NCBI GenBank assembly: GCA_036504735.1
Contig: DASXUQ010000002.1
Location: 186,001 to 250,000 of the forward strand
Direction of reading: 5' to 3'
DNA length: 64,000 nucleotides
Source: a bacterium
GTDB taxonomy: Bacteria > Electryoneota > RPQS01
Part shown: positions 1 to 64,000 of the stretch, piece after piece
Numbering within the stretch: the first letter of the stretch is position 1
Layout of the letters: each line of letters opens with the position of its first letter
Translations under genes and position numbers: made by a program
Notes under the pieces: generated by a model
What the model saw: the letters and a program-made list of their open reading frames with translations, nothing else
What the model was told of the DNA's origin: nothing
Database searches by the model: none

Positions 1-440
1 AAGCGTAATGGAATACTCCACAAAACCTCCCCTGTCCGCCTAAGCCATGTAACACCTTCCTAAAAGCCATGGAATCGGTTCTAAGTATAGTTCAACTTAT
101 GCGAAATGTCAAGGAATGGCTGTCCCTTACTCTTCCTGAACGGGTTATCAAGTGATCAGCGTAACTACCGACTATATCATGTTTTAGCTCAATTGGGTGG
201 ATAGGGATAGCCAAACAACAGCGTTTTTGTCGCCCAAATAAGAGGACAGCTTCAGTTTCCGGGCATCTCCGCGATTTTGTGGCGGAATGCCAAACTAAGT
301 ACAAGATTTTCATGCGGATGGTGGCTGTGGGCGGGAGCCTCTGCCACACATGGCCGCGCTGGCACTTTAGGTAAGTATAGGTTTATTATATATGTGTATC
401 ACGGATTCGTGGACGGGCGGGAGCCCGCCCCCAGACTGTT
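1..440. other. Left-edge stretch without a recognisable gene
   Basis: No reading frame here has recognisable domain sequence or a convincing ribosome binding site. A short G+C-rich perfect hairpin (7-bp arms GGGCGGG/CCCGCCC, positions 415-430) lies just past the stop of the remnant tail at 441-549 on the minus strand. Its T-tract is absent, so it is only a possible terminator. Confidence 0.5.
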
Positions 441-549
441 TTATTTCATCAGCAGCAGCTTCTTCTCGGCGGCGAGGCCGTTGACCCAAAATGCCACTTT
501 CTGACCCATCAGGTTCAGGTTGCAGACCTGCAACGGCGCAAAACGTTGT
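441..549 (-). pseudogene. Remnant of a C-terminal sorting-domain tail
   Basis: A short open stretch on the minus strand reads to a stop at 441-443 and ends ...AAEKKLLLMK. This resembles the last residues of the three intact FlgD/T9SS-type sorting domains in this window (ends NRMVLLK, GRMMLLK, TRKMLLLK). The upstream part is missing: the frame hits a stop about 36 codons back and then runs into the terminator beside the tRNA-Ser fragment. It is probably the stump of a secreted-protein gene cut by insertions at this tRNA locus. The match is short, so chance similarity is possible. Confidence 0.35.
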
Positions 550-593
550 CAACGGAATGCGATTCTCGGCAGGCAGGACACCCTAAAACAGAA

Positions 594-618
594 ACCCCCG
601 ACATTTCACGTCAGGGGT
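594..618 (-). terminator. Rho-independent terminator beyond the tRNA-Ser fragment
   Basis: A hairpin with a nine-position stem (one C/A mismatch) and 7-nt loop is followed on the minus strand by a T-rich tract. It sits 4 nt beyond the 3' end of the tRNA-Ser fragment at 623-680, where the terminator of the original tRNA gene should lie. Confidence 0.6.
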
Positions 619-622
619 CTTT

Positions 623-680
623 GCGGAGAGGCCGGGATTCGAACCCGGGGTACCGGTTGTGCCCGCACTCACGCCTTCCA
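623..680 (-). pseudogene. 3'-half fragment of tRNA-Ser (attachment-site scar)
   Basis: These 58 bases match the acceptor 3' strand, T-arm, variable arm and anticodon loop of the intact tRNA-Ser(GGA) at 30122-30214 with only a few differences. Identity stops abruptly inside the anticodon loop, after CTCACGCCTTCCA. No CCA is encoded here, unlike in the intact gene. The 5' half is absent. This is the expected scar (attL-like) of an element that integrated into a tRNA-Ser gene. A matching 5' half is found at 30242-30339. Confidence 0.8.
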
Positions 681-692
681 GGCTCTTCGGTT

Positions 693-1280
693 CTATGCCG
701 GATCCGTGGCGCTTGCGCGTCGAAACAGCAACGCGGATGTGACAAACAGCGCGATGAACAAGGCATTCAAAATGAAGACCCCCACCATACCGGGGGGTTC
801 ATCGAACGCAGGCCTCCAGAAAATCAGCGCAATAAGGGGAACCAACGCTTGAGCGAGTGCCGTCGCGAACAGCGCGCGCGCCATTCCACGGGGCCGAAAG
901 CGCGCGATGAAGGCACAGATGAATCCGACGGCAGGCACGCTGACATACAGCACCGTGGGGAGTTTGCCCTCGGACCCAATGATCCCGGCAGCGGCGTTCC
1001 CCCAAATCAGCAGCAATCCGGTCGCCACCGCGATGCCTACGGCAAAACGGTAGGCCTTGCTGTCTGACAACCTTGATATCAGCACATAGGTGAGACCGCT
1101 GCCGAACAAGAGGACGCCCATGAAAACAAAATCGAAGAAGGTCCAATTCCACCCCACCCCTTCAACTCCTCCATCCCGTATCGTCAAGAGCAGGGGTATC
1201 ACTAATATGGCCGTGGTTGCGAGCGCCACATACCATAGCCGGCGGCGGATGCTGCGGCGAACGGGAGAAACAGATACCAT
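693..1280 (-). CDS. Multi-pass membrane protein, unknown function
   Basis: The 195-residue protein has a basic N-terminus and about five or six hydrophobic segments separated by short loops, so it should sit in the inner membrane. No family motif is recognised. The start is supported by GGAGG five bases before ATG. The gene ends 12 bases from the tRNA-Ser fragment, so its 3' end marks the edge of an old insertion. It probably belongs to a small relic island (690-2240) together with the DUF1801 and DUF2087 genes that follow on the same strand. Confidence 0.7.
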   Translation of the reverse strand: MVSVSPVRRSIRRRLWYVALATTAILVIPLLLTIRDGGVEGVGWNWTFFDFVFMGVLLFGSGLTYVLISRLSDSKAYRFAVGIAVATGLLLIWGNAAAGIIGSEGKLPTVLYVSVPAVGFICAFIARFRPRGMARALFATALAQALVPLIALIFWRPAFDEPPGMVGVFILNALFIALFVTSALLFRRASATDPA

Positions 1281-1320
1281 TCACACCTCCGATGATCTCA
1301 ACTTTCGATCAGTTCGAGAT

Positions 1321-1737
1321 TCACTTCTTCTTCCCCGACATGTTCAGCGAGACGGCGGCACGGATGAGATTCCTGAACGCAGACTCATCCATCTTTTCTC
1401 CTTCATGGATATCTATTGCGCGGCGGGCGTTGCCTTCGAGGCTCGCGTTGAAAAGAGCCGCTGGATCACCCAGCGAAGCACCTTTGGGAAAAGTGAGCTT
1501 CACGGCTTTCTTGTACGACTCACCGGTACAGATGATCCCGTTGTGAGACCAGACCGGAACTTCCCATTTCCATTCTTCGGTGATTTCCGGATCGGCTTGT
1601 TTGATGAGTTCGCGGACATGGCGAAGCACGTCCCCGCGCCAATCCGCCAGTTCCGCGATTCTCGCGCTGATCAACTCGGAGGCTGATTTTCCGTCAGCGG
1701 TGTCAGTTTCTGTGCTTGTACGGTGCCGCTTATTCAC
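1321..1737 (-). CDS. DUF1801 (YdhG-like) protein
   Basis: The 138-residue protein has the DUF1801 pattern: a helix with LxDWRGDVLRHVRELI, then ADPEITEEWKWEVPVW, GESYKKAVKLTF and a C-terminal helical pair. DUF1801 proteins share a fold related to frataxin-like proteins and have no settled biochemical role. I chose the GTG start at 1737 because AAGGAG lies six bases before it; the TTG further upstream has no such site. A second, diverged DUF1801 gene lies at 31830-32261 on the other side of the integrative element. Confidence 0.8.
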   Translation of the reverse strand: MNKRHRTSTETDTADGKSASELISARIAELADWRGDVLRHVRELIKQADPEITEEWKWEVPVWSHNGIICTGESYKKAVKLTFPKGASLGDPAALFNASLEGNARRAIDIHEGEKMDESAFRNLIRAAVSLNMSGKKK

Positions 1738-1816
1738 GGTGCGCTCCTTGTCTCTTATTGACAAGTTCTATGGTCTATAGGCCGTCAGACTTGTAGATGA
1801 TGGCGACGCACTCCCA

Positions 1817-2116
1817 TCAAACAAGACGGCGGTAGGTTTTGCCATCCGGAGTTCGCTCGAAGAACCCGAATTCAATCAGATCCCGGCGCAGCGTGGCAAC
1901 GTCTTCAAACCGCGATTTCAGTTTCTGATTTACCTCAAGTGCGCTATAGGTCTTGTTGTTTTCGAACATTCCCGCAAGGTGCGCCAGGACAACGAGCTTC
2001 TTCTTGTCTTGTGACGGGTAGGCGTTCAGCGGGCCGTCGGAGGCTCCTTTGAAGAACGCTTTCAGGATGCTTTCTTTCTCAGCGTCGGGGATAGCATCAA
2101 GTTTTTGCTGGAGCAC
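1817..2116 (-). CDS. DUF2087-family protein
   Basis: This 99-residue protein looks like DUF2087: an N-terminal helix, a stretch similar to KKKLVVLAHLAGMFENNKTYSALEVNQKL, then LRRDLIEFGFFERTPDGKTYRRL. The layout is that of a small winged-helix-like domain often found alone or fused to ArsR/MarR-type regulators, so nucleic-acid binding is plausible. The GTG start has AAGGAG five bases upstream. It is probably the first gene of a minus-strand group with the DUF1801 gene. Confidence 0.75.
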   Translation of the reverse strand: MLQQKLDAIPDAEKESILKAFFKGASDGPLNAYPSQDKKKLVVLAHLAGMFENNKTYSALEVNQKLKSRFEDVATLRRDLIEFGFFERTPDGKTYRRLV

Positions 2117-2204
2117 GGTGACTCCTTTCTGAGTGAGTGTGGGATGGTCAGATTAAGGAACGGACAACGAATGGCACATGTTGGGCACATTAACCCCTAT
2201 TATA

Positions 2205-2241
2205 AAACGCACAAGCCCAAAAATCAAGGACTTGTGCGTTT
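2205..2241 (-). terminator. tRNA-type terminator at the left junction
   Basis: A perfect 11-bp stem (AAACGCACAAG / CTTGTGCGTTT) is followed on the minus strand by TTTTATAAT. It lies directly beside the left copy of the tRNA-Ser 3' core. A near-identical hairpin (30084-30120) stands at the equivalent place beside the intact tRNA, so this is a tRNA-Ser terminator left outside, or between, integrated elements. Confidence 0.7.
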
Positions 2242-2243
2242 TT

Positions 2244-2258
2244 GCGGAGAGACCGGGA
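2244..2258. repeat. Left attachment core (attL) of the integrative element
   Basis: GCGGAGAGACCGGGA is an exact copy of the acceptor/T-arm end of tRNA-Ser(GGA) at 30124-30138. Similarity to the region beside the intact tRNA continues to the left (terminator and a TTGGGCAC motif), but the sequence to the right is unrelated to the tRNA. This is what a tyrosine integrase leaves at the end distal to its own gene. Confidence 0.8.
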
Positions 2259-2389
2259 CTCTATGATGGATGAATTTGAAGTGGGCACTTCTGCCAGGCA
2301 CAGCTCCATAACACGTTGTTTTTTAGTGTGATTTTGGCAGATACTGTTTTGGCTTCGGTTGGGGTCTTTTAGGGATTTTGGCCATATTG

Positions 2390-2407
2390 TAGGCACAATT
2401 TAGGCAC
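2390..2407 (+). repeat. Putative integrase arm site, left
   Basis: TAGGCACAATTTAGGCAC differs at one base from the copy at 30050-30067, in the same orientation near the opposite end of the element. Paired short direct repeats inside each end are typical arm-type binding sites of tyrosine integrases or their directionality factors. GATTTTGGC-like words also recur on both sides. Confidence 0.5.
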
Positions 2408-2443
2408 TCACACGGGTACTGCACTGCCAGTGGCGGCAGCATT

Positions 2444-3133
2444 TCACAAACTCCGCCTTCCGCGCCTTCCCTTCTTCTCGCTGGACTGAAGGTAGGCGTC
2501 GAGATCAACCTTACGGAACTTCTTATTCCGCGTTCGCGGAATATCGCCTAACCTAGCCTTATCGTAAAGCGTCCATTTCGACATACCCAAGTACTTGGCT
2601 GCCTGTTCAGTATTCATCAAGTCAGGTGGCGTCTCGACGGATTTCATCGTCACTTCAGTGTCGGCCAAGGCGCGCTGAACCATATACGCATGCAGCGGGA
2701 TGTCATCCTGGTTGCTGTGAAGCTTCTTCTGGATTCCATCGTCCTTGACCATATCGCCGCTGACCACGAATACTCCGTCCCGTCCTACCATGAACCAGTA
2801 AACGAGGCAATCGTTCGGAGCGGTGATCGTCATCTGATGGACTCTGTCAAGCACCAAATTCTGCAGCTTGTACTTGGGCCGCAGTACAAGAGATATGAGA
2901 TCACCGGGCTTCGCGACTTCCTGAATGTACAGTTTGCCCTTCTCATTGATCGGAGGCGTGACTGTGACCTTCCGAAAATCGGCGGACATGGGGAAACCCG
3001 GAACATCGATGTACATCGCTTTCCGGCTAACAAGCGGAGCTTCGACTTCGACCGGCGGATCGAATTCGAACACGAGCTTGGTAGGCTTTTTGTCGGGTTC
3101 GTCAGAAAAGAGGATGTGACGCTTTACGATCAT
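2444..3133 (-). CDS. Excisionase-like helix-turn-helix protein
   Basis: The last third of this 229-residue protein is a classic excisionase-family HTH: MNTEQAAKYLGMSKWTLY followed by KARLGDIPRTRNKKFRKVDLDAYLQ, which is the helix_turn_helix_17/MerR-like fold of recombination directionality factors and small regulators. The N-terminal ~170 residues are beta-rich and unrecognised. It follows the subtilase gene by 43 bases on the same strand and is the gene closest to attL, where an excision or control factor would be placed. It is larger than a typical Xis, so a role as regulator of the neighbouring defence pair is also possible. Confidence 0.65.
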   Translation of the reverse strand: MIVKRHILFSDEPDKKPTKLVFEFDPPVEVEAPLVSRKAMYIDVPGFPMSADFRKVTVTPPINEKGKLYIQEVAKPGDLISLVLRPKYKLQNLVLDRVHQMTITAPNDCLVYWFMVGRDGVFVVSGDMVKDDGIQKKLHSNQDDIPLHAYMVQRALADTEVTMKSVETPPDLMNTEQAAKYLGMSKWTLYDKARLGDIPRTRNKKFRKVDLDAYLQSSEKKGRRGRRSL

Positions 3134-3176
3134 GTGATTCTTTCGCGCATGATATCAATGGGCACCTGCAGTGGTC

Positions 3177-5669
3177 TCACCCTTGATCGCCTCGATCCGT
3201 TCGTACGGTAACCGGAACAGTCACACGGACTGCTTGGGCGACGGGGATGTAAATATCGGCCGCTTCTTCAGGCGTGCGGATAGAAATGATCAGCGAATAC
3301 CGACAACGACTTGCCCATTTTCCCAGGTGGCTTCTTTCGCGCCACCAACCGACAGTGGGATATACTGCAATCAGGTGTGATGTCGCGAGATCAGCAGCGC
3401 TGCCTTCCCAGATATCAGAATGAATTGATCCGACGTTCCTTGCTTTCCCTATCTTCCACCTATCCGCCGGTCCTTCCGTGTCAACATCCGTATCCTCGTC
3501 ACGGGCCAGAGCGTTAATACGACGAACGAAATCCACTTCACTCTCTCTAGGGCCATTGATCTTAAAGCGGAGTCCATGGGAAGGGTATCGGTATCTGTCT
3601 TTCCAACCAACCTCGCCTGGCCCTGGTTGGATAAAATACGAAAGCGTGACGCGCATCTGGACGTTGGTTGGCCCCAGTGCCGCGAGGATATCTGTCGGCC
3701 ATGGCAAGTGATACAAATGCATGTCACGGGTCACATATCGACTATCTGTGGGATGCCGATCAAACGGCTGCAACTCCGCTTCGGAAATCAGCGTCAGTGA
3801 ATTCGATGCACAGTAAAGTGCTCGATCAAGATCAGGAACACCATAGCCGCATGCACGCAATACCTGGGAATAAACTGGTCGGGCAACATTTGTCGGAAGA
3901 AACTGGTGCAGCATTTCATCGGTCCAGTTAGCCGAATGTACAAGCAAGCCTCGGACAGTTTCCGGCCAGGAATTCGGATAAGCATTCTGAATCTGTGCTG
4001 CCATGTTCGCCGCGAGTGCGGTTGATGCGCTCGTTGCGTTAAAAGGCGCGAACTGTGCAATCGTCGGGTTGTGGTGCGTTGATAACAACTCCAGATCTTC
4101 ATGTGTCGTCGCGTAGGTAGGCCCAACAGCAACATTCCCACCTTCAAAAACCACATCAGGCTTGATCGGCCACTTCGCAGTAGGCCATGTCGAAGATGTT
4201 CTGCTGAATGGCGAAAGCCCCCTTGCTGGTGCCACCGGAGCAAAACCGACCATGGTCGGATCCTGAATCTGAATCTTCTCAGTGTAGGCCCCCACGGTTA
4301 GCGCATTCCACGACTGGCCCGGATCCTCCACCCCACTCACGATGTTGCTATTGGTGTAGTTACGCCATTTGGCTTCTTCTATGATGTTCCCGCTGCTGAT
4401 AATCATCAGGCGACGACTTTCGTCTTCGGCACCGGAAGTGATGTTGTCGATTTCCGCTGACCACGAGGTAGGGTTTCCCCTTGATGAATGATCCGGAGCA
4501 GTCACAGCCATGCAGATAACGCGCTTGCGCCCAGGTGCTCGAATCTCTGCGCGGCTGACTCCCTGTGCAGAAATGTACCCCCACAGGTCCCGCGAATTCT
4601 GGCGCGGCGGAGGAGGTAGTATCTTGGCGGACTCGAGTAAGTGACCGATCGTTACAACGTCGTTGTTCTGAAGCAGGTCGGTCAAATCACCATATAGCGC
4701 TGTACCTGCCATTAGAGTACCGTGACCATCATGATCATGCGTCCCCCATCCCGGATCCACAGTATGCATGTCGTCCGCTGCGAGGAACGGAGCGATCAGC
4801 AAGTGACCATTGTTAATGCCGGTGTCTAAGATACAGATCGCAACCTCATTGGCTCCGTTGTACCTTGTTCGCTGTCCCAAATCTTCCGCAAACAAAGTCT
4901 GATCGAGATTATTCATGTCAAGGAAGAAACTGCACACTTCCTTTGCCGGATGCATCTCTGCTACTACATCGGAGCACGTAATCATGTGTTCCAATCCAGC
5001 ACGGTTTGCCTTCGCCAATCGTACGGTCCGTTCAGGAAATGACAGGCTGTTTGCAGACACTTCAATGTCGACACGCTCTATGGCACGCTGAAGTTCACCA
5101 CTGGCCGTGCCATCTTCGTCTCGAAGCCACACTTCAACCCAACCTGGCTCCTGACCAGGAATCTGATTTCGTTCCTCCCGTATCCAGAATGATTCCAGCA
5201 CGGCACTACGAATGTTGGCTATGCTGTTGATCAGGTTTTGCCCCCGCCTGTTGCCTTCAAGATATTTGTCCAGCTTGCGGAGAAAGTACCCTCGTTGACT
5301 GAACGGCACATAGACGGTTGCAACAGTCCGGCGCCCATTGTCTTCATTCACTTCTTCCCGCACATTCAGCAGCCTAATCTGATCGCCTCGCCCCAGCTTC
5401 TCGAGGCTCTTGAATAGCAAATCGAATCCCGGTTCGCCTTCGAACTCGATGTACGCTCCCTCGCGTTCAGTGTATATTGCAGCTTCTTGGGCGCGTTCAT
5501 CGGCATCCCGCCATGCCTGATTCAGCCGCTCCCGAAGGAAGTTGCCGTGCGCTGCGCGGTCTCGATCTTGCCTCACCCTACGCTTCGAACTTCCACCAGT
5601 TGGGCTGGTGTACCGCTGCGTTTCATGCAGATTGCGCAGGAAAATGTGCTTGTACTGCTCCCCAGGCAT
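3177..5669 (-). CDS. ietS: IetS-like subtilisin (S8) family serine protease
   Basis: The 830-residue protein has a long N-terminal region rich in charged helices and, from about residue 275, an S8 peptidase domain: Asp in CILDTGI (about residue 282), His in HDGHGTLMAG (about 316) and Ser in ATSASTALAAN (about 545). There is no signal peptide, so it acts in the cytoplasm. Together with the AAA ATPase just upstream it matches the IetA-IetS pair, known as a plasmid toxin-antitoxin/incompatibility system and reported as an anti-phage system; the protease is the toxic effector. The start has AAGGAG six bases upstream, inside the end of the ATPase gene, so translation is probably coupled. The symbol is assigned by family and context. 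Confidence 0.8.
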   Translation of the reverse strand: MPGEQYKHIFLRNLHETQRYTSPTGGSSKRRVRQDRDRAAHGNFLRERLNQAWRDADERAQEAAIYTEREGAYIEFEGEPGFDLLFKSLEKLGRGDQIRLLNVREEVNEDNGRRTVATVYVPFSQRGYFLRKLDKYLEGNRRGQNLINSIANIRSAVLESFWIREERNQIPGQEPGWVEVWLRDEDGTASGELQRAIERVDIEVSANSLSFPERTVRLAKANRAGLEHMITCSDVVAEMHPAKEVCSFFLDMNNLDQTLFAEDLGQRTRYNGANEVAICILDTGINNGHLLIAPFLAADDMHTVDPGWGTHDHDGHGTLMAGTALYGDLTDLLQNNDVVTIGHLLESAKILPPPPRQNSRDLWGYISAQGVSRAEIRAPGRKRVICMAVTAPDHSSRGNPTSWSAEIDNITSGAEDESRRLMIISSGNIIEEAKWRNYTNSNIVSGVEDPGQSWNALTVGAYTEKIQIQDPTMVGFAPVAPARGLSPFSRTSSTWPTAKWPIKPDVVFEGGNVAVGPTYATTHEDLELLSTHHNPTIAQFAPFNATSASTALAANMAAQIQNAYPNSWPETVRGLLVHSANWTDEMLHQFLPTNVARPVYSQVLRACGYGVPDLDRALYCASNSLTLISEAELQPFDRHPTDSRYVTRDMHLYHLPWPTDILAALGPTNVQMRVTLSYFIQPGPGEVGWKDRYRYPSHGLRFKINGPRESEVDFVRRINALARDEDTDVDTEGPADRWKIGKARNVGSIHSDIWEGSAADLATSHLIAVYPTVGWWRERSHLGKWASRCRYSLIISIRTPEEAADIYIPVAQAVRVTVPVTVRTDRGDQG

Positions 5670-5672
5670 ACA

Positions 5673-6644
5673 TTACTCCTTTGTAGGTGCTTTGCGTGAA
5701 GCCTTTCGCTCCTTCAGCATACTAATCAGCAGGTCCGAATGGACACGGCGCTCATCATTCAGTATCGTTAACTTGATTGCATCCTTTGTAGCAAGAGTGA
5801 TCTCCGCATGGCTAAGCCCGTTACTGACACTTAACAGCGTCTTCCATTGGGCTGGCGCAGGCAGAAAAGAACCACATATGTTCTCTATCATCCGTTGCCT
5901 GTCCTTAGTCTGTGGCAAGGCATAGTAGAGGATGTCGTCAAACCGTCGGAATAGCGCGTCATCAAGCAGGTGTGGGCTATTCGATGCGGCGACGATCAAA
6001 CTCTCCGACCGATCCTGCTCCACGAACTGTAGAAACGCGTTAAGCACTCGGCGCATTTCGCCGACATCGTTATCCAAACCACGATCACTACCGATCGCAT
6101 CGAATTCGTCGAACAGATAGACCCCTGGCACTTCAAGCATCAGGTCAAATATCTGCCGAAGCTTGGCCGATGTCTCGCCCATGAACTTCGTCACCATCTT
6201 GTCCACCTGGATGCTGTGCAATTCGAGCCGCAGTTCGTGGGCAAGCACTCTTGCAGTCATGGACTTCCCTGTACCGGGTGGACCGATCAGGAGCGCCTTT
6301 CTGCGGTTCCCCAACCCATGGCTCTTCAACTTGTCCTGTTGCCGATATTCGTGAATGATGCGGTCGATGCGAACACAGAGTTCCTCCGGCACCACAAGCG
6401 CAGACTTCGGCGTATCTGGCTCCTCGGACAGCACCAGCCCCTTAAGATCCTGCCGATACAGTTTGACTATCGGCTTGGGCTCCTTACGCGCCTTGTCAAT
6501 TATATCGCGGATATCGTTAGCAAGCCCACCATGACCCTGTAACGCCTCATGCGCCGCCACCTGAAGTGCGGTCATAAAGAAGCGCTCTCCATCGCCGCTT
6601 AGGTGTGAACGGATCAGTGATTTAAGCTGTTCTGCTGTGGCCAT
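5673..6644 (-). CDS. ietA: IetA-like AAA ATPase
   Basis: This 323-residue protein is an AAA+ ATPase with Walker A GPPGTGKS (121-128), Walker B VYLFDE (175-180), a sensor-like AASNSP and an RRFD arginine-finger stretch. The N-terminal ~80 residues form a helical domain. In the IetAS arrangement the ATPase is the partner that restrains or directs the subtilase. The gene ends three bases before ietS and carries its ribosome binding site, so the two are one transcription unit. The start is supported by GAGG five bases upstream. Confidence 0.85.
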   Translation of the reverse strand: MATAEQLKSLIRSHLSGDGERFFMTALQVAAHEALQGHGGLANDIRDIIDKARKEPKPIVKLYRQDLKGLVLSEEPDTPKSALVVPEELCVRIDRIIHEYRQQDKLKSHGLGNRRKALLIGPPGTGKSMTARVLAHELRLELHSIQVDKMVTKFMGETSAKLRQIFDLMLEVPGVYLFDEFDAIGSDRGLDNDVGEMRRVLNAFLQFVEQDRSESLIVAASNSPHLLDDALFRRFDDILYYALPQTKDRQRMIENICGSFLPAPAQWKTLLSVSNGLSHAEITLATKDAIKLTILNDERRVHSDLLISMLKERKASRKAPTKE

Positions 6645-6755
6645 ATTGACCTCGTTTCATCTTGGCCGTACTGTGTAGCAACGCCCGCTCTGAGTCAGTG
6701 AAGTACGCAGGCATCGCAACTTCTTCTCGTCGAAAACATTTCCCGCTCTTAGGCG

Positions 6756-7883
6756 TTACTCGCCCGTGCGCCGTGCCCGCGCCTGTCGTATTCTCTGGCC
6801 TGTAACATCCAGGGTGATGTTTAGAACATTCTCGATGACTTCATTCGACACGAATCCATACCGCTTACCTCGATGGCCAATGAAATTCACGGCGTAGGGA
6901 GCTATGCCAGCGTGCCCAGCACTGCCCTGACGAAGAATGCGCAGGTCATATATCCTTTCATCCAGCCGCGAGATTACTGCAAGGTCACCTGGATCTGCAG
7001 CGCGTAGAGCACGTAGAGGCCCTGTACCAAGGCGAAAATCTAAGTTATTCTCGGCTTCGAAAGTGACCCTGCAGTTCTCGTCAACAATATCAAGATCCGG
7101 ATATTTGACCGTCACGATGCACGAGAATGTCTGTTTCTCCCCGCGCTGATTGGTAATCGTTAGAGGCGGGAAGAAATCAAAGCAGTCCCTGCTAAGCCAG
7201 AAATATTGCGTACCCCTCGCAGCAGCTGTGCCTGGAGCAGCATTAATGCGTATCGTGTCCGCGTGTCCGAGAGTAATCACGAGCGACACTCGGTCAGTGT
7301 CTTCCAAAGTCGGAGCTCCTACTACCTCGTCATAGAGGAGTCTCCAACCTGGGTCCGCCATAGCATTCAATCGCGGTGTGTAGATCTGCCATCCTTGCCG
7401 TTGTACACCTTCAAGCAACCCGTTCCAGTCGAAGCCAATCCCTCTTGTGAAGTCGCCGTCTAGAACTATCGAAGCCTCAACGTTCTGGGACATTCCTGGT
7501 CCGGTGAAGTTTCCGGAGCTTACTACCAGATGGCTTCCCTGTGGCGTTGAACATCCATAGCACTTTGCGTGCACCAGACGCTTCCGGTTAACGATCTGAA
7601 CCTCGGCACCGCAGCGCAGTAATTCCTCCACCACTTGCTTGCTAGTTAGCCGCTGTGCAGTGCTCCCCGCGAATAGCGCAGTCACTCTACCGCCATTCTC
7701 AACGTGCTTCGAGAACACTGGATAGAACCTCACTCCGCCATTGTAATTACCAAATCCAGACACAATGTAGATGTGCCCTTGGCCAGACACCATCTGTCGA
7801 ACCCACACATGTTCCAGCATTTTGATCAGGCTGTTAAGCGTGCCAGTGCTGTAAACAAGCGGGTGAATGGAGAATGTGTTCAT
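6756..7883 (-). CDS. PLD-fold restriction endonuclease, BfiI/NgoFVII type
   Basis: The 375-residue protein has a phospholipase-D-like nuclease half: HAK (His105, Lys107) followed by SSGN (122-125), the HxK...SxN signature that works without a metal ion. The C-terminal half is beta-rich and could be the DNA-recognition part, as the B3-like domain is in BfiI; this assignment is inferred. The ATG overlaps the stop of the upstream methyltransferase (ATGA), which fixes the start. Two methyltransferases directly upstream make a modification-modification-restriction operon. BfiI-type enzymes cut beside an asymmetric site, which explains the need for two methylases. The target sequence cannot be read from this. 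Confidence 0.8.
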   Translation of the reverse strand: MNTFSIHPLVYSTGTLNSLIKMLEHVWVRQMVSGQGHIYIVSGFGNYNGGVRFYPVFSKHVENGGRVTALFAGSTAQRLTSKQVVEELLRCGAEVQIVNRKRLVHAKCYGCSTPQGSHLVVSSGNFTGPGMSQNVEASIVLDGDFTRGIGFDWNGLLEGVQRQGWQIYTPRLNAMADPGWRLLYDEVVGAPTLEDTDRVSLVITLGHADTIRINAAPGTAAARGTQYFWLSRDCFDFFPPLTITNQRGEKQTFSCIVTVKYPDLDIVDENCRVTFEAENNLDFRLGTGPLRALRAADPGDLAVISRLDERIYDLRILRQGSAGHAGIAPYAVNFIGHRGKRYGFVSNEVIENVLNITLDVTGQRIRQARARRTGE

Positions 7884-9400
7884 TTTCGCTTCAGAATTAG
7901 AAGTGCTTCCTCTGCAACGGCATTGTTCCGATTTAGACCGTAGCGATGATATGTTTGAAGGTCGATGATCTCGGCGCAACTCCAGCCTGACCGTGCTGCT
8001 ACCTCCACGAGGAGTTCGGGGGTTTCAATTGCTGTACGTGTTCCGCCAATCATCGTATGGTTACGGCCGACAACAAGTGCATACGTCCCGCCGACACGCA
8101 CGCGTTCGCTGACAGCCCTGAACATGCCCTTCATGTCGGCTAGGTAGCGGTATATCAGTAACGGGACTGCTTGCCTTCTGAATCCATCAGTCGCTTTCAT
8201 CTTAGACTGGAGGTCTATGCAAAACTGATGGACGCTGTCGGGCAACAGCGCGTCATTAACAACCATAGCTTCAAACATACTGCTGCGTGCGGTGGCGGTT
8301 GTAACTTCCCGATTTCCGATTAGGGCAGATTCATGTTCTCTAAGGTCCTTCGGGCTAGACAAGTTCAACCAAACAAGACTCAATCGCTGCGTGTCAATAT
8401 ACGGTAAGGCGGTCGCGTATGGAGGGCTCGTGATAGCGGCATCATACATCTCCGGACTGGATGGAGTCCTATCTGGAACTTCGCGGGAGTCAGCTAGTTG
8501 CACCGTGCATTGATGATCTCTTACACCAATGATTTGCTGGACCGCATGCAACTGCCTTATCAACCCCTGCAATCTTTCTTGGTAGGCCGACAAGAAGGGC
8601 GTACTAGGCATTGCACTAAAGCGTCGTCTTATACGAAGGTCGCTTGGCTCTTGGAGCGAGTAGTCACGCAGCAGATTGCTGGCTACACACAAGAATATCG
8701 GAGCGAAAGTTCCGCTCTTCGAAAGTATGGCCGCGCGCAGCCTTTCGATTTCATCCAAGATCGGCTCATCAAACCAGCGCTGCAAGTACTGCGTTCTCTC
8801 CGCGATTGAATCGCTCGAAGACTGCCGTGGACGGCATGATGCGTATGCCCGCATGACGCTATGTGAAGTGCGTTCGATGTCTGCTGCAGGATTGCTTAAC
8901 GCAATTAGTTTTGCGTTCGCCACAAACACAGCCAGTGGATTCAAGTCTTGCCCGTCTGCCCGAATTCCTAAATGGGCACACTCTACGAGCACAGTACCAC
9001 TTCCGCAGAACGGATCTAGAACCTTGTTCCGAGCGGTGATGTGCAACAGGTTCAGTATGCCGCGAACCACTTGCGGATTGAATTTGCCCTTATACTCGTG
9101 TATGCCATGCACTGAATACCGGGTATTTTGCCGGCGCGATGCGTTGCCGTTCTCAATAGTCCCGGTGCTTTCCAACAGAAACTGCTGGGTTGGATAAATC
9201 CGTCTCGCACTCTTCCCGCTGGAAAAGTACGTTAGACGTGCAACCAATGTTGGGTCGAAGTCACCGTGTATTGACAGCGAGTTTTCGCGCTCCTCCATCT
9301 TCACCGGGGAGAATAGCGTAGTCACTTCGCGAACTGCGAGATCACGCTCATAAGGGAAGTACTTGTAGCCGTGCCATTCAAGCTCTAAGTGTTTAGTCAT
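7880..9400 (-). CDS. DNA methyltransferase of the TSPPY class
   Basis: The 506-residue protein has the S-adenosylmethionine motif DPFCGSGT (129-136) and the catalytic motif TSPPY (about residue 325), the version usual for N4-cytosine and some N6-adenine methyltransferases. An N-terminal HEYKGKFNP stretch corresponds to the HxYPAKFP element of this class. It should protect host DNA on one strand of the site cut by the PLD nuclease. It lies 15 bases after the second methyltransferase and overlaps the nuclease gene by four bases. Confidence 0.85.
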   Translation of the reverse strand: MTKHLELEWHGYKYFPYERDLAVREVTTLFSPVKMEERENSLSIHGDFDPTLVARLTYFSSGKSARRIYPTQQFLLESTGTIENGNASRRQNTRYSVHGIHEYKGKFNPQVVRGILNLLHITARNKVLDPFCGSGTVLVECAHLGIRADGQDLNPLAVFVANAKLIALSNPAADIERTSHSVMRAYASCRPRQSSSDSIAERTQYLQRWFDEPILDEIERLRAAILSKSGTFAPIFLCVASNLLRDYSLQEPSDLRIRRRFSAMPSTPFLSAYQERLQGLIRQLHAVQQIIGVRDHQCTVQLADSREVPDRTPSSPEMYDAAITSPPYATALPYIDTQRLSLVWLNLSSPKDLREHESALIGNREVTTATARSSMFEAMVVNDALLPDSVHQFCIDLQSKMKATDGFRRQAVPLLIYRYLADMKGMFRAVSERVRVGGTYALVVGRNHTMIGGTRTAIETPELLVEVAARSGWSCAEIIDLQTYHRYGLNRNNAVAEEALLILKRK

Positions 9401-9415
9401 CGAAGCGCTGCGATA

Positions 9416-10576
9416 TTATCGTTTACGAAAGACAAGTAGCTTCTCGGTCTTGATTCTGGCATGGGAAAGATTGAATGATTTGCGACTGCTGGCAATTTTA
9501 CGTTCAATCTCCGCTACCAAGAGCAAGTGTTGGTCATTTGCCAAGTTGCGGATAATCGAGGCATTGTCGATTTCTTGCCCGTGAATGATTGATCGTCCGA
9601 TTACGATGCAGATGTAACCACTCCGCACGAGAACACTCTTAAGAAGGGTAAGAACGTGGCTCATCTGCCGCACAAAGTCCTGATCTGTGTGGTGGTGACG
9701 TTTGAAGAAATGTGCACGTGCACCGATCTCTCTGCTCTTTACCTCCAGCGGATCAAAACCAAGCCACCACATTCGGTATTTGTGGTACAACCAGTATTCG
9801 TACGCGTTTGGATAAGGCGGGGAGGTGATCACCAGTCCCACTGGTCCAGGAATGTCGCCGGGCACAGCATCCATGATATCCTTCTGAACCACATACGCGG
9901 TGGGACGCGATGAACCAAGCGGCAGAAGTACGCGAGCCACCTCCTTGCATGCCGACTGAAACAGTGCATATACATCTGCAGCTTTAACGGCCTTGTCAAC
10001 TCGTGCATACCTTGTGTCGCTATCTTGGAAGGATACTCTCACAAGTATGCTGGATAACGCGGCCCGCAGGGCATCTCGCGTTACGTCGTTAGTTATCTGG
10101 TCGATGGCAAGTAACAACGTAGTGATGGTGTACTGTACTTCCTTGCTGAACCAGTGGTCAATGTTCGGGATGGTCAAACTCACTGGTGGCTGCCTCTGCG
10201 ACGAAGCCGATCGTGCGCTTTCAACGCATAGTTCTGACGCCGCCAAGTAAGTGGTGGGGAGCGGTGTGGTCTTTACGCGTGTCAGCAAGCACGCTATCGG
10301 ATGTAAATCGAGACCTACCGAAGGGAAACCGAGGGCTTGTGCTTCAACCAACGTCGTTCCACATCCACAGAATGGATCGAACACCAAGGTGTCTCTGGGA
10401 AGGCCCAAAGTCTGAATTAGAGTCTTAGGGATCTCCGGAATAAACCTAGCTGGATAAGGATGGATCGAATGCACTCCGTTGGTTGTTACGGAGTCCGGAA
10501 AATCCCAGTTGTGTGAAGCAATCTGCTCTGCTACGCCGCTCGACTTGCCAGAACAGAGTGAATATGGCTCGGCCAT
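9416..10576 (-). CDS. DNA methyltransferase of the TSPPY class, second copy
   Basis: The 386-residue protein has HPYPARFIPE near the N-terminus, the cofactor motif DPFCGCGTT (about 67-75) and TSPPYPNAYEYW (about 250). It is only distantly similar to the adjoining 506-residue methyltransferase, so the pair is not a recent duplication; each probably modifies a different strand of an asymmetric site. It is the first gene of the restriction-modification operon, so the modification enzymes would be made before the nuclease, the usual safe order. Confidence 0.85.
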   Translation of the reverse strand: MAEPYSLCSGKSSGVAEQIASHNWDFPDSVTTNGVHSIHPYPARFIPEIPKTLIQTLGLPRDTLVFDPFCGCGTTLVEAQALGFPSVGLDLHPIACLLTRVKTTPLPTTYLAASELCVESARSASSQRQPPVSLTIPNIDHWFSKEVQYTITTLLLAIDQITNDVTRDALRAALSSILVRVSFQDSDTRYARVDKAVKAADVYALFQSACKEVARVLLPLGSSRPTAYVVQKDIMDAVPGDIPGPVGLVITSPPYPNAYEYWLYHKYRMWWLGFDPLEVKSREIGARAHFFKRHHHTDQDFVRQMSHVLTLLKSVLVRSGYICIVIGRSIIHGQEIDNASIIRNLANDQHLLLVAEIERKIASSRKSFNLSHARIKTEKLLVFRKR

Positions 10577-10600
10577 TTATTAGTTCTCTATACCTTTCAA

Positions 10601-10692
10601 GGCTAAGCCCCGGCGACCAAGGTATTCTCCGCCTCCAACGAATCTCGGTTGCCGAAGGGGTAGGCGGAGGTCATCATGATCCGGGCTTAGCC
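10601..10692. other. Nested inverted repeat in the divergent intergenic region
   Basis: Between the methyltransferase gene (minus) and the P-loop ATPase gene (plus) lie about 390 bases without a gene. They contain nested arms: an outer perfect 10-bp pair GGCTAAGCCC (10601-10610) / GGGCTTAGCC (10683-10692), a middle 8-bp pair CTCCGCCT (10627-10634) / AGGCGGAG (10662-10669), and a small inner hairpin TCGG-TTG-CCGA. The fold spans 92 bases and could be a structured RNA, a protein-binding site or a controller element for the restriction-modification operon. No T-tract is present, so it is not a simple terminator. Confidence 0.5.
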
Positions 10693-10970
10693 GGACAGCC
10701 ATGTCGCGCGAGGAAAGAGGCAACACCGGTCACAATCTAACATTATGTAATTCAATAGTCAACCACAATGACCAATCAAGTGCAGAGTTTACTCGGTGCC
10801 TGTGGCAAGGTTCAAGTAGTGCATTGCCGAACCAGACACTGTGTATCCAATTAAGCACTTCGCGCACGATAATTCTAAGCCATTGTGTGGTATTGAATTT
10901 GACACCAAGATTTGCGATCTTGTTCATGCAGTGGTAAGCACGATCACCTTGAACCCGAAAGGCACGCGGA

Positions 10971-12749
10971 ATGAAGGCAACCAAACCCAAACAGAAGAAG
11001 GCATCCGCCCCGAAGACGCAGGTTCCTCCCACCGATAGCGAGGGCGGCGATGATCTCCTCAAAGGTGATCTTGGGGGCATGGGGCTCGCAGAGGTGATTG
11101 CGGAGGCAAACCTATCCCAATCGCCCGAGGAAGTGGGACAGACGATGTACCGGTGGTTTGCGGACAACGGCGGGCTCGCCTTTGATGTGGCCGATGAAGG
11201 GTTGCAGTTGTCGTGGAAGGGCAGGGTTCTTCAGATCGGTAAGGACTCGTTCAAGTCCTTCCTATTGGAGGAGGCCGGTATTACGACTCGGACACCTAAG
11301 GCAGGCCGAATCATCGAGGCTTTTCGGCTGAAGGCTATCGCCAACGCAAAACGTGCTGATCACAGATCTTGGTTTAAGACGGATCGAGCAGCCCGCGTCG
11401 TTTACCTACACTTGAACGCCGCCGATCAGCAGATCTTTCGCATATCGCCAGCGAAGATTGAACGCATAGAAAATGGGGCAAATTCATATGATGTGTTGCT
11501 GTTTCCCAGCCCGAAGATTGCGCCTTGGGGCTACCAAGCGTTGAATGCCGCTGGCTTCAAGAAAGCTGTCCTCGCATTCGACGAATTGGTTCTTAGTCGC
11601 CTGGCATGCACTCCGGAGAATCGGCTGCTGTACGGGTGCTGGTTGTTGGCGTATCCGCTGATGGGGTTCACGTCGAGCCGTCCACACCTGCGATGTGAGG
11701 GCAGTTCTGGGCGCGGTAAGACAAGAGCCATGGACATCATGTCGACTTTCCTCTATGGTGACAGCAAGATCAAGACCGCGACGGAGGCTGCAAACTATAC
11801 TGACGCATCGCAGAATCCGCTGGTGCTGATCGATAATATCGAGACGAAGAACCTTACCCCCGCGTTAGTGCAGTTCATCCTGACTGCCGTCAGTGGCATC
11901 GAGCGTGAACGAAGAGCGCCGGGAGCTGCGCGAAGCATGATCGTCGAAGAACTTCACTGTCTGCTAAATACTTCTGGAATCGAAAATCTTGACCGAATCG
12001 AGTTGCTGAATCGAACATTCCATATTGAATTCGACAGCAAGAAGTTTGGCATGCCCTTGTGGAGCGATACATATTACCACGTCATCAGAATCAACCGTTC
12101 GACGATGATGTCCGCCCACATTCAGATCATCGCCAAGGTTCTCGACGCGATCTCGCAGGACAAACAGAAAGCCTGGCGTCAATGGTTGCAGGAGAAGCAT
12201 CCGGGGCATATACTGGAACGGTCCAATGAGTACCTCGCAATCATGGCTCTCGTTGCGGACGTGATTCTGCCGATCATTGATCCGAAGGCAAAGGTCAAGG
12301 ACTTGGTTGACAAATGGATTACAGGTCAAGACGCCTACGTTGGAGCGGTGGCGGTGGAAGCAAGTCCGATTGTCGCGACCCTCGATGCCATATTCCGCGA
12401 GGCCGCATTGCATCGGGCCTCACCTGACGTTGGCAAATGGCCGTATGAATTGCCCTGTGACGGGAATTCATTGTCGGGCGCTTCTTCCCCGCTCCGAGCG
12501 ATGCTTGCAAAAGTGGCGGCTAAGTACCGATTGGATTTCGACTACAAGAGTCCAAATACGTTTTCCAAGCGATTGAAAGACTCCGAAGCGACACTCGATT
12601 CGGCCGGATACACGCTGGACACAGGGTATGACGGTAACAAGAAGCACTTCACATTCACCATCACGAAGAAGGGAAAGGTCATTCCGAAAGGAATCTGGGG
12701 CGCGAGTACACTGTCAGACGTTCCGGACAAGCCGCGTAGGAAGCGATAA
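10971..12749 (+). CDS. P-loop ATPase, probable replication helicase/primase-associated protein
   Basis: The 592-residue protein starts with a basic, disordered 30-residue tail. A Walker A motif GSSGRGKT stands at about residue 244 and a Walker B-like LVLIDNIE at about 285. Its layout, with an N-terminal ~190-residue domain, a central ATPase and a C-terminal winged-helix-like end, resembles DUF927/D5-type ATPases of phages and integrative elements. It leads the plus-strand replication module that continues with the primase-helicase. The exact reaction is not identifiable; helicase loading or unwinding at the element origin is the likely role. Confidence 0.6.
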   Translation: MKATKPKQKKASAPKTQVPPTDSEGGDDLLKGDLGGMGLAEVIAEANLSQSPEEVGQTMYRWFADNGGLAFDVADEGLQLSWKGRVLQIGKDSFKSFLLEEAGITTRTPKAGRIIEAFRLKAIANAKRADHRSWFKTDRAARVVYLHLNAADQQIFRISPAKIERIENGANSYDVLLFPSPKIAPWGYQALNAAGFKKAVLAFDELVLSRLACTPENRLLYGCWLLAYPLMGFTSSRPHLRCEGSSGRGKTRAMDIMSTFLYGDSKIKTATEAANYTDASQNPLVLIDNIETKNLTPALVQFILTAVSGIERERRAPGAARSMIVEELHCLLNTSGIENLDRIELLNRTFHIEFDSKKFGMPLWSDTYYHVIRINRSTMMSAHIQIIAKVLDAISQDKQKAWRQWLQEKHPGHILERSNEYLAIMALVADVILPIIDPKAKVKDLVDKWITGQDAYVGAVAVEASPIVATLDAIFREAALHRASPDVGKWPYELPCDGNSLSGASSPLRAMLAKVAAKYRLDFDYKSPNTFSKRLKDSEATLDSAGYTLDTGYDGNKKHFTFTITKKGKVIPKGIWGASTLSDVPDKPRRKR

Positions 12750-12770
12750 CCAACATCCGCAGCGCAAGTC

Positions 12771-12905
12771 ACTAATCTACAACGTCTAACGCCGAAATGC
12801 GGAGGTTGCGGAGGTGTTTCGGTCGCCATTATAGTCGCCGGGACCTACGCATCTCCGCAGCACTGTACTAATCTACTGTAATTCATAATGTTCCGGTGCG
12901 GAGGT
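12771..12905 (+). repeat. Interleaved short repeats between the two replication genes
   Basis: This intergenic stretch carries two copies of ACTAATCTAC (12771 and 12867, spaced 96 bases) and three copies of GCGGAGGT (12799, 12808, 12898). Another ACTAATCTAC is at 25680 and another GCGGAGGT at 10664. They may be operators for an element-encoded regulator or part of a replication region. No gene is visible between 12750 and 13185. Confidence 0.45.
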
Positions 12906-12982
12906 AGATCTGCCAATCCACCACGACACATCCGCTGCAATTCCCGCCTCCGGTTGCCGTAAGTGCAATAAAATCAGCAATG

Positions 12983-13011
12983 TTGCATTCGCCTTCGAAA
13001 TTGTTTATATT
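12983..13011 (+). promoter_or_regulatory. Sigma-70-like promoter of the small-gene/primase operon
   Basis: TTGCAT (12983-12988) and TATATT (13006-13011) are separated by exactly 17 bases, a good match to the housekeeping consensus. Transcription would begin near 13018 and run through a 165-base leader into the genes starting at 13186, 13615 and 13865. Confidence 0.55.
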
Positions 13012-13127
13012 GGTGTATGGGCATCGTTATTCACTTTATTTACCGCGCCGGTCGCCCTACGGCGCATATGAACATGTCATACACCTAACCCGGCGATAAT
13101 GCCGGACAGACAAGAACTGAATATTCG

Positions 13128-13166
13128 CGGCTGATCACATGTGTATGGTGGTCAGCCGTTTTTTTT
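13128..13166 (+). terminator. Leader hairpin with U-tract (possible attenuator)
   Basis: An 11-position stem (CGGCTGATCAC / GTGGTCAGCCG, one G-T pair in RNA) is followed by eight T residues. It lies inside the leader made from the promoter at 12983-13011 and only 20 bases before the first start codon, so it would end most transcripts unless bypassed. That placement suggests attenuation control of the primase operon. Confidence 0.65.
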
Positions 13167-13185
13167 ACCTTACAGAGGAAGATCC

Positions 13186-13584
13186 ATGATAACTAGAATA
13201 CCAGGCGAACTACACACGTTCACACCAAACATATGGGCTGGATACAGCCTTGACGATATCGACGCTGAATTGAATTCGAAGGGCGCAGTCTTAGTATGCA
13301 CTGACATCGAATTGCGGTTCCTATACTGCAACGGGAAAATCTACGATCCACTAGAAACTGAAGACATGAAGAAGGCAATCGACGACATGGCACTATGCCC
13401 GTTCCGCTGGCCCGTTAAGAAGGACTTGGCGCGAGCGCTGTACCAGGCGATCAGGCGAACAGCCACAACGCTTCAACAGAAGAAGCTGGCTGTGCCGAAA
13501 GCAGCCAAGTACAATTGTGGGGAAGACGCCAGACGCAATACCAAGGGATTTGCGCTGCAACAAATGCTACCCAAGATACCATAA
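13186..13584 (+). CDS. Hypothetical protein of the replication module
   Basis: This 132-residue protein is not recognised. It starts MITRIPGELHTFTP and contains an acidic LDDIDAELNSKGAVLVCTDIE stretch and a basic C-terminal end. The ATG at 13186 has AGAGGAAG just upstream. It opens an operon with the DUF5659 gene and the primase-helicase, so a role in element replication or its control is inferred only from position. Confidence 0.55.
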   Translation: MITRIPGELHTFTPNIWAGYSLDDIDAELNSKGAVLVCTDIELRFLYCNGKIYDPLETEDMKKAIDDMALCPFRWPVKKDLARALYQAIRRTATTLQQKKLAVPKAAKYNCGEDARRNTKGFALQQMLPKIP

Positions 13585-13614
13585 GAACTACTACACAACA
13601 TAAGGACACCTAAC

Positions 13615-13947
13615 ATGACCAACAAAACATTTTCGACAAAGGATTTCGCGGTTGCCGCTACGATCCTGTCATCAGACCATCGAATGATCGACTATGTCAT
13701 AGACGACATCACAGAAGAAATGTATTTCGAATTCGACGACACAGAAGCGGTGCGGGAATTGGAACGCAGCGTTCGCCTTGGCACCGCTGTCGTCAACGTG
13801 CAGAAATTCGTAGCTGCACAGAAGGCCCTGAAGGCCATGATTTATGACAAACGCAGGAAGTTATATGCAAATAGAATGCAAATCGACAGCAGAAGAACTG
13901 CTGGACAAAATGATCACGCGGGACGATTGTTTCGCAGTACAGAATAG
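13615..13947 (+). CDS. DUF5659-like small protein
   Basis: The first ~80 residues match the DUF5659 pattern: FSTKDFAVAATILSSDHRM at the start, EMYFEFDDTEAV in the middle, then VVNVQKFVAAQKALKAMIYD. Such small proteins are common next to replication genes of phages and integrative elements. AAGGA lies upstream of the ATG. The last ~27 residues overlap the primase-helicase start by 83 bases in another frame and do not fit the domain, so the functional part ends near 13860. Confidence 0.6.
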   Translation: MTNKTFSTKDFAVAATILSSDHRMIDYVIDDITEEMYFEFDDTEAVRELERSVRLGTAVVNVQKFVAAQKALKAMIYDKRRKLYANRMQIDSRRTAGQNDHAGRLFRSTE

Positions 13948-16672
13948 CGACGGAACCTACAGAAAGACTGAACGACCCCTTACCACAGACGAAATACTAA
14001 AACACTTATCAGGCGATCATACCATAGGAATTTATCAGATCGACGATCGGAACGAAGTCAAGTTCCTATGCCTTGACATTGATCTTCGCAAGGAAGTACT
14101 TACCGACGGGTCCCCATCGGATGAACAACACGCGGAACTACAGAAAGTGGCCACGAATCTAATTCGTGCCGCAGAATCCCTAGGTCTTCAACCCGTGCCG
14201 GAATTCAGTGGCAGGCGTGGCTATCACCTACTATTCTTCTTCGACCGTCCTGTGTCCGCAAGTGCGGCGCGTGGCATCGCAGAAAGAATTAAGCAGTGCG
14301 CTGAAGCCATCCCTGCTGACATCGAAGTTGAAGTGTTCCCGAAACAAGATCACCGGACCGCATACGGCAGTTTGCTGAAACTACCGCTGGGTGTACACCG
14401 GCTTAGTGGCAAGCGTAGCACTTTCGTGTCCCCGGACAGTTGGCAGCCCATTAGCAATGCGATAGACGTGCTGCGCAATGCGACACCTGTCCGGACGAAG
14501 ATGGTGGATGAACTAACCTTTTCGTTGGAATCCACAAAAACAGTAGCGAAGAAGACCGGCGCCGCCTTGCTGGATCTGAACCGGCCGGGCTTGGAACAGA
14601 TGGTGAAGAACTGCCCGGTGATTCAGCTATTCGAAGTGCACCCGGAACGCTTCGCGTATGACGCTTGGCTTGGTGTGGGCAGCAATTACATCGTCTTCAA
14701 AGGTGGTTGGGAGCGCTTTGTCCAAATCAGCAAGCGTGATGCCGCAAATTTCAGCCAACACGAAATTGACCGCATACGTGACGAAATCCTGGATCACTTT
14801 CACGGTCCCCAGACCTATGACGTGTTCATGAAGCAAGGTGTCGTGTTCGACCTTCACAAGGGGTCCCCGAATGCGCCCGCTGGCTATGGTTCACGCCGTG
14901 ATCCGATCCAGTCCAACATCGTTGAACAAGACGGTTGTTATGGAAGATTGGGGAAAGAAGGCGCCTTCGAAATGCTGACGCCGTTCACGATCGAGACGAA
15001 GGAACTTCTTCTGTTACCGGACGGGGATGTTCTGACGTGCACGATCAATCACCGGTCGGGACAGTCGTGGGATGACGTCAGGATAGAAAATGTGGATTGG
15101 CATACACGTTCCAAGTTTATGAAAGCCCTGGGGCACAGCGAATGTACCTTCCATGGCAGCGACCTGCAATTGATTGACGTGTGCCAGCACGTTGTATCAC
15201 AGGTGAACCACCGCAAGCAAGGGACACGAATAATAGGTCTGCAGAACGACTTATGGGTGACCAAGAACATCAACATCAGCGCAGCGGGCTATATCGACCC
15301 GCTAACAATCATACCTTATGATCGCAGCGCCGATTCATTGCACACGCGTGTCCAATATCAACACCTTGACGACACTGCGTATACAGCGCTGGCCAGCGGC
15401 TTCTTCGGCAGCATTCTGACTGTCAATTTGCCAGAAGTCATATTGCCAATTCTAGGTTGGTTCTTTGCCGCGCCATTGAAGCCGCGTATCATGGAAGTGG
15501 CAGGCAGTTTCCCCATCCTGTTTTGCTACGGCACAGCGGGTGGGGGTAAGACCAGTCTTCTGGAATTGATGCTGACACTACAAGGTTATGTAGATCCTAC
15601 GGTCTACAGTTGCACCATGAAGCCCTTCCCGATGTTGAAACTGCTATGCAGCACCAACGCCGTTCCCATCGTTCTGGACGAATTCAAGCCATGGGATATG
15701 CGCGACTTTCAAGTGTTGGATATCGGCCGCCTGATCCGCAAGATCTATCGCGGTGAAATCGAAGATAAGGGGACAGGCGACCAAGGTGTCATCCACTACC
15801 ATCTGCAAGCCCCTGTGGTCGTGTGCGGTGAATCAAAAGTGAACCAGACGGCTGTCATGGAACGTGTGCTGGTGGCAGGCTTCACAGATGCCATCAAGAA
15901 CCGACCCGATATGCAGCAGGCATTTCGAAGCCTTCGACAGCTTGACCTTACGGCTTTCATGGACAGGTACATTCAGTTCTGTCTAAATGCCGATGTGGAA
16001 GTGGGCCTGGCCGCTGCCGAAGCCAAAATGCGGACGCTGTTGGCTGGAACCAGTATCCAACCGCGCCCAGCTGCAAATTTGGCCGCCATGGTCTTTGGGC
16101 TTGACCTGATGCAACAGTTTGCCATGCAGTGGGGTGTTGATTTGTCGGGACGCATTGATCTTAAAGCGGCACTGAAGATTCAGCTTGAAGAAATCGCGGG
16201 AAACGATAGCGGGCAGGTGAAGTTGGCCGCCGACATGCTATTGGAACAACTTGCCATCATGGTCGAAAAGAACCTGCTGACGAAGTATGTTGACTTCAGC
16301 CATGTGATCCCGACGGGTTCCGATCCTAAGCATCCAGTGCTGGCCCTTCACCTGAAGACCGCCGTCCAAACCTTCAAAGCCAATCTTCGGCATCTTGGTT
16401 TTGACGGGGAAGTCCTAGACGACGCCGCATACCTGAAGCAGTTCAAGACCCGCGATTACGTGAAGGCGACGAATCACACTGTCCGCTTCCCTTACCTTGG
16501 CCCTTCACGCGAAGAAGACAAAATCAAGAAGTGTTTGTTGATTGATGTGGACAAGGCGAAGACCATGGGCTTGGAGCTGACTGGCTTTGACGGGACCGAA
16601 TTGATCGGGGCTGACGACCAGGTGAAGAAGCCGCTGAAAGAAGATTCTGTAACCGATCACCCGGCATTGTAA
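13865..16672 (+). CDS. Primase-helicase (AEP primase domain plus P-loop helicase)
   Basis: The N-terminal third of this 935-residue protein is an archaeo-eukaryotic-type primase domain of the kind named TOTE-conflict-system primase: FLCLDIDL with catalytic acidic residues (near 73), SGRRGYHLLFFF, and EVEVFPKQ. The C-terminal half has a Walker A motif GTAGGGKT (about 556-563) and IVLDEF as Walker B, a superfamily-3-like helicase arrangement. One polypeptide could therefore both prime and unwind DNA at the element origin. I chose the ATG at 13865 because AGGAAG lies four bases before it. An iteron-like array follows within the 3' end and beyond. Confidence 0.8.
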   Translation: MQIECKSTAEELLDKMITRDDCFAVQNSDGTYRKTERPLTTDEILKHLSGDHTIGIYQIDDRNEVKFLCLDIDLRKEVLTDGSPSDEQHAELQKVATNLIRAAESLGLQPVPEFSGRRGYHLLFFFDRPVSASAARGIAERIKQCAEAIPADIEVEVFPKQDHRTAYGSLLKLPLGVHRLSGKRSTFVSPDSWQPISNAIDVLRNATPVRTKMVDELTFSLESTKTVAKKTGAALLDLNRPGLEQMVKNCPVIQLFEVHPERFAYDAWLGVGSNYIVFKGGWERFVQISKRDAANFSQHEIDRIRDEILDHFHGPQTYDVFMKQGVVFDLHKGSPNAPAGYGSRRDPIQSNIVEQDGCYGRLGKEGAFEMLTPFTIETKELLLLPDGDVLTCTINHRSGQSWDDVRIENVDWHTRSKFMKALGHSECTFHGSDLQLIDVCQHVVSQVNHRKQGTRIIGLQNDLWVTKNINISAAGYIDPLTIIPYDRSADSLHTRVQYQHLDDTAYTALASGFFGSILTVNLPEVILPILGWFFAAPLKPRIMEVAGSFPILFCYGTAGGGKTSLLELMLTLQGYVDPTVYSCTMKPFPMLKLLCSTNAVPIVLDEFKPWDMRDFQVLDIGRLIRKIYRGEIEDKGTGDQGVIHYHLQAPVVVCGESKVNQTAVMERVLVAGFTDAIKNRPDMQQAFRSLRQLDLTAFMDRYIQFCLNADVEVGLAAAEAKMRTLLAGTSIQPRPAANLAAMVFGLDLMQQFAMQWGVDLSGRIDLKAALKIQLEEIAGNDSGQVKLAADMLLEQLAIMVEKNLLTKYVDFSHVIPTGSDPKHPVLALHLKTAVQTFKANLRHLGFDGEVLDDAAYLKQFKTRDYVKATNHTVRFPYLGPSREEDKIKKCLLIDVDKAKTMGLELTGFDGTELIGADDQVKKPLKEDSVTDHPAL

Positions 16673-16914
16673 CTTGTCTGTTACCTGGTTGTAACCAAGG
16701 CCTTCATAGTGATGTAACCTTGTAACCCGAAATGAACGATACCCACTTCCATAGAAGAATCCCAGCTTATGAAGACTGGGATTTTTCTTTATCTGCATTG
16801 GCTTCATGAATATTGGCGGGGGTGTCGGACAGAAACCGGTTACAGGGTTACATCTGCGCAAATACTGCACTTGCAACAGTTACCGTACGGTTACGGGACT
16901 TCCTATTCGGTTAC
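16649..16914. repeat. Inverted iteron-like array (GTAACC / GGTTAC)
   Basis: GTAACC occurs at 16649, 16691, 16714 and 16722 (plus a GTAAC at 16669 and an inverted GTTACC at 16680). The complementary GGTTAC occurs at 16838, 16846, 16889 and 16909 (plus GTTACC at 16879). The innermost pairs on both sides have the same 8-base spacing and face each other across a terminator. This dyad directly follows the primase-helicase gene and is the best candidate for the element's replication origin or initiator-binding site. The remaining bases to 17278 hold no convincing gene. Confidence 0.65.
16758..16788 (+). terminator. Terminator of the replication operon
   Basis: An 8-bp perfect stem (AATCCCAG / CTGGGATT) followed by a T-rich run lies 86 bases after the primase-helicase stop, at the centre of the iteron dyad. 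Confidence 0.75.
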
Positions 16915-17278
16915 AAGGGAAAAGCATGCTTTCGGGAAGACCGATGGGTTCAACTAAACCTGCCAGGATCTCCCAAGCCCGTGGGTGGAAGGATTCTTTC
17001 AAACCAGGTCCCAAAACCACAGTACAAATTTATTTTTTGGGTTTTTCAGCGGATTCGATTTTCAGGCCTTGGAAGCTCCGCTGTTAAGTTAGCCGCGCTA
17101 AAGCAGTTTGGGGTCGTCCGAAGTTAGAAAATGGCTCTGCGGGGCAAATACGCAAGGATTTAGGGCATTCTAAAACGGCATTGTTGGCATATCCAACTTT
17201 ACGACCTGGGTAAGCGCAATAACCGGGGCAAAACCGTGGATTGTTAGCAGAAATCGGACGGCGGCAATAATAAAAGAA

Positions 17279-17296
17279 GGCCCGCATTCGCGAGCC
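17279..17296 (-). terminator. Terminator after the minus-strand pair at 17333-18204
   Basis: On the minus strand a 7-bp stem (GGCTCGC / GCGGGCC, one G-T pair) with GAAT loop is followed by TTCTTTTATT. It lies about 36 bases past the stop of the 125-residue gene. Confidence 0.6.
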
Positions 17297-17332
17297 CTTT
17301 TCCCTCTCATAGACCCAACATTACCGCTGGGG

Positions 17333-17710
17333 CTATTTATTTTTCCGGTTTACGGCAAAGATTTCGCGACCCGGCATTCCAAAGGTGAAGTACCCACCAT
17401 TCCGCTTGTAGTACCGCACCGAGCCTATACTTGGGTTGAATCTCGCGTTGGTGCATGCCCAATCTAATGCCTGATTGTAGCCCGGCATCAGCCCTGCAAT
17501 CTTACCCAGCAACACATTACGGCTGGCATCCAGTTCAGCTATACGCTGGTCTATGCAATCCAGCACCGCTTGTGCCGCAACGCCCGCGGCCAAGGCGCGT
17601 TCTCTCTCCAACCGGCGCATTTCCACTTTCTCTTCACGCGATCGGCGAATCAGCGCAACTGCCGCCGACGGCAATCCAGCGAACTCCGCCGGCGCCTCCG
17701 GTGAAATCAA
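17333..17710 (-). CDS. Hypothetical protein with coiled coil
   Basis: The 125-residue protein has a charged helical N-terminal half (SREEKVEMRRLERERALAAG) likely to form a coiled coil, then a basic aromatic end (VRYYKRNGGYFTFG). No family is recognised. The TTG start overlaps the stop of the upstream YbjN-like gene by four bases (TTGA), which ties the two in one operon. Confidence 0.5.
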   Translation of the reverse strand: MISPEAPAEFAGLPSAAVALIRRSREEKVEMRRLERERALAAGVAAQAVLDCIDQRIAELDASRNVLLGKIAGLMPGYNQALDWACTNARFNPSIGSVRYYKRNGGYFTFGMPGREIFAVNRKNK

Positions 17711-18204
17711 CGGGTAGTCCGTGCGGCCTCCTCCAGCGCCGATAGCGCTTCCACCGGAGTCATCTCTCCGGCAATGACCTTACGAATGAACGGGGCATGC
17801 TCCCAGGTACGCCAGAAGCTCGTGTGAAGCCAGTTCCGGAGCGCGGCAAAACCCGGTTCAACTCCATCGCAGCACAAACTTGTGGAGAACCCCACTCTTC
17901 CACCTGGGCAGTATTCCATCTCCAGATGCCCATGCCAACAGCCATAGTTTGCCCGGACGACATACTCTGCAACCAAGGCCAGCTTATCTTCCGGCACGCC
18001 GAACAATGGGAAAGTCCATACGGCCAGAGTCTTCGCTGGAACGTTGCCGGACAGGTCCCAGTAGAACATCTCGGTATCAATCACCACGTTCTGGTGCAGG
18101 TCGAAGACATTGCCCTCGGTGCCGCCACGATACCGCAGTTCAGAACGCCTTACCCCCAGTTCATCCAGAAAATCCAACACGCGCTGGGCAAACGGATCGA
18201 TCAT
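17707..18204 (-). CDS. YbjN-like domain protein
   Basis: The 165-residue protein has the alternating helix/strand layout of the YbjN / type III secretion chaperone-like fold: an N-terminal IDPFAQRVLDFLDELG helix, LALVAEYVVRANYG in the middle and an acidic C-terminal helix. Such proteins are small cytosolic adaptors of unclear function. GGAGGTGG directly precedes the ATG at 18204, which decides this start over an upstream one. Confidence 0.5.
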   Translation of the reverse strand: MIDPFAQRVLDFLDELGVRRSELRYRGGTEGNVFDLHQNVVIDTEMFYWDLSGNVPAKTLAVWTFPLFGVPEDKLALVAEYVVRANYGCWHGHLEMEYCPGGRVGFSTSLCCDGVEPGFAALRNWLHTSFWRTWEHAPFIRKVIAGEMTPVEALSALEEAARTTR

Positions 18205-18238
18205 GCCACCTCCTGTTTGCCTCTTATGCCAAAAAGAA

Positions 18239-18258
18239 AAGGCCATGAACATGGCCTT
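18239..18258 (-). terminator. Terminator of the envelope-gene run
   Basis: A perfect 8-bp stem (AAGGCCAT / ATGGCCTT) with a 4-base loop is followed on the minus strand by TTCTTTTT. It ends transcription from the minus-strand envelope genes (18427-25378); the 18259-18426 gap holds no gene. Confidence 0.7.
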
Positions 18259-18426
18259 CCTCTGCAATTCGTGGCGAAAGCAACTTGGCTACGCACACTG
18301 TTTTGTAACGATATCTCTAGCAGGTAAGCAGGAAGTGCGAAGCCTGCGGCTATCAGGTTACCTCACTGGCAAAGCACCTGCTGACTGATGGGTCTGAACA
18401 TAAGCATGCGCCGGCAAGTTGTGTTA

Positions 18427-19497
18427 CTAATTGGAATGTCTCATTACCATTCCTCTGAAACCTACTGCACAGGCAGCCTTGCTCTTTGAGACCCATAGTC
18501 CCTGCAGTCGCCAAATTTGCGACTCCTTCTCAGTAGTCCATCCGTTCTTATCTGTCTCCTCAATGACACCCCCTTGCACATCGACGTTCCATGTTTCCCC
18601 GCCGTCCGTTGTCTTATACAACGCGCCATAGCCGTTGATTATACTCGAACCAGCGCCAACTATCCATCCCGTCTTCGCATCTGCAAAACCAATATCTCCA
18701 AATTTCCACTCGCCGTTTGCATGTGACTTCCATGTCAATCCGCCGTCAGATGAATGGGCTATTGTTCCGTTTTCGCCCACCGCCCAGATGCTCAAACTGT
18801 CTGTTCGGGTCACGCTCAACAGTCCCCCCGGCGAATTCTCTGGCTTCGACCAATGCTGACCGCCATCAGTCGTAATCTGGATTCCGCTGCCAACGGCTAT
18901 TACCTTCATCGAATCCAAGATCACAAGGCACTTCAAATCGCCTGCGTTCTCCATGTCACGTTTTGCCCAAGTGATACCGCGATCTGAGGTTTCTAGGAGT
19001 GTTCCTTTGTCGCCACACGCCCAACCGCTCTTGGCGTTTCGCATTCTAATGCATCTCAACGTTTCCTTAGACCCTGAAGGTTGAACTTGCCACGCCACGC
19101 CTCCGTTGCTCGAGAATAGGATGGCACCTTCTTCGCCGCATGCCCAGACGTTGTTAGCGCCTATGCAGGTTACGCAATAGAGTTCTGGAATTGCTTTCGC
19201 GCCAAATCGATCTGCGACTTCAATGCCTTTGCCCTTCGACTGTTCAACCCACGTTTGCCCGCCATTGACAGTATGGAAAATGACCCCTTGCCTGTATACA
19301 CGCCCAAACGTACCGCCGACAATCCACCCATTTTCGGCGCTGGCAAAACATACATCCCAAAGATCATTCTTCAGCATATCTGTTGCCTCATGCCGAATTT
19401 CGCATGGAACCTTCTGTTGTCGCCATTTTCCGCATTCAGCAACTTGGGGGCCGACGACAAGCGCAAGCCCGATCAGACATATCATTCTGTAAGACAT
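18427..19497 (-). CDS. Secreted Ycf48/BNR-like beta-propeller protein
   Basis: This 356-residue protein has an N-terminal signal peptide and about six repeats of the Ycf48-like propeller type: GWIVGG, HTVNGGQTW, SSNGGVAWQ, SDRGITWAK, TDGGQHWSK, SDGGLTWKS, TTDGGETWN. Bacterial Ycf48-like repeat proteins are extracytoplasmic and often act as adhesion or assembly factors. GAGGA stands just before the ATG. It is the last gene of a run of envelope proteins carried by the element. Its ligand is not evident. Confidence 0.75.
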   Translation of the reverse strand: MSYRMICLIGLALVVGPQVAECGKWRQQKVPCEIRHEATDMLKNDLWDVCFASAENGWIVGGTFGRVYRQGVIFHTVNGGQTWVEQSKGKGIEVADRFGAKAIPELYCVTCIGANNVWACGEEGAILFSSNGGVAWQVQPSGSKETLRCIRMRNAKSGWACGDKGTLLETSDRGITWAKRDMENAGDLKCLVILDSMKVIAVGSGIQITTDGGQHWSKPENSPGGLLSVTRTDSLSIWAVGENGTIAHSSDGGLTWKSHANGEWKFGDIGFADAKTGWIVGAGSSIINGYGALYKTTDGGETWNVDVQGGVIEETDKNGWTTEKESQIWRLQGLWVSKSKAACAVGFRGMVMRHSN

Positions 19498-19589
19498 GGG
19501 GGATTCCTCGTGCTGTTTGTAAGTTCCTGTTATGTAACCGCAAGTTCACGGTAGTCAGACGTGTCCACGCTCTGGCGGGCGATAAGATT

Positions 19590-21614
19590 CTATTGGACCG
19601 AGAACGCTTTGCTTGCCAAGGTGATTTGTGTACCGGTAGAATCAACATACATTCTGGACTTGGTAACATGCTTCTCTACCTTCCGTAGCATGAAAAACAT
19701 CGTGCCCATTCCGGCGTCTTGTGAAAACTGTTTGTACTTAGTCTCGCTCGCAGTGTTAACTGTTCCGATGATGCCGATTCCATTGTTGAAGCTTTCTACA
19801 AAATCGTGCTCAGCCTTGATAACAATGCGCCCTTGCTTGTCAATGAATCCCCAACCGGAAGAAGTTCTGACAGCCGCGCGGCCGCAGCCAAACGCTTCAG
19901 CGTCTAGGAATCGATGCTCTATCGCAAGCGTTCCGTCTTCGCGGATAAAACCCCACCTCGAGTCTTTCCTAACGGGTCCAAAGCCGTTGCAGAAGCGCTT
20001 CGCTTCATCGTACTGTGGTGAAACCGCTATCTGACCATGGACGTCAATGTAGCCCCACTTGTTATGCAAACGTACTGCAGCTAGACCATCAGAAAAGGCG
20101 AGTGCATCATCAAAGGATCTTCCGAACACTGGTTGGCCAGTGCAATCAATGAAATAGCAACTGTCCTTCCGTACTAACGCGAAACCATCACAGAAATTCG
20201 CCGCATCGGCGAAGTCGTCCGCAATTGCCACGTGACCACTCTTGTCGATGAAAACAACTTTATCAGGACTGGCACCGAGACTGGCAGTGGCTAAACCACC
20301 AGCGAATCCGTTCGCGGTGGCATATTGGAAGGGTATCACGGTCTGGCCATGACAATCGATGTAACCCCAGCGATCATCCTTCTTCACTGCTGCCAGCCCT
20401 TCCGAGAACGGATTGGCAGCATCGAAGTTCAATGGGACAACCACAGATCCTGCAGAGTCAATATATCCCCAATGTCCTTGGGACTTCACCGGTAACATAT
20501 TCTCCCCGAATCTGCCGACTTCTTGATATTGTGCGGAGATATGAAGTGTGCCATGAGCGTCGGCGAGGCCCCATAGATTATCCCGAAGAACAGGAAACAG
20601 AGGCGTAGAGTTGTTATCTCGCTGGATGCCAGTCGGTCGACACTGACCTCGCCATACCGTCTTACCTGACCCGTCGATATACATGCTGCACGTGTCCGCT
20701 CCGACCAAGGCAAGATCCCCTCGAAACGCATGCGCTTCTGCAAAGTGACTGTCGAACGCGACTCTTCCGTCTCTGCGTATATACTGCCACCCGCGCCCGC
20801 TATCCACGGCGGCGATCCCATTGCTGAAATCCGTAGCGCGTCGGAATACGGCTGGAATTGTTACACGTCCCTGTGTGTCTACAAAGCCATACAACCCATT
20901 GACCAGAACACAAGCAAGTTTTCCTGAGAATGGTAATGCGGCACCGAACGAAGGGTTGATGTGAATCTTACCCTTCGTGTCTATGTAACCCCACTTTCCA
21001 CCAGATTTTACAGGTGCCATGTCCTCTGAAAAGGAGAGCGCCGAATCATACCTCGCCTCGACGGCAATTTTTCCGGACTTGTCGATGAATCCCCACTTGC
21101 GATCAACCGCGACCGCAGCATAGCCACGTGAGAAGTCTTGAGCAAGACGGAATTCGAAGGCGGTTATCATCTTCCCTTGTGCATCTATGAAACCCCATTT
21201 GTCTCCTTGCTTCACCGCTGCCCTACCGTCCGAAAAGTCGCTAGCTCCGTCATATTGCGGCGCGATCACCATAACTCCTTTGGCGTCCACATAGCCATAT
21301 TTCCCACCTTCTTTCGCGCAAGCTCTGTTGTCCGAAAGTTTGCCAAGCTCGGAATACTTCGGCGCAATCGCGTGCTGTCCCTTTGGATCGACCAGACCCC
21401 ATTGATTCCCTACACGAACGGCAGCCATCCCGTCAGAGAATTCTCTGACTGCGTCATATTTCGGCACGATTGCAACTGCTCCGTTTCGGTCGATAAAGCC
21501 ATACTTGCCCTTTTCATAGATCGAAAACAATGTTGGCGATTCACTTCGAGAGCATCCCGACAGGACCACGAGAAACCAAACAACCACCATCAAAGATTGG
21601 ACTGATGTCTTCAT
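19590..21614 (-). CDS. WG-repeat lipoprotein
   Basis: The 674-residue protein starts with a lipoprotein signal (hydrophobic run ending LSGC) and then consists of about 17 WG repeats with cores such as KYGFIDRNG, KWGYIDTKG and HWGYIDSAG, alternating with FSDGMAAV/FSEGLAAV turns. WG repeats make extended beta-rich envelope proteins of unknown ligand. I chose the ATG at 21614 because GGAG lies six bases before it and the lipoprotein signal begins there. One or two repeats are degenerate near residues 270-320. Confidence 0.85.
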   Translation of the reverse strand: MKTSVQSLMVVVWFLVVLSGCSRSESPTLFSIYEKGKYGFIDRNGAVAIVPKYDAVREFSDGMAAVRVGNQWGLVDPKGQHAIAPKYSELGKLSDNRACAKEGGKYGYVDAKGVMVIAPQYDGASDFSDGRAAVKQGDKWGFIDAQGKMITAFEFRLAQDFSRGYAAVAVDRKWGFIDKSGKIAVEARYDSALSFSEDMAPVKSGGKWGYIDTKGKIHINPSFGAALPFSGKLACVLVNGLYGFVDTQGRVTIPAVFRRATDFSNGIAAVDSGRGWQYIRRDGRVAFDSHFAEAHAFRGDLALVGADTCSMYIDGSGKTVWRGQCRPTGIQRDNNSTPLFPVLRDNLWGLADAHGTLHISAQYQEVGRFGENMLPVKSQGHWGYIDSAGSVVVPLNFDAANPFSEGLAAVKKDDRWGYIDCHGQTVIPFQYATANGFAGGLATASLGASPDKVVFIDKSGHVAIADDFADAANFCDGFALVRKDSCYFIDCTGQPVFGRSFDDALAFSDGLAAVRLHNKWGYIDVHGQIAVSPQYDEAKRFCNGFGPVRKDSRWGFIREDGTLAIEHRFLDAEAFGCGRAAVRTSSGWGFIDKQGRIVIKAEHDFVESFNNGIGIIGTVNTASETKYKQFSQDAGMGTMFFMLRKVEKHVTKSRMYVDSTGTQITLASKAFSVQ

Positions 21615-21909
21615 AGTATTCTCCGCGACATGTGGACTTGAAACTCTGGTATCGCGTCGTGCTGCGATCTCAGAAGGATATATGACTCGCATCGTACAAC
21701 ATTTCCCAGTATTCGATGAGCCAGTTACGCTTGCCGGCGAAGCATGCCTTGGGCAATCGAGACTCTCGGGTGATCAGGATATGTCGACATCCGGCGCTTC
21801 GTGATCAGCGCTCGGGCGAAGCAGGAACCGGCAAATGTTTTGATGCTATTCGTCTCCAACACATAAGACCATGCTCTCGTCAAGGTCGTCAGACAAACAA
21901 AGGGCCTGA

Positions 21910-23664
21910 CTATTCTGCCTCGCAATTCAAATCACCTGGACAAATGCACACGTCTTTGACCCAATGAACCGCGCCTTCACCGCCAGACCAAGCCGAAAAC
22001 GACAGAACTCCCTTATCGAACGGCTGCGAAACCGATGCACTCATAATCGTCGCACCATCCATGCCGACCTGAAGTTCACCATGATGATTCCTTACAGTTA
22101 CAGCGTGCCACCGCTCATCATTGAAGTCCAGACCGTACTTGCTTGCAATCCGATTGCAGCCCTTCTGAGACAAGTCCGCAATGTAGGACCATGTACGATG
22201 CGTGCCGCAATCTCCTCGCATACCCCACTCATCGAAACCGATGGCCCAACCTATTGCAGAGTTATCTGCCGGGTGCAGCACTAGCATCACCTCGTCTGCA
22301 ATACCTTGAACCTTGATGGCGAACGAAATTGTGAAGTCTTTGAGCGATTCTATCCCACCGATTTCAGCCCGACCCGTTGTGCCCTTCCCAGAGTTAAGTT
22401 TGATGGCATTTCCTACCATGACAGCCTTATCGTACAGTAGAAACGCTTTGGCATCGGAAGATTCTTGTGCGGCAATTCCGGGACGTAGGCATTGTGACGT
22501 GGCTGTCGCAACATCGTCGCGACGCGGATCTGATTCTGCACTTTGCGAAATCGCTGGTTCAGACTTGCTGGCTTCAACGCTTCGCTGAGATAATGTTTCA
22601 CTCTTGCCGCTCAACAACTGTTTGATCTGACCAGTTAGCGATGCTATCCGCGCTTGTTCCGATTCGGCAGCGTTGCGCAACCGCCGTATTGAATCTTGCT
22701 TGGCCTCAAGTATTCCTTGCTTCTGGCGATATTCGGAAACTTCCTGTGACGTAACCTCTTCGTACACAGGCCATGTTTGATTGAAGGAACCGTAATCTTC
22801 TTTCAGTCGGACTTCGGAATCCTGGAGCCGTCTTACTGAAAGGTTGAACCACCCCTTCGACTGAAACGAGGTTTCCTTGGTGAACAGCACAGCGTGTCTT
22901 TCTGACGGCAGACGCCCATAGTACGTGTACTGCGGGAGGGCAACTTCATATTGCCCCCACCCAACATTCGCAATCATGAACGCTTCAAGCGACTCTGTAT
23001 TCAGGGGCTGTATGTGAAGTGACTTCACATCATCTTCAAGGCGAGGCAGGTTTCGTTGTGCAATCACGCTCCTTGAATTTGCCTCTTGGATTGCACGAGC
23101 CGCATCCACCACTGCGGCCATGTACGGCAGCCTTTTTGTCCGCAGCGAAACATACCCTTGTCCCGTATTGATTAGACCAGCAACCCCTTCAAGACCACCA
23201 TTCTGAGCCAGTCGCGTCATCTCCTGCTGAAAGAAACTATCCACCTTAGCAGGATCTGATGCAGCCAGCACTTTTCCAAAATCTTCGATGCACTTGCAAG
23301 TCGTTTGACTTTCGACATATGACCTACATAGCTGATTGATGTCACGGACTTCAAGGTTCCTTGCTGCATAACTCTTGACAAGGGCACAGAACGGTTCCTC
23401 TGGCATACCTTGGAAGGTTGTCAGACAGACTTCTAAGTAGTCTCTGCCGACCCCTTTTTGATTCTCGGGACTGAGGAGCAACTGTACCGCCTTGCTGACA
23501 ATGGCGGTCTTCGTCGTGTCGTTCTGCTTTTGCTGAACGTAGGCAAGGATCTTATCGTACTTACCCTTGCGAGCCTTCTTCTCCAGCGATTCCTGATTTT
23601 CGCCACAGCCCTGAATCAACAAGGCTGCGAGGCATAACCAAACCAATATCCGTATTTGCTTCAT
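21910..23664 (-). CDS. Large lipoprotein with C-terminal LamG-like domain
   Basis: The 584-residue protein has a lipobox (LLIQGC), a helical middle part with a predicted coiled coil around residues 310-360, and a C-terminal ~170-residue jelly-roll that looks like a LamG/concanavalin-A-like domain (FTISFAIKVQ, WHAVTVRNHHGELQVGMDG). Such domains bind sugars or proteins outside the cell. The ATG at 23664 has GGAG upstream and begins the signal peptide. It lies in the same minus-strand run as four other lipoproteins. Confidence 0.7.
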   Translation of the reverse strand: MKQIRILVWLCLAALLIQGCGENQESLEKKARKGKYDKILAYVQQKQNDTTKTAIVSKAVQLLLSPENQKGVGRDYLEVCLTTFQGMPEEPFCALVKSYAARNLEVRDINQLCRSYVESQTTCKCIEDFGKVLAASDPAKVDSFFQQEMTRLAQNGGLEGVAGLINTGQGYVSLRTKRLPYMAAVVDAARAIQEANSRSVIAQRNLPRLEDDVKSLHIQPLNTESLEAFMIANVGWGQYEVALPQYTYYGRLPSERHAVLFTKETSFQSKGWFNLSVRRLQDSEVRLKEDYGSFNQTWPVYEEVTSQEVSEYRQKQGILEAKQDSIRRLRNAAESEQARIASLTGQIKQLLSGKSETLSQRSVEASKSEPAISQSAESDPRRDDVATATSQCLRPGIAAQESSDAKAFLLYDKAVMVGNAIKLNSGKGTTGRAEIGGIESLKDFTISFAIKVQGIADEVMLVLHPADNSAIGWAIGFDEWGMRGDCGTHRTWSYIADLSQKGCNRIASKYGLDFNDERWHAVTVRNHHGELQVGMDGATIMSASVSQPFDKGVLSFSAWSGGEGAVHWVKDVCICPGDLNCEAE

Positions 23665-23724
23665 TGGGTCTCCCGAAATAGACGAAAAGTGTTCCAACTG
23701 GATGTATCTGACTGTGCAGCGACA

Positions 23725-24159
23725 CTATCGCGCTTTCTTTCCTACGTTGCCTGACTTCAGCATCTCGCCAGTTGAGGAGTCAATTACTTTGATGTCGAAG
23801 CGGTCTTCATTTATGCGGCGAAGAATGTAATTCACCATTGAACCCTGAAGAACTTGGGAGCCAGTAGGATCAACCATGAGAGCGCTCCACAGCGAACCAT
23901 CCACGTAGACCGTCCTTTTCGCGATGTCTAGACCCTTTATCACACCCGTGCGAGCAGCTTCACGGACAATATCATCTCCCTGATCACCATATTTCTTAGC
24001 TTCTTCAGTCTCTGCCTTTATCACGGGCAACTCGTGTGACAGCCACTCGGACGGATTTTGTGTCTTTTCCGTCGCGGCAGTCTGGCCGGACTTGCAGCCC
24101 AAGACTACGAGTGCAATGGCTACCAGAAGTGTACACAGCAGGTAACGATAGGAATTCAT
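23725..24159 (-). CDS. Small lipoprotein, unknown
   Basis: This 144-residue protein has a clear lipobox (LVVLGC) after a hydrophobic run, then a helical region and a short beta-rich C-terminal domain. No family is recognised. Its ATG overlaps the stop of the upstream zinc-ribbon gene by one base (TGATG), so the two are translated together. Confidence 0.65.
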   Translation of the reverse strand: MNSYRYLLCTLLVAIALVVLGCKSGQTAATEKTQNPSEWLSHELPVIKAETEEAKKYGDQGDDIVREAARTGVIKGLDIAKRTVYVDGSLWSALMVDPTGSQVLQGSMVNYILRRINEDRFDIKVIDSSTGEMLKSGNVGKKAR

Positions 24160-24680
24160 CAGTCCTCCGTAGACGTGTTAACTCTCTGTGAATCCGGAAT
24201 AGCTGCGAAAGTGGAACCCCCGGCATCTGACGCAACCGGAGGCACAAATGTTAAGCCAAACAAGACAATGGCAGGCACTGTGAAGTACAAGAACTCGGTA
24301 AACCACTCTTTCCAACGCACATAGTAGTCAACGCTATCCGCACGGGATGAATATTCTGTCTCTGGAGCGGGATGCACACCCCAAATCATGAATATCGGAG
24401 CGCGCATCTCTTTGATGTGTTCGTTAATCCCTCGCGAAGCTTGGTAACCGAACATGTTGTAGAAGATGTGCTCCTTAATTGGCGCGTAGAACACAGCGAA
24501 GAACAAGAAGGCACATACCCACATGATTCCGATGGCCCACCATACTCTTCTCCGTGTGGATTTGAGCCATCCACTGCTGCGTGATGCAGAACCACTATAC
24601 GATGCGCCCACCTGATTGCCACATTTCGAGCAGAAGGTCGCATCCTCTGGCAATTGAGTGCCACACTTGGAACAGAACAC
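24159..24680 (-). CDS. Zinc-ribbon membrane protein
   Basis: The protein (173 residues) opens with a zinc ribbon CSKCG...FCSKCGNQVG (two CxxC pairs) in the cytoplasm, followed by two transmembrane segments flanking a periplasmic loop. Zinc-ribbon plus membrane proteins of this kind are common and poorly understood. It begins at GTG, seven bases after GGAG. It is coupled to the small lipoprotein gene downstream, so the two may form a membrane complex. Confidence 0.7.
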   Translation of the reverse strand: MFCSKCGTQLPEDATFCSKCGNQVGASYSGSASRSSGWLKSTRRRVWWAIGIMWVCAFLFFAVFYAPIKEHIFYNMFGYQASRGINEHIKEMRAPIFMIWGVHPAPETEYSSRADSVDYYVRWKEWFTEFLYFTVPAIVLFGLTFVPPVASDAGGSTFAAIPDSQRVNTSTED

Positions 24681-24733
24681 TTGCTTACTCCGCGTTTAGT
24701 TTCGCAGTTCTATGTGAGCTTCCGCAAATCACT

Positions 24734-25378
24734 TCACTTTCGGTTTTCCGGTTTGACGCGATCCTTTGGGGCCATCAACAGTACCCACAACGGATCGCCT
24801 GGCATATCCATCTCAGATGCCATGATAGAGAGGTCATGCAAGTCCCAAGTCTTGATACAGCACACACCATTCACTTCTTGCGACTTTGGTTTGCCGTACT
24901 TCAACGTTAGCAATTCCAGTATTCGTGTCTTCGTGCTGGAGCTTGTAATCTCCAGTTTCTCGCCATACAATCCGGCTCTATCATAGGAGTAGGTGCGCGC
25001 ATCTACTGGAATGCCGCTGAACGTTGCTTTGTCTTGGGGCGTTTGATATGTGGCAATGTCGTCCTTCTTTTCAAGCAGAATCAGGTACGGCATCGGCTGT
25101 GAACCCCACGCGAATTGTTCGTCTTCGCTTCGTTTCACTTCCGGCAGTTGATGGTTTTCAGCAGAAAGCGGTTGTGCGGGGTGTGTTGATCGGGCAACGG
25201 AATCTGAATGCAATTGCTGCAGTCGCTTCCTTGCGAGCGTCGAGATTGCGACGTCGGGATATGATTGAATGACCTCTTCATATTGTCCTTGGTCAAAGAG
25301 CTTCTGTGCCTTCTGCTCTTTGCTGGCACAGCCGATCAGAAGAAATCCGAGTAGTACAGCAACGAGAATATGCGTCAT
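24734..25378 (-). CDS. Lipoprotein with short TPR-like N-terminus
   Basis: The 214-residue protein has a lipobox (LLIGCASK) and just after it a helical pair (AQKLFDQGQYEEVIQSYPD) typical of one TPR unit. The C-terminal ~110 residues are alpha/beta and not recognised. The start could be the ATG at 25378 or one five codons upstream; neither has a strong binding site, so the shorter form is given. It is the first gene of the envelope run. Confidence 0.65.
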   Translation of the reverse strand: MTHILVAVLLGFLLIGCASKEQKAQKLFDQGQYEEVIQSYPDVAISTLARKRLQQLHSDSVARSTHPAQPLSAENHQLPEVKRSEDEQFAWGSQPMPYLILLEKKDDIATYQTPQDKATFSGIPVDARTYSYDRAGLYGEKLEITSSSTKTRILELLTLKYGKPKSQEVNGVCCIKTWDLHDLSIMASEMDMPGDPLWVLLMAPKDRVKPENRK

Positions 25379-25845
25379 CTTTAATCCGTGCATGTTGACG
25401 TCGAGATTGTTCGTGCCACAGTATGTCGGGGTCCCACTTCAAGCGGAAGGCAGAATCTGCGTCTACAGCTGGGCAGATCCCGAGGCATCTCCAGCATTCG
25501 ATTGCCACCGCACCTGGCTCACCGGCCGTGATTTCTGCTTCACCTTTTGTCTGGGTCCATCGACGCGGACAACTAACAACACGAGCGAACCCTGCGCTCG
25601 TAAAGCGGAGAATTCGCTCGTCTAAAGGTGCTCGGCTGGATAGAATCCCGCGATGACATGGTACGATATATTCTAACTTACTAATCTACAATAGGAAAGT
25701 CAAGTCAGTACATGTCGTCACTGATATTCCACTGACCACTGTAATTGCAGCATTGTCAGATACATGCATTTTCGCCAGACTGAGGATTACCTTACAGACT
25801 CAGATGAAACCTCGGTTTTGCTTCCAGCTGCTTCGAAAAAGTAAA
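25379..25845. other. Intergenic stretch upstream of the envelope genes
   Basis: No convincing gene is visible. The decamer ACTAATCTAC (25680-25689), also present twice at 12771-12876, lies beside an AT-rich stretch (GATATATTCTAAC) that could be the promoter region for the envelope genes on the minus strand. An operator role is inferred only from repetition. Confidence 0.4.
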
Positions 25846-25869
25846 AGAAGAGCCCGCTCGGACTCTTCT
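25846..25869 (-). terminator. Terminator of the ubiquitin-like operon
   Basis: A 7-bp perfect stem (AGAAGAG / CTCTTCT) is followed on the minus strand by TTTTAC. It lies after the E1-like gene and the 38-codon ORF, so that ORF would be inside the transcript. Confidence 0.6.
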
Positions 25870-25880
25870 ATGGTCAACCA

Positions 25881-25997
25881 TCACCTGCGACGGCTGCGAC
25901 CACTTCGGCGACACTGGTTGTCTCGGATTTTGTCGCAAGCGGTTTTCGCGCCGGTGGCGATGGCATCGATGATGTCACATGCGCCCTTGGCTTTCAT
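25881..25997 (-). CDS. Possible 38-residue Cys/Arg-rich peptide
   Basis: A 38-codon ORF begins MKAKGACDIIDAIATG and ends in an arginine-rich tail (RRSGRSRRR) with three cysteines. It lies 23 bases after the E1-like gene's stop and before the operon terminator, on the same strand. An AGGAGG stands 15 bases before the ATG, which is too far for a normal start. It is unrecognised and may be non-coding. Its position makes it a candidate fifth gene or conjugation substrate of the cassette. Confidence 0.35.
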   Translation of the reverse strand: MKAKGACDIIDAIATGAKTACDKIRDNQCRRSGRSRRR

Positions 25998-26020
25998 TGC
26001 GGGAAATTGATTCCTCCTGG

Positions 26021-26680
26021 TTAGTCAGTCATCAAAGTGAATGTTGCCAGATCAAGAACCAGGCGGAAGGGCAACGCTTCCGCATTCACATAGCGCCTAA
26101 TCATGCCGGTCAGGATGCTGCCGGCCATCATCGAGGTGTATCCGATGCTGCGATTGGTGCAGGGCTCCTGCAGTGTTTCCGAATCCGGCACAATCGTTTG
26201 GCTGTAAGCCACACGTTCTTCCCGGATCCCCGGCCGTACACAGTATACTACTAGTGTCTGCAGAGCCATGCGGCTATCGATGTACAGTTTCACATCCGGC
26301 TTCTGCCGCACCGATTGCCAGATCTGTTTGCGAGCCGACATGCTGTCCACTGCCGAGATCACGACTTCTGTCAAAGGCTGATCGGTGTAGAGCTGCGCCG
26401 TTGCATTCGGTGTGTGGCCACCGAGTTGCTCCATCAACTGTAGCATCGCACCGGCCTTGGTCATGCCGATATGATCGTCGCCATATAACTGGCAAGACAC
26501 GTTTTCAGGGCTGACCACATCGGCATCCCAGGCTTGTAAACCGCAAACACCAATTTTCCCAAGCCCAAGGGCAGTAAACGAACCGATGCTGCCCAGGCCA
26601 ATCAGCGTCACACCCAACGAGGTCAGGCGGGACATGTCGACAGCATCTGCCTGGCGAAGGAACCGGAGACTGTTGTCCAT
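26021..26680 (-). CDS. ThiF/E1-like adenylyltransferase
   Basis: This 219-residue protein is a minimal E1-type Rossmann domain: GLGSIG (28-33), the acidic pair in WDADVV (Asp52, Asp54) with N60, Q64 and K75 positioned as in ThiF/MoeB, and ISAVDS (109-113). The CxxC zinc pairs of MoeB are absent. Cys174 in EPCTNRS is the likely site for a thioester with the ubiquitin-like protein. It should adenylate the C-terminal glycine of the 70-residue protein and pass it on. Its start overlaps the stop of the JAMM gene by one base (TGATG). Confidence 0.85.
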   Translation of the reverse strand: MDNSLRFLRQADAVDMSRLTSLGVTLIGLGSIGSFTALGLGKIGVCGLQAWDADVVSPENVSCQLYGDDHIGMTKAGAMLQLMEQLGGHTPNATAQLYTDQPLTEVVISAVDSMSARKQIWQSVRQKPDVKLYIDSRMALQTLVVYCVRPGIREERVAYSQTIVPDSETLQEPCTNRSIGYTSMMAGSILTGMIRRYVNAEALPFRLVLDLATFTLMTD

Positions 26681-27405
26681 CAGAAGGGCCTCTCTTCACG
26701 TTCGAGTTCCTCCGGGTAATACCATTCCATCTCTTCCAGCAACTCGTCGTTGCTTAGGATGCCACGATCATTTGCCGCCCTTAAGTCACGCACATGTTCT
26801 TCAGTATCTCTCGACAGCGACCGGCGTCCGTTGAAGATGTGGCCGTCCTCCAAGACCTTCGCCTTGAATTCGGTCAGACACTGCTCGGCCATGCCATCGA
26901 TCAATGGATAGGCAATCTCCCAAACCAAATCGGTCAGAAATAGATGGGCAGGGTGGAAAACGTCCAATCGGCACATGCTGTCGCGCTTCTTGTTGACCAC
27001 AAGGGACAGCAGATAGCTCGCGTTGGCTAGGCCGTTGATGCAGTCATCATCCGTGCCCGACCAGAATACAGACATAGACCCGTGGCTGTGTGCCCAGCAC
27101 CGAAGCTTCCGGCTATCAATGCCCTGCTGTTCGAGGTCGACCATCAGCTGCGAAACCGCTGCGGCATCCATGGTGGTCTCATCGGCGGAACATCGCTGCT
27201 TCACGAGGAAGAAGTCTGTCACTAGCAGTGCTGTGACCGCTCCCGAATCGGCATCGTGGATTTCGTCAACTAGACCGAGACAAGACACTTCTCCCTTCGC
27301 GATGTCTACCCACGACAAGAATCGCTGATAGGCCAGCGCACCTATCTGCACACGGATCCCAAGTTGCACCGGTTCACGCCGCGATTTCGTCTGCCACTGG
27401 CTCAT
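26680..27405 (-). CDS. JAMM/MPN (Mov34) metalloprotease
   Basis: The 241-residue protein carries a complete JAMM set: Glu39 (KGEVSCLG) and HSH-x7-S-x2-D (His106, His108, Ser116, Asp119), which bind the catalytic zinc. JAMM enzymes remove or trim ubiquitin-like proteins. Here it could cut the two residues after the Gly-Gly of the neighbouring ubiquitin-like protein and also reverse conjugation. A strong AGGAGG six bases before the ATG fixes the start, although it lies inside the end of the E2-like gene (32-base overlap). Confidence 0.9.
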   Translation of the reverse strand: MSQWQTKSRREPVQLGIRVQIGALAYQRFLSWVDIAKGEVSCLGLVDEIHDADSGAVTALLVTDFFLVKQRCSADETTMDAAAVSQLMVDLEQQGIDSRKLRCWAHSHGSMSVFWSGTDDDCINGLANASYLLSLVVNKKRDSMCRLDVFHPAHLFLTDLVWEIAYPLIDGMAEQCLTEFKAKVLEDGHIFNGRRSLSRDTEEHVRDLRAANDRGILSNDELLEEMEWYYPEELEREERPF

Positions 27406-28522
27406 GGCTTACCTCCTCGGTTTCTTCTTTTGGGCGGTTGGGACAGTTTTCCTCGTCGTGATCCAAGTCTACGTATTCGCCACAGAATTCACAGAAGTGG
27501 CATTCGTCGCATTCACTGATCGTGTGCCCATCGTACGAGTCACACCATGAACAGTACGGAGAATCGTCATCATCTGGCTCTTCGTAGTCTGGGGACCAGC
27601 GTTCGATCTTTTGGTACGGATCTGATGCGTTATAGCTTGTCAGGAATGTATGCACCAATTGAAACAGGCCCAGTAGGTCTATCTCGCCTGCTAATCTCTG
27701 GATTAGGCTACCACACGAGCCCCAGCAAACATTGCTTTTTTCGTCCGTGCAGTGTGGGTGAATGTAACCATTGACGTTAGTACCACCGCCGATGAACACT
27801 TTTCCCTGTCGCAGGTTCACAGTAACTTCGTACGGATCAAAGTGGTAGGTGTAGCCATCATAGTCAATATCAACTTCGTGCGTGACACCAATCACCGACT
27901 CGTCTTCAAAGCGGAAGGATTCGTAGACGGCTGGGACGAGCTTCATCAGATCGCAGAAGGTACGATTCGCTCGAGCCCGAATCCATTGCGGACTGTGCTG
28001 GAACATCTCCAGCAGATGTCGGTCGGTTTCCAGCTTGCGGGAAAGCTGCATCACTTGCAAGGACAAGCGTTCCAGTTCATAGCTGTCTTCTCTGATGGAA
28101 GACTGAAGCTCTCGCTTGCGATCACCAACACAACCTGCTATCGCCTCCACGAGTTGATTCTTATGTTCGTGGCGGTAAGTGCGACAGAGCTTGGGGAGAT
28201 GTTGATCGAGTAGCTGTTTCGCAAAGCTAATAGCCGGCGGATGCTGAGAGCAAAACAGTAGCACAAGCCATTGCTTGCCGATCCGAGCCACGGGCATTTC
28301 ATCGCATGTGATCAGATTTCCCGGCAGGAACTTTGCGAATGACGGTTCATGCAGAATTGCCATGTCGCCGATAGTCTTGGTCACCGTGGCGTTGCTCGGT
28401 ATGGTGACCGCTAGACCTTCCCGATCCCACGATTCGGTCTGCCATTGGTCCGACAGCACCTGGATCGGCACGTGATGCTTCTGCGCATAGAAGCGCACGA
28501 GATCCTGAATCTGTTGAATCAT
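27374..28522 (-). CDS. E2-like (UBC-fold) protein with C-terminal zinc-finger-like region
   Basis: The 382-residue protein has a helical N-terminal half with a coiled coil (about 120-165). Next comes a UBC-like stretch: GYIHPH, eight residues on a Cys in NVCWGS, then LLGLFQLVHTFLTSYN-ASDPY, which parallels the HPN...C...LL..PNPDDP layout of E2 enzymes; the Cys is the presumed thioester site. After an acidic linker the last ~60 residues have seven Cys and three His (C324-x2-C327, H333, C338-x2-C341, H342, C344-x2-C347, H355, C360), suited to bind two zinc ions, possibly RING-like. GGAG precedes the ATG. Overlap with the JAMM gene ties it to the operon. The RING reading is inference. Confidence 0.75.
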   Translation of the reverse strand: MIQQIQDLVRFYAQKHHVPIQVLSDQWQTESWDREGLAVTIPSNATVTKTIGDMAILHEPSFAKFLPGNLITCDEMPVARIGKQWLVLLFCSQHPPAISFAKQLLDQHLPKLCRTYRHEHKNQLVEAIAGCVGDRKRELQSSIREDSYELERLSLQVMQLSRKLETDRHLLEMFQHSPQWIRARANRTFCDLMKLVPAVYESFRFEDESVIGVTHEVDIDYDGYTYHFDPYEVTVNLRQGKVFIGGGTNVNGYIHPHCTDEKSNVCWGSCGSLIQRLAGEIDLLGLFQLVHTFLTSYNASDPYQKIERWSPDYEEPDDDDSPYCSWCDSYDGHTISECDECHFCEFCGEYVDLDHDEENCPNRPKEETEEVSHEPVADEIAA

Positions 28523-28540
28523 CGGATTCTCCGGAGATGA

Positions 28541-28574
28541 GAAGAGCCCCAGTCGAAATGGACCAGGGCTCTTC
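28541..28574 (-). promoter_or_regulatory. Intercistronic hairpin between the Ubl and E2-like genes
   Basis: A perfect 9-bp stem (GAAGAGCCC / GGGCTCTTC) with a 16-base loop lies in the 81-base gap, just before the ribosome binding site of the E2-like gene. It has no T-tract, so it may stabilise the upstream message or be a processing site that makes more Ubl than enzyme. Confidence 0.45.
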
Positions 28575-28603
28575 CCATTACAGTAGGCAGTCAGGAATGC
28601 TGT

Positions 28604-28816
28604 CTACTGATCTCCGCCTTTCACCTGGGGGACGAGGGTCAGCACCGACCCTTCGGTCAGCACATCACTGTCGAATGCCGGACTGCCGTTCACATGCCGC
28701 GTGTACGAACTGTCCTTGGGGAAACCGGCCTGTTGGATCGCGGCTTCCACGGTGGTGCCTTCACCAATTTCGATCTCCTTCGCGGCGCGTCCTAAACACA
28801 ACACCTTCACACGCAT
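28604..28816 (-). CDS. ThiS/MoaD-like ubiquitin-like protein ending GGDQ
   Basis: The 70-residue protein has a beta-grasp layout like ThiS/MoaD (MRVKVLCLG, IEIGEGTTVEAAIQQAG, TEGSVLTLVPQV) and ends KGGDQ. The di-glycine is followed by two residues, as in QbsE, where a JAMM protease removes the last two residues before activation. It would be the modifier that the E1-like protein activates. AAGGAG precedes the ATG by six bases, making it the well-translated first gene of the operon. A sulfur-carrier role for a metabolic pathway is the main alternative, since no biosynthetic genes are nearby to support it. Confidence 0.8.
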   Translation of the reverse strand: MRVKVLCLGRAAKEIEIGEGTTVEAAIQQAGFPKDSSYTRHVNGSPAFDSDVLTEGSVLTLVPQVKGGDQ

Positions 28817-28849
28817 TCTTCTCTCCTTAGCTAAGGGTTAACGAAAATG

Positions 28850-28870
28850 GGCTCCGCACAATGCAGAGCC
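28850..28870 (-). terminator. Terminator after the integrase gene
   Basis: On the minus strand a stem GGCTCTGC / GCGGAGCC (one mismatch) precedes CATTTTCG. It lies between the integrase stop and the Ubl start and may partly isolate the cassette from integrase transcription. Confidence 0.5.
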
Positions 28871-28924
28871 TTTCTTTGGTAACCTCTTATGCCAGGAATC
28901 AGGAATAAGATCTGGGACGAAGGT

Positions 28925-30025
28925 TCACTTCAGTGGTTTCGTTTCCGACAGTTGTAGCAACTTGACCGCAGCAGAGAGATGGTCTGGAGCGAGATGGGCG
29001 TATTTCATGGTCATTTCAATTGTCGTGTGCCCCAGCAGTTTCGACACTGTCTCTATGCCGACTCCCTTCATTACCAAGTGACTCGCAAATGTATGCCGCC
29101 ACTGGTGCACATCGCCTTCCAAGCCCAAATCGCGAAGTATTTCCTTCAACGCGTGATACACCCGGTCACGATGCACTTGCCCTCCTTCGACACCTGTGAA
29201 GACGTAATTGTGCGCAGGCGATTTGGACTGACGCTTGATAATGGCCACAGCCGCTTCATTCAGCGGGATGATCCGGCGCTTCATCGTCTTTGGCGACCAC
29301 CCTTCCTTCGCCTGCACGGTAATTGTAGGCGCTGGGCCCTTTAGGTTCACATCGTTCCACGTCAAGTACATTAACTCCGCTTTACGAAGGCCCGTGTAAT
29401 ACAGGAACTCGTAGATGTCACGGTAAGGTTGTTCCGCCTGTCCAAGAATTTGATGGACTTCGTCTTCCGTCCAATAAGGCGCGGCTTCGCCGACTTTGAT
29501 GTTGCGGAACGGCTTTATCCGATACGCAGGGTTTTCGGCGAGCAGCCCTTCCTCGACAGCATGCTTGAATAGCGCCTTGACATGGTACAGTTGTACGTTC
29601 AGCGTCTTGGGCTCTTGGCCACCTTCGCGCATCGCTTCCAGGAACTCTTCAACAGTGGCACGCCGAATATCTCGCACTCTTTCCACAGTAGGATAAGCAC
29701 GTGCCATGAAGTCAACGAAATGACGTGACAAAATATTATACCGCGTCATCGTAGCATCCGATACACGGCCCTTCTTCGCTCGCATGAATGCTTCCACCAG
29801 ATCCGGAAGGCTTATTTCGCTGGCCTTCTTGGTCGGTTCTCCGACGTACACCGCTATGAGTTCATTGTAAACATCTACGGACCGTCTGGTCGCATCATCT
29901 TTTCGGGGTCCTACCACTTCTCGCATACGTACGCCGGTTTCGGGGTGGTAGTAGTCAATAAAATAGCTTCTTGTGCCGCTGCGGTTGATACGCGATCGCA
30001 CAGCGGGCTTGGTTGGCTTATTCAT
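28925..30025 (-). CDS. int: Tyrosine recombinase/integrase of the element
   Basis: The 366-residue protein has an N-terminal SAM-like core-binding domain and a catalytic domain with Arg214 (TGLRKAE), His307 and Arg310 (HQWRHTF), His333 (LGHTT) and Tyr342 (KYAHL), the full tyrosine recombinase set. It would cut and join DNA at the tRNA-Ser 3' end. I chose the ATG at 30025 because the conserved protein begins there; upstream codons run into the arm repeat and terminator. The gene lies about 100 bases from attR, as is usual for tRNA-targeting integrases. Confidence 0.95.
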   Translation of the reverse strand: MNKPTKPAVRSRINRSGTRSYFIDYYHPETGVRMREVVGPRKDDATRRSVDVYNELIAVYVGEPTKKASEISLPDLVEAFMRAKKGRVSDATMTRYNILSRHFVDFMARAYPTVERVRDIRRATVEEFLEAMREGGQEPKTLNVQLYHVKALFKHAVEEGLLAENPAYRIKPFRNIKVGEAAPYWTEDEVHQILGQAEQPYRDIYEFLYYTGLRKAELMYLTWNDVNLKGPAPTITVQAKEGWSPKTMKRRIIPLNEAAVAIIKRQSKSPAHNYVFTGVEGGQVHRDRVYHALKEILRDLGLEGDVHQWRHTFASHLVMKGVGIETVSKLLGHTTIEMTMKYAHLAPDHLSAAVKLLQLSETKPLK

Positions 30026-30049
30026 GGTCGATTTTGGCTTTCTGAGCGT

Positions 30050-30067
30050 TAGGCACAATTTGGGCAC
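30050..30067 (+). repeat. Putative integrase arm site, right
   Basis: TAGGCACAATTTGGGCAC repeats, with one change, the sequence at 2390-2407 near the left end. It lies between the integrase start and attR, where its occupancy could also repress the integrase promoter. Confidence 0.5.
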
Positions 30068-30083
30068 CCCACGCCAAAATATA

Positions 30084-30120
30084 AAACGCACAACCCAGAA
30101 AATCAAGGGGTTGTGCGTTT
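30084..30120 (-). terminator. Terminator of tRNA-Ser(GGA)
   Basis: A perfect 13-bp stem (AAACGCACAACCC / GGGTTGTGCGTTT) directly follows the tRNA 3' end and is followed by TTATATTTT on the minus strand. It is element-borne and similar to the hairpin at 2205-2241. Confidence 0.8.
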
Positions 30121-30121
30121 A

Positions 30122-30214
30122 TGGCGGAGAGACCGGGATTCGAACCCGGGGTACCGGTTGTGCCAGTACTCACGCCTTCCAAGCGTGCGCCTTAAGCCAC
30201 TCGGCCATCTCTCC
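30122..30214 (-). tRNA. tRNA-Ser(GGA)
   Basis: A 93-nt class II tRNA with encoded CCA: seven-base acceptor stem GGAGAGA/TCTCTCC, D-arm, anticodon loop TTGGAAG (anticodon GGA), long variable arm and GTTCGAATC T-loop. It is intact and serves as the insertion site of the element; the 15 bases at its 3' end are duplicated at 2244-2258. Confidence 0.97.
30124..30138. repeat. Right attachment core (attR)
   Basis: GCGGAGAGACCGGGA within the tRNA 3' end is identical to the left core at 2244-2258. Sequence left of it, including the integrase, belongs to the element; sequence to its right completes the tRNA. Confidence 0.8.
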
Positions 30215-30241
30215 AGTGGCAAATACAATTTTCGGGGAGGG

Positions 30242-30339
30242 CTCACGCCTTCCAAGCGTGCGCTTTAAGTCCGTTCCGGCATCGCCGGAACGAGATCTCG
30301 ATCCCGCCGGGCGGAATCGGACCACTCGGCCATCTCTCC
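30242..30339 (-). pseudogene. 5'-half fragment of tRNA-Ser with D-loop insertion
   Basis: On the minus strand this matches the acceptor 5' strand, D-arm and anticodon arm of the adjacent tRNA-Ser(GGA). About 50 bases (30271-30321) are inserted in the D-loop, made of two adjacent hairpins (CGTTCCGGC / GCCGGAACG and GATCCCGCC / GGCGGAATC) with TCCG...CGGA ends. Homology ends at CTCACGCCTTCCA in the anticodon region, exactly the word where the 3' half at 623-680 ends. It cannot make a functional tRNA. Confidence 0.8.
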
Positions 30340-30356
30340 TTGTGGCGAAGCCTAAT

Positions 30357-30815
30357 TTACAACTTTTTCATCAAAGGAACAGGGGCTCCCAGATCCTCTG
30401 AGAATCCCTTGGAATCGTAGACGTTCTCAAGTTCGGCGATTTTGTCGTTTTCCACACGGAAAATCAGCGTCATCGGCATAACCACGTGCCGCAGGGAGGC
30501 AGGCATTCCCATAAAGGGCTTGGCATGGAAGGCCCGCGCCGTGACTTTGGCCACCACGCGGTCCTCTTCGGCGATCATCAGTCCCACTTCGGCGCAAAAG
30601 CCTTCAAAAGAATAGTGCATCATGCCAATCCACTCTTTGATAGCGCCCCGGCCGCAGATGACCCCCTGCGGGCCGTGAAACACAACGCCGTCGGAATAGA
30701 TTTCGTCCACCGCCGCGAGGCTGCACGCGTTCAATACCTCGTCAAAATGCCGCTGCACCAGTGCCTTGTTCGAGTCTGCGGACACGGGAGCCCTCCTCGC
30801 AGGATCGTCGGTCAA
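30357..30815 (-). CDS. SnoaL-like protein
   Basis: The 152-residue protein has the alpha+beta barrel layout of SnoaL-like/ester-cyclase proteins: N-terminal helix ALVQRHFDEVLNA, IYSDGVVFHGPQG, GRGAIKEWIGMM and a C-terminal ELENVYDSKGFSEDLG. Members range from polyketide cyclases to small-molecule-binding proteins, and no substrate can be inferred. It starts at TTG overlapping the stop of the upstream paralogue. It is the third of three tandem paralogues. Confidence 0.75.
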   Translation of the reverse strand: MTDDPARRAPVSADSNKALVQRHFDEVLNACSLAAVDEIYSDGVVFHGPQGVICGRGAIKEWIGMMHYSFEGFCAEVGLMIAEEDRVVAKVTARAFHAKPFMGMPASLRHVVMPMTLIFRVENDKIAELENVYDSKGFSEDLGAPVPLMKKL

Positions 30816-31240
30816 TGTTTCAAATGGTTGGGGAGCCAGGCCCCGAGTTGCTCGCGCACCCGCCGCGTATCATAGGCGACTTCGATTTCGGCGATGGTCA
30901 GCCCTTCGAAATGAAACAGCCAAAGCTGCGTCAGGGACATTTTTCGTCCGTTGGGCATCACCTCACCGAAGCGGCCCGTAAAGGTTGCGCGCACCGTGAG
31001 ACGGCAGGCAACGTGGCATCCTTCGCGAATGCAGAGATCCAGCGACACGCGCACATCGGGAAAGGCCAGCAGACCTGCAGCGAGCACGCGCTTGAGTCCT
31101 GCCGGACCCATCATAGCGCCTTCCGGCAGGTGGCAAACCAGTTGCGGCGAGCAGTACTCCTCGATGGCCTCCAACTCGCGCGCCCGCAATACGCGGTCGA
31201 CGAACTGTTCCGCGACCGTTTTTATGTCCGTATCAGGCAT
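30812..31240 (-). CDS. SnoaL-like ester-cyclase family protein
   Basis: This 142-residue paralogue has VAEQFVDRVLRARELEAIEEY at the start, LVCHLPEGAMMGPAGLKRVL, AFPDVRVSLDLCIREG and TIAEIEVAYDTRRVREQLG near the end, the usual SnoaL-type pocket pattern. GGGAG lies five bases before the ATG. It is 12 bases after the first paralogue and overlaps the third, so all three are in one operon and may form a mixed oligomer or act on related substrates. Confidence 0.75.
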   Translation of the reverse strand: MPDTDIKTVAEQFVDRVLRARELEAIEEYCSPQLVCHLPEGAMMGPAGLKRVLAAGLLAFPDVRVSLDLCIREGCHVACRLTVRATFTGRFGEVMPNGRKMSLTQLWLFHFEGLTIAEIEVAYDTRRVREQLGAWLPNHLKH

Positions 31241-31252
31241 CGGTACTCCCGG

Positions 31253-31690
31253 TTATTCCCGGGAGATATTGAGCGCCGCCGGCAGAGCCACACCCAATTG
31301 TTCGAACAGCAGCCGGGTATCGTAAAAGGCTTCGATGTCTCTGATTCGATCCGCGGCAAACTGCATGCTGAAAGCCGTTGGCAAAGCGACCCGCCGTCCG
31401 GTGGCGGCGACACCGCGAAACGCATCGCTGTGGGTTCCCCTCATGACCGCGCGGCACATGGCGCGCTCGTCATCACAGACAACATATTCGACGACGTAGG
31501 TGCAATCCGGAAAAGCGCGGGTCCACTCCCCCAGCCAGCCCTTGACCGACGTCAGTCCCTTCACCACATTGATGGGCCCGTGATAGAAGATGTCGGGCGT
31601 CATCATTTCATCCAACAGATCGAGCCGGTTCTGATTCACCAGCTCTTCAAAGTAGCGCACCACACCCGTACGGTTGCTCTGTGCTGACAT
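31253..31690 (-). CDS. SnoaL-like ester-cyclase family protein
   Basis: The first of three tandem paralogues (145 residues), with MTPDIFYHGPINVVKG, WTRAFPDCTYVVEYVV and DIEAFYDTRLLFEQLG, aligned with the same elements in the next gene. The three differ enough to be old duplicates. The function is unknown beyond fold. It leads the operon. Confidence 0.75.
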   Translation of the reverse strand: MSAQSNRTGVVRYFEELVNQNRLDLLDEMMTPDIFYHGPINVVKGLTSVKGWLGEWTRAFPDCTYVVEYVVCDDERAMCRAVMRGTHSDAFRGVAATGRRVALPTAFSMQFAADRIRDIEAFYDTRLLFEQLGVALPAALNISRE

Positions 31691-31829
31691 ATGCGGGACT
31701 CCCTACCCAACGTTTCATTACTACCAGCAGGCGGCTGCCGCTATCGGCGGCAGTACAGGACGATTCGCAAAAGTGCTTTATTACGAATGGCGGATCATCT
31801 CCGCCCCCAAAACGCGTATGAGTTGACGC

Positions 31830-32261
31830 TTAGTCCTCGTCGGGCTGCGATACGGTGCGGGCAGGCATCCGGCGCACGGTTTTGCCGGCGTTGCACAGTT
31901 TCACGGCTTCCTTGACCAGTGCGGTCAGCGGACGGCGGCGGACATCTTTCATAGTCTTGACCTTGATGTGCCGCATGCCTTTGCCGCTGCCTTCGAGCAG
32001 GCCGTCGGGGTCCGCGAGTTCCGCGCCGCGGGCAAAGCCGAAGTTGATGTAATCCTTTTGCGCCGCGAGGTAGCAGACCGTGTCGTCGCCGCAGCAGAAC
32101 CAAGGCTTGCCCCACTTGATCGTCTCTTCCAGCCGCGGGGAAGCACTTAGAACCAACTTGCGCAGCGCGCCGGCCAGTTCCTGCTGTTCCCACGGAAGTT
32201 TCCCAATGTACTCATCGACTTCGCGCACATTGATATCGCCGCATGAAGCTCGCTTCACCAT
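31830..32261 (-). CDS. DUF1801 protein
   Basis: The 143-residue protein shows the DUF1801 pattern: VREVDEYIGKLPWEQQELAGALRKLV, then SPRLEETIKWGKPWF, DYINFGFARGAELADP and a helical RRRPLTALVKEAVKL end. A more distant relative is at 1321-1737. The ATG at 32261 has GGAGG six bases upstream, so the longer reading is rejected. Function is unsettled for this family. Confidence 0.8.
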   Translation of the reverse strand: MVKRASCGDINVREVDEYIGKLPWEQQELAGALRKLVLSASPRLEETIKWGKPWFCCGDDTVCYLAAQKDYINFGFARGAELADPDGLLEGSGKGMRHIKVKTMKDVRRRPLTALVKEAVKLCNAGKTVRRMPARTVSQPDED

Positions 32262-32335
32262 TTTCTGCCTCCAACCAATCCTATACCGGCACCGCTGCCG
32301 GTGCCACAATCATCTCGACAGATTATGCTTTTAGA

Positions 32336-33058
32336 TTACCACTGCATTGCTTCCCGCACACAGATCTCAATCGACTTTTTGAGCAGCGCTTCCCCCGCCT
32401 CGCGCGTGGCCCGGTGGGGATTCAGCCCCATGATACCGTCGGGATAAAGCCCGGCGAACGTCTGCACGGTGGGCACGTCGCGCGACGGCTTCACCGGCGC
32501 ATCGCGTCCCGAAAGCCGCTCGAGTTTAACTCCCGCAGGCCGCACGGCGAGCATAAACGCGGTTTCCGCCGCGGATGCATGCGATCCCTGCTGCTCGCCC
32601 ATCATCTCGACTACGACGCGATTGACTTCGGCATCCAGCCACCATGAGAAGACCTTCAGGCGCAGACCCGGCAGGTCCTGCGCCACCGTCTGCACGGCGT
32701 TGGAAAGCGAGGCGATGTTGCCGCCGTGGCCATTCACCACCAGAATGCGGCGGAACCCATGATGATAAGATGCGCGGAACAGGTCCTCGAGCACGGCGGT
32801 CAGCGTGGCCGGACGCAGCGTCAGCGTGCCGGAAAACCCCATCATAGCGCAGGATTCGCCGTAAGCCAACGTGGGCGCAACCGCCACGCCGCTGATCTGA
32901 CCGGCTCCGACCGCTATGGCCTCTGCCTCGAGGTAATCCGTGCCTAACCCCAGATGCGGGCCATGCTCTTCGGTGGCACCGATCGGCAAAAGGACACGGT
33001 CATCGCGCGCCAGATAGTCCTGCATGTCTTTGAAGGACATGTCCGAGAAGAGGGGCAT
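32336..33058 (-). CDS. Creatininase-family amidohydrolase
   Basis: The 240-residue protein carries the creatininase-family signatures PIGATEEHGPHLGLGTD (metal-binding Glu/His/Asp), VNGHGGN, and an Ala-Ser-x-x-E-T-A near residue 160. Relatives include creatinine amidohydrolase and enzymes that open lactam or formamide rings in cofactor pathways, so the substrate is not fixed. It is cytoplasmic and stands alone between the DUF1801 gene and tRNA-Ser(CGA). The ATG at 33058 begins the conserved domain. Confidence 0.85.
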   Translation of the reverse strand: MPLFSDMSFKDMQDYLARDDRVLLPIGATEEHGPHLGLGTDYLEAEAIAVGAGQISGVAVAPTLAYGESCAMMGFSGTLTLRPATLTAVLEDLFRASYHHGFRRILVVNGHGGNIASLSNAVQTVAQDLPGLRLKVFSWWLDAEVNRVVVEMMGEQQGSHASAAETAFMLAVRPAGVKLERLSGRDAPVKPSRDVPTVQTFAGLYPDGIMGLNPHRATREAGEALLKKSIEICVREAMQW

Positions 33059-33157
33059 GGGGTTTCCATTCCGAAATTCGCGGGTACGACGGTCGTACAC
33101 CTACGGCGGATTTATTGCATGGGATTCGACCGCGCCAAAGCCTGCGGTCATCTTCGC

Positions 33158-33185
33158 AAGACCCATCCCCCTGGGGATGGGTCTT
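33158..33185 (-). terminator. Perfect palindrome downstream of tRNA-Ser(CGA)
   Basis: A perfect 13-bp stem (AAGACCCATCCCC and its complement) with a two-base loop lies 25 bases after the tRNA end. No T-tract follows, but position suggests 3'-end formation for the tRNA transcript. Confidence 0.5.
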
Positions 33186-33210
33186 GGCCACGGGATCCAA
33201 CATCCCATGT

Positions 33211-33301
33211 TGGCGGTGAGGCAGGGATTCGAACCCTGGGTACTGACGAGCAGTACAACGGCTTTCGAGACCGCCGCATTCGACCACTCTGCCACCTCAC
33301 C
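33211..33301 (-). tRNA. tRNA-Ser(CGA)
   Basis: A 91-nt class II tRNA with encoded CCA, acceptor stem GGTGAGG/CCTCACC, anticodon loop CTCGAAA (anticodon CGA), long variable arm and GTTCGAATC T-loop. It is intact. Confidence 0.97.
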
Positions 33302-33352
33302 GGGTCGAAAGCTAAAAACCAAAATATCAAAAAGCCAAAATCAGAACCGAAC

Positions 33353-33853
33353 TTATGCGGATGGGTTGTTCAAGTCGTCGGAGATGGTCTCCGGTTCGGC
33401 CACGGCAGGGGCAACAGGCTTTTTGCCGAAGACCTTGCCGGCGGCGAGGGTGAGCAGGCCTTGCACCGCACCACCCAGCAACGCGCCGATGGGCGCGCCG
33501 ATCAGCATCCAGTTGCGGGACATGGCTTTCATTTCGTCCATGCTCATGCTCTTGCCCGCTTGCGCCATCTTGTCCATGGCCTCTTTGAACTTAGGAGTCT
33601 GAGCCATTTGGACGAAGTAGGAGTCAAACTGCATGAAGACGATCAGAGACGAGAGCAGCGAGGCAACGATTCCGGTCACGAAACCGTTCATGAAATATTT
33701 GCCTCCGGCGTATTGCCCCAGAATCAGGGCCACCACCACACCGATCAGCAGCGAAACCACCGTGGCTTCCCAGCCGGTCACCCAGCCGTTGACGGTGACA
33801 AAGCCCAGCACAATGCCGATCAACGCGAGTAAGAGATCTAAACCCCACCGCAT
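33353..33853 (-). CDS. Membrane protein, DUF4199-like layout
   Basis: The 166-residue protein has four hydrophobic segments, with a helical amphipathic stretch (PKFKEAMDKMAQAGKSMSMDEMKAMSRNW) between the third and fourth. This resembles DUF4199-type membrane proteins but the match is by eye only. GGAGG five bases before ATG supports the start. It is followed closely upstream by the DsrE-like gene. Confidence 0.65.
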   Translation of the reverse strand: MRWGLDLLLALIGIVLGFVTVNGWVTGWEATVVSLLIGVVVALILGQYAGGKYFMNGFVTGIVASLLSSLIVFMQFDSYFVQMAQTPKFKEAMDKMAQAGKSMSMDEMKAMSRNWMLIGAPIGALLGGAVQGLLTLAAGKVFGKKPVAPAVAEPETISDDLNNPSA

Positions 33854-33868
33854 GGCAACCTCCGTGGT

Positions 33869-34204
33869 TTAAACGGTGACCACGCTCTGCGAGTCCAGCA
33901 GGATCTTCACAATTTCCTGCATGTTACTGACCCGCTCACGGGCAATTTTGTCGTCCAGTCGGAAGTGTCCGACACAGGTGCCGCAGGCCACCAGCAGTAC
34001 ACCCATCTGGTTCAGCTCATTCAGCAGGTCCAGAACGGGTGAGCCGTCGGCCAATAATCTAACACCAGAATTGTAAAAAACAAGCTTATCCGGCTTATTT
34101 TCAGCATTTAGAAGCGTGCGCAAAAAGGCCCGCATCAGCTTGTCGCCGAGTTCATCGTCCCCGTGGCCGAGAACCTCGCTGTTGATCACAATGGTCTTGC
34201 TCAT
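33869..34204 (-). CDS. DsrE/YedF-like sulfur-relay protein
   Basis: This 111-residue protein matches the C-terminal DsrE-like domain of YedF-type proteins: INSEVLGHGDDELGDKLMRAFLRTLL, VFYNSGVRLLADGS and VACGTCVGHF with a conserved Cys pair. The family moves sulfur or selenium between proteins. The usual N-terminal TusA domain is missing, as in many stand-alone copies. It lies 15 bases upstream of the membrane protein gene, in the same direction. Confidence 0.8.
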   Translation of the reverse strand: MSKTIVINSEVLGHGDDELGDKLMRAFLRTLLNAENKPDKLVFYNSGVRLLADGSPVLDLLNELNQMGVLLVACGTCVGHFRLDDKIARERVSNMQEIVKILLDSQSVVTV

Positions 34205-34309
34205 GACATCTATCTACCAAATGTACGATTTGTAGCGCAAAAATGCAAAACCCTTTTTAGACCGGGAGGCCTGAGGCGGAGAGGATGGCGCCGACCGTCG
34301 GAATTTGCC

Positions 34310-35608
34310 TCAGTGCTGCCGTTGCCCATCGCGCTTGTCGGGGTTCTTGGGCTCTTGTGGCCCTTGAGCCGGGTTCGGGATCGGGCTCTGGCTCGGGCCC
34401 TGACTCCGGTAGTTGATCGCCTGAACCTGAAAGAGCCCGTCTTCAAGAGGACGATTGAAGTAGACGTTGGAGATGTACTCGGATTCGATCAGGCGGTCGC
34501 CAAGGTAGCGGTCGATCCGGCCCGGAATGGTGTAGCCATCCGCAATGCTGAAAAAGCCGCTGGCTTCGGTGCGGGGAGGCTCCCGGTCAAAGAGCCGTTT
34601 ACGCTCGAGGGCCACAAGGAAAAAATCGTCCTTGTCCACCCAGAGGCGCGCGCTGTCCGATTCGAGCTTGTAGCAGGCGCGGGTACGCCAGACCTCCGAG
34701 CCCTTCACCGCCGTTTCGTATTCCAGATCGCGCCAGTAATCATGTCCGGGAACCACGGGGAAATCGAAATCCTTGTCCGCAGGATGATAGATCCGGCGGG
34801 ACTCTCCATTGGTCACTTCCCAGAGCAGTTCGCCATCGAAGATCCGGACCACAACCATGGAGTCCGAATAAGGCGTAGAGATATTCGGCTTGGGATACTG
34901 CCGCAATGGCTCCGGCTCAGAATACGGCACGTAGGATGTGGGCGGCGTTCTGGGCGCACTCTGAGGCTGCGTGGCGGGCTGCACAACAGACGGATCGATG
35001 ATCGTCGCCGGCTGCACCGGGCTTCTCTCGTGCACTCGCGGCGGCGGGGTGGCCGGTGCAGGCTCAACCACAGGCTGTTGGGCCCGTAGCGCGGGGGTTG
35101 CGGGTTGTACCGGCGCGGGCGCGGGCTTTTCTACGGCCGGCGGCGCAGGCGTGGGTGTGGGAGCCGGTGCAGGCGCAGCCGTGGGTGCCGGTGCAGGCTG
35201 CTCTTTGGCTGCCGGTGGCGCGGGTGGTGCCGGTGGAGGACTCTTCTTGGGAAGCGTGTCCTTCAGCGCGGCAGGAGAATCATTGCCGTCGGCAGGCGGT
35301 GCGGGATGCACACCCGCCGGTTTTTCCGCTGCCCCGTCGTAGATGATGCGGCCACGATGCGGAATCAGTGTGCGGGTTTCCCGGCGCCAGCGTCCGCCCT
35401 TCACCATATTGGTGAAGGTGGACTCATAGGCTACGCCGTCCTTCCACGTGGTACGGGAGCCGGTGATCACCACGGTTTCGACATTCTGCATCATCCGGAA
35501 TTCGTAATCCCGGGCGGCCTGCCGAAAGCCTTCAAAATCCAGCGCGGGTGCCAGAGACACAAAGCCCAAGATCACCAACGCCATCAGACTCATCCGTCGT
35601 ACAACCAT
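34310..35608 (-). CDS. Secreted LolA-like protein with Pro/Ala-rich linker
   Basis: The 432-residue protein has a signal peptide, a first LolA-like half (about 25-105), a ~160-residue linker rich in Pro and Ala, and a second half with RLWVDKDDFFLVALERKRLF and YISNVYFNRPLEDGLFQV, like the end of outer-membrane-lipoprotein-sorting folds. Two compact relatives are at 41078-42672. It is probably periplasmic. GAGGAGG precedes the ATG at 35608. The linker may cross the peptidoglycan. Confidence 0.7.
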   Translation of the reverse strand: MVVRRMSLMALVILGFVSLAPALDFEGFRQAARDYEFRMMQNVETVVITGSRTTWKDGVAYESTFTNMVKGGRWRRETRTLIPHRGRIIYDGAAEKPAGVHPAPPADGNDSPAALKDTLPKKSPPPAPPAPPAAKEQPAPAPTAAPAPAPTPTPAPPAVEKPAPAPVQPATPALRAQQPVVEPAPATPPPRVHERSPVQPATIIDPSVVQPATQPQSAPRTPPTSYVPYSEPEPLRQYPKPNISTPYSDSMVVVRIFDGELLWEVTNGESRRIYHPADKDFDFPVVPGHDYWRDLEYETAVKGSEVWRTRACYKLESDSARLWVDKDDFFLVALERKRLFDREPPRTEASGFFSIADGYTIPGRIDRYLGDRLIESEYISNVYFNRPLEDGLFQVQAINYRSQGPSQSPIPNPAQGPQEPKNPDKRDGQRQH

Positions 35609-35693
35609 GTTGGCCTCCTCAGAGAAGCTGACGATCTGAAAGGCTGAAATTGCGGAAATGCTGAAAGCAACCCCCGAGCTCACCCCCCATAGT

Positions 35694-35766
35694 CCCCCCT
35701 TATTCTAAGGGGGGAGACCCGACTGATCCTTCCCCCTTTGAAAAAGGGGGAATAAGAAGGGGGTTC
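35694..35766. repeat. Intergenic mosaic repeat, short copy
   Basis: About 72 bases made of CCCCCTTAT-CTAAGGGGG-AGACCCGAC followed by TGATCCTTCCCCC-TTTGAAAAAGGGGG and AATAAGAAGGGGGTTC. A second copy at 39842-39979 has the same two halves separated by 67 extra bases. Both lie just after a minus-strand stop codon, so they may act as 3'-end structures. Confidence 0.7.
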
Positions 35767-35784
35767 CGCTCTTCAGGCACTCTA

Positions 35785-36825
35785 TTATCTCTTTTCGATG
35801 ACGGCGCCGGCGGTAAGGAGTTTCTGGACTCCTTCGGATGCGAGGAAATCGTGGGGGAAGCCCATTTCGATGCGGCTGATCTCATTGAGATGAGTGAGCA
35901 GATCGGAAGAGAGCATAAAATCGAGACAGGCAAGATTGTCTTCCAATTGCTGCACGTTGCGCGCACCGAGAATCACACTGGTGACTCCCGGCTGGGCGAG
36001 GACCCAAGCCAAAGCGATTTGCGCGGGCGAACGGCTGTCATCCTTGGCAATGCGCTGGACCTCGGCGGCCAGGTGCAGTTTGCGCTCCGTCAGACCCTGC
36101 GCCGCGCCGGTGACTTCCAGTCGCGGTTTCTCGCCGTTGGAGTGCGGCGCATTGTATTTTCCGGTCAGCACCCCCGCGCCGAGGGCGCCCCACGGTGTGA
36201 TGCCGATTCCCAATTCCCGCGCCATGGGCACAAGTTCGCGTTCGATGTCACGGTCGGCAAGGCTGTAGCGCACCTGCAAGCCGATGAAGGGCGACCAGCC
36301 GCGCAAGGTGGCCAGCGTGTTGGCCTGAGAGACTTTCCAGGCCGGTGTGTCGGAGACGCCGACATACAGGATTTTGCCCGCGCGCACCAGATCGTCGAGC
36401 CCCCGCATGGTCTCTTCGATGGGCGTCATCGCATCCCAGGCGTGCATCCAGTAGAGGTCGATGTACTCGGTGCGCAGGCGGCGCAGACTGGCTTCCACCG
36501 ACTGCACCATGTTCTTGCGGCTGTTGCCCGCCGAGTTGGGATCGCCCTCGCGGGTGAAGACCGTAAACTTGGTGGCCAGCACAAACTGCTCGCGGCGGCC
36601 TTCGAGAAATTCGCCGACGAAGGTTTCGCTGGTGCCTTCGGTGTAGCGGTTGGCGGTGTCCACAAAATTTCCGCCGCGCTCCGCATACAGATCAAACATG
36701 CGGCGGCACTCATCCTTGTCGGCACCCCAACCCCACTCGGTGCCGAACGTCATGGTACCCAGACAGAGCGGCGAGACGCGCAGACCGCTGCGTCCCAGCA
36801 GGCGATAATGATTCAATTGAGGCAT
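35785..36825 (-). CDS. Aldo/keto reductase
   Basis: The 346-residue NADPH-dependent oxidoreductase has the barrel signatures GLRVSPLCLGTMTFG, a catalytic Asp/Tyr region in FVDTANRYTEG, the Lys in ATKFT, and LRTEYIDLYWMHAWD. It belongs to the AKR12/YajO-like aldo-keto reductases that reduce aldehydes. The ATG at 36825 has GGAG six bases upstream. No linked pathway genes reveal its substrate. Confidence 0.9.
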   Translation of the reverse strand: MPQLNHYRLLGRSGLRVSPLCLGTMTFGTEWGWGADKDECRRMFDLYAERGGNFVDTANRYTEGTSETFVGEFLEGRREQFVLATKFTVFTREGDPNSAGNSRKNMVQSVEASLRRLRTEYIDLYWMHAWDAMTPIEETMRGLDDLVRAGKILYVGVSDTPAWKVSQANTLATLRGWSPFIGLQVRYSLADRDIERELVPMARELGIGITPWGALGAGVLTGKYNAPHSNGEKPRLEVTGAAQGLTERKLHLAAEVQRIAKDDSRSPAQIALAWVLAQPGVTSVILGARNVQQLEDNLACLDFMLSSDLLTHLNEISRIEMGFPHDFLASEGVQKLLTAGAVIEKR

Positions 36826-36884
36826 AAGTAACTCCGTGAAGAATAAAAGCAAAAAATAAAAAGTGAAAATTCGAAAATGACAAA

Positions 36885-37268
36885 TTAGCGCGCGGCGGGG
36901 TCATTCTGCTCGATGCCGAAGATGTTGCCGTCGGTGTCCTTGACGTAGGCGATCCAGCCGACACCGGGGATGGGCATCTTGGGCATGGCCACGCTGCCGC
37001 CGTGGGAGAGGATCTTCTGGAGGTAGGCGTCCACCGAGTCCACGGACACGGTGCAGACATAGGCGATGACGCTGTCGCCGTTGATCGCGCCGTGGCGTTT
37101 CATCAGGCCGCCGTTAATACCGGGTTCCTCTTTGGGTCCGGTGGTAATCAGCCAGTACTCCATCGGCCCTTCCCACTTGACGATGGTCCAGCCGAACACA
37201 TCCCGGTAGAATTGCGCAGCGCGTTCGGGATTCTCCGCATGAATGTCAAAATGTACGACTCGGGGCAT
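36885..37268 (-). CDS. VOC/glyoxalase-family protein
   Basis: A 127-residue protein with two beta-alpha-beta-beta-beta modules of the vicinal oxygen chelate fold: VHFDIHAENPERAAQFYRDVFG at the start and WIAYVKDTDGNIFGIEQ at the end with the C-terminal metal-ligand Glu. The substrate is unknown. AGGAG precedes the ATG. It is a likely operon partner of the reductase downstream. Confidence 0.85.
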   Translation of the reverse strand: MPRVVHFDIHAENPERAAQFYRDVFGWTIVKWEGPMEYWLITTGPKEEPGINGGLMKRHGAINGDSVIAYVCTVSVDSVDAYLQKILSHGGSVAMPKMPIPGVGWIAYVKDTDGNIFGIEQNDPAAR

Positions 37269-37284
37269 GATGACTCCTCTGCGA

Positions 37285-38004
37285 TTAACCGTTTACCTGC
37301 ATGGGCGGATAGGCCCAATGCTTCTGTTCGCCTTCGGCGGCGATGGAATCGAGATCGGCGCGGGAGAGATGATGCACGGCAACGAGGCTGTCCACGGCGG
37401 AAAACTCTCCAAGCGGATGCAGCTCGGGAAATTTGTCCTGCATCAGTTTGCGGAACACGATGCGGCGCTGGGCATCGCTCAGGCCAAAGCGGTCCGAGCG
37501 AGGAACCGAGAACTGCGCCCATTGCACGTCATCCCATTGCAGGTGGGGCGTGCTGTCGGCGGGACCCTTGTAGAGTATGGCCAGCCACTGGTCCATCTCC
37601 GAAGCGGCGTGCTCGGGTGTGGCATAAGCGGTGATTTCAATGTCCGAGGCGCGCGGGCGGAATTTGAAACCTCGGCGGGCATCGGCGGCCCGGTAATACT
37701 TGCGCAACACGGACTCGACGGCAGGCTTGGTGACGCCATCGGTAAGAACGAGCGTAACGAAGATCTTGGTCATGTGGTGGCGGTCGAAGACCTCGTCGCG
37801 CACCTTGTAATAGCTCAGGCCGAAATCGGAAAGCAGCGGCAGCGGATTGGGCGTGTTCATGCGCACATGGGCCGAGCCTTCGGGGGGCACAGGCCGGTCC
37901 GTCTTGCAGGAGCAGAAGAGCAGCGAGAATGCCACATAAGTAACAGAGAACTGAAGTAAAACGGCTATGGATGATCGATGTCTACGTGTCCGCTCCACGC
38001 TCAT
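37285..38004 (-). CDS. Lipoprotein of an unnamed paralogous family
   Basis: The 239-residue protein has a lipoprotein-type signal ending LLFCSC. The mature part has an alpha/beta domain with a conserved block near the end: FGLSDAQRRIVFRKLM, then LDSIAAEGEQKHWAYPP. The same block is found in the lipoprotein at 38743-39423. The family is not recognised. I chose the ATG at 38004; a longer reading would overlap the next gene even further. Confidence 0.6.
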   Translation of the reverse strand: MSVERTRRHRSSIAVLLQFSVTYVAFSLLFCSCKTDRPVPPEGSAHVRMNTPNPLPLLSDFGLSYYKVRDEVFDRHHMTKIFVTLVLTDGVTKPAVESVLRKYYRAADARRGFKFRPRASDIEITAYATPEHAASEMDQWLAILYKGPADSTPHLQWDDVQWAQFSVPRSDRFGLSDAQRRIVFRKLMQDKFPELHPLGEFSAVDSLVAVHHLSRADLDSIAAEGEQKHWAYPPMQVNG

Positions 38005-38677
38005 CAGGCGGACAATACCCCTTCTTAACCATAACTTCATGCTGCTCTCGCTTTAGCTCGTCTTTGGTCTGCATAATGATTTGAATCTTCGATGTGCCGC
38101 GCGCAACGCTCTCCATCTGACTCGCCATCTTTTCGACCTGTCTCGCGATCATATAGAGGGGTGGGTCTCCGAGATGAGAAAAGCCCTTGAACTCGTTCAA
38201 ATCGATCTTGAAGACCTCATCGTGCTGGTCACCATGCGTGTCGCGGAATAAGGCTTTGATCTCGAAGCACGGAACCTGTCGCTTTGTCCCCGGTTCGAAC
38301 GCTCCCAGCATACTTGTATAAAAGAATTGTATCTTTTGACCCGGGGCTAAGTAGTTGATTCCGTTCTTGAAGAAACCAATATCTGCAAGCGGCGTGTCAG
38401 GCGAATGCTCTTCGCCGCTGATAATTGTGAACTTGACGTCTAGTGCGGCGGCAGTCCCAATATTCCGAATGACGATGTCGATCCAGTTAATCTCTTCCTC
38501 GTGCGGCACCGGGTACACGGTCAAGCAAGGCATCGCTTGAGCTCGTCGCATCTGTCGTGTTTCGGAAACTAGCCGCGACGTAAGAATCACGTACACAATT
38601 GTCGCAATTGTCACGAGCCCGCTGAAGACAACGGTAAACGCTCCGCTATTCTCGTTCAAAAAGTCGAGCGCACTCAC
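37982..38677 (-). CDS. Single-pass membrane protein, unknown
   Basis: This 231-residue protein has an N-terminal transmembrane segment (about 15-35) and a ~190-residue cytoplasmic beta-rich domain with WIDIVIRNIGTAAALDVKFTI, similar in layout to the small anchored domains often annotated as hypothetical sensors. It begins at GTG. It lies between two related lipoprotein genes and overlaps the start of the second by about 23 bases. Confidence 0.6.
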   Translation of the reverse strand: MSALDFLNENSGAFTVVFSGLVTIATIVYVILTSRLVSETRQMRRAQAMPCLTVYPVPHEEEINWIDIVIRNIGTAAALDVKFTIISGEEHSPDTPLADIGFFKNGINYLAPGQKIQFFYTSMLGAFEPGTKRQVPCFEIKALFRDTHGDQHDEVFKIDLNEFKGFSHLGDPPLYMIARQVEKMASQMESVARGTSKIQIIMQTKDELKREQHEVMVKKGYCPPDERGADT

Positions 38678-38742
38678 GGCCCCTATCCTCTGATTCTGAT
38701 AATGATACTTTCTAAGCTCGACACCTCACGAACTCTCATAGC

Positions 38743-39423
38743 TCACTCTTCAGGAGGCAGCGGAAGCGGCCAATCCTTCTGCATGCCCTCAACGGCGATG
38801 TCGCTCAGATTGTCAATTGTCACACCATACCTGAGAGCGATCACTGCCTTGAGCTTTGCCTTGTCAGCGTCACTCCGCGCAATATCCTCAGCATGAACGA
38901 TTTCTTGAAAAACAGATTTCCTCTGACTTTCCGTCAAGCCAAAGGATTTTGACTCGTCATTTGTTTGTGGATGCAACTGCGCTTGATTTAACTCGGTTTT
39001 CGGTGCCGCGCCTTCACCTTCCATATGTAGCATGCCAATCCATTGGCCCATTCCAGAACGGGCATGCTCCTCACTAACGTAGGCGTAAATGTAAATACGA
39101 TTTGGATGACTGGCATGTTTGAACCCGCAACGCTCTTTTGCATCAACATACAGGTCAAACAGTAGAGTCTCTAACTTCGACTCCGTAATGTCATCTAGAA
39201 CCAGCACGTCTTGCGTTATCTGAGTTTTGAGAGGCGAGTCGTACACCTCATCGCGCAAAATCTTGTGTTTCAGCACGGGAACCCCACTAACTTGAGTTTT
39301 GTCGTGAATGATACCTATCAGATTCTGCGCCTTGGGTTTGTCAATACGGGCGCATGACGTGAAAATCACAGCAACCAGCCAAAGCCCGAGAATGCAAACT
39401 CTTCGGACATGGCAAGGTTCCAT
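38743..39423 (-). CDS. Lipoprotein of the same paralogous family
   Basis: The 226-residue lipoprotein (lipobox-like IFTSCA) shares FGLTESQRKSVFQEIV and LSDIAVEGMQKDWPLP with the protein at 37285-38004, and a central YAYVSEEHARSGMGQWIGMLH matches YAYATPEHAASEMDQWLAILY there. These two are the only members in this window, separated by a membrane protein. Function unknown; they could form one envelope complex. Confidence 0.65.
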   Translation of the reverse strand: MEPCHVRRVCILGLWLVAVIFTSCARIDKPKAQNLIGIIHDKTQVSGVPVLKHKILRDEVYDSPLKTQITQDVLVLDDITESKLETLLFDLYVDAKERCGFKHASHPNRIYIYAYVSEEHARSGMGQWIGMLHMEGEGAAPKTELNQAQLHPQTNDESKSFGLTESQRKSVFQEIVHAEDIARSDADKAKLKAVIALRYGVTIDNLSDIAVEGMQKDWPLPLPPEE

Positions 39424-39531
39424 GGCCGTTTTCCCTATGGGTCGCATAGCCTTCGCCTGTTCTATAATTTGCTCGGGTCTGGGTTATTGGACCAAGCTTC
39501 AAAGCGAATTATAGTGTCGGTCCAACTCAGG

Positions 39532-39813
39532 TTAGACTTCCGTCAACACGTAGCCTTCGGGCTCGACCTCTTCCCACAGATCAAAATCATCATCGGCCAC
39601 GGCGGCGCGGGCCAGCGGCGCCAGACGGTCCCAGGCGTCGCGCGATTCGAAGATCGCCAGCCCCACCAGCGCGCCGGATTTCTCATCCTTCAGTGTATGG
39701 ATCTCCCGGCATCCGGGTTTGCCGCGCACCGCCGTTCCGAAGCGATGCATGGAATCGATCAGCTCGGCTTCATACTCTGCGTGCGGATGATGGACAGACA
39801 TGACAATGAACAT
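39532..39813 (-). CDS. ABM-domain-like small protein
   Basis: A 93-residue protein with the dimeric alpha+beta pattern of antibiotic biosynthesis monooxygenase-like (ABM) domains: MFIVMSVHHPHAEYEAELIDSMHRF, REIHTLKDEKSGALVGLAIFESRDAWDRL. Such proteins bind small aromatic molecules or heme or act as monooxygenases. GGAGG lies before the ATG. No neighbour suggests a substrate. Confidence 0.7.
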   Translation of the reverse strand: MFIVMSVHHPHAEYEAELIDSMHRFGTAVRGKPGCREIHTLKDEKSGALVGLAIFESRDAWDRLAPLARAAVADDDFDLWEEVEPEGYVLTEV

Positions 39814-39841
39814 AAAGCCTCCTTGCAGAAAAGGCTGAAAG

Positions 39842-39979
39842 CCCCCTTATGCTAAGGGGGAGACCCGACGACCGATGAGACGGTTTCGCAAGGCGGGGCA
39901 GGGCTAAGTCCCAAGAGCCCTGCCGCCGCGAAGCTCTGATCCTTCCCCCTTTGAAAAAGGGGGAATAAGAAGGGGGTTC
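39842..39979. repeat. Intergenic mosaic repeat, long copy with 67-bp insert
   Basis: The two halves of the repeat at 35694-35766 are present here with 67 bases between them (39870-39936). The insert has its own 9-bp perfect hairpin GGCAGGGCT / AGCCCTGCC. The element follows the corA stop codon on the minus strand. Confidence 0.7.
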
Positions 39980-39991
39980 TGATTCTTGAGT

Positions 39992-41059
39992 CTACATCCA
40001 GCCTTTGCGGCGGAAGTAGTAGAGCATGCCGGCGACGGTGCAGAGCATCAAGGCAAGGGCGGCGGGGTAGCCCCAAGGCTCAGACAGTTCCGGCATGTAC
40101 TTGAAGTTCATGCCCCACAGGCTGGCCAGAAAGGAGAGCGGCAAGAAGATGGTAGCAATGACGGTGAGCACCTTCATCACCGCGTTCAGCCGCAAATTCA
40201 CGCCGGACAGATACATGTCGAGGATGGCGGAGAGCATGTCGCGGTAGGTGTCCACCGTATCCATGGCCTGCACCGCATGGTCATAGACGTCGCGGAAGTA
40301 GACGGTCGTCTCCCGCGTGATGATCGGCGATTCGCCGTGCACCAGCACACCGATCACGTCGCGCAGAGGCCAGACCGCTTTGCGCAGATAGATCATCTGC
40401 CGCCGCAGGCGGTGAATCTCGGCAAGGTCGCCCGGATCCGCGCCTTCGAGGATCGCGTCTTCGAGAGCCTCGGTTTCATCGCCAAGCTTCTCCAGCGTGA
40501 AGAAGTAGTTGTCCACCACCGCGTCCATCAGGCGGTAGCACAGATAGTCCGGTCCCGTGGACCGGATGCGGCCCTGCGTAAGCCGGATGCGCTCGCGGAC
40601 AGGTTGGAAGATGGCGTTCGGCTGCTCCTTGAAAGAGAGCACGAAATTCTGGCCGACCACGAGGCTGATCTGATCGGTCTGCACATCCGTCTCGCTGTTG
40701 CCATAGGCAATCAGGCGAATGACGATATAGAAGACGCTGCCGTAATCTTCGAACTTGGGACGCTGGTCGGTGTTGACGATGTCTTCGACAATCAGCGGAT
40801 GCAGATTGAACTGCTTGCCGATCTGCTCCAACGCCTGCACATCGCCGAGGCCGGATACATCCAGCCAGAGCACACCTTCGCGCCCCAGCCAGCCGGAGAC
40901 CTCTTCGACATTTTGCAGCTCGCGCTCGGTGATGGAACCGGGCGTGTAATGCAGCGCGGTAATGACGGTGTGCGGGCTCTTGACCTCTCCGGTGGCAACG
41001 GGAGTTCCCGGCGGCAGCCCGGCTTTCTGTGAGCGCCGCTTGCGGTGGCGATGCGGCAT
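39992..41059 (-). CDS. corA: CorA-family magnesium/cobalt transporter
   Basis: The 355-residue protein has the large cytoplasmic CorA funnel domain (including LIVEDIVNTDQRPKFEDYGSVFYIVIRL) and two C-terminal transmembrane helices with the signature GMN in LWGMNFKYMPE. It forms a pentameric channel for Mg2+ or Co2+ in the inner membrane. Length is normal for the family. Its start is an ATG with a basic MPHRHRKRR tail. Confidence 0.95.
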   Translation of the reverse strand: MPHRHRKRRSQKAGLPPGTPVATGEVKSPHTVITALHYTPGSITERELQNVEEVSGWLGREGVLWLDVSGLGDVQALEQIGKQFNLHPLIVEDIVNTDQRPKFEDYGSVFYIVIRLIAYGNSETDVQTDQISLVVGQNFVLSFKEQPNAIFQPVRERIRLTQGRIRSTGPDYLCYRLMDAVVDNYFFTLEKLGDETEALEDAILEGADPGDLAEIHRLRRQMIYLRKAVWPLRDVIGVLVHGESPIITRETTVYFRDVYDHAVQAMDTVDTYRDMLSAILDMYLSGVNLRLNAVMKVLTVIATIFLPLSFLASLWGMNFKYMPELSEPWGYPAALALMLCTVAGMLYYFRRKGWM

Positions 41060-41077
41060 AGGCTTCGTGGCCCGAAG

Positions 41078-41815
41078 TTAAGGAGCGACCGGATCGAGAC
41101 TCATTTTACCCGGATCGAAAAGGTCATCGGAAAGGCCGGTGTTGAAGGTGACGGACTGCACGAGCACCGTGGCCATCAACCGGTCCCCGATGTACATATC
41201 GGTCTTCTGCGGAATTTTCAGATCGCCGGTCACCGTGTGGAAATTGGACGCTTCCCAGCGCGTGACCGCGCCGGACTGCTGGACTTCCTCGTGCTGCAGG
41301 ACGACCTGCATTTCCTTATCCAGCCACAGGCGGTGAGTGGTGGAGCTGATCTGCACATCGATCACGCGGCAGTCACGCCCGCGCAGCATCTCTTCCCCGC
41401 CAAGCTTCGTATTCTCGGGGGTGAACAGCCAGCAGACGAAATTGGGATCCTGCTGATTGCGGGCGCTGCCCTGGCGCTGATGCTTGCCGCCGGAGCGGTT
41501 CAGCGTCCACGTCATGTTGTCGTCACTGATGCCGACGAATTCGAGCGGCCGCGTGGAGTTCGTGGATTCGCCCTGCGGCGAAACATCCATGCGAATCTTG
41601 CCGCCCTTCTGACGGATCGTGTGCACCGAGGGCACGTCCCCGTCAGGGGAGTGAATGATGAAGTCGGTGACGATGGTCAGATCCTGCACGCCCGAATGCC
41701 GGCTGGCGCAGCGGGCTTCGAATTCGCAGAGCGCCACGGGCAGATCCGCGGCGGACGTGAAGCTGACGGTGCCAAGAGTCAGCGCGGCAAAAAACAGCGC
41801 GAGTGTGTTGCGCAT
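41078..41815 (-). CDS. Periplasmic LolA-like (lipoprotein-sorting-like) protein
   Basis: The 245-residue protein has a signal peptide and one LolA-like half-barrel: QKGGKIRMDVSPQG, MTWTLNRSGG, CRVIDVQISSTTHRLWLDKEMQVVLQHEE and VQSVTFNTGLSDDLFDPGKM. It is an alternative version of the neighbour at 41839-42672, with the same block order, so the pair is a duplication. Such proteins bind lipid acyl chains; the cargo is unknown. Confidence 0.75.
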   Translation of the reverse strand: MRNTLALFFAALTLGTVSFTSAADLPVALCEFEARCASRHSGVQDLTIVTDFIIHSPDGDVPSVHTIRQKGGKIRMDVSPQGESTNSTRPLEFVGISDDNMTWTLNRSGGKHQRQGSARNQQDPNFVCWLFTPENTKLGGEEMLRGRDCRVIDVQISSTTHRLWLDKEMQVVLQHEEVQQSGAVTRWEASNFHTVTGDLKIPQKTDMYIGDRLMATVLVQSVTFNTGLSDDLFDPGKMSLDPVAP

Positions 41816-41838
41816 CCTGTAGGGTCTTTCGCTGCCGA

Positions 41839-42672
41839 TTACTTCTTCGGCGGTTCGGTGCTGTCCGGCATCGGCTCTTGGGCGGTATCCCCGCCCTGCT
41901 GCTGCATCAGTTGGCGCAGCATTTCTTCCATGTCGGACTTCTTCACCTCGATCCGGTCGGCATCGAACAGGGTATCGGAGAGTCCGGTGTTCACCGCAAT
42001 GGTGCGCACGGTCATCGTGGCCACCACGGTGTCGCCGCTGAAGACTTCCATCTTGTAGGGATAGTCGTAGTGGCCGAGCACCGGGCGGAAATCGGAGAGC
42101 ATCCAGCGCAGCACGTGGCCTTCGCCGTCCTTGCTTTCGCCTTTGAGCACATCGAACTTGGCCTTGTCCAGCCAGTAGCGGTCATTGATGCTGTCCGGCC
42201 TGCCGCTCTCGACAATCCAGCACTCGCGGCCATTGACCGTTTCGCTGCCGGCGACGCGCGCGTTCTCGAACTTCAGGCCCCAGCAGTTGGCGCTGCTCGG
42301 GTCGCCCTTCTCCGGAATCTGCTGCTTGCCGACCATCGGCGAAATCAACCACGTATTCCTGCCGTCACTGATGGTGGTGACCTTGCCCATGCCCGAGGCC
42401 ATCATGCTGGTATCCGCGCCGGGAGGCGGCAGCATGTTCATTTCCATGCGCGACTTGTCGCCCTTCTCGAAGGACTTCTGCTCGGCGGTGATGGTGCCTT
42501 CGGGCGACGGAATGGTGATATCCTGCATGATGGTCATATCGTGGATATCGGTGTGCTGCCGCGAGCATTTGTCCAGGGCCTTCTGCAAAGCGTCCTGACC
42601 GGCCTGGGCAAACAGCGAACCGCCCGACAGTAGGAGAACCGCGGGCAGCAGGACACGTATCGTATAACGCAT
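41839..42672 (-). CDS. Periplasmic LolA-like (lipoprotein-sorting-like) protein
   Basis: The 277-residue secreted protein shares the order of its neighbour: FEKGDKSRMEMNML, NTWLISPMVGKQ, CWIVESGRPDSINDRYWLDKAKFDVLKGES and VRTIAVNTGLSDTLFDADRI. The two genes are 23 bases apart in one direction. I chose the ATG at 42672 because AAAGGA fits its spacing. Lipid or lipoprotein handling in the periplasm is the family role. Confidence 0.75.
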   Translation of the reverse strand: MRYTIRVLLPAVLLLSGGSLFAQAGQDALQKALDKCSRQHTDIHDMTIMQDITIPSPEGTITAEQKSFEKGDKSRMEMNMLPPPGADTSMMASGMGKVTTISDGRNTWLISPMVGKQQIPEKGDPSSANCWGLKFENARVAGSETVNGRECWIVESGRPDSINDRYWLDKAKFDVLKGESKDGEGHVLRWMLSDFRPVLGHYDYPYKMEVFSGDTVVATMTVRTIAVNTGLSDTLFDADRIEVKKSDMEEMLRQLMQQQGGDTAQEPMPDSTEPPKK

Positions 42673-42723
42673 GATCATCCTTTCGTAAGGGTAGTAGTGA
42701 CCGGAACGGGCCGGGGGCGGCGT

Positions 42724-43710
42724 CTACATGCCTTCGGCAATGGCGTCGTGCCCCTGTTCAAACATAACATCGTCCCAGAATTGCAGGATGTCATGCTCTT
42801 CGCGTTCAGTGGAATATTCTTTCGAGACAAAAGCGCGGGCCGCATCGGCCTTTTCCTGCATACCTTGCGGAGCAACACGGTACAGTTTCAGAACGTCTTC
42901 GACCGTGCGGGCGACGCTCAAAATGTCGCCGACCGGAACCGGCCAGCAGAAGCTTTCACGGTAGAACTCGCGACCGCCGAAACCGTGGTAGCCAATCACC
43001 AGTGCGCCGGACATCATGGCTTCGATGGGCGCGGCGGGCAGGCCCTTGGGATAGCCAAAGCTCAAAAAGATCAGCGACTCCTCGAGAGTCTGCGCCGTGT
43101 CGCGTTCGCTCTTGCCGTCGATCTTCTGCACATCCACGCCGCCGAGCGCGTCGCGGAATTTGAGGATATTGACGACTTGCCGCGCCTCTTCGGGATGCTT
43201 GCGCGCCATAAAACTGATGCGCAGCGGTTTGTCTTTAAGCGGACGGAAGCGGAAGCGGGATGGATCCACCGCCGTGTGAATGCGGTGCACCTTCAAATTG
43301 GGAAACACGTACCCCAGATAATCGCGGCTGTCTTCGGAAACCGTCATCACGCCCACCAGACCGGGATCGCGATAGGCGGTTTCGAAGTCACGGGGATCCA
43401 GCGAGTAGCCGATGAACGTGTAGTACGCGTTCTGGCTGAAGATAATCTTCTTGGCGTCTTTGAACACATTGGTCGCTCGCGGTCCGTAGACCTCGGGGAT
43501 TACCACGAAGTCGAAGGCGTCGGGATCAATCTTGTTCCAATACTCGACGCGGGTGTCGTTCTCAAACCAGTTGGCGCGGAAGCCCTTTTTCTTATGGACA
43601 ATCGCGGCCTGAAAACTGTTGCGGTTCAGAACATCCACATGGCGGTACAGGACTTTGATGCCGCCGATGGGTTTATTTTCGTCCGGGCAGAGGTAGTAGA
43701 TCGTATTCAC
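42724..43710 (-). CDS. Glycosyltransferase (GT4-like, C-terminal half recognisable)
   Basis: The 328-residue protein has two Rossmann halves: an N-terminal PIGGIKVLYRHVDVLN with a GG loop of the GT-B type, and a C-terminal donor-binding region with LIFLSFGYPKGLPAAPIEAMMSGALVIGYHGFGGREF, the ExxxxGxP-like pattern of GT4 enzymes. It would transfer a sugar to an envelope acceptor. It starts at GTG and is nine bases after the terpene-cyclase-repeat gene upstream, so the two are probably co-transcribed. Confidence 0.75.
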   Translation of the reverse strand: MNTIYYLCPDENKPIGGIKVLYRHVDVLNRNSFQAAIVHKKKGFRANWFENDTRVEYWNKIDPDAFDFVVIPEVYGPRATNVFKDAKKIIFSQNAYYTFIGYSLDPRDFETAYRDPGLVGVMTVSEDSRDYLGYVFPNLKVHRIHTAVDPSRFRFRPLKDKPLRISFMARKHPEEARQVVNILKFRDALGGVDVQKIDGKSERDTAQTLEESLIFLSFGYPKGLPAAPIEAMMSGALVIGYHGFGGREFYRESFCWPVPVGDILSVARTVEDVLKLYRVAPQGMQEKADAARAFVSKEYSTEREEHDILQFWDDVMFEQGHDAIAEGM

Positions 43711-43719
43711 AGTGCTTTA

Positions 43720-45387
43720 TTACCGGCTTCTTCGGTCAAAGATAGAACGGCTGCGTGTGCCGCCCCGGATACGCGAGCGGGAGATAATCCCTGTAGGGGC
43801 CAGCGCCTCCAGAGCCCACATGGTCACCAGATCGGCGAGCACCGCGGGGTGTTCGCCCAGCGGCAGCGGCCAGGCCGGGCAAGTACTGTTCCAGAGGAGT
43901 TCGGAGCGGTCGACGCTGGCTTCAAGATAGAATTTGGCTTTCGTGATGACGTCCTGTGGCACACCGGGAGCGCCCGTCAGGGCGCGCAAGGCCCAAGCCG
44001 TGTGCTGCGGAGTCGACGGCAGATCGAGGCTCTCGCCCCAGCCGCCATCGGTCTGCTGCAACGCGATGAGCGCCTTAGCGCCGCGCAGCACGGCATCTGC
44101 CGCGCGCTCGTTTGACGCGGCGAACAACGCTTCGAGGGTGCGGGCCGTCGCGAACACCGCCGAAGGATTGACGTCTCCCCGCCACAGGCCGCGCCGGGTT
44201 TGGCGGTGGAGCAGAAAATCCAGACCGCGCGCAATCGCGTCTTCTTCGCCCGGCTCCTGCACACCCGAATAAGCCAGCGCCTGCACGGCGGCGGCGGTGA
44301 CGTCAATGCGGCTCGCGTAGCGTTTCCCGGGCCAGAGAGGCTTGCTCCACCCATCGGTATAGAGCGGCCAGCCGCCATCGGAATTCTGGGCACGCAGGAA
44401 AAGCAGCACAGTGCGGCGGCGCGCCCATGAGGTTTCGACGGGAACATCACCGGCAAAACTGAGAGCGTCGAGGGCCAGGGCAGAGGTCAATAAATCTGTC
44501 GGCAGCATGCCGCCCAAGGCCCAGCCGCCGCTCATCCGCGCCTGATGCAGGAGGGAGAGCGTGCTTCCGGCGGCAACATCCTGATCGGCGGCGGTCACCA
44601 GCAAGGTACGCAGCGCGGTGGCGTGCAATATGTTGGAGACATCACAGGGATTCTGCACAAGGCCTTCACTGTCCCACAGTTGCAGACTGCGGAGAAATCT
44701 CCAGCCGCGTTCAAAGGCCGAATCTTCAAGAGGCAGCGCCGTGTGACGCAATGCTGCAAGGGCAAATACCGTGGTGCGGCTGGATCCTTCCCAAGAGCCG
44801 TCCAGCAATTGCAGTTCGAGCAGTCTGCGCCCTTTGCCGCGGGCGGAAAGTTTGTCCCGGCTGAGCAGGGAAAGAGCGAGCGGCAGCGCGCCGCCGGCGC
44901 AGGTCTGCATAGTCTTTCTGGCGCTGCGCAGCATGAACAGCCGTGCCACGGGCATCAGCATCCGCCGCAGCGATCCGGGAACCACTTCGGTCACCGCCGA
45001 GAGCAGAATCAGGGTTTCTTCACTTAAACGTGCGCTGTGGCGGTGCCGCTCCAGCCAGCGCACGGCTTTATCGAGCGCCTCGCGGGCATGGGAATCGCCG
45101 CAGGTGCTCAGCGCTTCCACCACTTCGAGGGTTAAGGACAGATCTCCGGCAGCATCCATATCCAGCGACCAGGAACCATCGGCATTCTGCTCGAGAAGGA
45201 TGGTATAGACCAGCGCGCTCACATCCTCGGCGGGCAGGCGGCCCAAGAGCGTTCCGATCAGGAGCGCCAGGGCATTGGAGCGCGTCGCCGGTCCGGTGGC
45301 CGCCAGCCATTGCGGCGCACCTGCCAGCACCCGCTCACCTAAGCGTTCCCGGATCTTTTCCGCGGTTTGAGGGGATCTGTTACGCAT
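43720..45387 (-). CDS. Prenyltransferase/squalene-cyclase-repeat protein
   Basis: The 555-residue protein is built from alpha/alpha-barrel repeats with QW-type motifs (QNADGSWSLD, QNSDGGWPLY, QQTDGGWGES) and SLTLEVVEAL helices, as in squalene-hopene cyclases and protein prenyltransferases. The catalytic DXDD of hopene cyclases is not seen, so it is likely a non-cyclase relative or an enzyme of unknown reaction. No signal peptide is present. Its partner is a glycosyltransferase. Confidence 0.7.
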   Translation of the reverse strand: MRNRSPQTAEKIRERLGERVLAGAPQWLAATGPATRSNALALLIGTLLGRLPAEDVSALVYTILLEQNADGSWSLDMDAAGDLSLTLEVVEALSTCGDSHAREALDKAVRWLERHRHSARLSEETLILLSAVTEVVPGSLRRMLMPVARLFMLRSARKTMQTCAGGALPLALSLLSRDKLSARGKGRRLLELQLLDGSWEGSSRTTVFALAALRHTALPLEDSAFERGWRFLRSLQLWDSEGLVQNPCDVSNILHATALRTLLVTAADQDVAAGSTLSLLHQARMSGGWALGGMLPTDLLTSALALDALSFAGDVPVETSWARRRTVLLFLRAQNSDGGWPLYTDGWSKPLWPGKRYASRIDVTAAAVQALAYSGVQEPGEEDAIARGLDFLLHRQTRRGLWRGDVNPSAVFATARTLEALFAASNERAADAVLRGAKALIALQQTDGGWGESLDLPSTPQHTAWALRALTGAPGVPQDVITKAKFYLEASVDRSELLWNSTCPAWPLPLGEHPAVLADLVTMWALEALAPTGIISRSRIRGGTRSRSIFDRRSR

Positions 45388-45449
45388 GAAGAAAATGCTG
45401 AAAATCTGAAAGGAAGATGTGCTCGGGCGCGAGAGAACTGAACTACCGT

Positions 45450-46019
45450 TTATCCTTCATCGTTCATCGATTCGTCGCCGTCCTGCATTCTTCCGCCCTT
45501 CTTTTGTTTACGTAAGGACAAAAAAAAGTCGGAGAGAATCGCTCCGCACTCGTGTGAAAGGACTCCCCGCACCACCTCAGACGTATGATTGAGGCGGGGA
45601 TCGGAAAGCAGATGATAGAGGGTATCGACGGCGCCAGCTTTGGGGTCGGAGGCTCCATAAACGACCACGGGGATGCGGGCAAGAATGATAGCGCCACTGC
45701 ACATGGAACAGGGCTCAAGGGTTGCATACAGGGTGCAATCGAGGAGCCGCCTGCTGCCGAGGGCTTCCGCAGCCGCCGTAATGGCAATCATTTCGGCATG
45801 GGCGGTGGGATCCTGCAGGATTTCGGTCTGGTTGAACCCGCGACCGATGACCACGCCATTGTAGACCACCACACAGCCGATGGGGACCTCTCCCTTCGCT
45901 TCGGCGCGGCGGGCCTCTTTGAGGGCCTCCCGCATCCACCGTTCGTGGTCGGGTTGCCCAAAGGTTTCCAACAAGGAGTTTTGCGTGGTGAAGTCAGGAG
46001 GAGGCCGGTCAGCCATCAT
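45450..46019 (-). CDS. tadA: tRNA-specific adenosine deaminase
   Basis: The 189-residue enzyme carries the cytidine-deaminase-fold zinc site: HAEM (His74, catalytic Glu76) and EPCSMC (Cys104, Cys107). TadA converts A34 to inosine in tRNA-Arg(ACG). The conserved core begins near residue 24 (DHERWMREAL), so the first ~23 residues are a non-conserved extension; an internal start is possible. The ATG is only about two bases after the 3' end of a tRNA-Arg(ACG) gene, its own substrate, and no separate promoter fits between. Confidence 0.95.
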   Translation of the reverse strand: MMADRPPPDFTTQNSLLETFGQPDHERWMREALKEARRAEAKGEVPIGCVVVYNGVVIGRGFNQTEILQDPTAHAEMIAITAAAEALGSRRLLDCTLYATLEPCSMCSGAIILARIPVVVYGASDPKAGAVDTLYHLLSDPRLNHTSEVVRGVLSHECGAILSDFFLSLRKQKKGGRMQDGDESMNDEG

Positions 46020-46021
46020 TG

Positions 46022-46095
46022 TACGCCCATAGGGATTCGAACCCCAAACCTTCTGGTCCGTAGCCAGACGCTCTATCCAATTGAGCTATGGGCGC
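46022..46095 (-). tRNA. tRNA-Arg(ACG)
   Basis: A 74-nt tRNA with anticodon loop CTACGGA (anticodon ACG), D-loop AGCTCAATTGGATAGAGC, T-loop GTTCGAATC and acceptor stem GCGCCCA/TGGGCGT. CCA is not encoded. Its A34 is the editing target of TadA, whose gene follows immediately. Confidence 0.95.
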
Positions 46096-46150
46096 AAACC
46101 CAAGCGAGTGATTAACTTGATTAATCCCAGCAAACCCGCATGGGACTGTG

Positions 46151-46179
46151 AGTATAGGGATTTTGAACAAGATTGTCAA
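46151..46179 (-). promoter_or_regulatory. Consensus promoter of the tRNA-Arg(ACG)-tadA unit
   Basis: On the minus strand TTGACA (46179-46174) and TATACT (46156-46151) are exactly 17 bases apart, nearly perfect for the housekeeping sigma factor. Initiation near 46144 gives a ~50-base leader before the tRNA. The remaining 46096-46426 stretch holds no convincing gene. Confidence 0.8.
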
Positions 46180-46426
46180 GCCTTTTATGTCTGACTACCC
46201 AACTACCCGCCCGGAACGTCAACTTCAGACTTCAAATAAGGTTCCCGGTCACGCCATCGAGACCTTTCGTTTGCGCACGGCCTGCGCTCAGTTGGGCACT
46301 GCCGTAACAACCGGCACCGCAATTGGGACAGCAAACTCAGTAATTATTGAATGTAATGGGTCTGGCCAGTTGTTTGCAATATACGAAGCCGAAATCTCGA
46401 TCTGAACACACTTCAGGAGTTCTTAC

Positions 46427-48268
46427 ATGTTACATCATCGTTCACTTTGGCTGACAATCGGCCTGTTTCTGCTGGCATCTGTCGCTTTCGCGCAGGTTGG
46501 CAGAATTGAAGGCGTTGTCTATCTTCCGGGAGACAACGGCGGTCCTGCCGCCGGCGCCACCGTCACCTTTTACCACGAACGCACCGACAGCCTCGTGACC
46601 ACTGCCGACGGCGATGGCCATTTCCGGTTGGAAGATGTTCCGGTCGGCGGCTATTCCGCCGTGGCTTCCCTTGAAGGCTATATGCCAGGTATGGGCCAGG
46701 CGTTTGTCACGGAGAATCACACCACGAATGTCACACTGCGGCTGCACCCGCTGCCCACAGGTTTGGGAAATGTTGAAGGCACCGTGCGTCTGCCCGGCGA
46801 GCATGGCGGCCCCGCCGCCGGCGCGGTCGTAACCTTGCGCCAAATGCATCAGGACAGCCTGACCACGACCGCGGATGCCGAAGGCCATTTCTCGTTCACC
46901 GCGGTGGCGGTCGGCGAGTATTCGGCTCGCGCCACGCTGGAGGGATACCTTGCAGCAGAAGCTCCGGTGTGGGTCGTGGACGGTCAGACGTCGCGCTTGA
47001 CGCTGGTGCTCCGCCAACAGGCGACATCCGGCGGCGCTGTGGAGGGCTTAGTCTTGCTGGCCGACCAGACTCCGGCGCGTGAAGCGATTGTGGAACTGGC
47101 GGGCAATGGCGAGCACTCCTTCTACCGGGGCCAGACCAACGGCGAAGGCCATTTTTCGATTCAGCATGTGGCAGCCGGCGGCTATTCGATCACGGCGATG
47201 CTGCCGATGCACGGCTTTGCGTCCGACGTCATTGAAGTCATGAACAACCAGACGACGCATGTGACGCTGACGCTGAGCGATTCCTCGAACGGCGGCGGAC
47301 ATCACAACGGCGACTCGCTGACCATCGTGGATCTGGTGGGCACGGCGATTGTTGTCCGTCCGGACAGCACGCACCGCCCGCACCGCGTGCTCTATTACCT
47401 GGATGTAGATAATGATGGCGCGCCGGATTATCGTTTGGCGTTCGGACCTCCGTGGTACAATCCGCCTAACGTTCCGCCTCGGGGCGCTGAACGCCCGGCT
47501 AACGGCGATCAGATCACGATTCATGGCGGCCTGCTGACGTACACGGATCCGCCGGTTGTGGTGGTCTACGATATTAATGGCCTGTTCTGGCGGAGTCCGG
47601 GCCGGGGACACGGTGGACACGGCGGCGGCGATCACGGCCATGAGGGCTGCAATCCCGACAGCGTGACCCGCGTGGAAGAGAGCGGCACGGCCATGGTGAT
47701 GTCGGGTGGCGGCTATCACGGCGAACGCGTGATGTACGGACTGAATACCGACAACGACATGATGCCGGAATTCATGCTGGACTTCGGCCGTCCGGATTAT
47801 GATCCGGGCAACGGCGCGACGCGTCCCTCCAACGGCGACACTCTTGCCATCGTCGGTGGCCAGATCTATTGCCCGAATGCCGAAACGCCGGTGCTGGTGG
47901 TCTATGAGATCAACGGTCTGTTCTGGCGCGAGCCGGGTGACACGACCGGCCTCGGCGCCGTGGACGGCGTGATGGAAGCCGGTCCGGTGAAGGTCGGCAC
48001 GCCAGTCAGCTATTTGACGGCGCGCAACTATCCGAATCCGTTCAACCCCACTACGGTTATTAACTACTCGCTGCCGATGGCAGGAGAGGTCAAGCTGGCG
48101 GTGTATGACATTACCGGCCGCAAGGTTGAGGATCTGGTTCATCGTTATCAGGAAGCCGGCAACTACGTGATTGGCTTCGACGGCCACGCGTTGCCTTCCG
48201 GCATCTATTTCTATCGCGTCAGCGTGGGCAACCTGTCCTTCACCAACCGCATGGTGTTGCTCAAGTAA
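46427..48268 (+). CDS. Secreted protein with carboxypeptidase-regulatory repeats and sorting domain
   Basis: The 613-residue protein has a signal peptide, three CarboxypepD_reg-like repeats (VEGVVYLPGDNGGPAAGATV..., VEGTVRLPGEHGGPAAGAVV..., VEGLVLLADQTPAREAIVEL...), two related blocks with YLDVDNDGAPDY and GLNTDNDMMPEF, and a C-terminal FlgD/T9SS-type domain starting NYPNPFNPTT and ending MVLLK. It should be exported and attached to or released at the cell surface. It is one of a pair with the next plus-strand gene. Confidence 0.85.
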   Translation: MLHHRSLWLTIGLFLLASVAFAQVGRIEGVVYLPGDNGGPAAGATVTFYHERTDSLVTTADGDGHFRLEDVPVGGYSAVASLEGYMPGMGQAFVTENHTTNVTLRLHPLPTGLGNVEGTVRLPGEHGGPAAGAVVTLRQMHQDSLTTTADAEGHFSFTAVAVGEYSARATLEGYLAAEAPVWVVDGQTSRLTLVLRQQATSGGAVEGLVLLADQTPAREAIVELAGNGEHSFYRGQTNGEGHFSIQHVAAGGYSITAMLPMHGFASDVIEVMNNQTTHVTLTLSDSSNGGGHHNGDSLTIVDLVGTAIVVRPDSTHRPHRVLYYLDVDNDGAPDYRLAFGPPWYNPPNVPPRGAERPANGDQITIHGGLLTYTDPPVVVVYDINGLFWRSPGRGHGGHGGGDHGHEGCNPDSVTRVEESGTAMVMSGGGYHGERVMYGLNTDNDMMPEFMLDFGRPDYDPGNGATRPSNGDTLAIVGGQIYCPNAETPVLVVYEINGLFWREPGDTTGLGAVDGVMEAGPVKVGTPVSYLTARNYPNPFNPTTVINYSLPMAGEVKLAVYDITGRKVEDLVHRYQEAGNYVIGFDGHALPSGIYFYRVSVGNLSFTNRMVLLK

Positions 48269-48294
48269 CTCACAGATGGCTGCACAGAGAGTAT

Positions 48295-48329
48295 GCCCCC
48301 GCCGGATGTTCCGGCGGGGGCTTGTTTTT
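48295..48329 (+). terminator. Terminator after the first regulatory-repeat protein
   Basis: A perfect 11-bp stem GCCCCCGCCGG / CCGGCGGGGGC with a five-base loop is followed by TTGTTTTT. Confidence 0.9.
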
Positions 48330-48539
48330 CTAATGCAACCTGCATGCGTCTTCGGCCAAATGCCCGATGCATTTCCCGCGTTGCGCATCGCATGCACGCG
48401 GTTGGGTAGCTGGTTCCCAAACCAGGATTTCGCGCTTGATACTAAGTGCTGATTGGATGCGATGTAGCGAAACTGGCGAAGCATTTGCATACTACCAAAT
48501 CGTTGTCGTCATCCAAGTGTAAAGGATTAGGAGACCATG

Positions 48540-49982
48540 ATGGTGCATCGCCGTTTGTTCCTGCTGGCGGCCAGCTTCCTTCTGCTGACTACCGCTGTCT
48601 TCGCCCAAGTGGGCAACATTGAAGGAATCGTGCAACTTCCCGCGCATGGTGGACCGGCGGCGGGAGCCACAGTGGTTCTTTATGGACCTCATCCGGGCGA
48701 CAGTCTTTTGGCAACTACGGATGACCAGGGTGCATTCCACTTTGATTCGGTAGCCGTGGGGCCGTATCGGGCCACAGCAACTCTTGCTCCGTACCTTCCG
48801 GCGATGGGCGGCGTATTTGTCCGTCCCGGACACACGGCACATGTGAATTTGGTTCTGCGCGCGGTGCCGACAGGCATAGGCCGGGTTGAAGGCGTAGTCC
48901 TGCTTCCCGAACATGCCGGCCCGGCGGTGGGTGCAACCGTAGTGCTCTTCCGTGCGCGTGGTGACAGTCTGACCACGGTCTCGGATGACTCAGGCCGGTT
49001 TGTGTTTGACTCGGCGCGCGTAGGCCGGCATGACATCTATGCGATGTTGACGGGCTACCGCAATGCGCACGGGGAAGTGTTTGTGCGCGACGGCCTGACC
49101 TCGCGTGTGATGCTGATGCTGCACACTATTCCTGTGCCCACCTTTGGGAACATTGCAGGCACGGTGATTTATGCGGCGGATTCTCTGCCTGCATCCGGCG
49201 TGATGGTGACACTGTTCAGAATGCGCCATGACAGCCTGACGGCCACCACCGATGCGGCCGGACATTTTGCGTTCGACTCGATTGCCACCGGAGGCTACAC
49301 GCTGCGGGTGGTGGCAACGGGGTATCTGCCGATTATGCGGGAAGTGGGCGTGCGCAACGGACAGACCACACATGTCACCTTGGTATTGCGCGCCGAGCCG
49401 ACCGCAGTGGTCGAAGGCCTGGTGACGCTGGCCGATGCGACGCCGGTCGCCCATGCGTTCGTGACACTGGGCGGACAGGGCATGCACCGCTTCATGCGGA
49501 CGATGTCCGACTCGCTGGGACATTTCGCTTTCCAGCATGTTGCCGCAGGGCATTATGTCATCGCCGCCGAAGCGCGCAATCAGGGCCATACCCGTCAGGC
49601 CCTTGATGTGGCCGACGGCCAGACAGTGGACGTGACACTGGTGCTGAATGATTCTACCGGTGGCGCTCAGAATTCTCCGGCAGATCCCAATGCGGCGGAT
49701 GATCCCAATGCACTGCCGGTGAAGCAGTTCATGGCGAACAACTATCCGAATCCCTTCAACCCGACGACAACGATCAGCTTCTCGGTTCCGCTGTCGGGAC
49801 AGGTGCGGCTGGCCGTGTATGACGTGCTCGGGCGGAAAGTGGCGGATCTGGTGAATGAATACAAAGACGCCGGCAGCTACCATGTGAGCTTCAACGGTGA
49901 GAATCTGCCTTCCGGGCTGTATTTCTACCGCATGAACGCAGGCAATTTGGCTCATACCGGGCGGATGATGCTGCTCAAGTAA
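48540..49982 (+). CDS. Secreted protein with four carboxypeptidase-regulatory repeats and sorting domain
   Basis: The 480-residue protein has a signal peptide, four CarboxypepD_reg-like repeats (blocks such as GPAAGATVVLYGPHPGD and GPAVGATVVLFRARGD), an Asp/Asn/Ala linker, and a C-terminal sorting domain from NNYPNPFNPTT to MMLLK. It is a paralogue of the upstream gene without the extra DNDG blocks. The ATG at 48540 has GGAG at good spacing; another ATG lies one codon upstream. Likely role: surface or extracellular binding protein. Confidence 0.85.
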   Translation: MVHRRLFLLAASFLLLTTAVFAQVGNIEGIVQLPAHGGPAAGATVVLYGPHPGDSLLATTDDQGAFHFDSVAVGPYRATATLAPYLPAMGGVFVRPGHTAHVNLVLRAVPTGIGRVEGVVLLPEHAGPAVGATVVLFRARGDSLTTVSDDSGRFVFDSARVGRHDIYAMLTGYRNAHGEVFVRDGLTSRVMLMLHTIPVPTFGNIAGTVIYAADSLPASGVMVTLFRMRHDSLTATTDAAGHFAFDSIATGGYTLRVVATGYLPIMREVGVRNGQTTHVTLVLRAEPTAVVEGLVTLADATPVAHAFVTLGGQGMHRFMRTMSDSLGHFAFQHVAAGHYVIAAEARNQGHTRQALDVADGQTVDVTLVLNDSTGGAQNSPADPNAADDPNALPVKQFMANNYPNPFNPTTTISFSVPLSGQVRLAVYDVLGRKVADLVNEYKDAGSYHVSFNGENLPSGLYFYRMNAGNLAHTGRMMLLK

Positions 49983-50055
49983 TCGAAGGCTGAGCAGCGT
50001 GGCACTGTTCCGACCTCATCCGGGGCTGCACCGTCACGCTGAACCAAGCTAATCC

Positions 50056-50089
50056 AAAGCCCCTGCCAAGGTTCCCGGCAGGGGCTTTT
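50056..50089 (+). terminator. Terminator after the second regulatory-repeat protein
   Basis: A perfect 12-bp stem AAAGCCCCTGCC / GGCAGGGGCTTT followed by TTCTTA ends the plus-strand transcript. Confidence 0.9.
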
Positions 50090-50158
50090 CTTACGGTCGA
50101 CTATAGAAGCTCTGATGTCAAAAAGCCAAAATCGGTACAAACAAGGCATCATCAAAAG

Positions 50159-50731
50159 TTACGCGGTCCGACCTTTCATCAGTTCCAAGGTCTGCATATA
50201 CGCGGCGACAAACTTCTCCACCAGCGGTCCGAGTTTCTCGTCGACCAGTTCTCCCTGCTCATTCCAGACCTTAGCCGCTTCACGCACATTCACCTGCTGC
50301 GGAATGACGAAGGCCTGCAAACCGGAGAGTGAAGCGCGCAGTTGGGGCATCATGCGCCACGTGCCGAAAGGACCATTGGACGCGCCCATCAGCCCTACCA
50401 CTTTGCCGTTCCACGGATTGGAGCCGCCGCGCGAGGTCCAGTCGATGACATTCTTGAAGGTGCCGGGGATGCTGTAGTTGTATTCCGGACAGGCAATGAT
50501 TACGCCGTGGGCCGCGGCGATGCGCGCCTTAATCGTCCACGCATGCTGCGGCAAGCCCGGTCCTTCTTCGATGTCGCCGTCATAGGGGGGCAGCGGGTAC
50601 TCACACAGATCGAGGCGGTCCAACTCGACGCCGGCTTTTTCAAGATACGACTCGGCCAGTTTCAAAAGCTTGCGGTTATAGGATGCTTTGCGCAGCGATC
50701 CGGGAACGGTGAGAATACGTAAAGTGCTCAT
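50159..50731 (-). CDS. NADPH-dependent FMN reductase
   Basis: The 190-residue flavodoxin-like protein has the FMN-binding TVPGSLRKASYNRKLL loop, ACPEYNYSIPGTFKNVIDW and GLMGASNGPFGTWRM, matching the ArsH/SsuE-type NADPH:FMN reductase family (chromate or quinone reductases). It is cytosolic, and the physiological acceptor is unknown. The ATG at 50731 begins the conserved strand. It stands alone on the minus strand. Confidence 0.9.
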   Translation of the reverse strand: MSTLRILTVPGSLRKASYNRKLLKLAESYLEKAGVELDRLDLCEYPLPPYDGDIEEGPGLPQHAWTIKARIAAAHGVIIACPEYNYSIPGTFKNVIDWTSRGGSNPWNGKVVGLMGASNGPFGTWRMMPQLRASLSGLQAFVIPQQVNVREAAKVWNEQGELVDEKLGPLVEKFVAAYMQTLELMKGRTA

Positions 50732-50980
50732 GGAAGTTTTGTGTTTGACGGCTTCACGCATCGTGCAGGGGTCGTCGGAAGGTCAGATCCGCAAAAGTGC
50801 CCGGCGCCGCAGGGATCGCTTTTTGCTTGGATAAACGGGTATGAGACAGGGCTTTCCCGATTCTGAAAAGGCGTCCGAAAAACCCGCAGACCTTCGTCGT
50901 GAGAACGCGCACATGATCCCGATGATTTACCGGTCCGCACGCGTGTAAAGTGATACGCGAATGACGGGAAGGAGCGCGGC

Positions 50981-51220
50981 ATGGACACGAAGCCAACGCA
51001 TCCAACACGGAGTCAGAGACTGTTCGATCTGATTTCCACCCCCTTGCGGCTCTCCGTCAAGCGAAGAACGGAGGAAATCAGCTCGTCGCAAATTGATGGG
51101 AAAGAGGTGACCCGGCACAGGGTGACAATCTCGCGGCAGCTCAGTCCACTGGGAGTCATCATGCTGCTGCTGCAACTGATTGCGTTTCTGATCTGGTTCT
51201 ACTACCGGCTGTGGGATTGA
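50981..51220 (+). CDS. Small single-pass membrane protein
   Basis: A 79-residue protein with a basic N-terminal half and one C-terminal transmembrane segment (LGVIMLLLQLIAFLIWFYY). AAGGAG lies six bases before the ATG. It ends exactly where the convergent tag gene ends. No family is recognised. Confidence 0.6.
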   Translation: MDTKPTHPTRSQRLFDLISTPLRLSVKRRTEEISSSQIDGKEVTRHRVTISRQLSPLGVIMLLLQLIAFLIWFYYRLWD

Positions 51221-51808
51221 TCAGGATTGCACACGCAGCATCTTGTGGCGGAAACAGTCGACGGTGTGGTCATTGACCATGCCCGCGCCCTGCATGAAGG
51301 CGTAGCAGATCGTCGGCCCGACGAACTTGAAACCGCGCGCCTTCAGCTCTTTGGACATCGCCTCGGCTTCGGGGCTGATGGCAGGGATGTCCTTGATCGT
51401 TTTGAAGCGGTTATGAATCGTCTTCCCGCCGGTGAACTGCCAGATGAAGGTGTCGAAGCTGCCGAACTCTTTTTGCACCGCCAGAAAGGCGCGGGCATTG
51501 CCGACAATCGCCGCCATCTTCAGGCGGTTGCGCACCAGCCCCGCATCCAGCAGCAGCCGCGCCACGTCCTTGTCGGTGAAGCGCGCAATCTTCTGCGGAT
51601 CGAAGTTGCACAATGCCTTGCGATAGTTTTCGCGCTTATGCAAAACGGTGCGCCAGGAGAGCCCCGCCTGCACCGCGTCCAGCACCATGAACTCGTAGAG
51701 CTTGCGGTCGTCATGCACCGGCACCCCCCACTCCTCGTCATGGTAGGCCAGCATCAGTTCGTCCTTCTCATCCGGCCACGCGCAACGCTTCTTCGCAGTC
51801 TCCTTCAT
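51221..51808 (-). CDS. tag: DNA-3-methyladenine glycosylase I
   Basis: The 195-residue enzyme matches Tag: RCAWPDEKDELMLAYHDEEWGVPVHDD at the N-terminus, GLSWRTVLHKRENYR, and NDHTVDCFRH at the C-terminus; Cys9, His23, His180 and Cys184 correspond to the zinc ligands. It removes 3-methyladenine from DNA in base excision repair. The gene starts two bases after the aldo/keto reductase stop, so the two are co-transcribed. Confidence 0.95.
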   Translation of the reverse strand: MKETAKKRCAWPDEKDELMLAYHDEEWGVPVHDDRKLYEFMVLDAVQAGLSWRTVLHKRENYRKALCNFDPQKIARFTDKDVARLLLDAGLVRNRLKMAAIVGNARAFLAVQKEFGSFDTFIWQFTGGKTIHNRFKTIKDIPAISPEAEAMSKELKARGFKFVGPTICYAFMQGAGMVNDHTVDCFRHKMLRVQS

Positions 51809-51810
51809 GC

Positions 51811-52806
51811 CTACTCCTTCGGATGCACATAGCCGCCCGCCGCGCGCACGCGCTCGAGGCGTTCGGCGAGCAGGTCGTCGATTTTGTCCAGATGCGTCTG
51901 CGAGAGCTTCCAGCCCGAGCCGCCGGCGGTTTCTTCGATCTGTGACGGGCGGCGGGCGCCGACAATGGCGCTGGTGACTTCGGGCCGCCGCAGCACCCAG
52001 GCGATGGCGAGCTGGGCCACGGTCTTGTTGTACTGCCCGGCAATCACCCGCAGGCCCTCGATGAAATCGAGATTGATTGCCACATTGGGCGGCGTGTGCT
52101 CTTTGGAACGCTGCCGCCAGTCATCCTCGGCCATGCGCTGGGGATCGAATTTGCCCGTCAGCAGTCCGGCCTGCATGGGACTGTAAGCCAGAAAGCCGAT
52201 GTGGTGCCCGGCGCCATAGGGCAGGGCCTCCTTTTCCACCAAGCGGCGCATGAGGCTGTAGGCGCTCTGCAAACTGGAGATGTGCCGCACCTTTTCCGCG
52301 CGGTACATGTGATTCATGTCATAGTGGAAATTGGATACGCCGCCGTAGCGCACCTTGCCTTCGGCAATCAGGTCGCCGATGGCCTTCCAGCCCTCTTCAA
52401 GGTGCTCCTCATCGGCGGGCCAGTGGATCTGATACAGGTCAATCGCATCGATCTTCAGCCGCTTGAGGCTCTGCTCGCATTCGCGCTTGACGCTCTCAGC
52501 CTTCAGGCTCTGCGAAACTTCGCGCTGCTCATTCCACACCTGCGAGCACTTGGTGGCGATGATCACATCCTTGCGCCGTCCGGCAATGGCTTTGCCCACC
52601 ACCTCTTCACTGTGTCCGAGGCCGTAGATGGCCGCGGTGTCAATCCAGTTGATGCCCAGTTCCAGTGCGCGATGAATAGCGGCAATGGAGTCGCGGTCAT
52701 CCTGTTCCCCCCAACTGAAAGCCGTCCCCTGCCCTCCCATCGCCCACGCCCCCACGCCGATTTCGGTCAAATCTAAGCCGGTGTTTCCGAGTTTACGAGT
52801 TTGCAT
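51811..52806 (-). CDS. Aldo/keto reductase
   Basis: The 331-residue reductase has the motifs GLDLTEIGVGAWAMGG, NWIDTAAIYGLGHSEE with the catalytic Asp/Tyr, ATKCSQVWNE with Lys, and IDAIDLYQIHWP. It belongs to the YhdN/IolS-like NADPH aldo-keto reductases. It is unrelated in detail to the reductase at 35785-36825. GGAGG precedes the ATG. Confidence 0.9.
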   Translation of the reverse strand: MQTRKLGNTGLDLTEIGVGAWAMGGQGTAFSWGEQDDRDSIAAIHRALELGINWIDTAAIYGLGHSEEVVGKAIAGRRKDVIIATKCSQVWNEQREVSQSLKAESVKRECEQSLKRLKIDAIDLYQIHWPADEEHLEEGWKAIGDLIAEGKVRYGGVSNFHYDMNHMYRAEKVRHISSLQSAYSLMRRLVEKEALPYGAGHHIGFLAYSPMQAGLLTGKFDPQRMAEDDWRQRSKEHTPPNVAINLDFIEGLRVIAGQYNKTVAQLAIAWVLRRPEVTSAIVGARRPSQIEETAGGSGWKLSQTHLDKIDDLLAERLERVRAAGGYVHPKE

Positions 52807-52861
52807 AATGGGACCTCCCTAACTATTTATTCACCAAACAGTATGCACGCTTGGAACGAGA

Positions 52862-53434
52862 TCAGATTGGAGATCGATACTCCCGATTGATTGCCGTTAC
52901 CACGAAGTAAAGGCTTACTCCTAGCGCAAAAATCGTCAGTGCCACCTCAACGACCAAAACAAGTACGTAACAAGCTTGCAAGGATGAGTAGTTTGGCAGC
53001 AACAATATCGACATTGCAGTCGGGAGCACGATAGCCAGAATGCTCTTGACCAAGTCAGGTGCCAGTGATTGTCGGTGCTTTTCGATCAGTTGACACCTGC
53101 GAAGCGAAACATCATATCTCGGGTCTTTCTTCAGTGCCCCTGCTATGTCGCTGGAATAGATGTGACTCCGCATCCCACCACCTGCGATCCGATTGATATC
53201 GTTTTCTATCGCCTTTGAATCAGCACAATCAACAGGAATCGCTTGGCCGTTCGAAGTCATAGAATCTCGAACAAGTCGAACGAGATTTTCAAAGTGCGAC
53301 TGATACTGTTGCTGCAACTGTTGCAAACGGAATACAACGAAGACACCAAGGAAAGCCACTAAAGCCATGTTTCCCTGAAAAACGGTACTGTGAAAATACA
53401 GCCAGATCGTTGATTGATCTGCGGGCATGTTCAT
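52862..53434 (-). CDS. Membrane protein, unknown
   Basis: The 190-residue protein has an N-terminal transmembrane segment, a ~90-residue soluble region (with QQLQQQYQSHFENLVRLVRDS as a coiled coil) and two C-terminal transmembrane segments. No family is recognised. The ATG is supported by AAGGAA. It lies just downstream of the TPR protein gene. Confidence 0.6.
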   Translation of the reverse strand: MNMPADQSTIWLYFHSTVFQGNMALVAFLGVFVVFRLQQLQQQYQSHFENLVRLVRDSMTSNGQAIPVDCADSKAIENDINRIAGGGMRSHIYSSDIAGALKKDPRYDVSLRRCQLIEKHRQSLAPDLVKSILAIVLPTAMSILLLPNYSSLQACYVLVLVVEVALTIFALGVSLYFVVTAINREYRSPI

Positions 53435-53437
53435 AGT

Positions 53438-53944
53438 CTATTCCTTCGGCACATTGTCTTTGGTGTAGGGCGCAGTGAGGATCAACAGGCGCGGGTCATC
53501 GAGCAGGGGATTCCAGCAGGGATCGGAGAATGGCCAGGATTTGACGGTGGAATCGAGGGCAATCGCATGGGCAAGATCTGCCAGCGCTGTGTCGGCGCGG
53601 CCCGCGACGGAGTTGTCGCAGCCGCGGTGCCACCATGCGCTGACGTAATCGGGCTTGAGGCCGAGCGCCCTGTCGAAGGCCCGCTGGGCCTCGGCGTGGC
53701 GGTTCAGGCGGGCCAGCGTTGCACCGTAACTGTGCCATGCCCGCGCGTTGTGAGGATTGTACGTCAGGGAGCTGTCGAACAGGCTCAGCGCGGCCTCGAG
53801 ATGTCCGGGCAGGTACTCGGAGTAGCCGCGTTCGAAGAAGAGATCCGAGGATTGCAGCGAATCCGCAGGCTCAGGGGCCGGAAGCGGATCGCCAAAAGCC
53901 GCCCATGCGAAAATCATGGGCAGCAGCACGCACAGGTACGTCAT
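53438..53944 (-). CDS. Secreted TPR protein
   Basis: The 168-residue protein has a signal peptide and about three TPR units (FFERGYSEYLPGHLEAALSLFDSSLTYNP, AWHSYGATLARLNRHAEAQRAFDRALGLKP). TPRs mediate protein binding; the partner is unknown. The start at 53944 is preferred over the longer reading, which would overlap the upstream gene. It is 17 bases after the 103-residue gene. Confidence 0.75.
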   Translation of the reverse strand: MTYLCVLLPMIFAWAAFGDPLPAPEPADSLQSSDLFFERGYSEYLPGHLEAALSLFDSSLTYNPHNARAWHSYGATLARLNRHAEAQRAFDRALGLKPDYVSAWWHRGCDNSVAGRADTALADLAHAIALDSTVKSWPFSDPCWNPLLDDPRLLILTAPYTKDNVPKE

Positions 53945-53961
53945 GGCTTTACCGCTGCCGG

Positions 53962-54273
53962 TTATTCCGCAGCCGCGAGCTTCCGCCAATGGGCCAGACC
54001 CACATTGCCGTAGATCCGACGGATACATGCCTGCTTTTTGCCGTCCAGCACTTTCTGAGCGATCTCGCCCACGGAACGCGCGTGCAAATCCTGCCAGCCG
54101 CGCTCAGTCTCCAGCCAGGCCACGATCTCTCCCGGTTCGTATTCCTCGCCGCCGCCATGCAGGGTCTCGAACATATCAATCGCCGTGGCCTTGTCCAGCG
54201 GCCGCAGGACCGCGCCGCGTTCCGTGACAATCCGCGTAAAACTCTGCATCGCTATTTCGACTACTTTGTTCAT
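53962..54273 (-). CDS. Small hypothetical protein
   Basis: A 103-residue protein with a helical layout (ATAIDMFETLHGGGEEYEPGEIVAWLE, ARSVGEIAQKVLDGKKQACIRRIYG). No family is recognised. GAGG lies six bases before the ATG. It leads an operon with the TPR protein. Confidence 0.55.
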   Translation of the reverse strand: MNKVVEIAMQSFTRIVTERGAVLRPLDKATAIDMFETLHGGGEEYEPGEIVAWLETERGWQDLHARSVGEIAQKVLDGKKQACIRRIYGNVGLAHWRKLAAAE

Positions 54274-54366
54274 CGTATACCTCTTTGACCGGTTAAGACT
54301 ATCTCCTGACCCTGCATGTCCTGTTCTTTACACTCGCGTTCGTGATCTTTTGCTCCTGAAATTTGG

Positions 54367-56394
54367 CTACTTCGTCATCCACTTCTTAAACCAGCCCGCA
54401 ATGCCTTCGAGCCGGATCACACGCCGGTCGGGCCTTCCGCCGCGACTCAAACCATGGGACTCTTCGGGGAAGCGCCAGAATTCGACGGGAGCCTTGCCAC
54501 GGATCTTGATGCGCGCATAAAGCTGTTCGGCCTGTTCCACCGCGCAGCGCATGTCGTTCTCATTGTGCAGAATCAACAGCGGGGTACGGATGTTGTCGGC
54601 ATAGGAGATGGGCGACATGGCGGCATAGCCCTCGGGATTGTCCCACGAATAGCCGCCGAACTCATAGTTATCCTGAAAGCCGATATCCGAGGTGCCGGCA
54701 AAGGTGGACAGATCCACCACCGAGCGCTGCGTGACAGCGGCGCGGAAGCGATCCGTGCGGCCCACGGCCAGATTGGTCATATAGCCGCCGTAAGAGCCGC
54801 CGGTGATGCCGATGCGTTTCTTGTCCACATAGGGCTGCGCCTCCATCCAATTGGCGGCGGCAAGGATATCTTCGTAATCATACGTGCCCCATGCCGCCAC
54901 GGTGCAGCCGGCGAACTCCTTGCCATACCCTTGCGAACCGCGCGGGTTGGTGAAGAACACCACGTAACCTTCCGCCGCCAGATACTGCATCTCATGGAAG
55001 AAGGTGCGGCCATACTGCGTACGCGGGCCGCCGTGCACCTCGAGAATCGCCGGATATTTTTTCCGCGGATTGAAATCGGGCGGCGTGACCACCCAACCCT
55101 GCAGCCGCGTGCCGTCGCCCGACTTGAAATGAACTTCCTTGGTTCTGCCCAGCGCGCGTGTGGCCAGAAAATCTTCGTTGAAACCGGCCAGCCGCTCGAA
55201 GGCCGGATGCGCGGCGGTGTTATCGTCACAGAACTGAATTTCGCCGATGGTCTCGAAGTCCAGATGCAGCAGCGCCAGCGCCGCGCCGGATACCGTGTAC
55301 AATCCCACCTGTCCGGGGACATCCCACACCGGCTCGGGAGTTCCGGGCTTCAGACCGATGCGTGCCAGATAGGTGTCGCCTTCGGAGGTAATCTGGTAAT
55401 AGATCTTGCGGCTGTCCGCGCTCCAGGCTACCAGTGGCAGGCCCAGACCGTAGCCGCAATCGCCAATGGTAATATCTCCGGGCTGACGGTCGAATCCCGG
55501 CGTCAGATTGCGCTGCTTGCCGGTGGTCAGATCCACCAGCCACGGATGAAGCTGCTCCACGCCCCAGGCATCCTGCAGATTGTGGTGGCCGATGTACACC
55601 AGATATTTGCCATTGGGGCTGAAAGCCACTGCGTCCTTTTCGCCCAGCGGCACATTCAGCGGCTTCTTACGGCCCGTGCGCACATTGAGCAGCGTGATCT
55701 GCATGTGGAAGGGATGCACGTCGGGGTCGCGGTGCGCGTTGCTGACATAGGCGGCGGTCTTGCCGTCAGGGGCCAGCGTCCAGCTTTCGACGTCCACCTT
55801 TCCTTGAGTCAGCGGCAGAAATTCCTGCGTAGCCAGATCCAGCCGGTAAAGCTGCCAGCGTTCTTCGGGCAAAAAGCCGTCGCCGTCCAGACGATAGTAC
55901 AGGCGGTTGATCTTGCGCACGGCAGGCGTCTTGTGCTCGACGTCCTTGCCTTCTTCCAGCGCCTTTTCGGCGTCGGGATCCGGATCGCTCTTGCGGTACT
56001 TGACAATCAGCGTGCTGTCCTGCTCCGCCCATTTCATGTCACTGAACGCGCCCAGCGTCTTGAAGATCTCGCGCGGTTCGCCGCCGCTGCGTTCGATCAA
56101 CAGAATCCGGTCCACGCCCTTTTCGTTGCGCAGAAACGCGAGCCGCGTGCCGTCCTCCGACCACACCGGCGCGCGGTCACTGTGCTCGCCGAAGGTCCAC
56201 TGCCGCGATTCTCCCGTCTGCGTGTCCAATACGTGTAGATTCGCGAAATATTTTTTCTTCTCCAGATCGCACCAGGACAGGGTGTAGGCCAGCAGCGCTC
56301 CGTCGGGACTCAGCGCCAGCGAGCGTACGAACTTCAGCGCGGCAAAATCCTGCGCCGTAATGCGCGTCTTTGCGGTTTTCTTGGTTGCAGCCAC
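54367..56394 (-). CDS. S9-family prolyl oligopeptidase-like peptidase
   Basis: The 675-residue protein has an N-terminal beta-propeller (repeats like GEHSDRAPVWSEDGTRLAFL) and a C-terminal alpha/beta hydrolase with Ser in GGSYGG (about 534), Asp in ENDM (about 614) and His in EESHG (about 647). This is the acylaminoacyl-peptidase/S9C type that removes residues from short peptides in the cytoplasm; no signal peptide is seen. It begins at GTG. Confidence 0.95.
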   Translation of the reverse strand: MAATKKTAKTRITAQDFAALKFVRSLALSPDGALLAYTLSWCDLEKKKYFANLHVLDTQTGESRQWTFGEHSDRAPVWSEDGTRLAFLRNEKGVDRILLIERSGGEPREIFKTLGAFSDMKWAEQDSTLIVKYRKSDPDPDAEKALEEGKDVEHKTPAVRKINRLYYRLDGDGFLPEERWQLYRLDLATQEFLPLTQGKVDVESWTLAPDGKTAAYVSNAHRDPDVHPFHMQITLLNVRTGRKKPLNVPLGEKDAVAFSPNGKYLVYIGHHNLQDAWGVEQLHPWLVDLTTGKQRNLTPGFDRQPGDITIGDCGYGLGLPLVAWSADSRKIYYQITSEGDTYLARIGLKPGTPEPVWDVPGQVGLYTVSGAALALLHLDFETIGEIQFCDDNTAAHPAFERLAGFNEDFLATRALGRTKEVHFKSGDGTRLQGWVVTPPDFNPRKKYPAILEVHGGPRTQYGRTFFHEMQYLAAEGYVVFFTNPRGSQGYGKEFAGCTVAAWGTYDYEDILAAANWMEAQPYVDKKRIGITGGSYGGYMTNLAVGRTDRFRAAVTQRSVVDLSTFAGTSDIGFQDNYEFGGYSWDNPEGYAAMSPISYADNIRTPLLILHNENDMRCAVEQAEQLYARIKIRGKAPVEFWRFPEESHGLSRGGRPDRRVIRLEGIAGWFKKWMTK

Positions 56395-56573
56395 GGGAAA
56401 TGCCCTCGAAAAATGATAAGGGAAATTATCTATATGCCGGACAACCCGGCACGTTCACCGTTGGGAACGGCTCCGTTGAATCTCGCTTCGAAAAAAGAGC
56501 GGGTCGCCTGTCGCATAACCCGCCCTTACCTTGCAAGGAACTTGTCTTAGTGTCAGCCTTTCAGCGTTTGCTC

Positions 56574-57356
56574 TTAGCCCTTGGCCGGCATATGGCTGGT
56601 CGTCCGGTGGTAGAGTTCGAGGAACATGGCGATGAGGCCGGACTCCGACGACTCCTTAATCATGTTGGCGATGTAAGGATGCGTCAGGAAGAAGTAGAAG
56701 ATCGCTCCCGACAGCGGAACACCGATCAGCACAAACAGCGCGTTGTGGCGGTGCTCGAGGCGGTCGGCGGCGCCGATCTCATGCAGGAAGCTCTCGACGC
56801 GTTCATCCTCGTAATCCTCTTCCGTCAGCGTCAGCGCATGGTAGGCCCAGAGCACAGCGGTGGGGATTGGAAACAGAAAGGCGACGCCGAGGAACTCACG
56901 CCAGAAATCGCGAACGCCGGTAAAGAGCAGCGCGAAAGGGACACCGATAATCAGGCCGATGGTGGTCAGCAGCCGGTACTGGCGGATGGTGGCGCGCTCC
57001 ACGCGCATGATCCGCGGAGCATTCAACATCAACGGGAAGTAGATTCGCCCAATCGTAGCCGCAAACATCGAGAGATACAGCACCGAAAGCACGAACCACA
57101 CCGGGTGCGAGTCCATGAAATTCAGCAGGTCCGGCTTGTGGAAGGCCTGCATGATCATCGCCAGCAACCCGTAGACGATCACCTGGATGTAGAACCAGAA
57201 GGTCATATTCCGGTCTTCCAGCCACTGACCTACTAAGCTCCGTTCGGGCATGCCGCTTCGGCGGCGAAATGCCTTAAAGCACAGCGGACAACTCTTGCGG
57301 AAACGTTTACGTAAAGGAATGCGTTTGAGACAGTGAGGGCAGTGCTTGGGGGACAT
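56574..57356 (-). CDS. Membrane protein with N-terminal zinc-ribbon pair
   Basis: The 260-residue protein begins CPHC...CPLC, a zinc ribbon on the cytoplasmic side, followed by about five transmembrane segments. The last ~60 residues hold a charged stretch (TLTEEDYEDERVESFLHEIG) and another hydrophobic segment. No family is named. The ATG at 57356 has CGGAG seven bases upstream. It is divergent from the hsp20 gene. Confidence 0.65.
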   Translation of the reverse strand: MSPKHCPHCLKRIPLRKRFRKSCPLCFKAFRRRSGMPERSLVGQWLEDRNMTFWFYIQVIVYGLLAMIMQAFHKPDLLNFMDSHPVWFVLSVLYLSMFAATIGRIYFPLMLNAPRIMRVERATIRQYRLLTTIGLIIGVPFALLFTGVRDFWREFLGVAFLFPIPTAVLWAYHALTLTEEDYEDERVESFLHEIGAADRLEHRHNALFVLIGVPLSGAIFYFFLTHPYIANMIKESSESGLIAMFLELYHRTTSHMPAKG

Positions 57357-57687
57357 GGTCGGACTCCGAAGGCTTCGCCGGAAGGATGGAATTGTAGAAG
57401 TATAGAATATACACCCTTGCCATTGAAGATGCAAGAGTTTACCTGACCTCAAAACAGACTATTCCGGTGCCCTTAGCCTGGCCAAAGGGCTTGCCGAATC
57501 CCCCGCTTTCGCCATAATTGCCTGTTGGCATGCTCCTCTGAACTTCCGATCAAATCCATCGCAACGGCTAACTCGCTATTCACTATTGATTTGTAAGCAC
57601 ATTCCGGTACCCCTGCATCGTGCTTAGGCTGTAGTGATCAGGGTATTGAAGACCCACGGGTATTTAAAGCAAGAAAAGAGGAAAGTC
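57357..57687. other. Divergent intergenic region before hsp20
   Basis: No gene is seen in these 331 bases. It must hold promoters for both the membrane protein and hsp20. No CIRCE repeat was found, and no single -35/-10 pair stands out. Confidence 0.4.
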
Positions 57688-58221
57688 ATGGCAATCACCA
57701 GATGGAGACCGCGCCGCTCGGAGATGACTCCGTTCGAAAATTGGTTCGAAAATTGGCCCATGCCCTTTTCCAACATGATGGAAGACGTGTTCGGCTCGAA
57801 TCGGGGAGAAAATATGCTGTGGGGACCGAACTCTGATATTATCGAGACGCCGGACCGGTATGAAATCCACTGTGAATTGCCCGGTGTCCGGCCGGATGAC
57901 GTGCAGATCACGTTGAACAATAATGTGCTGACGATTACCGGCGAGAAGAAGCAGGAGATCAAAGAGGAAAAGGACGGCCAGAACAACCCCCTGCGCATCG
58001 AGCGCATCTATGGCCGCTTCGAGCGCAACTTCGCGCTCCCGTCTTCTGTGAATCCGGATGCCGTGCATGCCACCTTCGAGGACGGCGTGCTGCATATCGA
58101 AATCCCCAAGGCAGAACAGGCCAAGAGCCGCCCCATCCGCATCGAATCCCGCGGCGGAATGCGCGAGCCGCAGGGAGAAGGTCCCATAGGTGGTGGAAAC
58201 GACCCCCGCCGCCGTCCATAG
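57688..58221 (+). CDS. Hsp20 small heat shock protein
   Basis: A 177-residue chaperone with an alpha-crystallin domain from about residue 45: DIIETPDRYEIHCELPGVRPDDVQITLNNNVLTITGEKK and GRFERNFALPSSVNPDAVHATFEDGVLHIEIPK. It forms oligomers that hold unfolded proteins. The C-terminal IxI-like motif PIRIE is present. AGAGGAAAG precedes the ATG at 57688. It is convergent with the Nramp gene. Confidence 0.95.
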   Translation: MAITRWRPRRSEMTPFENWFENWPMPFSNMMEDVFGSNRGENMLWGPNSDIIETPDRYEIHCELPGVRPDDVQITLNNNVLTITGEKKQEIKEEKDGQNNPLRIERIYGRFERNFALPSSVNPDAVHATFEDGVLHIEIPKAEQAKSRPIRIESRGGMREPQGEGPIGGGNDPRRRP

Positions 58222-58245
58222 ACTCTCTTTTTTGTGGGAGGAGGA

Positions 58246-58285
58246 GCAAAAAGCGCGAAACCCTAAACAGGCTTCGCGCTTTTGC
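58246..58285. terminator. Bidirectional terminator between hsp20 and the Nramp gene
   Basis: A GCAAAA(A)GCGCGAA / TTCGCGCTTTTGC hairpin with A and T tracts on either side can stop transcripts from both converging genes. Confidence 0.8.
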
Positions 58286-58317
58286 CTTACGTCCCCTTAG
58301 CCCTTAGCCTTTATCCC

Positions 58318-60213
58318 TTAGCCCTTCCTGAGGTCCGTTCTCACCATGAACACCGGGATCTTCAGGCGGTGGCGGACACGCGTCGCGGTGGCGCCAAAGA
58401 GAATGTCCTGCGGGAAGCGGTGCCCGTGAGTGCCCAGCACCATCAGGTTCAGGTGTCCCTCTTCGGCCAGCCGCACCACCTCCTTGGCAGGCTCGCCGAA
58501 GCCGAGGTGGATTTCCACCCGCAGCCCCATTTCTGTCAGCTCTTTTTGCAGACGTTCCAGATAGGCGCGGTCGGAGCGCACCTCCTCATCGGCGGATTCA
58601 TGGCTCCAGAAGCGCGGGCCCATGCCCTCCGCCACATGGATCAGCACCAGTTCGGCTTCGTGCTCCCGGGCCAGAGGGACCGCCTGCGCCAGAATGGCCC
58701 GGTCGCGTTCCGTGGCTTCAAGCGCCACACCGATCCGCGCAAAGGACGGCGCAATCAGGTCGGCGGCGGTAAACAGCGGTGCGCCGGCTTCGGGCCGGCG
58801 GTACAAGCCGCGCAACGCCGGACCGAACATCAGATACAGCAGCAGCGCGCTCAGCGCCACCGCTACGGGAATGATCAGAGCCTGCAGCCACATCATTTCC
58901 TCTCCGCCGCTACGCAGCCAATCGAACAAGGTATTGTAGACAAGGAACACATTCAGCCCGACAATCACCACCGCGCAGATCCACGCCAGAATTTTCACCC
59001 ATAACGGATTGGCAAACTGGCCCATCTTGGTGCGGTCACTGGTGAAGTGGATCAGGGGAATTACGGCAAATGGCAACTGCATGGAGAGAATCACCTGCGA
59101 GAGGATCAGCAGGCGGTAGGTGCCCTCCGCACCCATAATGCCGATGGTTATCGCCGCGGGGATAATGGCAATCGAGCGCGTGACCAGCCGCCGCACCCAG
59201 GGTCTCAGCCGGAAGTTGATGAACCCTTCCATGATCACCTGCCCGGCGAGGGTGCCGGTCAGGGTCGAACTCTGCCCGCTGGCCAGCAAGGCCAGGGCAA
59301 AGGCTCCCCCGGCGATGGTGGTACCCAGCAGCGGATCCAGCAGCGCGTGAGCCTGCGAGATTTCGGTGACAACCTCACCCCGCGTGAAAAATACCGCCGA
59401 GGCCACGATCAGGATGGCCGCATTGACAAAGAACGCCATGTTCAGCGCGACCGCCGAGTCAATCAGGTTGTACTTGCAGGCCTGGGCAATCTGTCGCGGG
59501 TCCGTTCCCACATCGCGCGTCTGCACCAGAGCGGAATGCAGGTAAAGATTGTGCGGCATTACCGTCGCACCGATAATGCCGATGGCCACATACAGACTCT
59601 GACGGTTGATGTGCGGCACAAATCCGGCGGCCACACCTCCCCAGTCCGGCTTGGCCATGAGGACTTCGATCAAAAAGCTCACGCCGATAATCGTGATCAG
59701 CGCCAGCACAAAGGCTTCCACCTTGCGGATGCCCAGATGCTGAAAGAACAGCAGCAGCAGCACATCGGCCACGGTGAGAAAGACACCGATCAGCATGGGG
59801 ATGCCGAACAGCAGGTTCAAGCCGATGGCGGTGCCCAGCACCTCGGCAAGGTCACAGGCGGCAATCGCTACTTCGGCCAGCAGCCAGAGAGCAAAGCCGA
59901 TGGTGCGGGGGTAGGAGTCGCGGCAGAGTTGCGCCAGATCGCGGCGGGTGACAATGCCCATCCGCGCACAGAGCGTTTGCAGCAGCACGGCCATCAGATT
60001 GCTCATCAGCAGCACCCAGATGAGCTGGTAGCCGAACCGTGAGCCGCCTTCAATGTCCGTGGCCCAGTTGCCCGGGTCCATATAACCGACGCTGATCAGA
60101 TACGCCGGCCCCACAAACGCGAAAAGTCTCCGCAGAATGCTCACCTTATCGGGAATGTGCACGCTGCGAGAGACTTCGGAAAGAGATTCTTTGGTAATTT
60201 GGTGGTCTGACAT
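58318..60213 (-). CDS. Nramp/MntH divalent metal transporter fused to a universal stress domain
   Basis: The 631-residue protein has eleven predicted transmembrane segments with the metal-site signatures DPGNW (near 47) and MPHNLYLHS (about 220), typical of Nramp Mn2+/Fe2+ transporters. After about residue 470 comes a soluble UspA domain (GVALEATERDRAILAQAV ... VLGTHGHRFPQDILFGATATRVRHRL) ending in IPVFMVR. The fusion may couple transport to nucleotide or stress signals. The ATG is six bases after the upstream gene's stop. Confidence 0.9.
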   Translation of the reverse strand: MSDHQITKESLSEVSRSVHIPDKVSILRRLFAFVGPAYLISVGYMDPGNWATDIEGGSRFGYQLIWVLLMSNLMAVLLQTLCARMGIVTRRDLAQLCRDSYPRTIGFALWLLAEVAIAACDLAEVLGTAIGLNLLFGIPMLIGVFLTVADVLLLLFFQHLGIRKVEAFVLALITIIGVSFLIEVLMAKPDWGGVAAGFVPHINRQSLYVAIGIIGATVMPHNLYLHSALVQTRDVGTDPRQIAQACKYNLIDSAVALNMAFFVNAAILIVASAVFFTRGEVVTEISQAHALLDPLLGTTIAGGAFALALLASGQSSTLTGTLAGQVIMEGFINFRLRPWVRRLVTRSIAIIPAAITIGIMGAEGTYRLLILSQVILSMQLPFAVIPLIHFTSDRTKMGQFANPLWVKILAWICAVVIVGLNVFLVYNTLFDWLRSGGEEMMWLQALIIPVAVALSALLLYLMFGPALRGLYRRPEAGAPLFTAADLIAPSFARIGVALEATERDRAILAQAVPLAREHEAELVLIHVAEGMGPRFWSHESADEEVRSDRAYLERLQKELTEMGLRVEIHLGFGEPAKEVVRLAEEGHLNLMVLGTHGHRFPQDILFGATATRVRHRLKIPVFMVRTDLRKG

Positions 60214-60219
60214 CTTAAA

Positions 60220-61731
60220 CTATTTCAATAACAGCATTTTTCTGGTCTGAACATACTGATTCGTATCCATCCTATAAAAATACACGCCAGAGGGCAGATT
60301 TGTTCCATCAAACACAATCCGATGCTCCCCTGCCGCCATCACCCCATCCTTGAGCCTCGCCACTTCCCTCCCCAGCACATCGAAGACTTTCAGCGTCACG
60401 CGCATCTCGCGCGGCAATTCAAAGGCAATCTCGGTGGACGGGTTGAAGGGATTGGGGTAGTTCTGCATCAATCGGAAAGTGGCCACCGGGTGTAGGGGCG
60501 GTGGCGGTGCGGCATTGGCGCTATCTGCGTGCAGCCGCAACACCTTTTGCGGGTGATCTGCATAGTAGTTATCCTGCAGCAACCAGAGATAGGTCGAGTC
60601 CGCAGCTAAAGACAGATGGTTGGCTTGCGTGAGAGGTTGGCCCATGCTATAAGTCCCCATCCAGAGAAAAGCGCCCTCGAGATCGACCTTGATAAGTGTG
60701 CCAACAGAACGTTGGGATGGCCATTCGAAGTAAGTTGCGGATACGACAAACCCACCGCTCGGGTCGTGAACGATCTGTACCGGAGATGCCGCACCGCCAG
60801 CCATCAGCGAGTAATCAGGAAAGTCATAGGTACGCGTCCACACGGTATCTCCCAGATCATTCAGTTTGACCAGGAGTAGAAGCGCCTCGCTCGCGGAATC
60901 GGGGCTGGGAACAGCGGCGGCCATCATGTAAGAGTCGCTATCCGCCCGGCAAATGTCCAGCGGCATCACGGTACTATCCTGACCCCATAGACACAGGGTT
61001 CGCGTCCACATGCTATCACCTTCCGCATTGGTGCGAACCAAGTACGTACAATCATGTCGCCAAACACTTCCGCCGTTAATGCCAGTCATCAACAGGACCC
61101 CTTGGTCGCGTGTTTCAACGGCGGATCGTGCATCGCTGAAAGCGCTTCCCCAGTGAACAGGATCGGAATGGGGATAACGGCGAGTGAACAGCGTGTCCCC
61201 TTGCGGCGTAAACCGCACCAGTCCCGGTGCGCCAGAATATGATGGTGGACCAATAAGTTCCCCCGTGGCCACCAAGTCTCCCCCTGCCAATTCCAGCGCG
61301 TCAGTGACCATGCTTCCGTGAGGGTTGGTCGTGCGCACCCATTCAGTATCTCCGGCAGCCGAATACTTGACGGCCAGAACCATCCAGCCCAGCCCGGCAA
61401 GCGAGGTGTGACCGCAGGCAAAAAAACCGCCATCGCGCGTTGGCGTCACGCCATCAAACACATCAACGCCGCCGCCGGCAATATGTTCGGACCACTGGAA
61501 CTGGCCATCGGCGTTCGCCTTCAAGAGCAGAGCGTCACAGAGGTTGATGGTATCCTGCCGGCAGCAGTATCCCACAACGGCCAAGCCATTGTCCTGCGTC
61601 CCGGTAATCGAAACCAAGGAAGTGGTGCTGTCGTAATATGCCTCGTAGCCCCGTGTCCATACCGTATCCGGAAGCTGGGCAAAGACTGCCACCGGCAGCA
61701 GCAAAACCCAAAGTACTCGAGACAGCCGCAT
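60220..61731 (-). CDS. Secreted delta-60-like repeat protein with sorting domain
   Basis: The 503-residue protein has a signal peptide, a series of repeated blocks like GGGVDVFDGVTPTRDGGFFACGHT and TRTLCLWGQDS, similar to bacterial delta-60/PQQ-like repeats, and a C-terminal FlgD/T9SS-type domain (MQNYPNPFNPSTEIAFEL to MLLLK). It should be exported. The ATG at 61731 begins a standard signal sequence. It lies just upstream of the Nramp gene. Confidence 0.8.
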   Translation of the reverse strand: MRLSRVLWVLLLPVAVFAQLPDTVWTRGYEAYYDSTTSLVSITGTQDNGLAVVGYCCRQDTINLCDALLLKANADGQFQWSEHIAGGGVDVFDGVTPTRDGGFFACGHTSLAGLGWMVLAVKYSAAGDTEWVRTTNPHGSMVTDALELAGGDLVATGELIGPPSYSGAPGLVRFTPQGDTLFTRRYPHSDPVHWGSAFSDARSAVETRDQGVLLMTGINGGSVWRHDCTYLVRTNAEGDSMWTRTLCLWGQDSTVMPLDICRADSDSYMMAAAVPSPDSASEALLLLVKLNDLGDTVWTRTYDFPDYSLMAGGAASPVQIVHDPSGGFVVSATYFEWPSQRSVGTLIKVDLEGAFLWMGTYSMGQPLTQANHLSLAADSTYLWLLQDNYYADHPQKVLRLHADSANAAPPPPLHPVATFRLMQNYPNPFNPSTEIAFELPREMRVTLKVFDVLGREVARLKDGVMAAGEHRIVFDGTNLPSGVYFYRMDTNQYVQTRKMLLLK

Positions 61732-61766
61732 GAGCCCTCCCTTTCAGCCTTTCAGCCTTTTCCCCG

Positions 61767-63869
61767 TCACGGCTTCTGATCATACTCCTCGCCGAGGTTC
61801 ACCGCCAGACGCCAGACCTGCGTGCGGATGGAATCCTCGGGGATGCGGATGTGGCGCAGTTCGTCGAGCTGGAGACGAGCCTGCGCAGAGTCCTTGCGCG
61901 CCAGTGCTCCATAGCCGAGGGCAATGCGCGCCGGAGCATAGGCCGGATAACGTTCGATCGCCGCTTCGAAGAAGGAATCCGCCCGCGCGCTGTCCCCCAT
62001 TTGCAGAGTAAGGACTCCAGCCTTGTAAGGGTACTGCGGAGAAATCGGATCTTTGGCTGATGCCTTGAGAATAGCCTCTACCGCCTTCGCCGGATGGTTC
62101 AGACCCGACTCAATCATAGCGCGGTTGATCCACACCGTGGCCGGAGCGTCCTTGTCCACGGGGAAGGTGCTGTCCATCAGCGCGAGTGCGCTCTGATAGT
62201 CATTGTCTTCGGTAAACTGATAGACCTCATCGAGAAACCCCTGCAACGGCGAACCCGACACGGAATCGGGCGCGGCGACACCTGCCAGCGCGAACTCCTG
62301 CCGTGCGTCGTCGAAGTTGCCGAGTTTCCAGAGAGCATTGGCCAGACCAATCCGCGCTTCGCGGAAATCCGGCGACGAGGTTAAGGAGCGCGCATAAAGC
62401 GGAATGGCATCCACCCACATGCCGCGATCCACCGCCACGGTAGCCATATTGTAATAGTCGGCAAAGGGCTTGACGGCATGACCCACAAAGCGCGACGGCG
62501 CATTGCACACCACCAGCGACACCACATAAAGCCCGCAGGCCATGACCAGCCGGCGGTAATCCTTGCCCACCACGGTGTGCCACATCTCGATGAAGAAGCA
62601 GCCGGCGGCGGGCAGCAGAATCAGCAACAGCGGGAAACGGTACTCCGACGCGCTGAAGAAGATCAGGCTGACCACAATGTAGGACGCGCCGTAGAGCCAT
62701 AACATTTTCAGGTCCCGCCGCTTGCGCCAGGCCAGAAAGGCACCGGTCACCGCCAGCGGAAAGAGCAGGCCCCAGCGCACGGGCAGCGCGCCCAGAATCG
62801 GCGTAAAGCCCGCCACACCTCGGAAAGAGAGGTTGTTGGCAATCTCCTCCCGCTGCACCGTCAGCCACAGCTTGCGGAACATCAGCCGCAGCCAGCCCGC
62901 CGGGTCCCGCACGATCTCGCCAAACGCGCGCGATCCCCAGTAGCGGGAGGCCTCATTCAGGGAGACCTCGTGGCCGAGCAGCCGCCCGGCCTCCATGCGG
63001 TAGCCTTCCGCCTCGCGCTGCGGATCGAAGGAGTTGATCCACGGCACTTCATCGTACATGCCGCTGGCGCCTGCGTGGTTGCCGATGAAGAAGTTCACGC
63101 CGCCGGAGGATGTCGTCAGAATCAGGCTCCCCGACACCTTGTAGTTGCGGACCAGCACGGGAATCAGCACCAGCGCCATCGCCGCAACATAGATAGCCGC
63201 GCGGCGGTAGAACGGCATGTGCTTCTTCAACACCAGCACGGCGATCAGCACCGCACCGAAAATCAGAATCGAAGGCCGGGCCAGCGCCGACAGTCCGGTC
63301 AGAATTCCCAAGCCAACCCATACCAGCGCGTCCATGCCGGGTTTGGCAGCGGGCTCCGGGGCGTCTTCCTCCAGCACCAGCCCGCTGCGGGTAATCAGCA
63401 GCAGGAGCAGCAGCGCGTTCAGGAACAGAATCAGAGAGGCGCTAAGCATCACGCCGTCATAATAGACCCACGGGCCATAGAGGGCCGCCAGCGCGCCCGC
63501 AGCCAGCGCCGCCGGGGCGCCGAACAGCCGGTAGGTATAATAGACCACGATGCCCATCGTGGCCAGCGAGAGCACAAACTGGGCAATCACCACCACACTG
63601 ATCGCATGGGTGCCCAATCCCATGAAGATCCAGCTCATGAACATCGGGTACAGAGGCGAGAGCCAGAACGGCCCGGGAGGCTGACCGTGCCCTCCGGCGA
63701 GGCGGTCGGCCCAGAAATAGTAGAACTCGCTGTCGAGGGTGGGAAAATCCACCACCGGCGAATGAACCAGTTGGTTGTAGAAAATAGCGCGCACAGCCAC
63801 AAACAATCCGGCAAGCAGCAGTGCGTAGCGGATAAACCGGCGGTCGGTAGATCCTGAGTTGGGCGCCAT
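61767..63869 (-). CDS. GT39-like membrane glycosyltransferase with TPR tail
   Basis: The 700-residue protein has about eleven transmembrane segments, a first extracytoplasmic loop with FPTLDSEFYYFWADRL (the Asp-Glu type acidic pair of PMT/ArnT-like enzymes), and a soluble C-terminal part with four TPR-like units (ATVAVDRGMWVDAIPLYARSLTSSP). It would transfer sugars from lipid carriers at the outer face of the inner membrane. The ATG at 63869 has GGGAG upstream. Confidence 0.8.
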   Translation of the reverse strand: MAPNSGSTDRRFIRYALLLAGLFVAVRAIFYNQLVHSPVVDFPTLDSEFYYFWADRLAGGHGQPPGPFWLSPLYPMFMSWIFMGLGTHAISVVVIAQFVLSLATMGIVVYYTYRLFGAPAALAAGALAALYGPWVYYDGVMLSASLILFLNALLLLLLITRSGLVLEEDAPEPAAKPGMDALVWVGLGILTGLSALARPSILIFGAVLIAVLVLKKHMPFYRRAAIYVAAMALVLIPVLVRNYKVSGSLILTTSSGGVNFFIGNHAGASGMYDEVPWINSFDPQREAEGYRMEAGRLLGHEVSLNEASRYWGSRAFGEIVRDPAGWLRLMFRKLWLTVQREEIANNLSFRGVAGFTPILGALPVRWGLLFPLAVTGAFLAWRKRRDLKMLWLYGASYIVVSLIFFSASEYRFPLLLILLPAAGCFFIEMWHTVVGKDYRRLVMACGLYVVSLVVCNAPSRFVGHAVKPFADYYNMATVAVDRGMWVDAIPLYARSLTSSPDFREARIGLANALWKLGNFDDARQEFALAGVAAPDSVSGSPLQGFLDEVYQFTEDNDYQSALALMDSTFPVDKDAPATVWINRAMIESGLNHPAKAVEAILKASAKDPISPQYPYKAGVLTLQMGDSARADSFFEAAIERYPAYAPARIALGYGALARKDSAQARLQLDELRHIRIPEDSIRTQVWRLAVNLGEEYDQKP

Positions 63870-63921
63870 GACGTACTCTCCCCTGAAGATATGGTGAACT
63901 ACTAAGATAGACCGCCGAAAG

Positions 63922-63959
63922 CAAAAAAACAAGCCTCCGTGGGAGGTTCGGAGGCTTGT
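63922..63959 (-). terminator. Terminator of a gene beyond the right edge
   Basis: On the minus strand a perfect 11-bp stem ACAAGCCTCCG / CGGAGGCTTGT is followed by TTTTTTT. It serves a minus-strand gene beyond position 64000. Confidence 0.85.
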
Positions 63960-64000
63960 CGGGGGTATGCGGCTGGTGTTACGTGGTTCCGCCGCAATGT

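What the first reader, a model, noticed from the sequence alone, without database searches (positions are those of the whole stretch)
25846..28816. Compact ubiquitin-like conjugation cassette on an integrative element
Four adjacent genes encode a ThiS/MoaD-like protein with a C-terminal GG motif, an E2-like protein, a complete JAMM protease and a minimal E1-like adenylyltransferase. Overlaps and couplings (32, 1 bases) and a shared terminator make them one operon beside the integrase. No thiamine, molybdopterin, cysteine or siderophore pathway gene is near, which argues against a simple sulfur-carrier job. Comparable operons (Bil, Bub and others predicted from Ubl/E1/E2/JAB gene neighbourhoods) protect bacteria from phages. 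The small single-domain E1 and the E2-zinc-finger fusion set this one apart from what I recall of those systems.
Basis: partly seen in the sequence, partly recalled or inferred. Interest (0 to 1): 0.9.

Follow-up and report, generated by a model that had tools for sequence, protein, structure and literature searches.

The report
Ubiquitin-like conjugation cassette of mobile islands
Four adjacent bacterial genes encode a small ubiquitin-like tag with the enzymes to trim, activate, attach and remove it; the set recurs on tRNA-integrated mobile islands of a little-known bacterial lineage, and here it sits among anti-phage genes, so it is probably a self-contained protein-tagging defence module.

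Summary
In detail: ubiquitin-like protein (UBL), E2-like, JAMM and E1-like genes form one minus-strand operon with 32-bp and 1-bp overlaps and a terminator at 25846-25869. KSB1/Calditrichota-type genomes hold 17 copies or fragments in all, four in this genome, with one gene order. The four are diverged (synonymous sites near saturation) and under purifying selection. The UBL is the most conserved part and always ends VKGG plus a variable 1-3-residue tail, so it needs trimming; ThiS/MoaD-type carriers end at GG. JAMM, E1 and E2 active-site residues are invariant. The E2 call rests on profile alignment to UBC enzymes; structure prediction failed. New here: (a) most copies lie beside an integrase at a tRNA/tmRNA gene, two within clean att repeats; (b) this island also carries IetAS, a BfiI-type restriction-modification system and an AEP-TOTE primase; (c) TGGCATAAGA precedes UBL, integrase and cargo genes, and 10-11 of its 12 genomic copies lie in or near these islands; (d) a covarying hairpin separates UBL from the enzyme genes; (e) distant operons with the same parts occur in other lineages. 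Conjugation chemistry is likely; defence is inferred from neighbours only. A new variant of a known kind (Bil/Bub/PRTRC-like).

The parts
28604..28816 (-). UBL: ThiS/MoaD/SAMP2-like ubiquitin-like protein, 70 aa, ends VKGG-DQ
   Evidence: Pfam ThiS above cut-off; profile hits archaeal SAMP2, E 4e-8; 16/16 relatives have invariant VKGG plus a 1-3-residue tail
27374..28522 (-). E2-like protein, 382 aa: N-terminal domain, helical/coiled-coil middle, UBC-like domain (about residues 178-313; HPH 255-257, Cys266), Cys-rich C-terminus (about 323-362)
   Evidence: alignment of 14 relatives; UBC profile-profile match; no meaningful Pfam match
26680..27405 (-). JAMM/JAB metalloprotease, 241 aa; E39, H106-x-H108, S116, D119 invariant in 14 relatives
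26021..26680 (-). minimal E1-like adenylyltransferase, 219 aa; GxGxIGS, D52/D54, K75, D112, Cys174 (PCTxR) invariant; Arg of the usual N-x-x-R-Q replaced
   Evidence: Pfam ThiF above cut-off, alignment, PDB E1 hits
28523..28578 (-). UBL-E2 spacer: 18-bp hairpin (28537-28578) plus a small helix pairing the E2 ribosome-binding site (28523-28533)
   Evidence: stem in 15/15 copies, 10 of 17 consensus pairs with two-sided changes
28885..28894 (-). TGGCATAAGA, candidate island promoter/operator, 68 nt upstream of the UBL start
28850..28870 (-). leader hairpin GGCTCTGCATTGTGCGGAGCC in the UBL 5' untranslated region
25846..25869 (-). intrinsic terminator of the operon
28925..30106 (-). tyrosine recombinase (integrase), 393 aa
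   Evidence: Pfam Phage_integrase E 6e-32
30122..30214 (-). tRNA-Ser(GGA), integration target; att core 30124-30138
2244..2258 (.). second att copy (GCGGAGAGACCGGGA), left end of the roughly 27.9-kb island; adjoining hairpin 2201-2240
17333..18204 (-). two-gene unit of unknown function with its own TGGCATAAGA at 18222-18231; homologues lie downstream of the L032 cassette with the same motif
13844..16672 (+). AEP-TOTE primase-polymerase family protein, 942 aa
   Evidence: Pfam E 8e-30, PADLOC
6756..10576 (-). BfiI-type restriction enzyme (6756-7979) and two DNA methyltransferases (7880-9400, 9416-10576)
3177..6644 (-). IetAS defence pair: subtilase IetS (3177-5669) and AAA IetA (5673-6644)

Best explanation
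A self-contained ubiquitin-like conjugation and deconjugation cassette that serves as a standard module of tRNA/tmRNA-integrated, satellite-like genomic islands in the KSB1/Calditrichota lineage. Proposed cycle: the JAMM protease trims the 1-3-residue tail to expose Gly-Gly; the small E1 adenylates the UBL and charges its own Cys174; the UBL passes to Cys266 of the E2-like protein; the E2, whose Cys-rich C-terminus may supply target or E3-like recognition, attaches it to proteins; JAMM can take it off again. A promoter-like motif shared with integrases and cargo switches the module on with the island. A hairpin after the UBL gene lets UBL be made in excess over the enzymes. Most likely role: defending the host and the island against phages or rival elements by tagging invader or host proteins. 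Shown by sequence: gene set, invariant catalytic residues, need for tail trimming, island setting, shared motif, hairpin covariation. Inferred: every reaction, the E3-like role, the promoter activity, the defence role and its targets.
For: Gene set and order are conserved wherever the contigs reach and in distant operons. All 16 UBLs end GG plus 1-3 variable residues. JAMM, E1 and E2 catalytic residues are invariant. UBC profile match with active-site register. Nearest solved UBL is SAMP2, a known archaeal protein modifier (the function is from general knowledge). Purifying selection with synonymous sites near saturation among the four copies of this genome. Island setting: tRNA/tmRNA beside the integrase in 9-10 copies, 57-bp att repeats around a 16.0-kb element and 68+22-bp repeats around a 44.6-kb one. 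Neighbours: IetAS, R-M and AEP-TOTE in the window; CBASS patatin, cyclase and E2 beside L032. Motif concentrated in the islands.
Against: No biochemical data. The E2 structure did not model (pLDDT 44 and 58; no significant Foldseek hit). Recognised defence genes adjoin only a few of the copies I checked; others adjoin secreted proteins or efflux genes, and the 16-kb G007 element has no other recognised defence gene. PADLOC has no hit for the UBL or JAMM and only chance-level hits for the E2; the E1 matches only through the generic E1 fold. The window's own E1 is the most diverged copy.
Confidence: 0.55

Rival explanations
1. The cassette is an intrinsic function of the mobile islands themselves, like a PRTRC-type cassette: UBL tagging controls the integrase, replication protein or regulators, or works as an addiction system, and has nothing to do with phages.
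For: It is retained next to integrases that are mostly only about 25-33% identical to the window's and at different tRNA/tmRNA sites. It shares its upstream motif with integrase genes. Divergent sigma-54-activator/RtcR-like ATPases and a DUF5906 protein, a family I recall from phage and plasmid replication genes, accompany several copies. The 16-kb G007 element holds little else.
Against: Defence loci cluster in the window and at L032. Some copies have no integrase within the stretch read (L035, L042). No partner gene is constant enough to be an obvious substrate.
Confidence: 0.27
2. The cassette modifies or controls the large exported (T9SS-tail, beta-helix, BNR, FG-GAP) proteins encoded immediately downstream in many copies.
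For: Such genes follow the operon, mostly in the same direction, in L030, L031, L032, L035, L038, L041, L042 and L043 (domains checked for some). One of them, in L030, carries the same upstream motif.
Against: The downstream proteins are of several unrelated families; in the L036 copy they point the other way; the window has lipoproteins and defence genes instead. Cytoplasmic UBL enzymes would have to act before export.
Confidence: 0.08
3. A sulfur-carrier system: E1 and UBL make a thiocarboxylate for a cofactor, tRNA base or small molecule.
For: UBL and E1 are homologous to ThiS and ThiF.
Against: All UBLs of this family need C-terminal trimming. An E2-like protein is always present. No biosynthetic gene is near in any copy read. 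The NCBIfam ThiS and ThiF cut-offs are missed widely (29.5 vs 80 bits, 51.8 vs 159 bits). No rhodanese domain.
Confidence: 0.05
4. The window copy is a decaying remnant and only its relatives work.
For: The window E1 is the most diverged copy (mean distance 0.43; dN 0.35-0.44 to its three sister copies against 0.09-0.22 among them). Clearly decayed copies exist elsewhere (L045, stop codon in the L036 E2).
Against: All four window ORFs are intact and keep every residue invariant in the family. dN/dS stays well below 1 (0.16-0.21 for E1).
Confidence: 0.05

Closest known systems
Bil (BilA-D) and Bub bacterial ubiquitination-like anti-phage operons
   Same: UBL, E1, E2 and JAB/DUB genes in one operon on horizontally acquired loci; predicted conjugation and deconjugation.
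   Different: No PADLOC model meaningfully reaches the UBL, E2 or JAMM. The E2 carries an extra N-terminal domain, a coiled coil and a Cys-rich C-terminus. The E1 is a single short adenylation domain. Bil/Bub sequences were not held for direct comparison; their gene set is recalled, and PMC13373217 names them among known or putative immune pathways.
PRTRC cassette (operon type 6d of Iyer et al. 2006, PMC1779556; PRTRC identity recalled)
   Same: Separate UBL, E2-like, JAB and E1-like proteins; best NCBIfam hit of the JAMM is PRTRC_A and the E1 also hits PRTRC_ThiF.
   Different: Scores are far below cut-off (17.8 vs 101.8 and 39.2 vs 144.75 bits). Our E2 has the His upstream of Cys that type 6d lacks. 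Type 6d has an extra alpha-helical protein and a JAB with an N-terminal domain; PRTRC has ParB (recalled).
Type II CBASS Cap2/Cap3
   Same: E1 of the same superfamily (Cap2, E 6e-9; PADLOC E1-E2 42 bits), with E2 and JAB activities.
   Different: No CD-NTase or effector in the operon; E1 and E2 are separate proteins; a dedicated UBL is encoded. One copy (L032) sits beside a CBASS locus that has its own E2.
Archaeal SAMP2 / UbaA / JAMM1
   Same: UBL closest to SAMP2 among solved structures; JAMM protease present.
   Different: An E2-like protein is added, the UBL is made with a tail, and the genes form an operon on islands.
RING-bearing bacterial E1-E2-JAB-Ubl operons (Burroughs et al. 2011, recalled)
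   Same: E2 next to or fused with zinc-binding domains. Distant relatives L082 and L110 also have HPH...C plus long Cys-rich tails.
   Different: Whether this zinc domain is a RING was not established; the paper was not available here.

Membership tests
Ubiquitin-like conjugation systems (general kind) | UBL with C-terminal Gly-Gly | tested here: met
   16/16 VKGG, plus a removable tail
Ubiquitin-like conjugation systems (general kind) | E1 with nucleotide-binding residues and catalytic Cys | tested here: met
   GxGxIGS, D, K75, D112, C174 invariant in 14; the Arg of N-x-x-R-Q is replaced, also in distant relatives
Ubiquitin-like conjugation systems (general kind) | E2 of UBC fold with catalytic Cys | tested here: inconclusive
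   Cys266 and HPH conserved; profile match to UBC E 2e-4 to 2.6e-5 with reference sequences written from memory; a profile of the KSB1 rows alone gave E 0.03; structure prediction unusable
Ubiquitin-like conjugation systems (general kind) | JAMM peptidase motif E...HxHx7SxxD | tested here: met
   invariant in 14
Ubiquitin-like conjugation systems (general kind) | isopeptide-linked conjugates in cells | not testable with these tools
   needs mass spectrometry
PRTRC | NCBIfam PRTRC_A and PRTRC_ThiF cut-offs | tested here: not met
   17.8 vs 101.8 and 39.2 vs 144.75 bits
PRTRC | E2-like protein lacking the upstream His | tested here: not met
   HPH precedes Cys266 in 13 of 14 rows (L032 has SPH); definition from PMC1779556
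Type II CBASS | CD-NTase and effector in the operon | tested here: not met
   none in the window operon
Bil / Bub | sequence membership in Bil/Bub protein families | tested here: inconclusive
   PADLOC 2023 gives only generic E1-E2 hits for the E1 and chance-level hits for the E2; family alignments not available here
Bil / Bub | phage protection | not testable with these tools
   no experiment
ThiS/ThiF or MoaD/MoeB sulfur carriers | UBL ending exactly at GG and pathway genes nearby | tested here: not met
   tails in 16/16; no pathway gene in the neighbourhoods read; ThiS and ThiF cut-offs missed
Integrative genomic island | integrase at a tRNA gene with att direct repeats | tested here: met
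   window; clearer in the G007 and G001 copies

The most novel reading that the evidence does not exclude
A ubiquitin-like conjugation cassette that is a core, co-regulated component of a whole class of satellite-like integrative elements rather than optional defence cargo: an island regulon (TGGCATAAGA) fires integrase, UBL cassette and cargo together, and the element uses UBL tagging to manipulate host, phage or rival-element proteins during its life cycle. One cell carries up to four such diverged tagging systems side by side.
Probability: 0.3. Interest if true: 0.82.

Novelty: new variant of a known kind. Interest (0 to 1): 0.62.

Why it matters
It extends E1-E2-UBL-JAMM systems to a lineage and an E2 architecture that Pfam and PADLOC did not recognise, with distant relatives in other bacterial groups. 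It offers a minimal four-gene cascade (70 to 382 aa proteins) that could be reconstituted in a test tube. The genome bears four diverged cassettes, which makes orthogonality between parallel tagging systems directly testable. The shared motif and the hairpin give concrete handles on how such systems are kept quiet and how the tag is made in excess.

Tried and rejected
Structure route: AlphaFold2 of the full E2 (6 sequences) gave pLDDT 44; the UBC part alone gave 57.6, pTM 0.57. Foldseek against PDB had no significant hit; several UBE2L3/UbcH7 E2 entries were among the top ranks but at E 0.16 or worse and TM about 0.2-0.3, so I give it no weight. Sequence-profile search of PDB with the UBC region found nothing; the full E2 profile touched a UBC enzyme at E about 1. 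Viral contigs, phages and plasmids: no relative found. Rfam: only the tRNAs in 20-34 kb. Sigma-54 promoter upstream of UBL, suggested by the divergent sigma-54-activator-like genes: no convincing site; the conserved motif is a different one. Recent in-genome duplication of the four copies: rejected, synonymous sites near saturation. Literature: the Bub/Bil primary papers are not held; no paper on KSB1 with ubiquitin. att repeats were not found for the tmRNA copy (C9) or for the tRNA-Lys copy (C10, only a 13-bp match) within the stretch fetched.
Full report
Observation. The four genes are real and placed as stated, all on the minus strand: UBL 28604-28816, E2-like 27374-28522, JAMM 26680-27405, E1 26021-26680. 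The overlaps of 32 and 1 bp are correct. The terminator is at 25869-25846. Pfam supports ThiS for the UBL and ThiF for the E1; the JAMM match is sub-threshold and the E2 has none of note.

Relatives. Searching the window's own genome with the JAMM finds four copies on four contigs, the other three at 69-77% identity. In 61 relatives the E2 occurs in 10 genomes, 17 places in all; in all 39 genomes held of the phylum it is in 9 of 11 genomes of the own family and one of another family. Named records for five of them are candidate division KSB1, Calditrichaeota or unnamed bacterial MAGs. Gene order UBL-E2-JAMM-E1 is the same wherever the contig reaches. Pairwise distances of E2, JAMM and E1 are well correlated (0.69-0.88), so the enzyme genes largely travel together; the UBL-E1 correlation is weak, 0.21. 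The four copies of this genome differ at most synonymous sites (pS 0.43-0.84) with dN/dS of 0.07-0.21 where measurable: they are separate, constrained lineages, not recent duplicates.

Chemistry read from sequence. UBL: mean column identity 84%, the highest of the four (E2 68, JAMM 69, E1 71). Every one of 16 UBLs ends VKGG followed by one to three unrelated residues (I, C, DQ, GW, CRS, LV...). A constant GG with a random tail is what a tail-trimming protease predicts. JAMM: E39, H106, H108, S116 and D119 are invariant. E1: nucleotide-site residues and Cys174 in PCTxR are invariant; it ends after the adenylation fold, and the Arg of the usual N-x-x-R-Q is replaced here and in distant relatives. 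E2: P256-H257 and Cys266 are invariant and are followed by the helix-YN-xx-DP pattern of UBC proteins. A profile of the broad family aligns with five UBC enzymes (reference sequences typed from general knowledge) at E 2.6e-5 to 2e-4, HPH over HPN and Cys over Cys; reversed references give 0.04-0.22 and unrelated families 0.1-0.5; the KSB1 rows alone give only 0.03. Structure prediction did not succeed, so the UBC fold is probable, not proven. The C-terminal Cys-rich stretch is conserved but its fold is unassigned.

Distant relatives. An E1 profile search over 386 genomes and follow-up found: L082, another lineage, UBL (GG-N tail)-E2-JAMM-E1 in the same order, with 65, 106, 151 and 208 bits to our profiles; L103/L104 with order E2-JAMM-E1-UBL and UBL ending exactly at KGG; L110 with UBL-E2-JAMM-E1 where the E2 has HPH...C and a long CxxC-rich tail. 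So the window belongs to a wider family, of which the KSB1/Calditrichota branch always has the tail.

Setting. In the window, the end of tRNA-Ser (30124-30138) recurs at 2244-2258 together with a neighbouring hairpin, bounding a roughly 27.9-kb island. Inside lie IetAS, a BfiI-type R-M system and an AEP-TOTE primase. Elsewhere the integrase sits 70-260 bp from a tRNA or tmRNA gene in most copies. The G007 island is exactly bounded, 15,990 bp between 57-bp repeats, and holds integrase, HTH protein, regulators, the cassette and two secreted proteins; the G001 copy lies in 44.6 kb between 68+22-bp repeats. Several islands have a divergent sigma-54-activator/RtcR-like ATPase next to the UBL gene and two have a DUF5906 protein. 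Copy L032 adjoins a CBASS locus with patatin, cyclase and its own E2. Large T9SS-type exported proteins often follow the operon.

Regulation. GGMATAAGA occurs 56-73 nt upstream of all 16 UBL genes, against 0.013 expected per 350-bp region from the same DNA. TGGCATAAGA occurs 12 times in the 4.16-Mb genome: ten lie in or beside the four cassette islands (C2 two, C5 two, C9 four, C10 two), one about 20 kb from the C10 cassette, one elsewhere. The motif or a one-base variant also precedes integrases, a secreted-protein gene and a two-gene unit. I read it as an island promoter or operator; activity is untested. The UBL-E2 spacer folds into a long hairpin (about 12-18 bp) in 15/15 copies, with two-sided base-pair changes at 10 of 17 consensus pairs, and a small helix that includes the E2 ribosome-binding site. 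This would let UBL be made in excess over the enzymes.

Interpretation. Conjugation and deconjugation of a dedicated UBL is the best-supported chemistry (my estimate about 0.85). Defence is the best single guess for the role (about 0.55) because of island neighbours and the precedent of Bil, Bub and CBASS; element-lifecycle control is the main rival. A sulfur-carrier role is unlikely; also, a profile search for E1-like genes found only the four cassette copies in this genome. Membership: not PRTRC by cut-off and by the E2 histidine, not CBASS, not ThiS/ThiF; Bil/Bub membership could not be settled without their alignments. I call it a new variant of a known kind.

Noticed in passing
window 632-680: A second, older partial copy of the tRNA-Ser 3' half (32 bp exact, plus 14 bp) outside the island boundary at 2244, perhaps the scar of an earlier or tandem integration.
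   Followed up: partly
window 30235-30340: A degenerate tRNA-Ser-like stretch directly behind the intact tRNA-Ser gene.
   Followed up: no
L032 12217-16201: CBASS locus (patatin phospholipase, CD-NTase, separate E2) beside a cassette copy; possible cross-talk between two UBL/E2 systems.
   Followed up: partly
L045 5051-7429: Decayed copy: frameshifted integrase about 47-64% identical to the window's, intact UBL, E2 cut after about 42 aa and joined to a glutathione-peroxidase-like reading frame.
   Followed up: partly
L036 9295-10422: E2 copy with an in-frame TAG inside the Cys-rich C-terminus; pseudogene, sequencing error or truncation.
   Followed up: no
L030 16468-18096 and L033 5498-7122: Cassette islands integrated beside tmRNA (ssrA), apparently with the same integrase subfamily.
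   Followed up: partly
L041 from 18183, L038 from 11748, L039/L072 junction: TGGCATAAGA copies just after the large secreted-protein gene with no evident ORF following; possible small RNA or module boundary.
   Followed up: no
window 28885-28910 and L032, L035, L042, L045 equivalents: The motif is half of an inverted repeat (TCTTATKCC...GGCATAAGA) in some copies, suggesting a dimeric regulator or divergent promoters.
   Followed up: no
window 17333-18204 and L032 5178-6079: Conserved two-gene unit of unknown function under the same motif on two islands (79% identity for the first gene).
   Followed up: partly
L108 1-915: An E1 fragment of the broad family lies next to a RadC-like JAB gene in another lineage.
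   Followed up: no
window 30357-31690: Three adjacent small ORFs of similar length just outside the island; the first matches SnoaL-like proteins and the other two look alike by eye.
   Followed up: no
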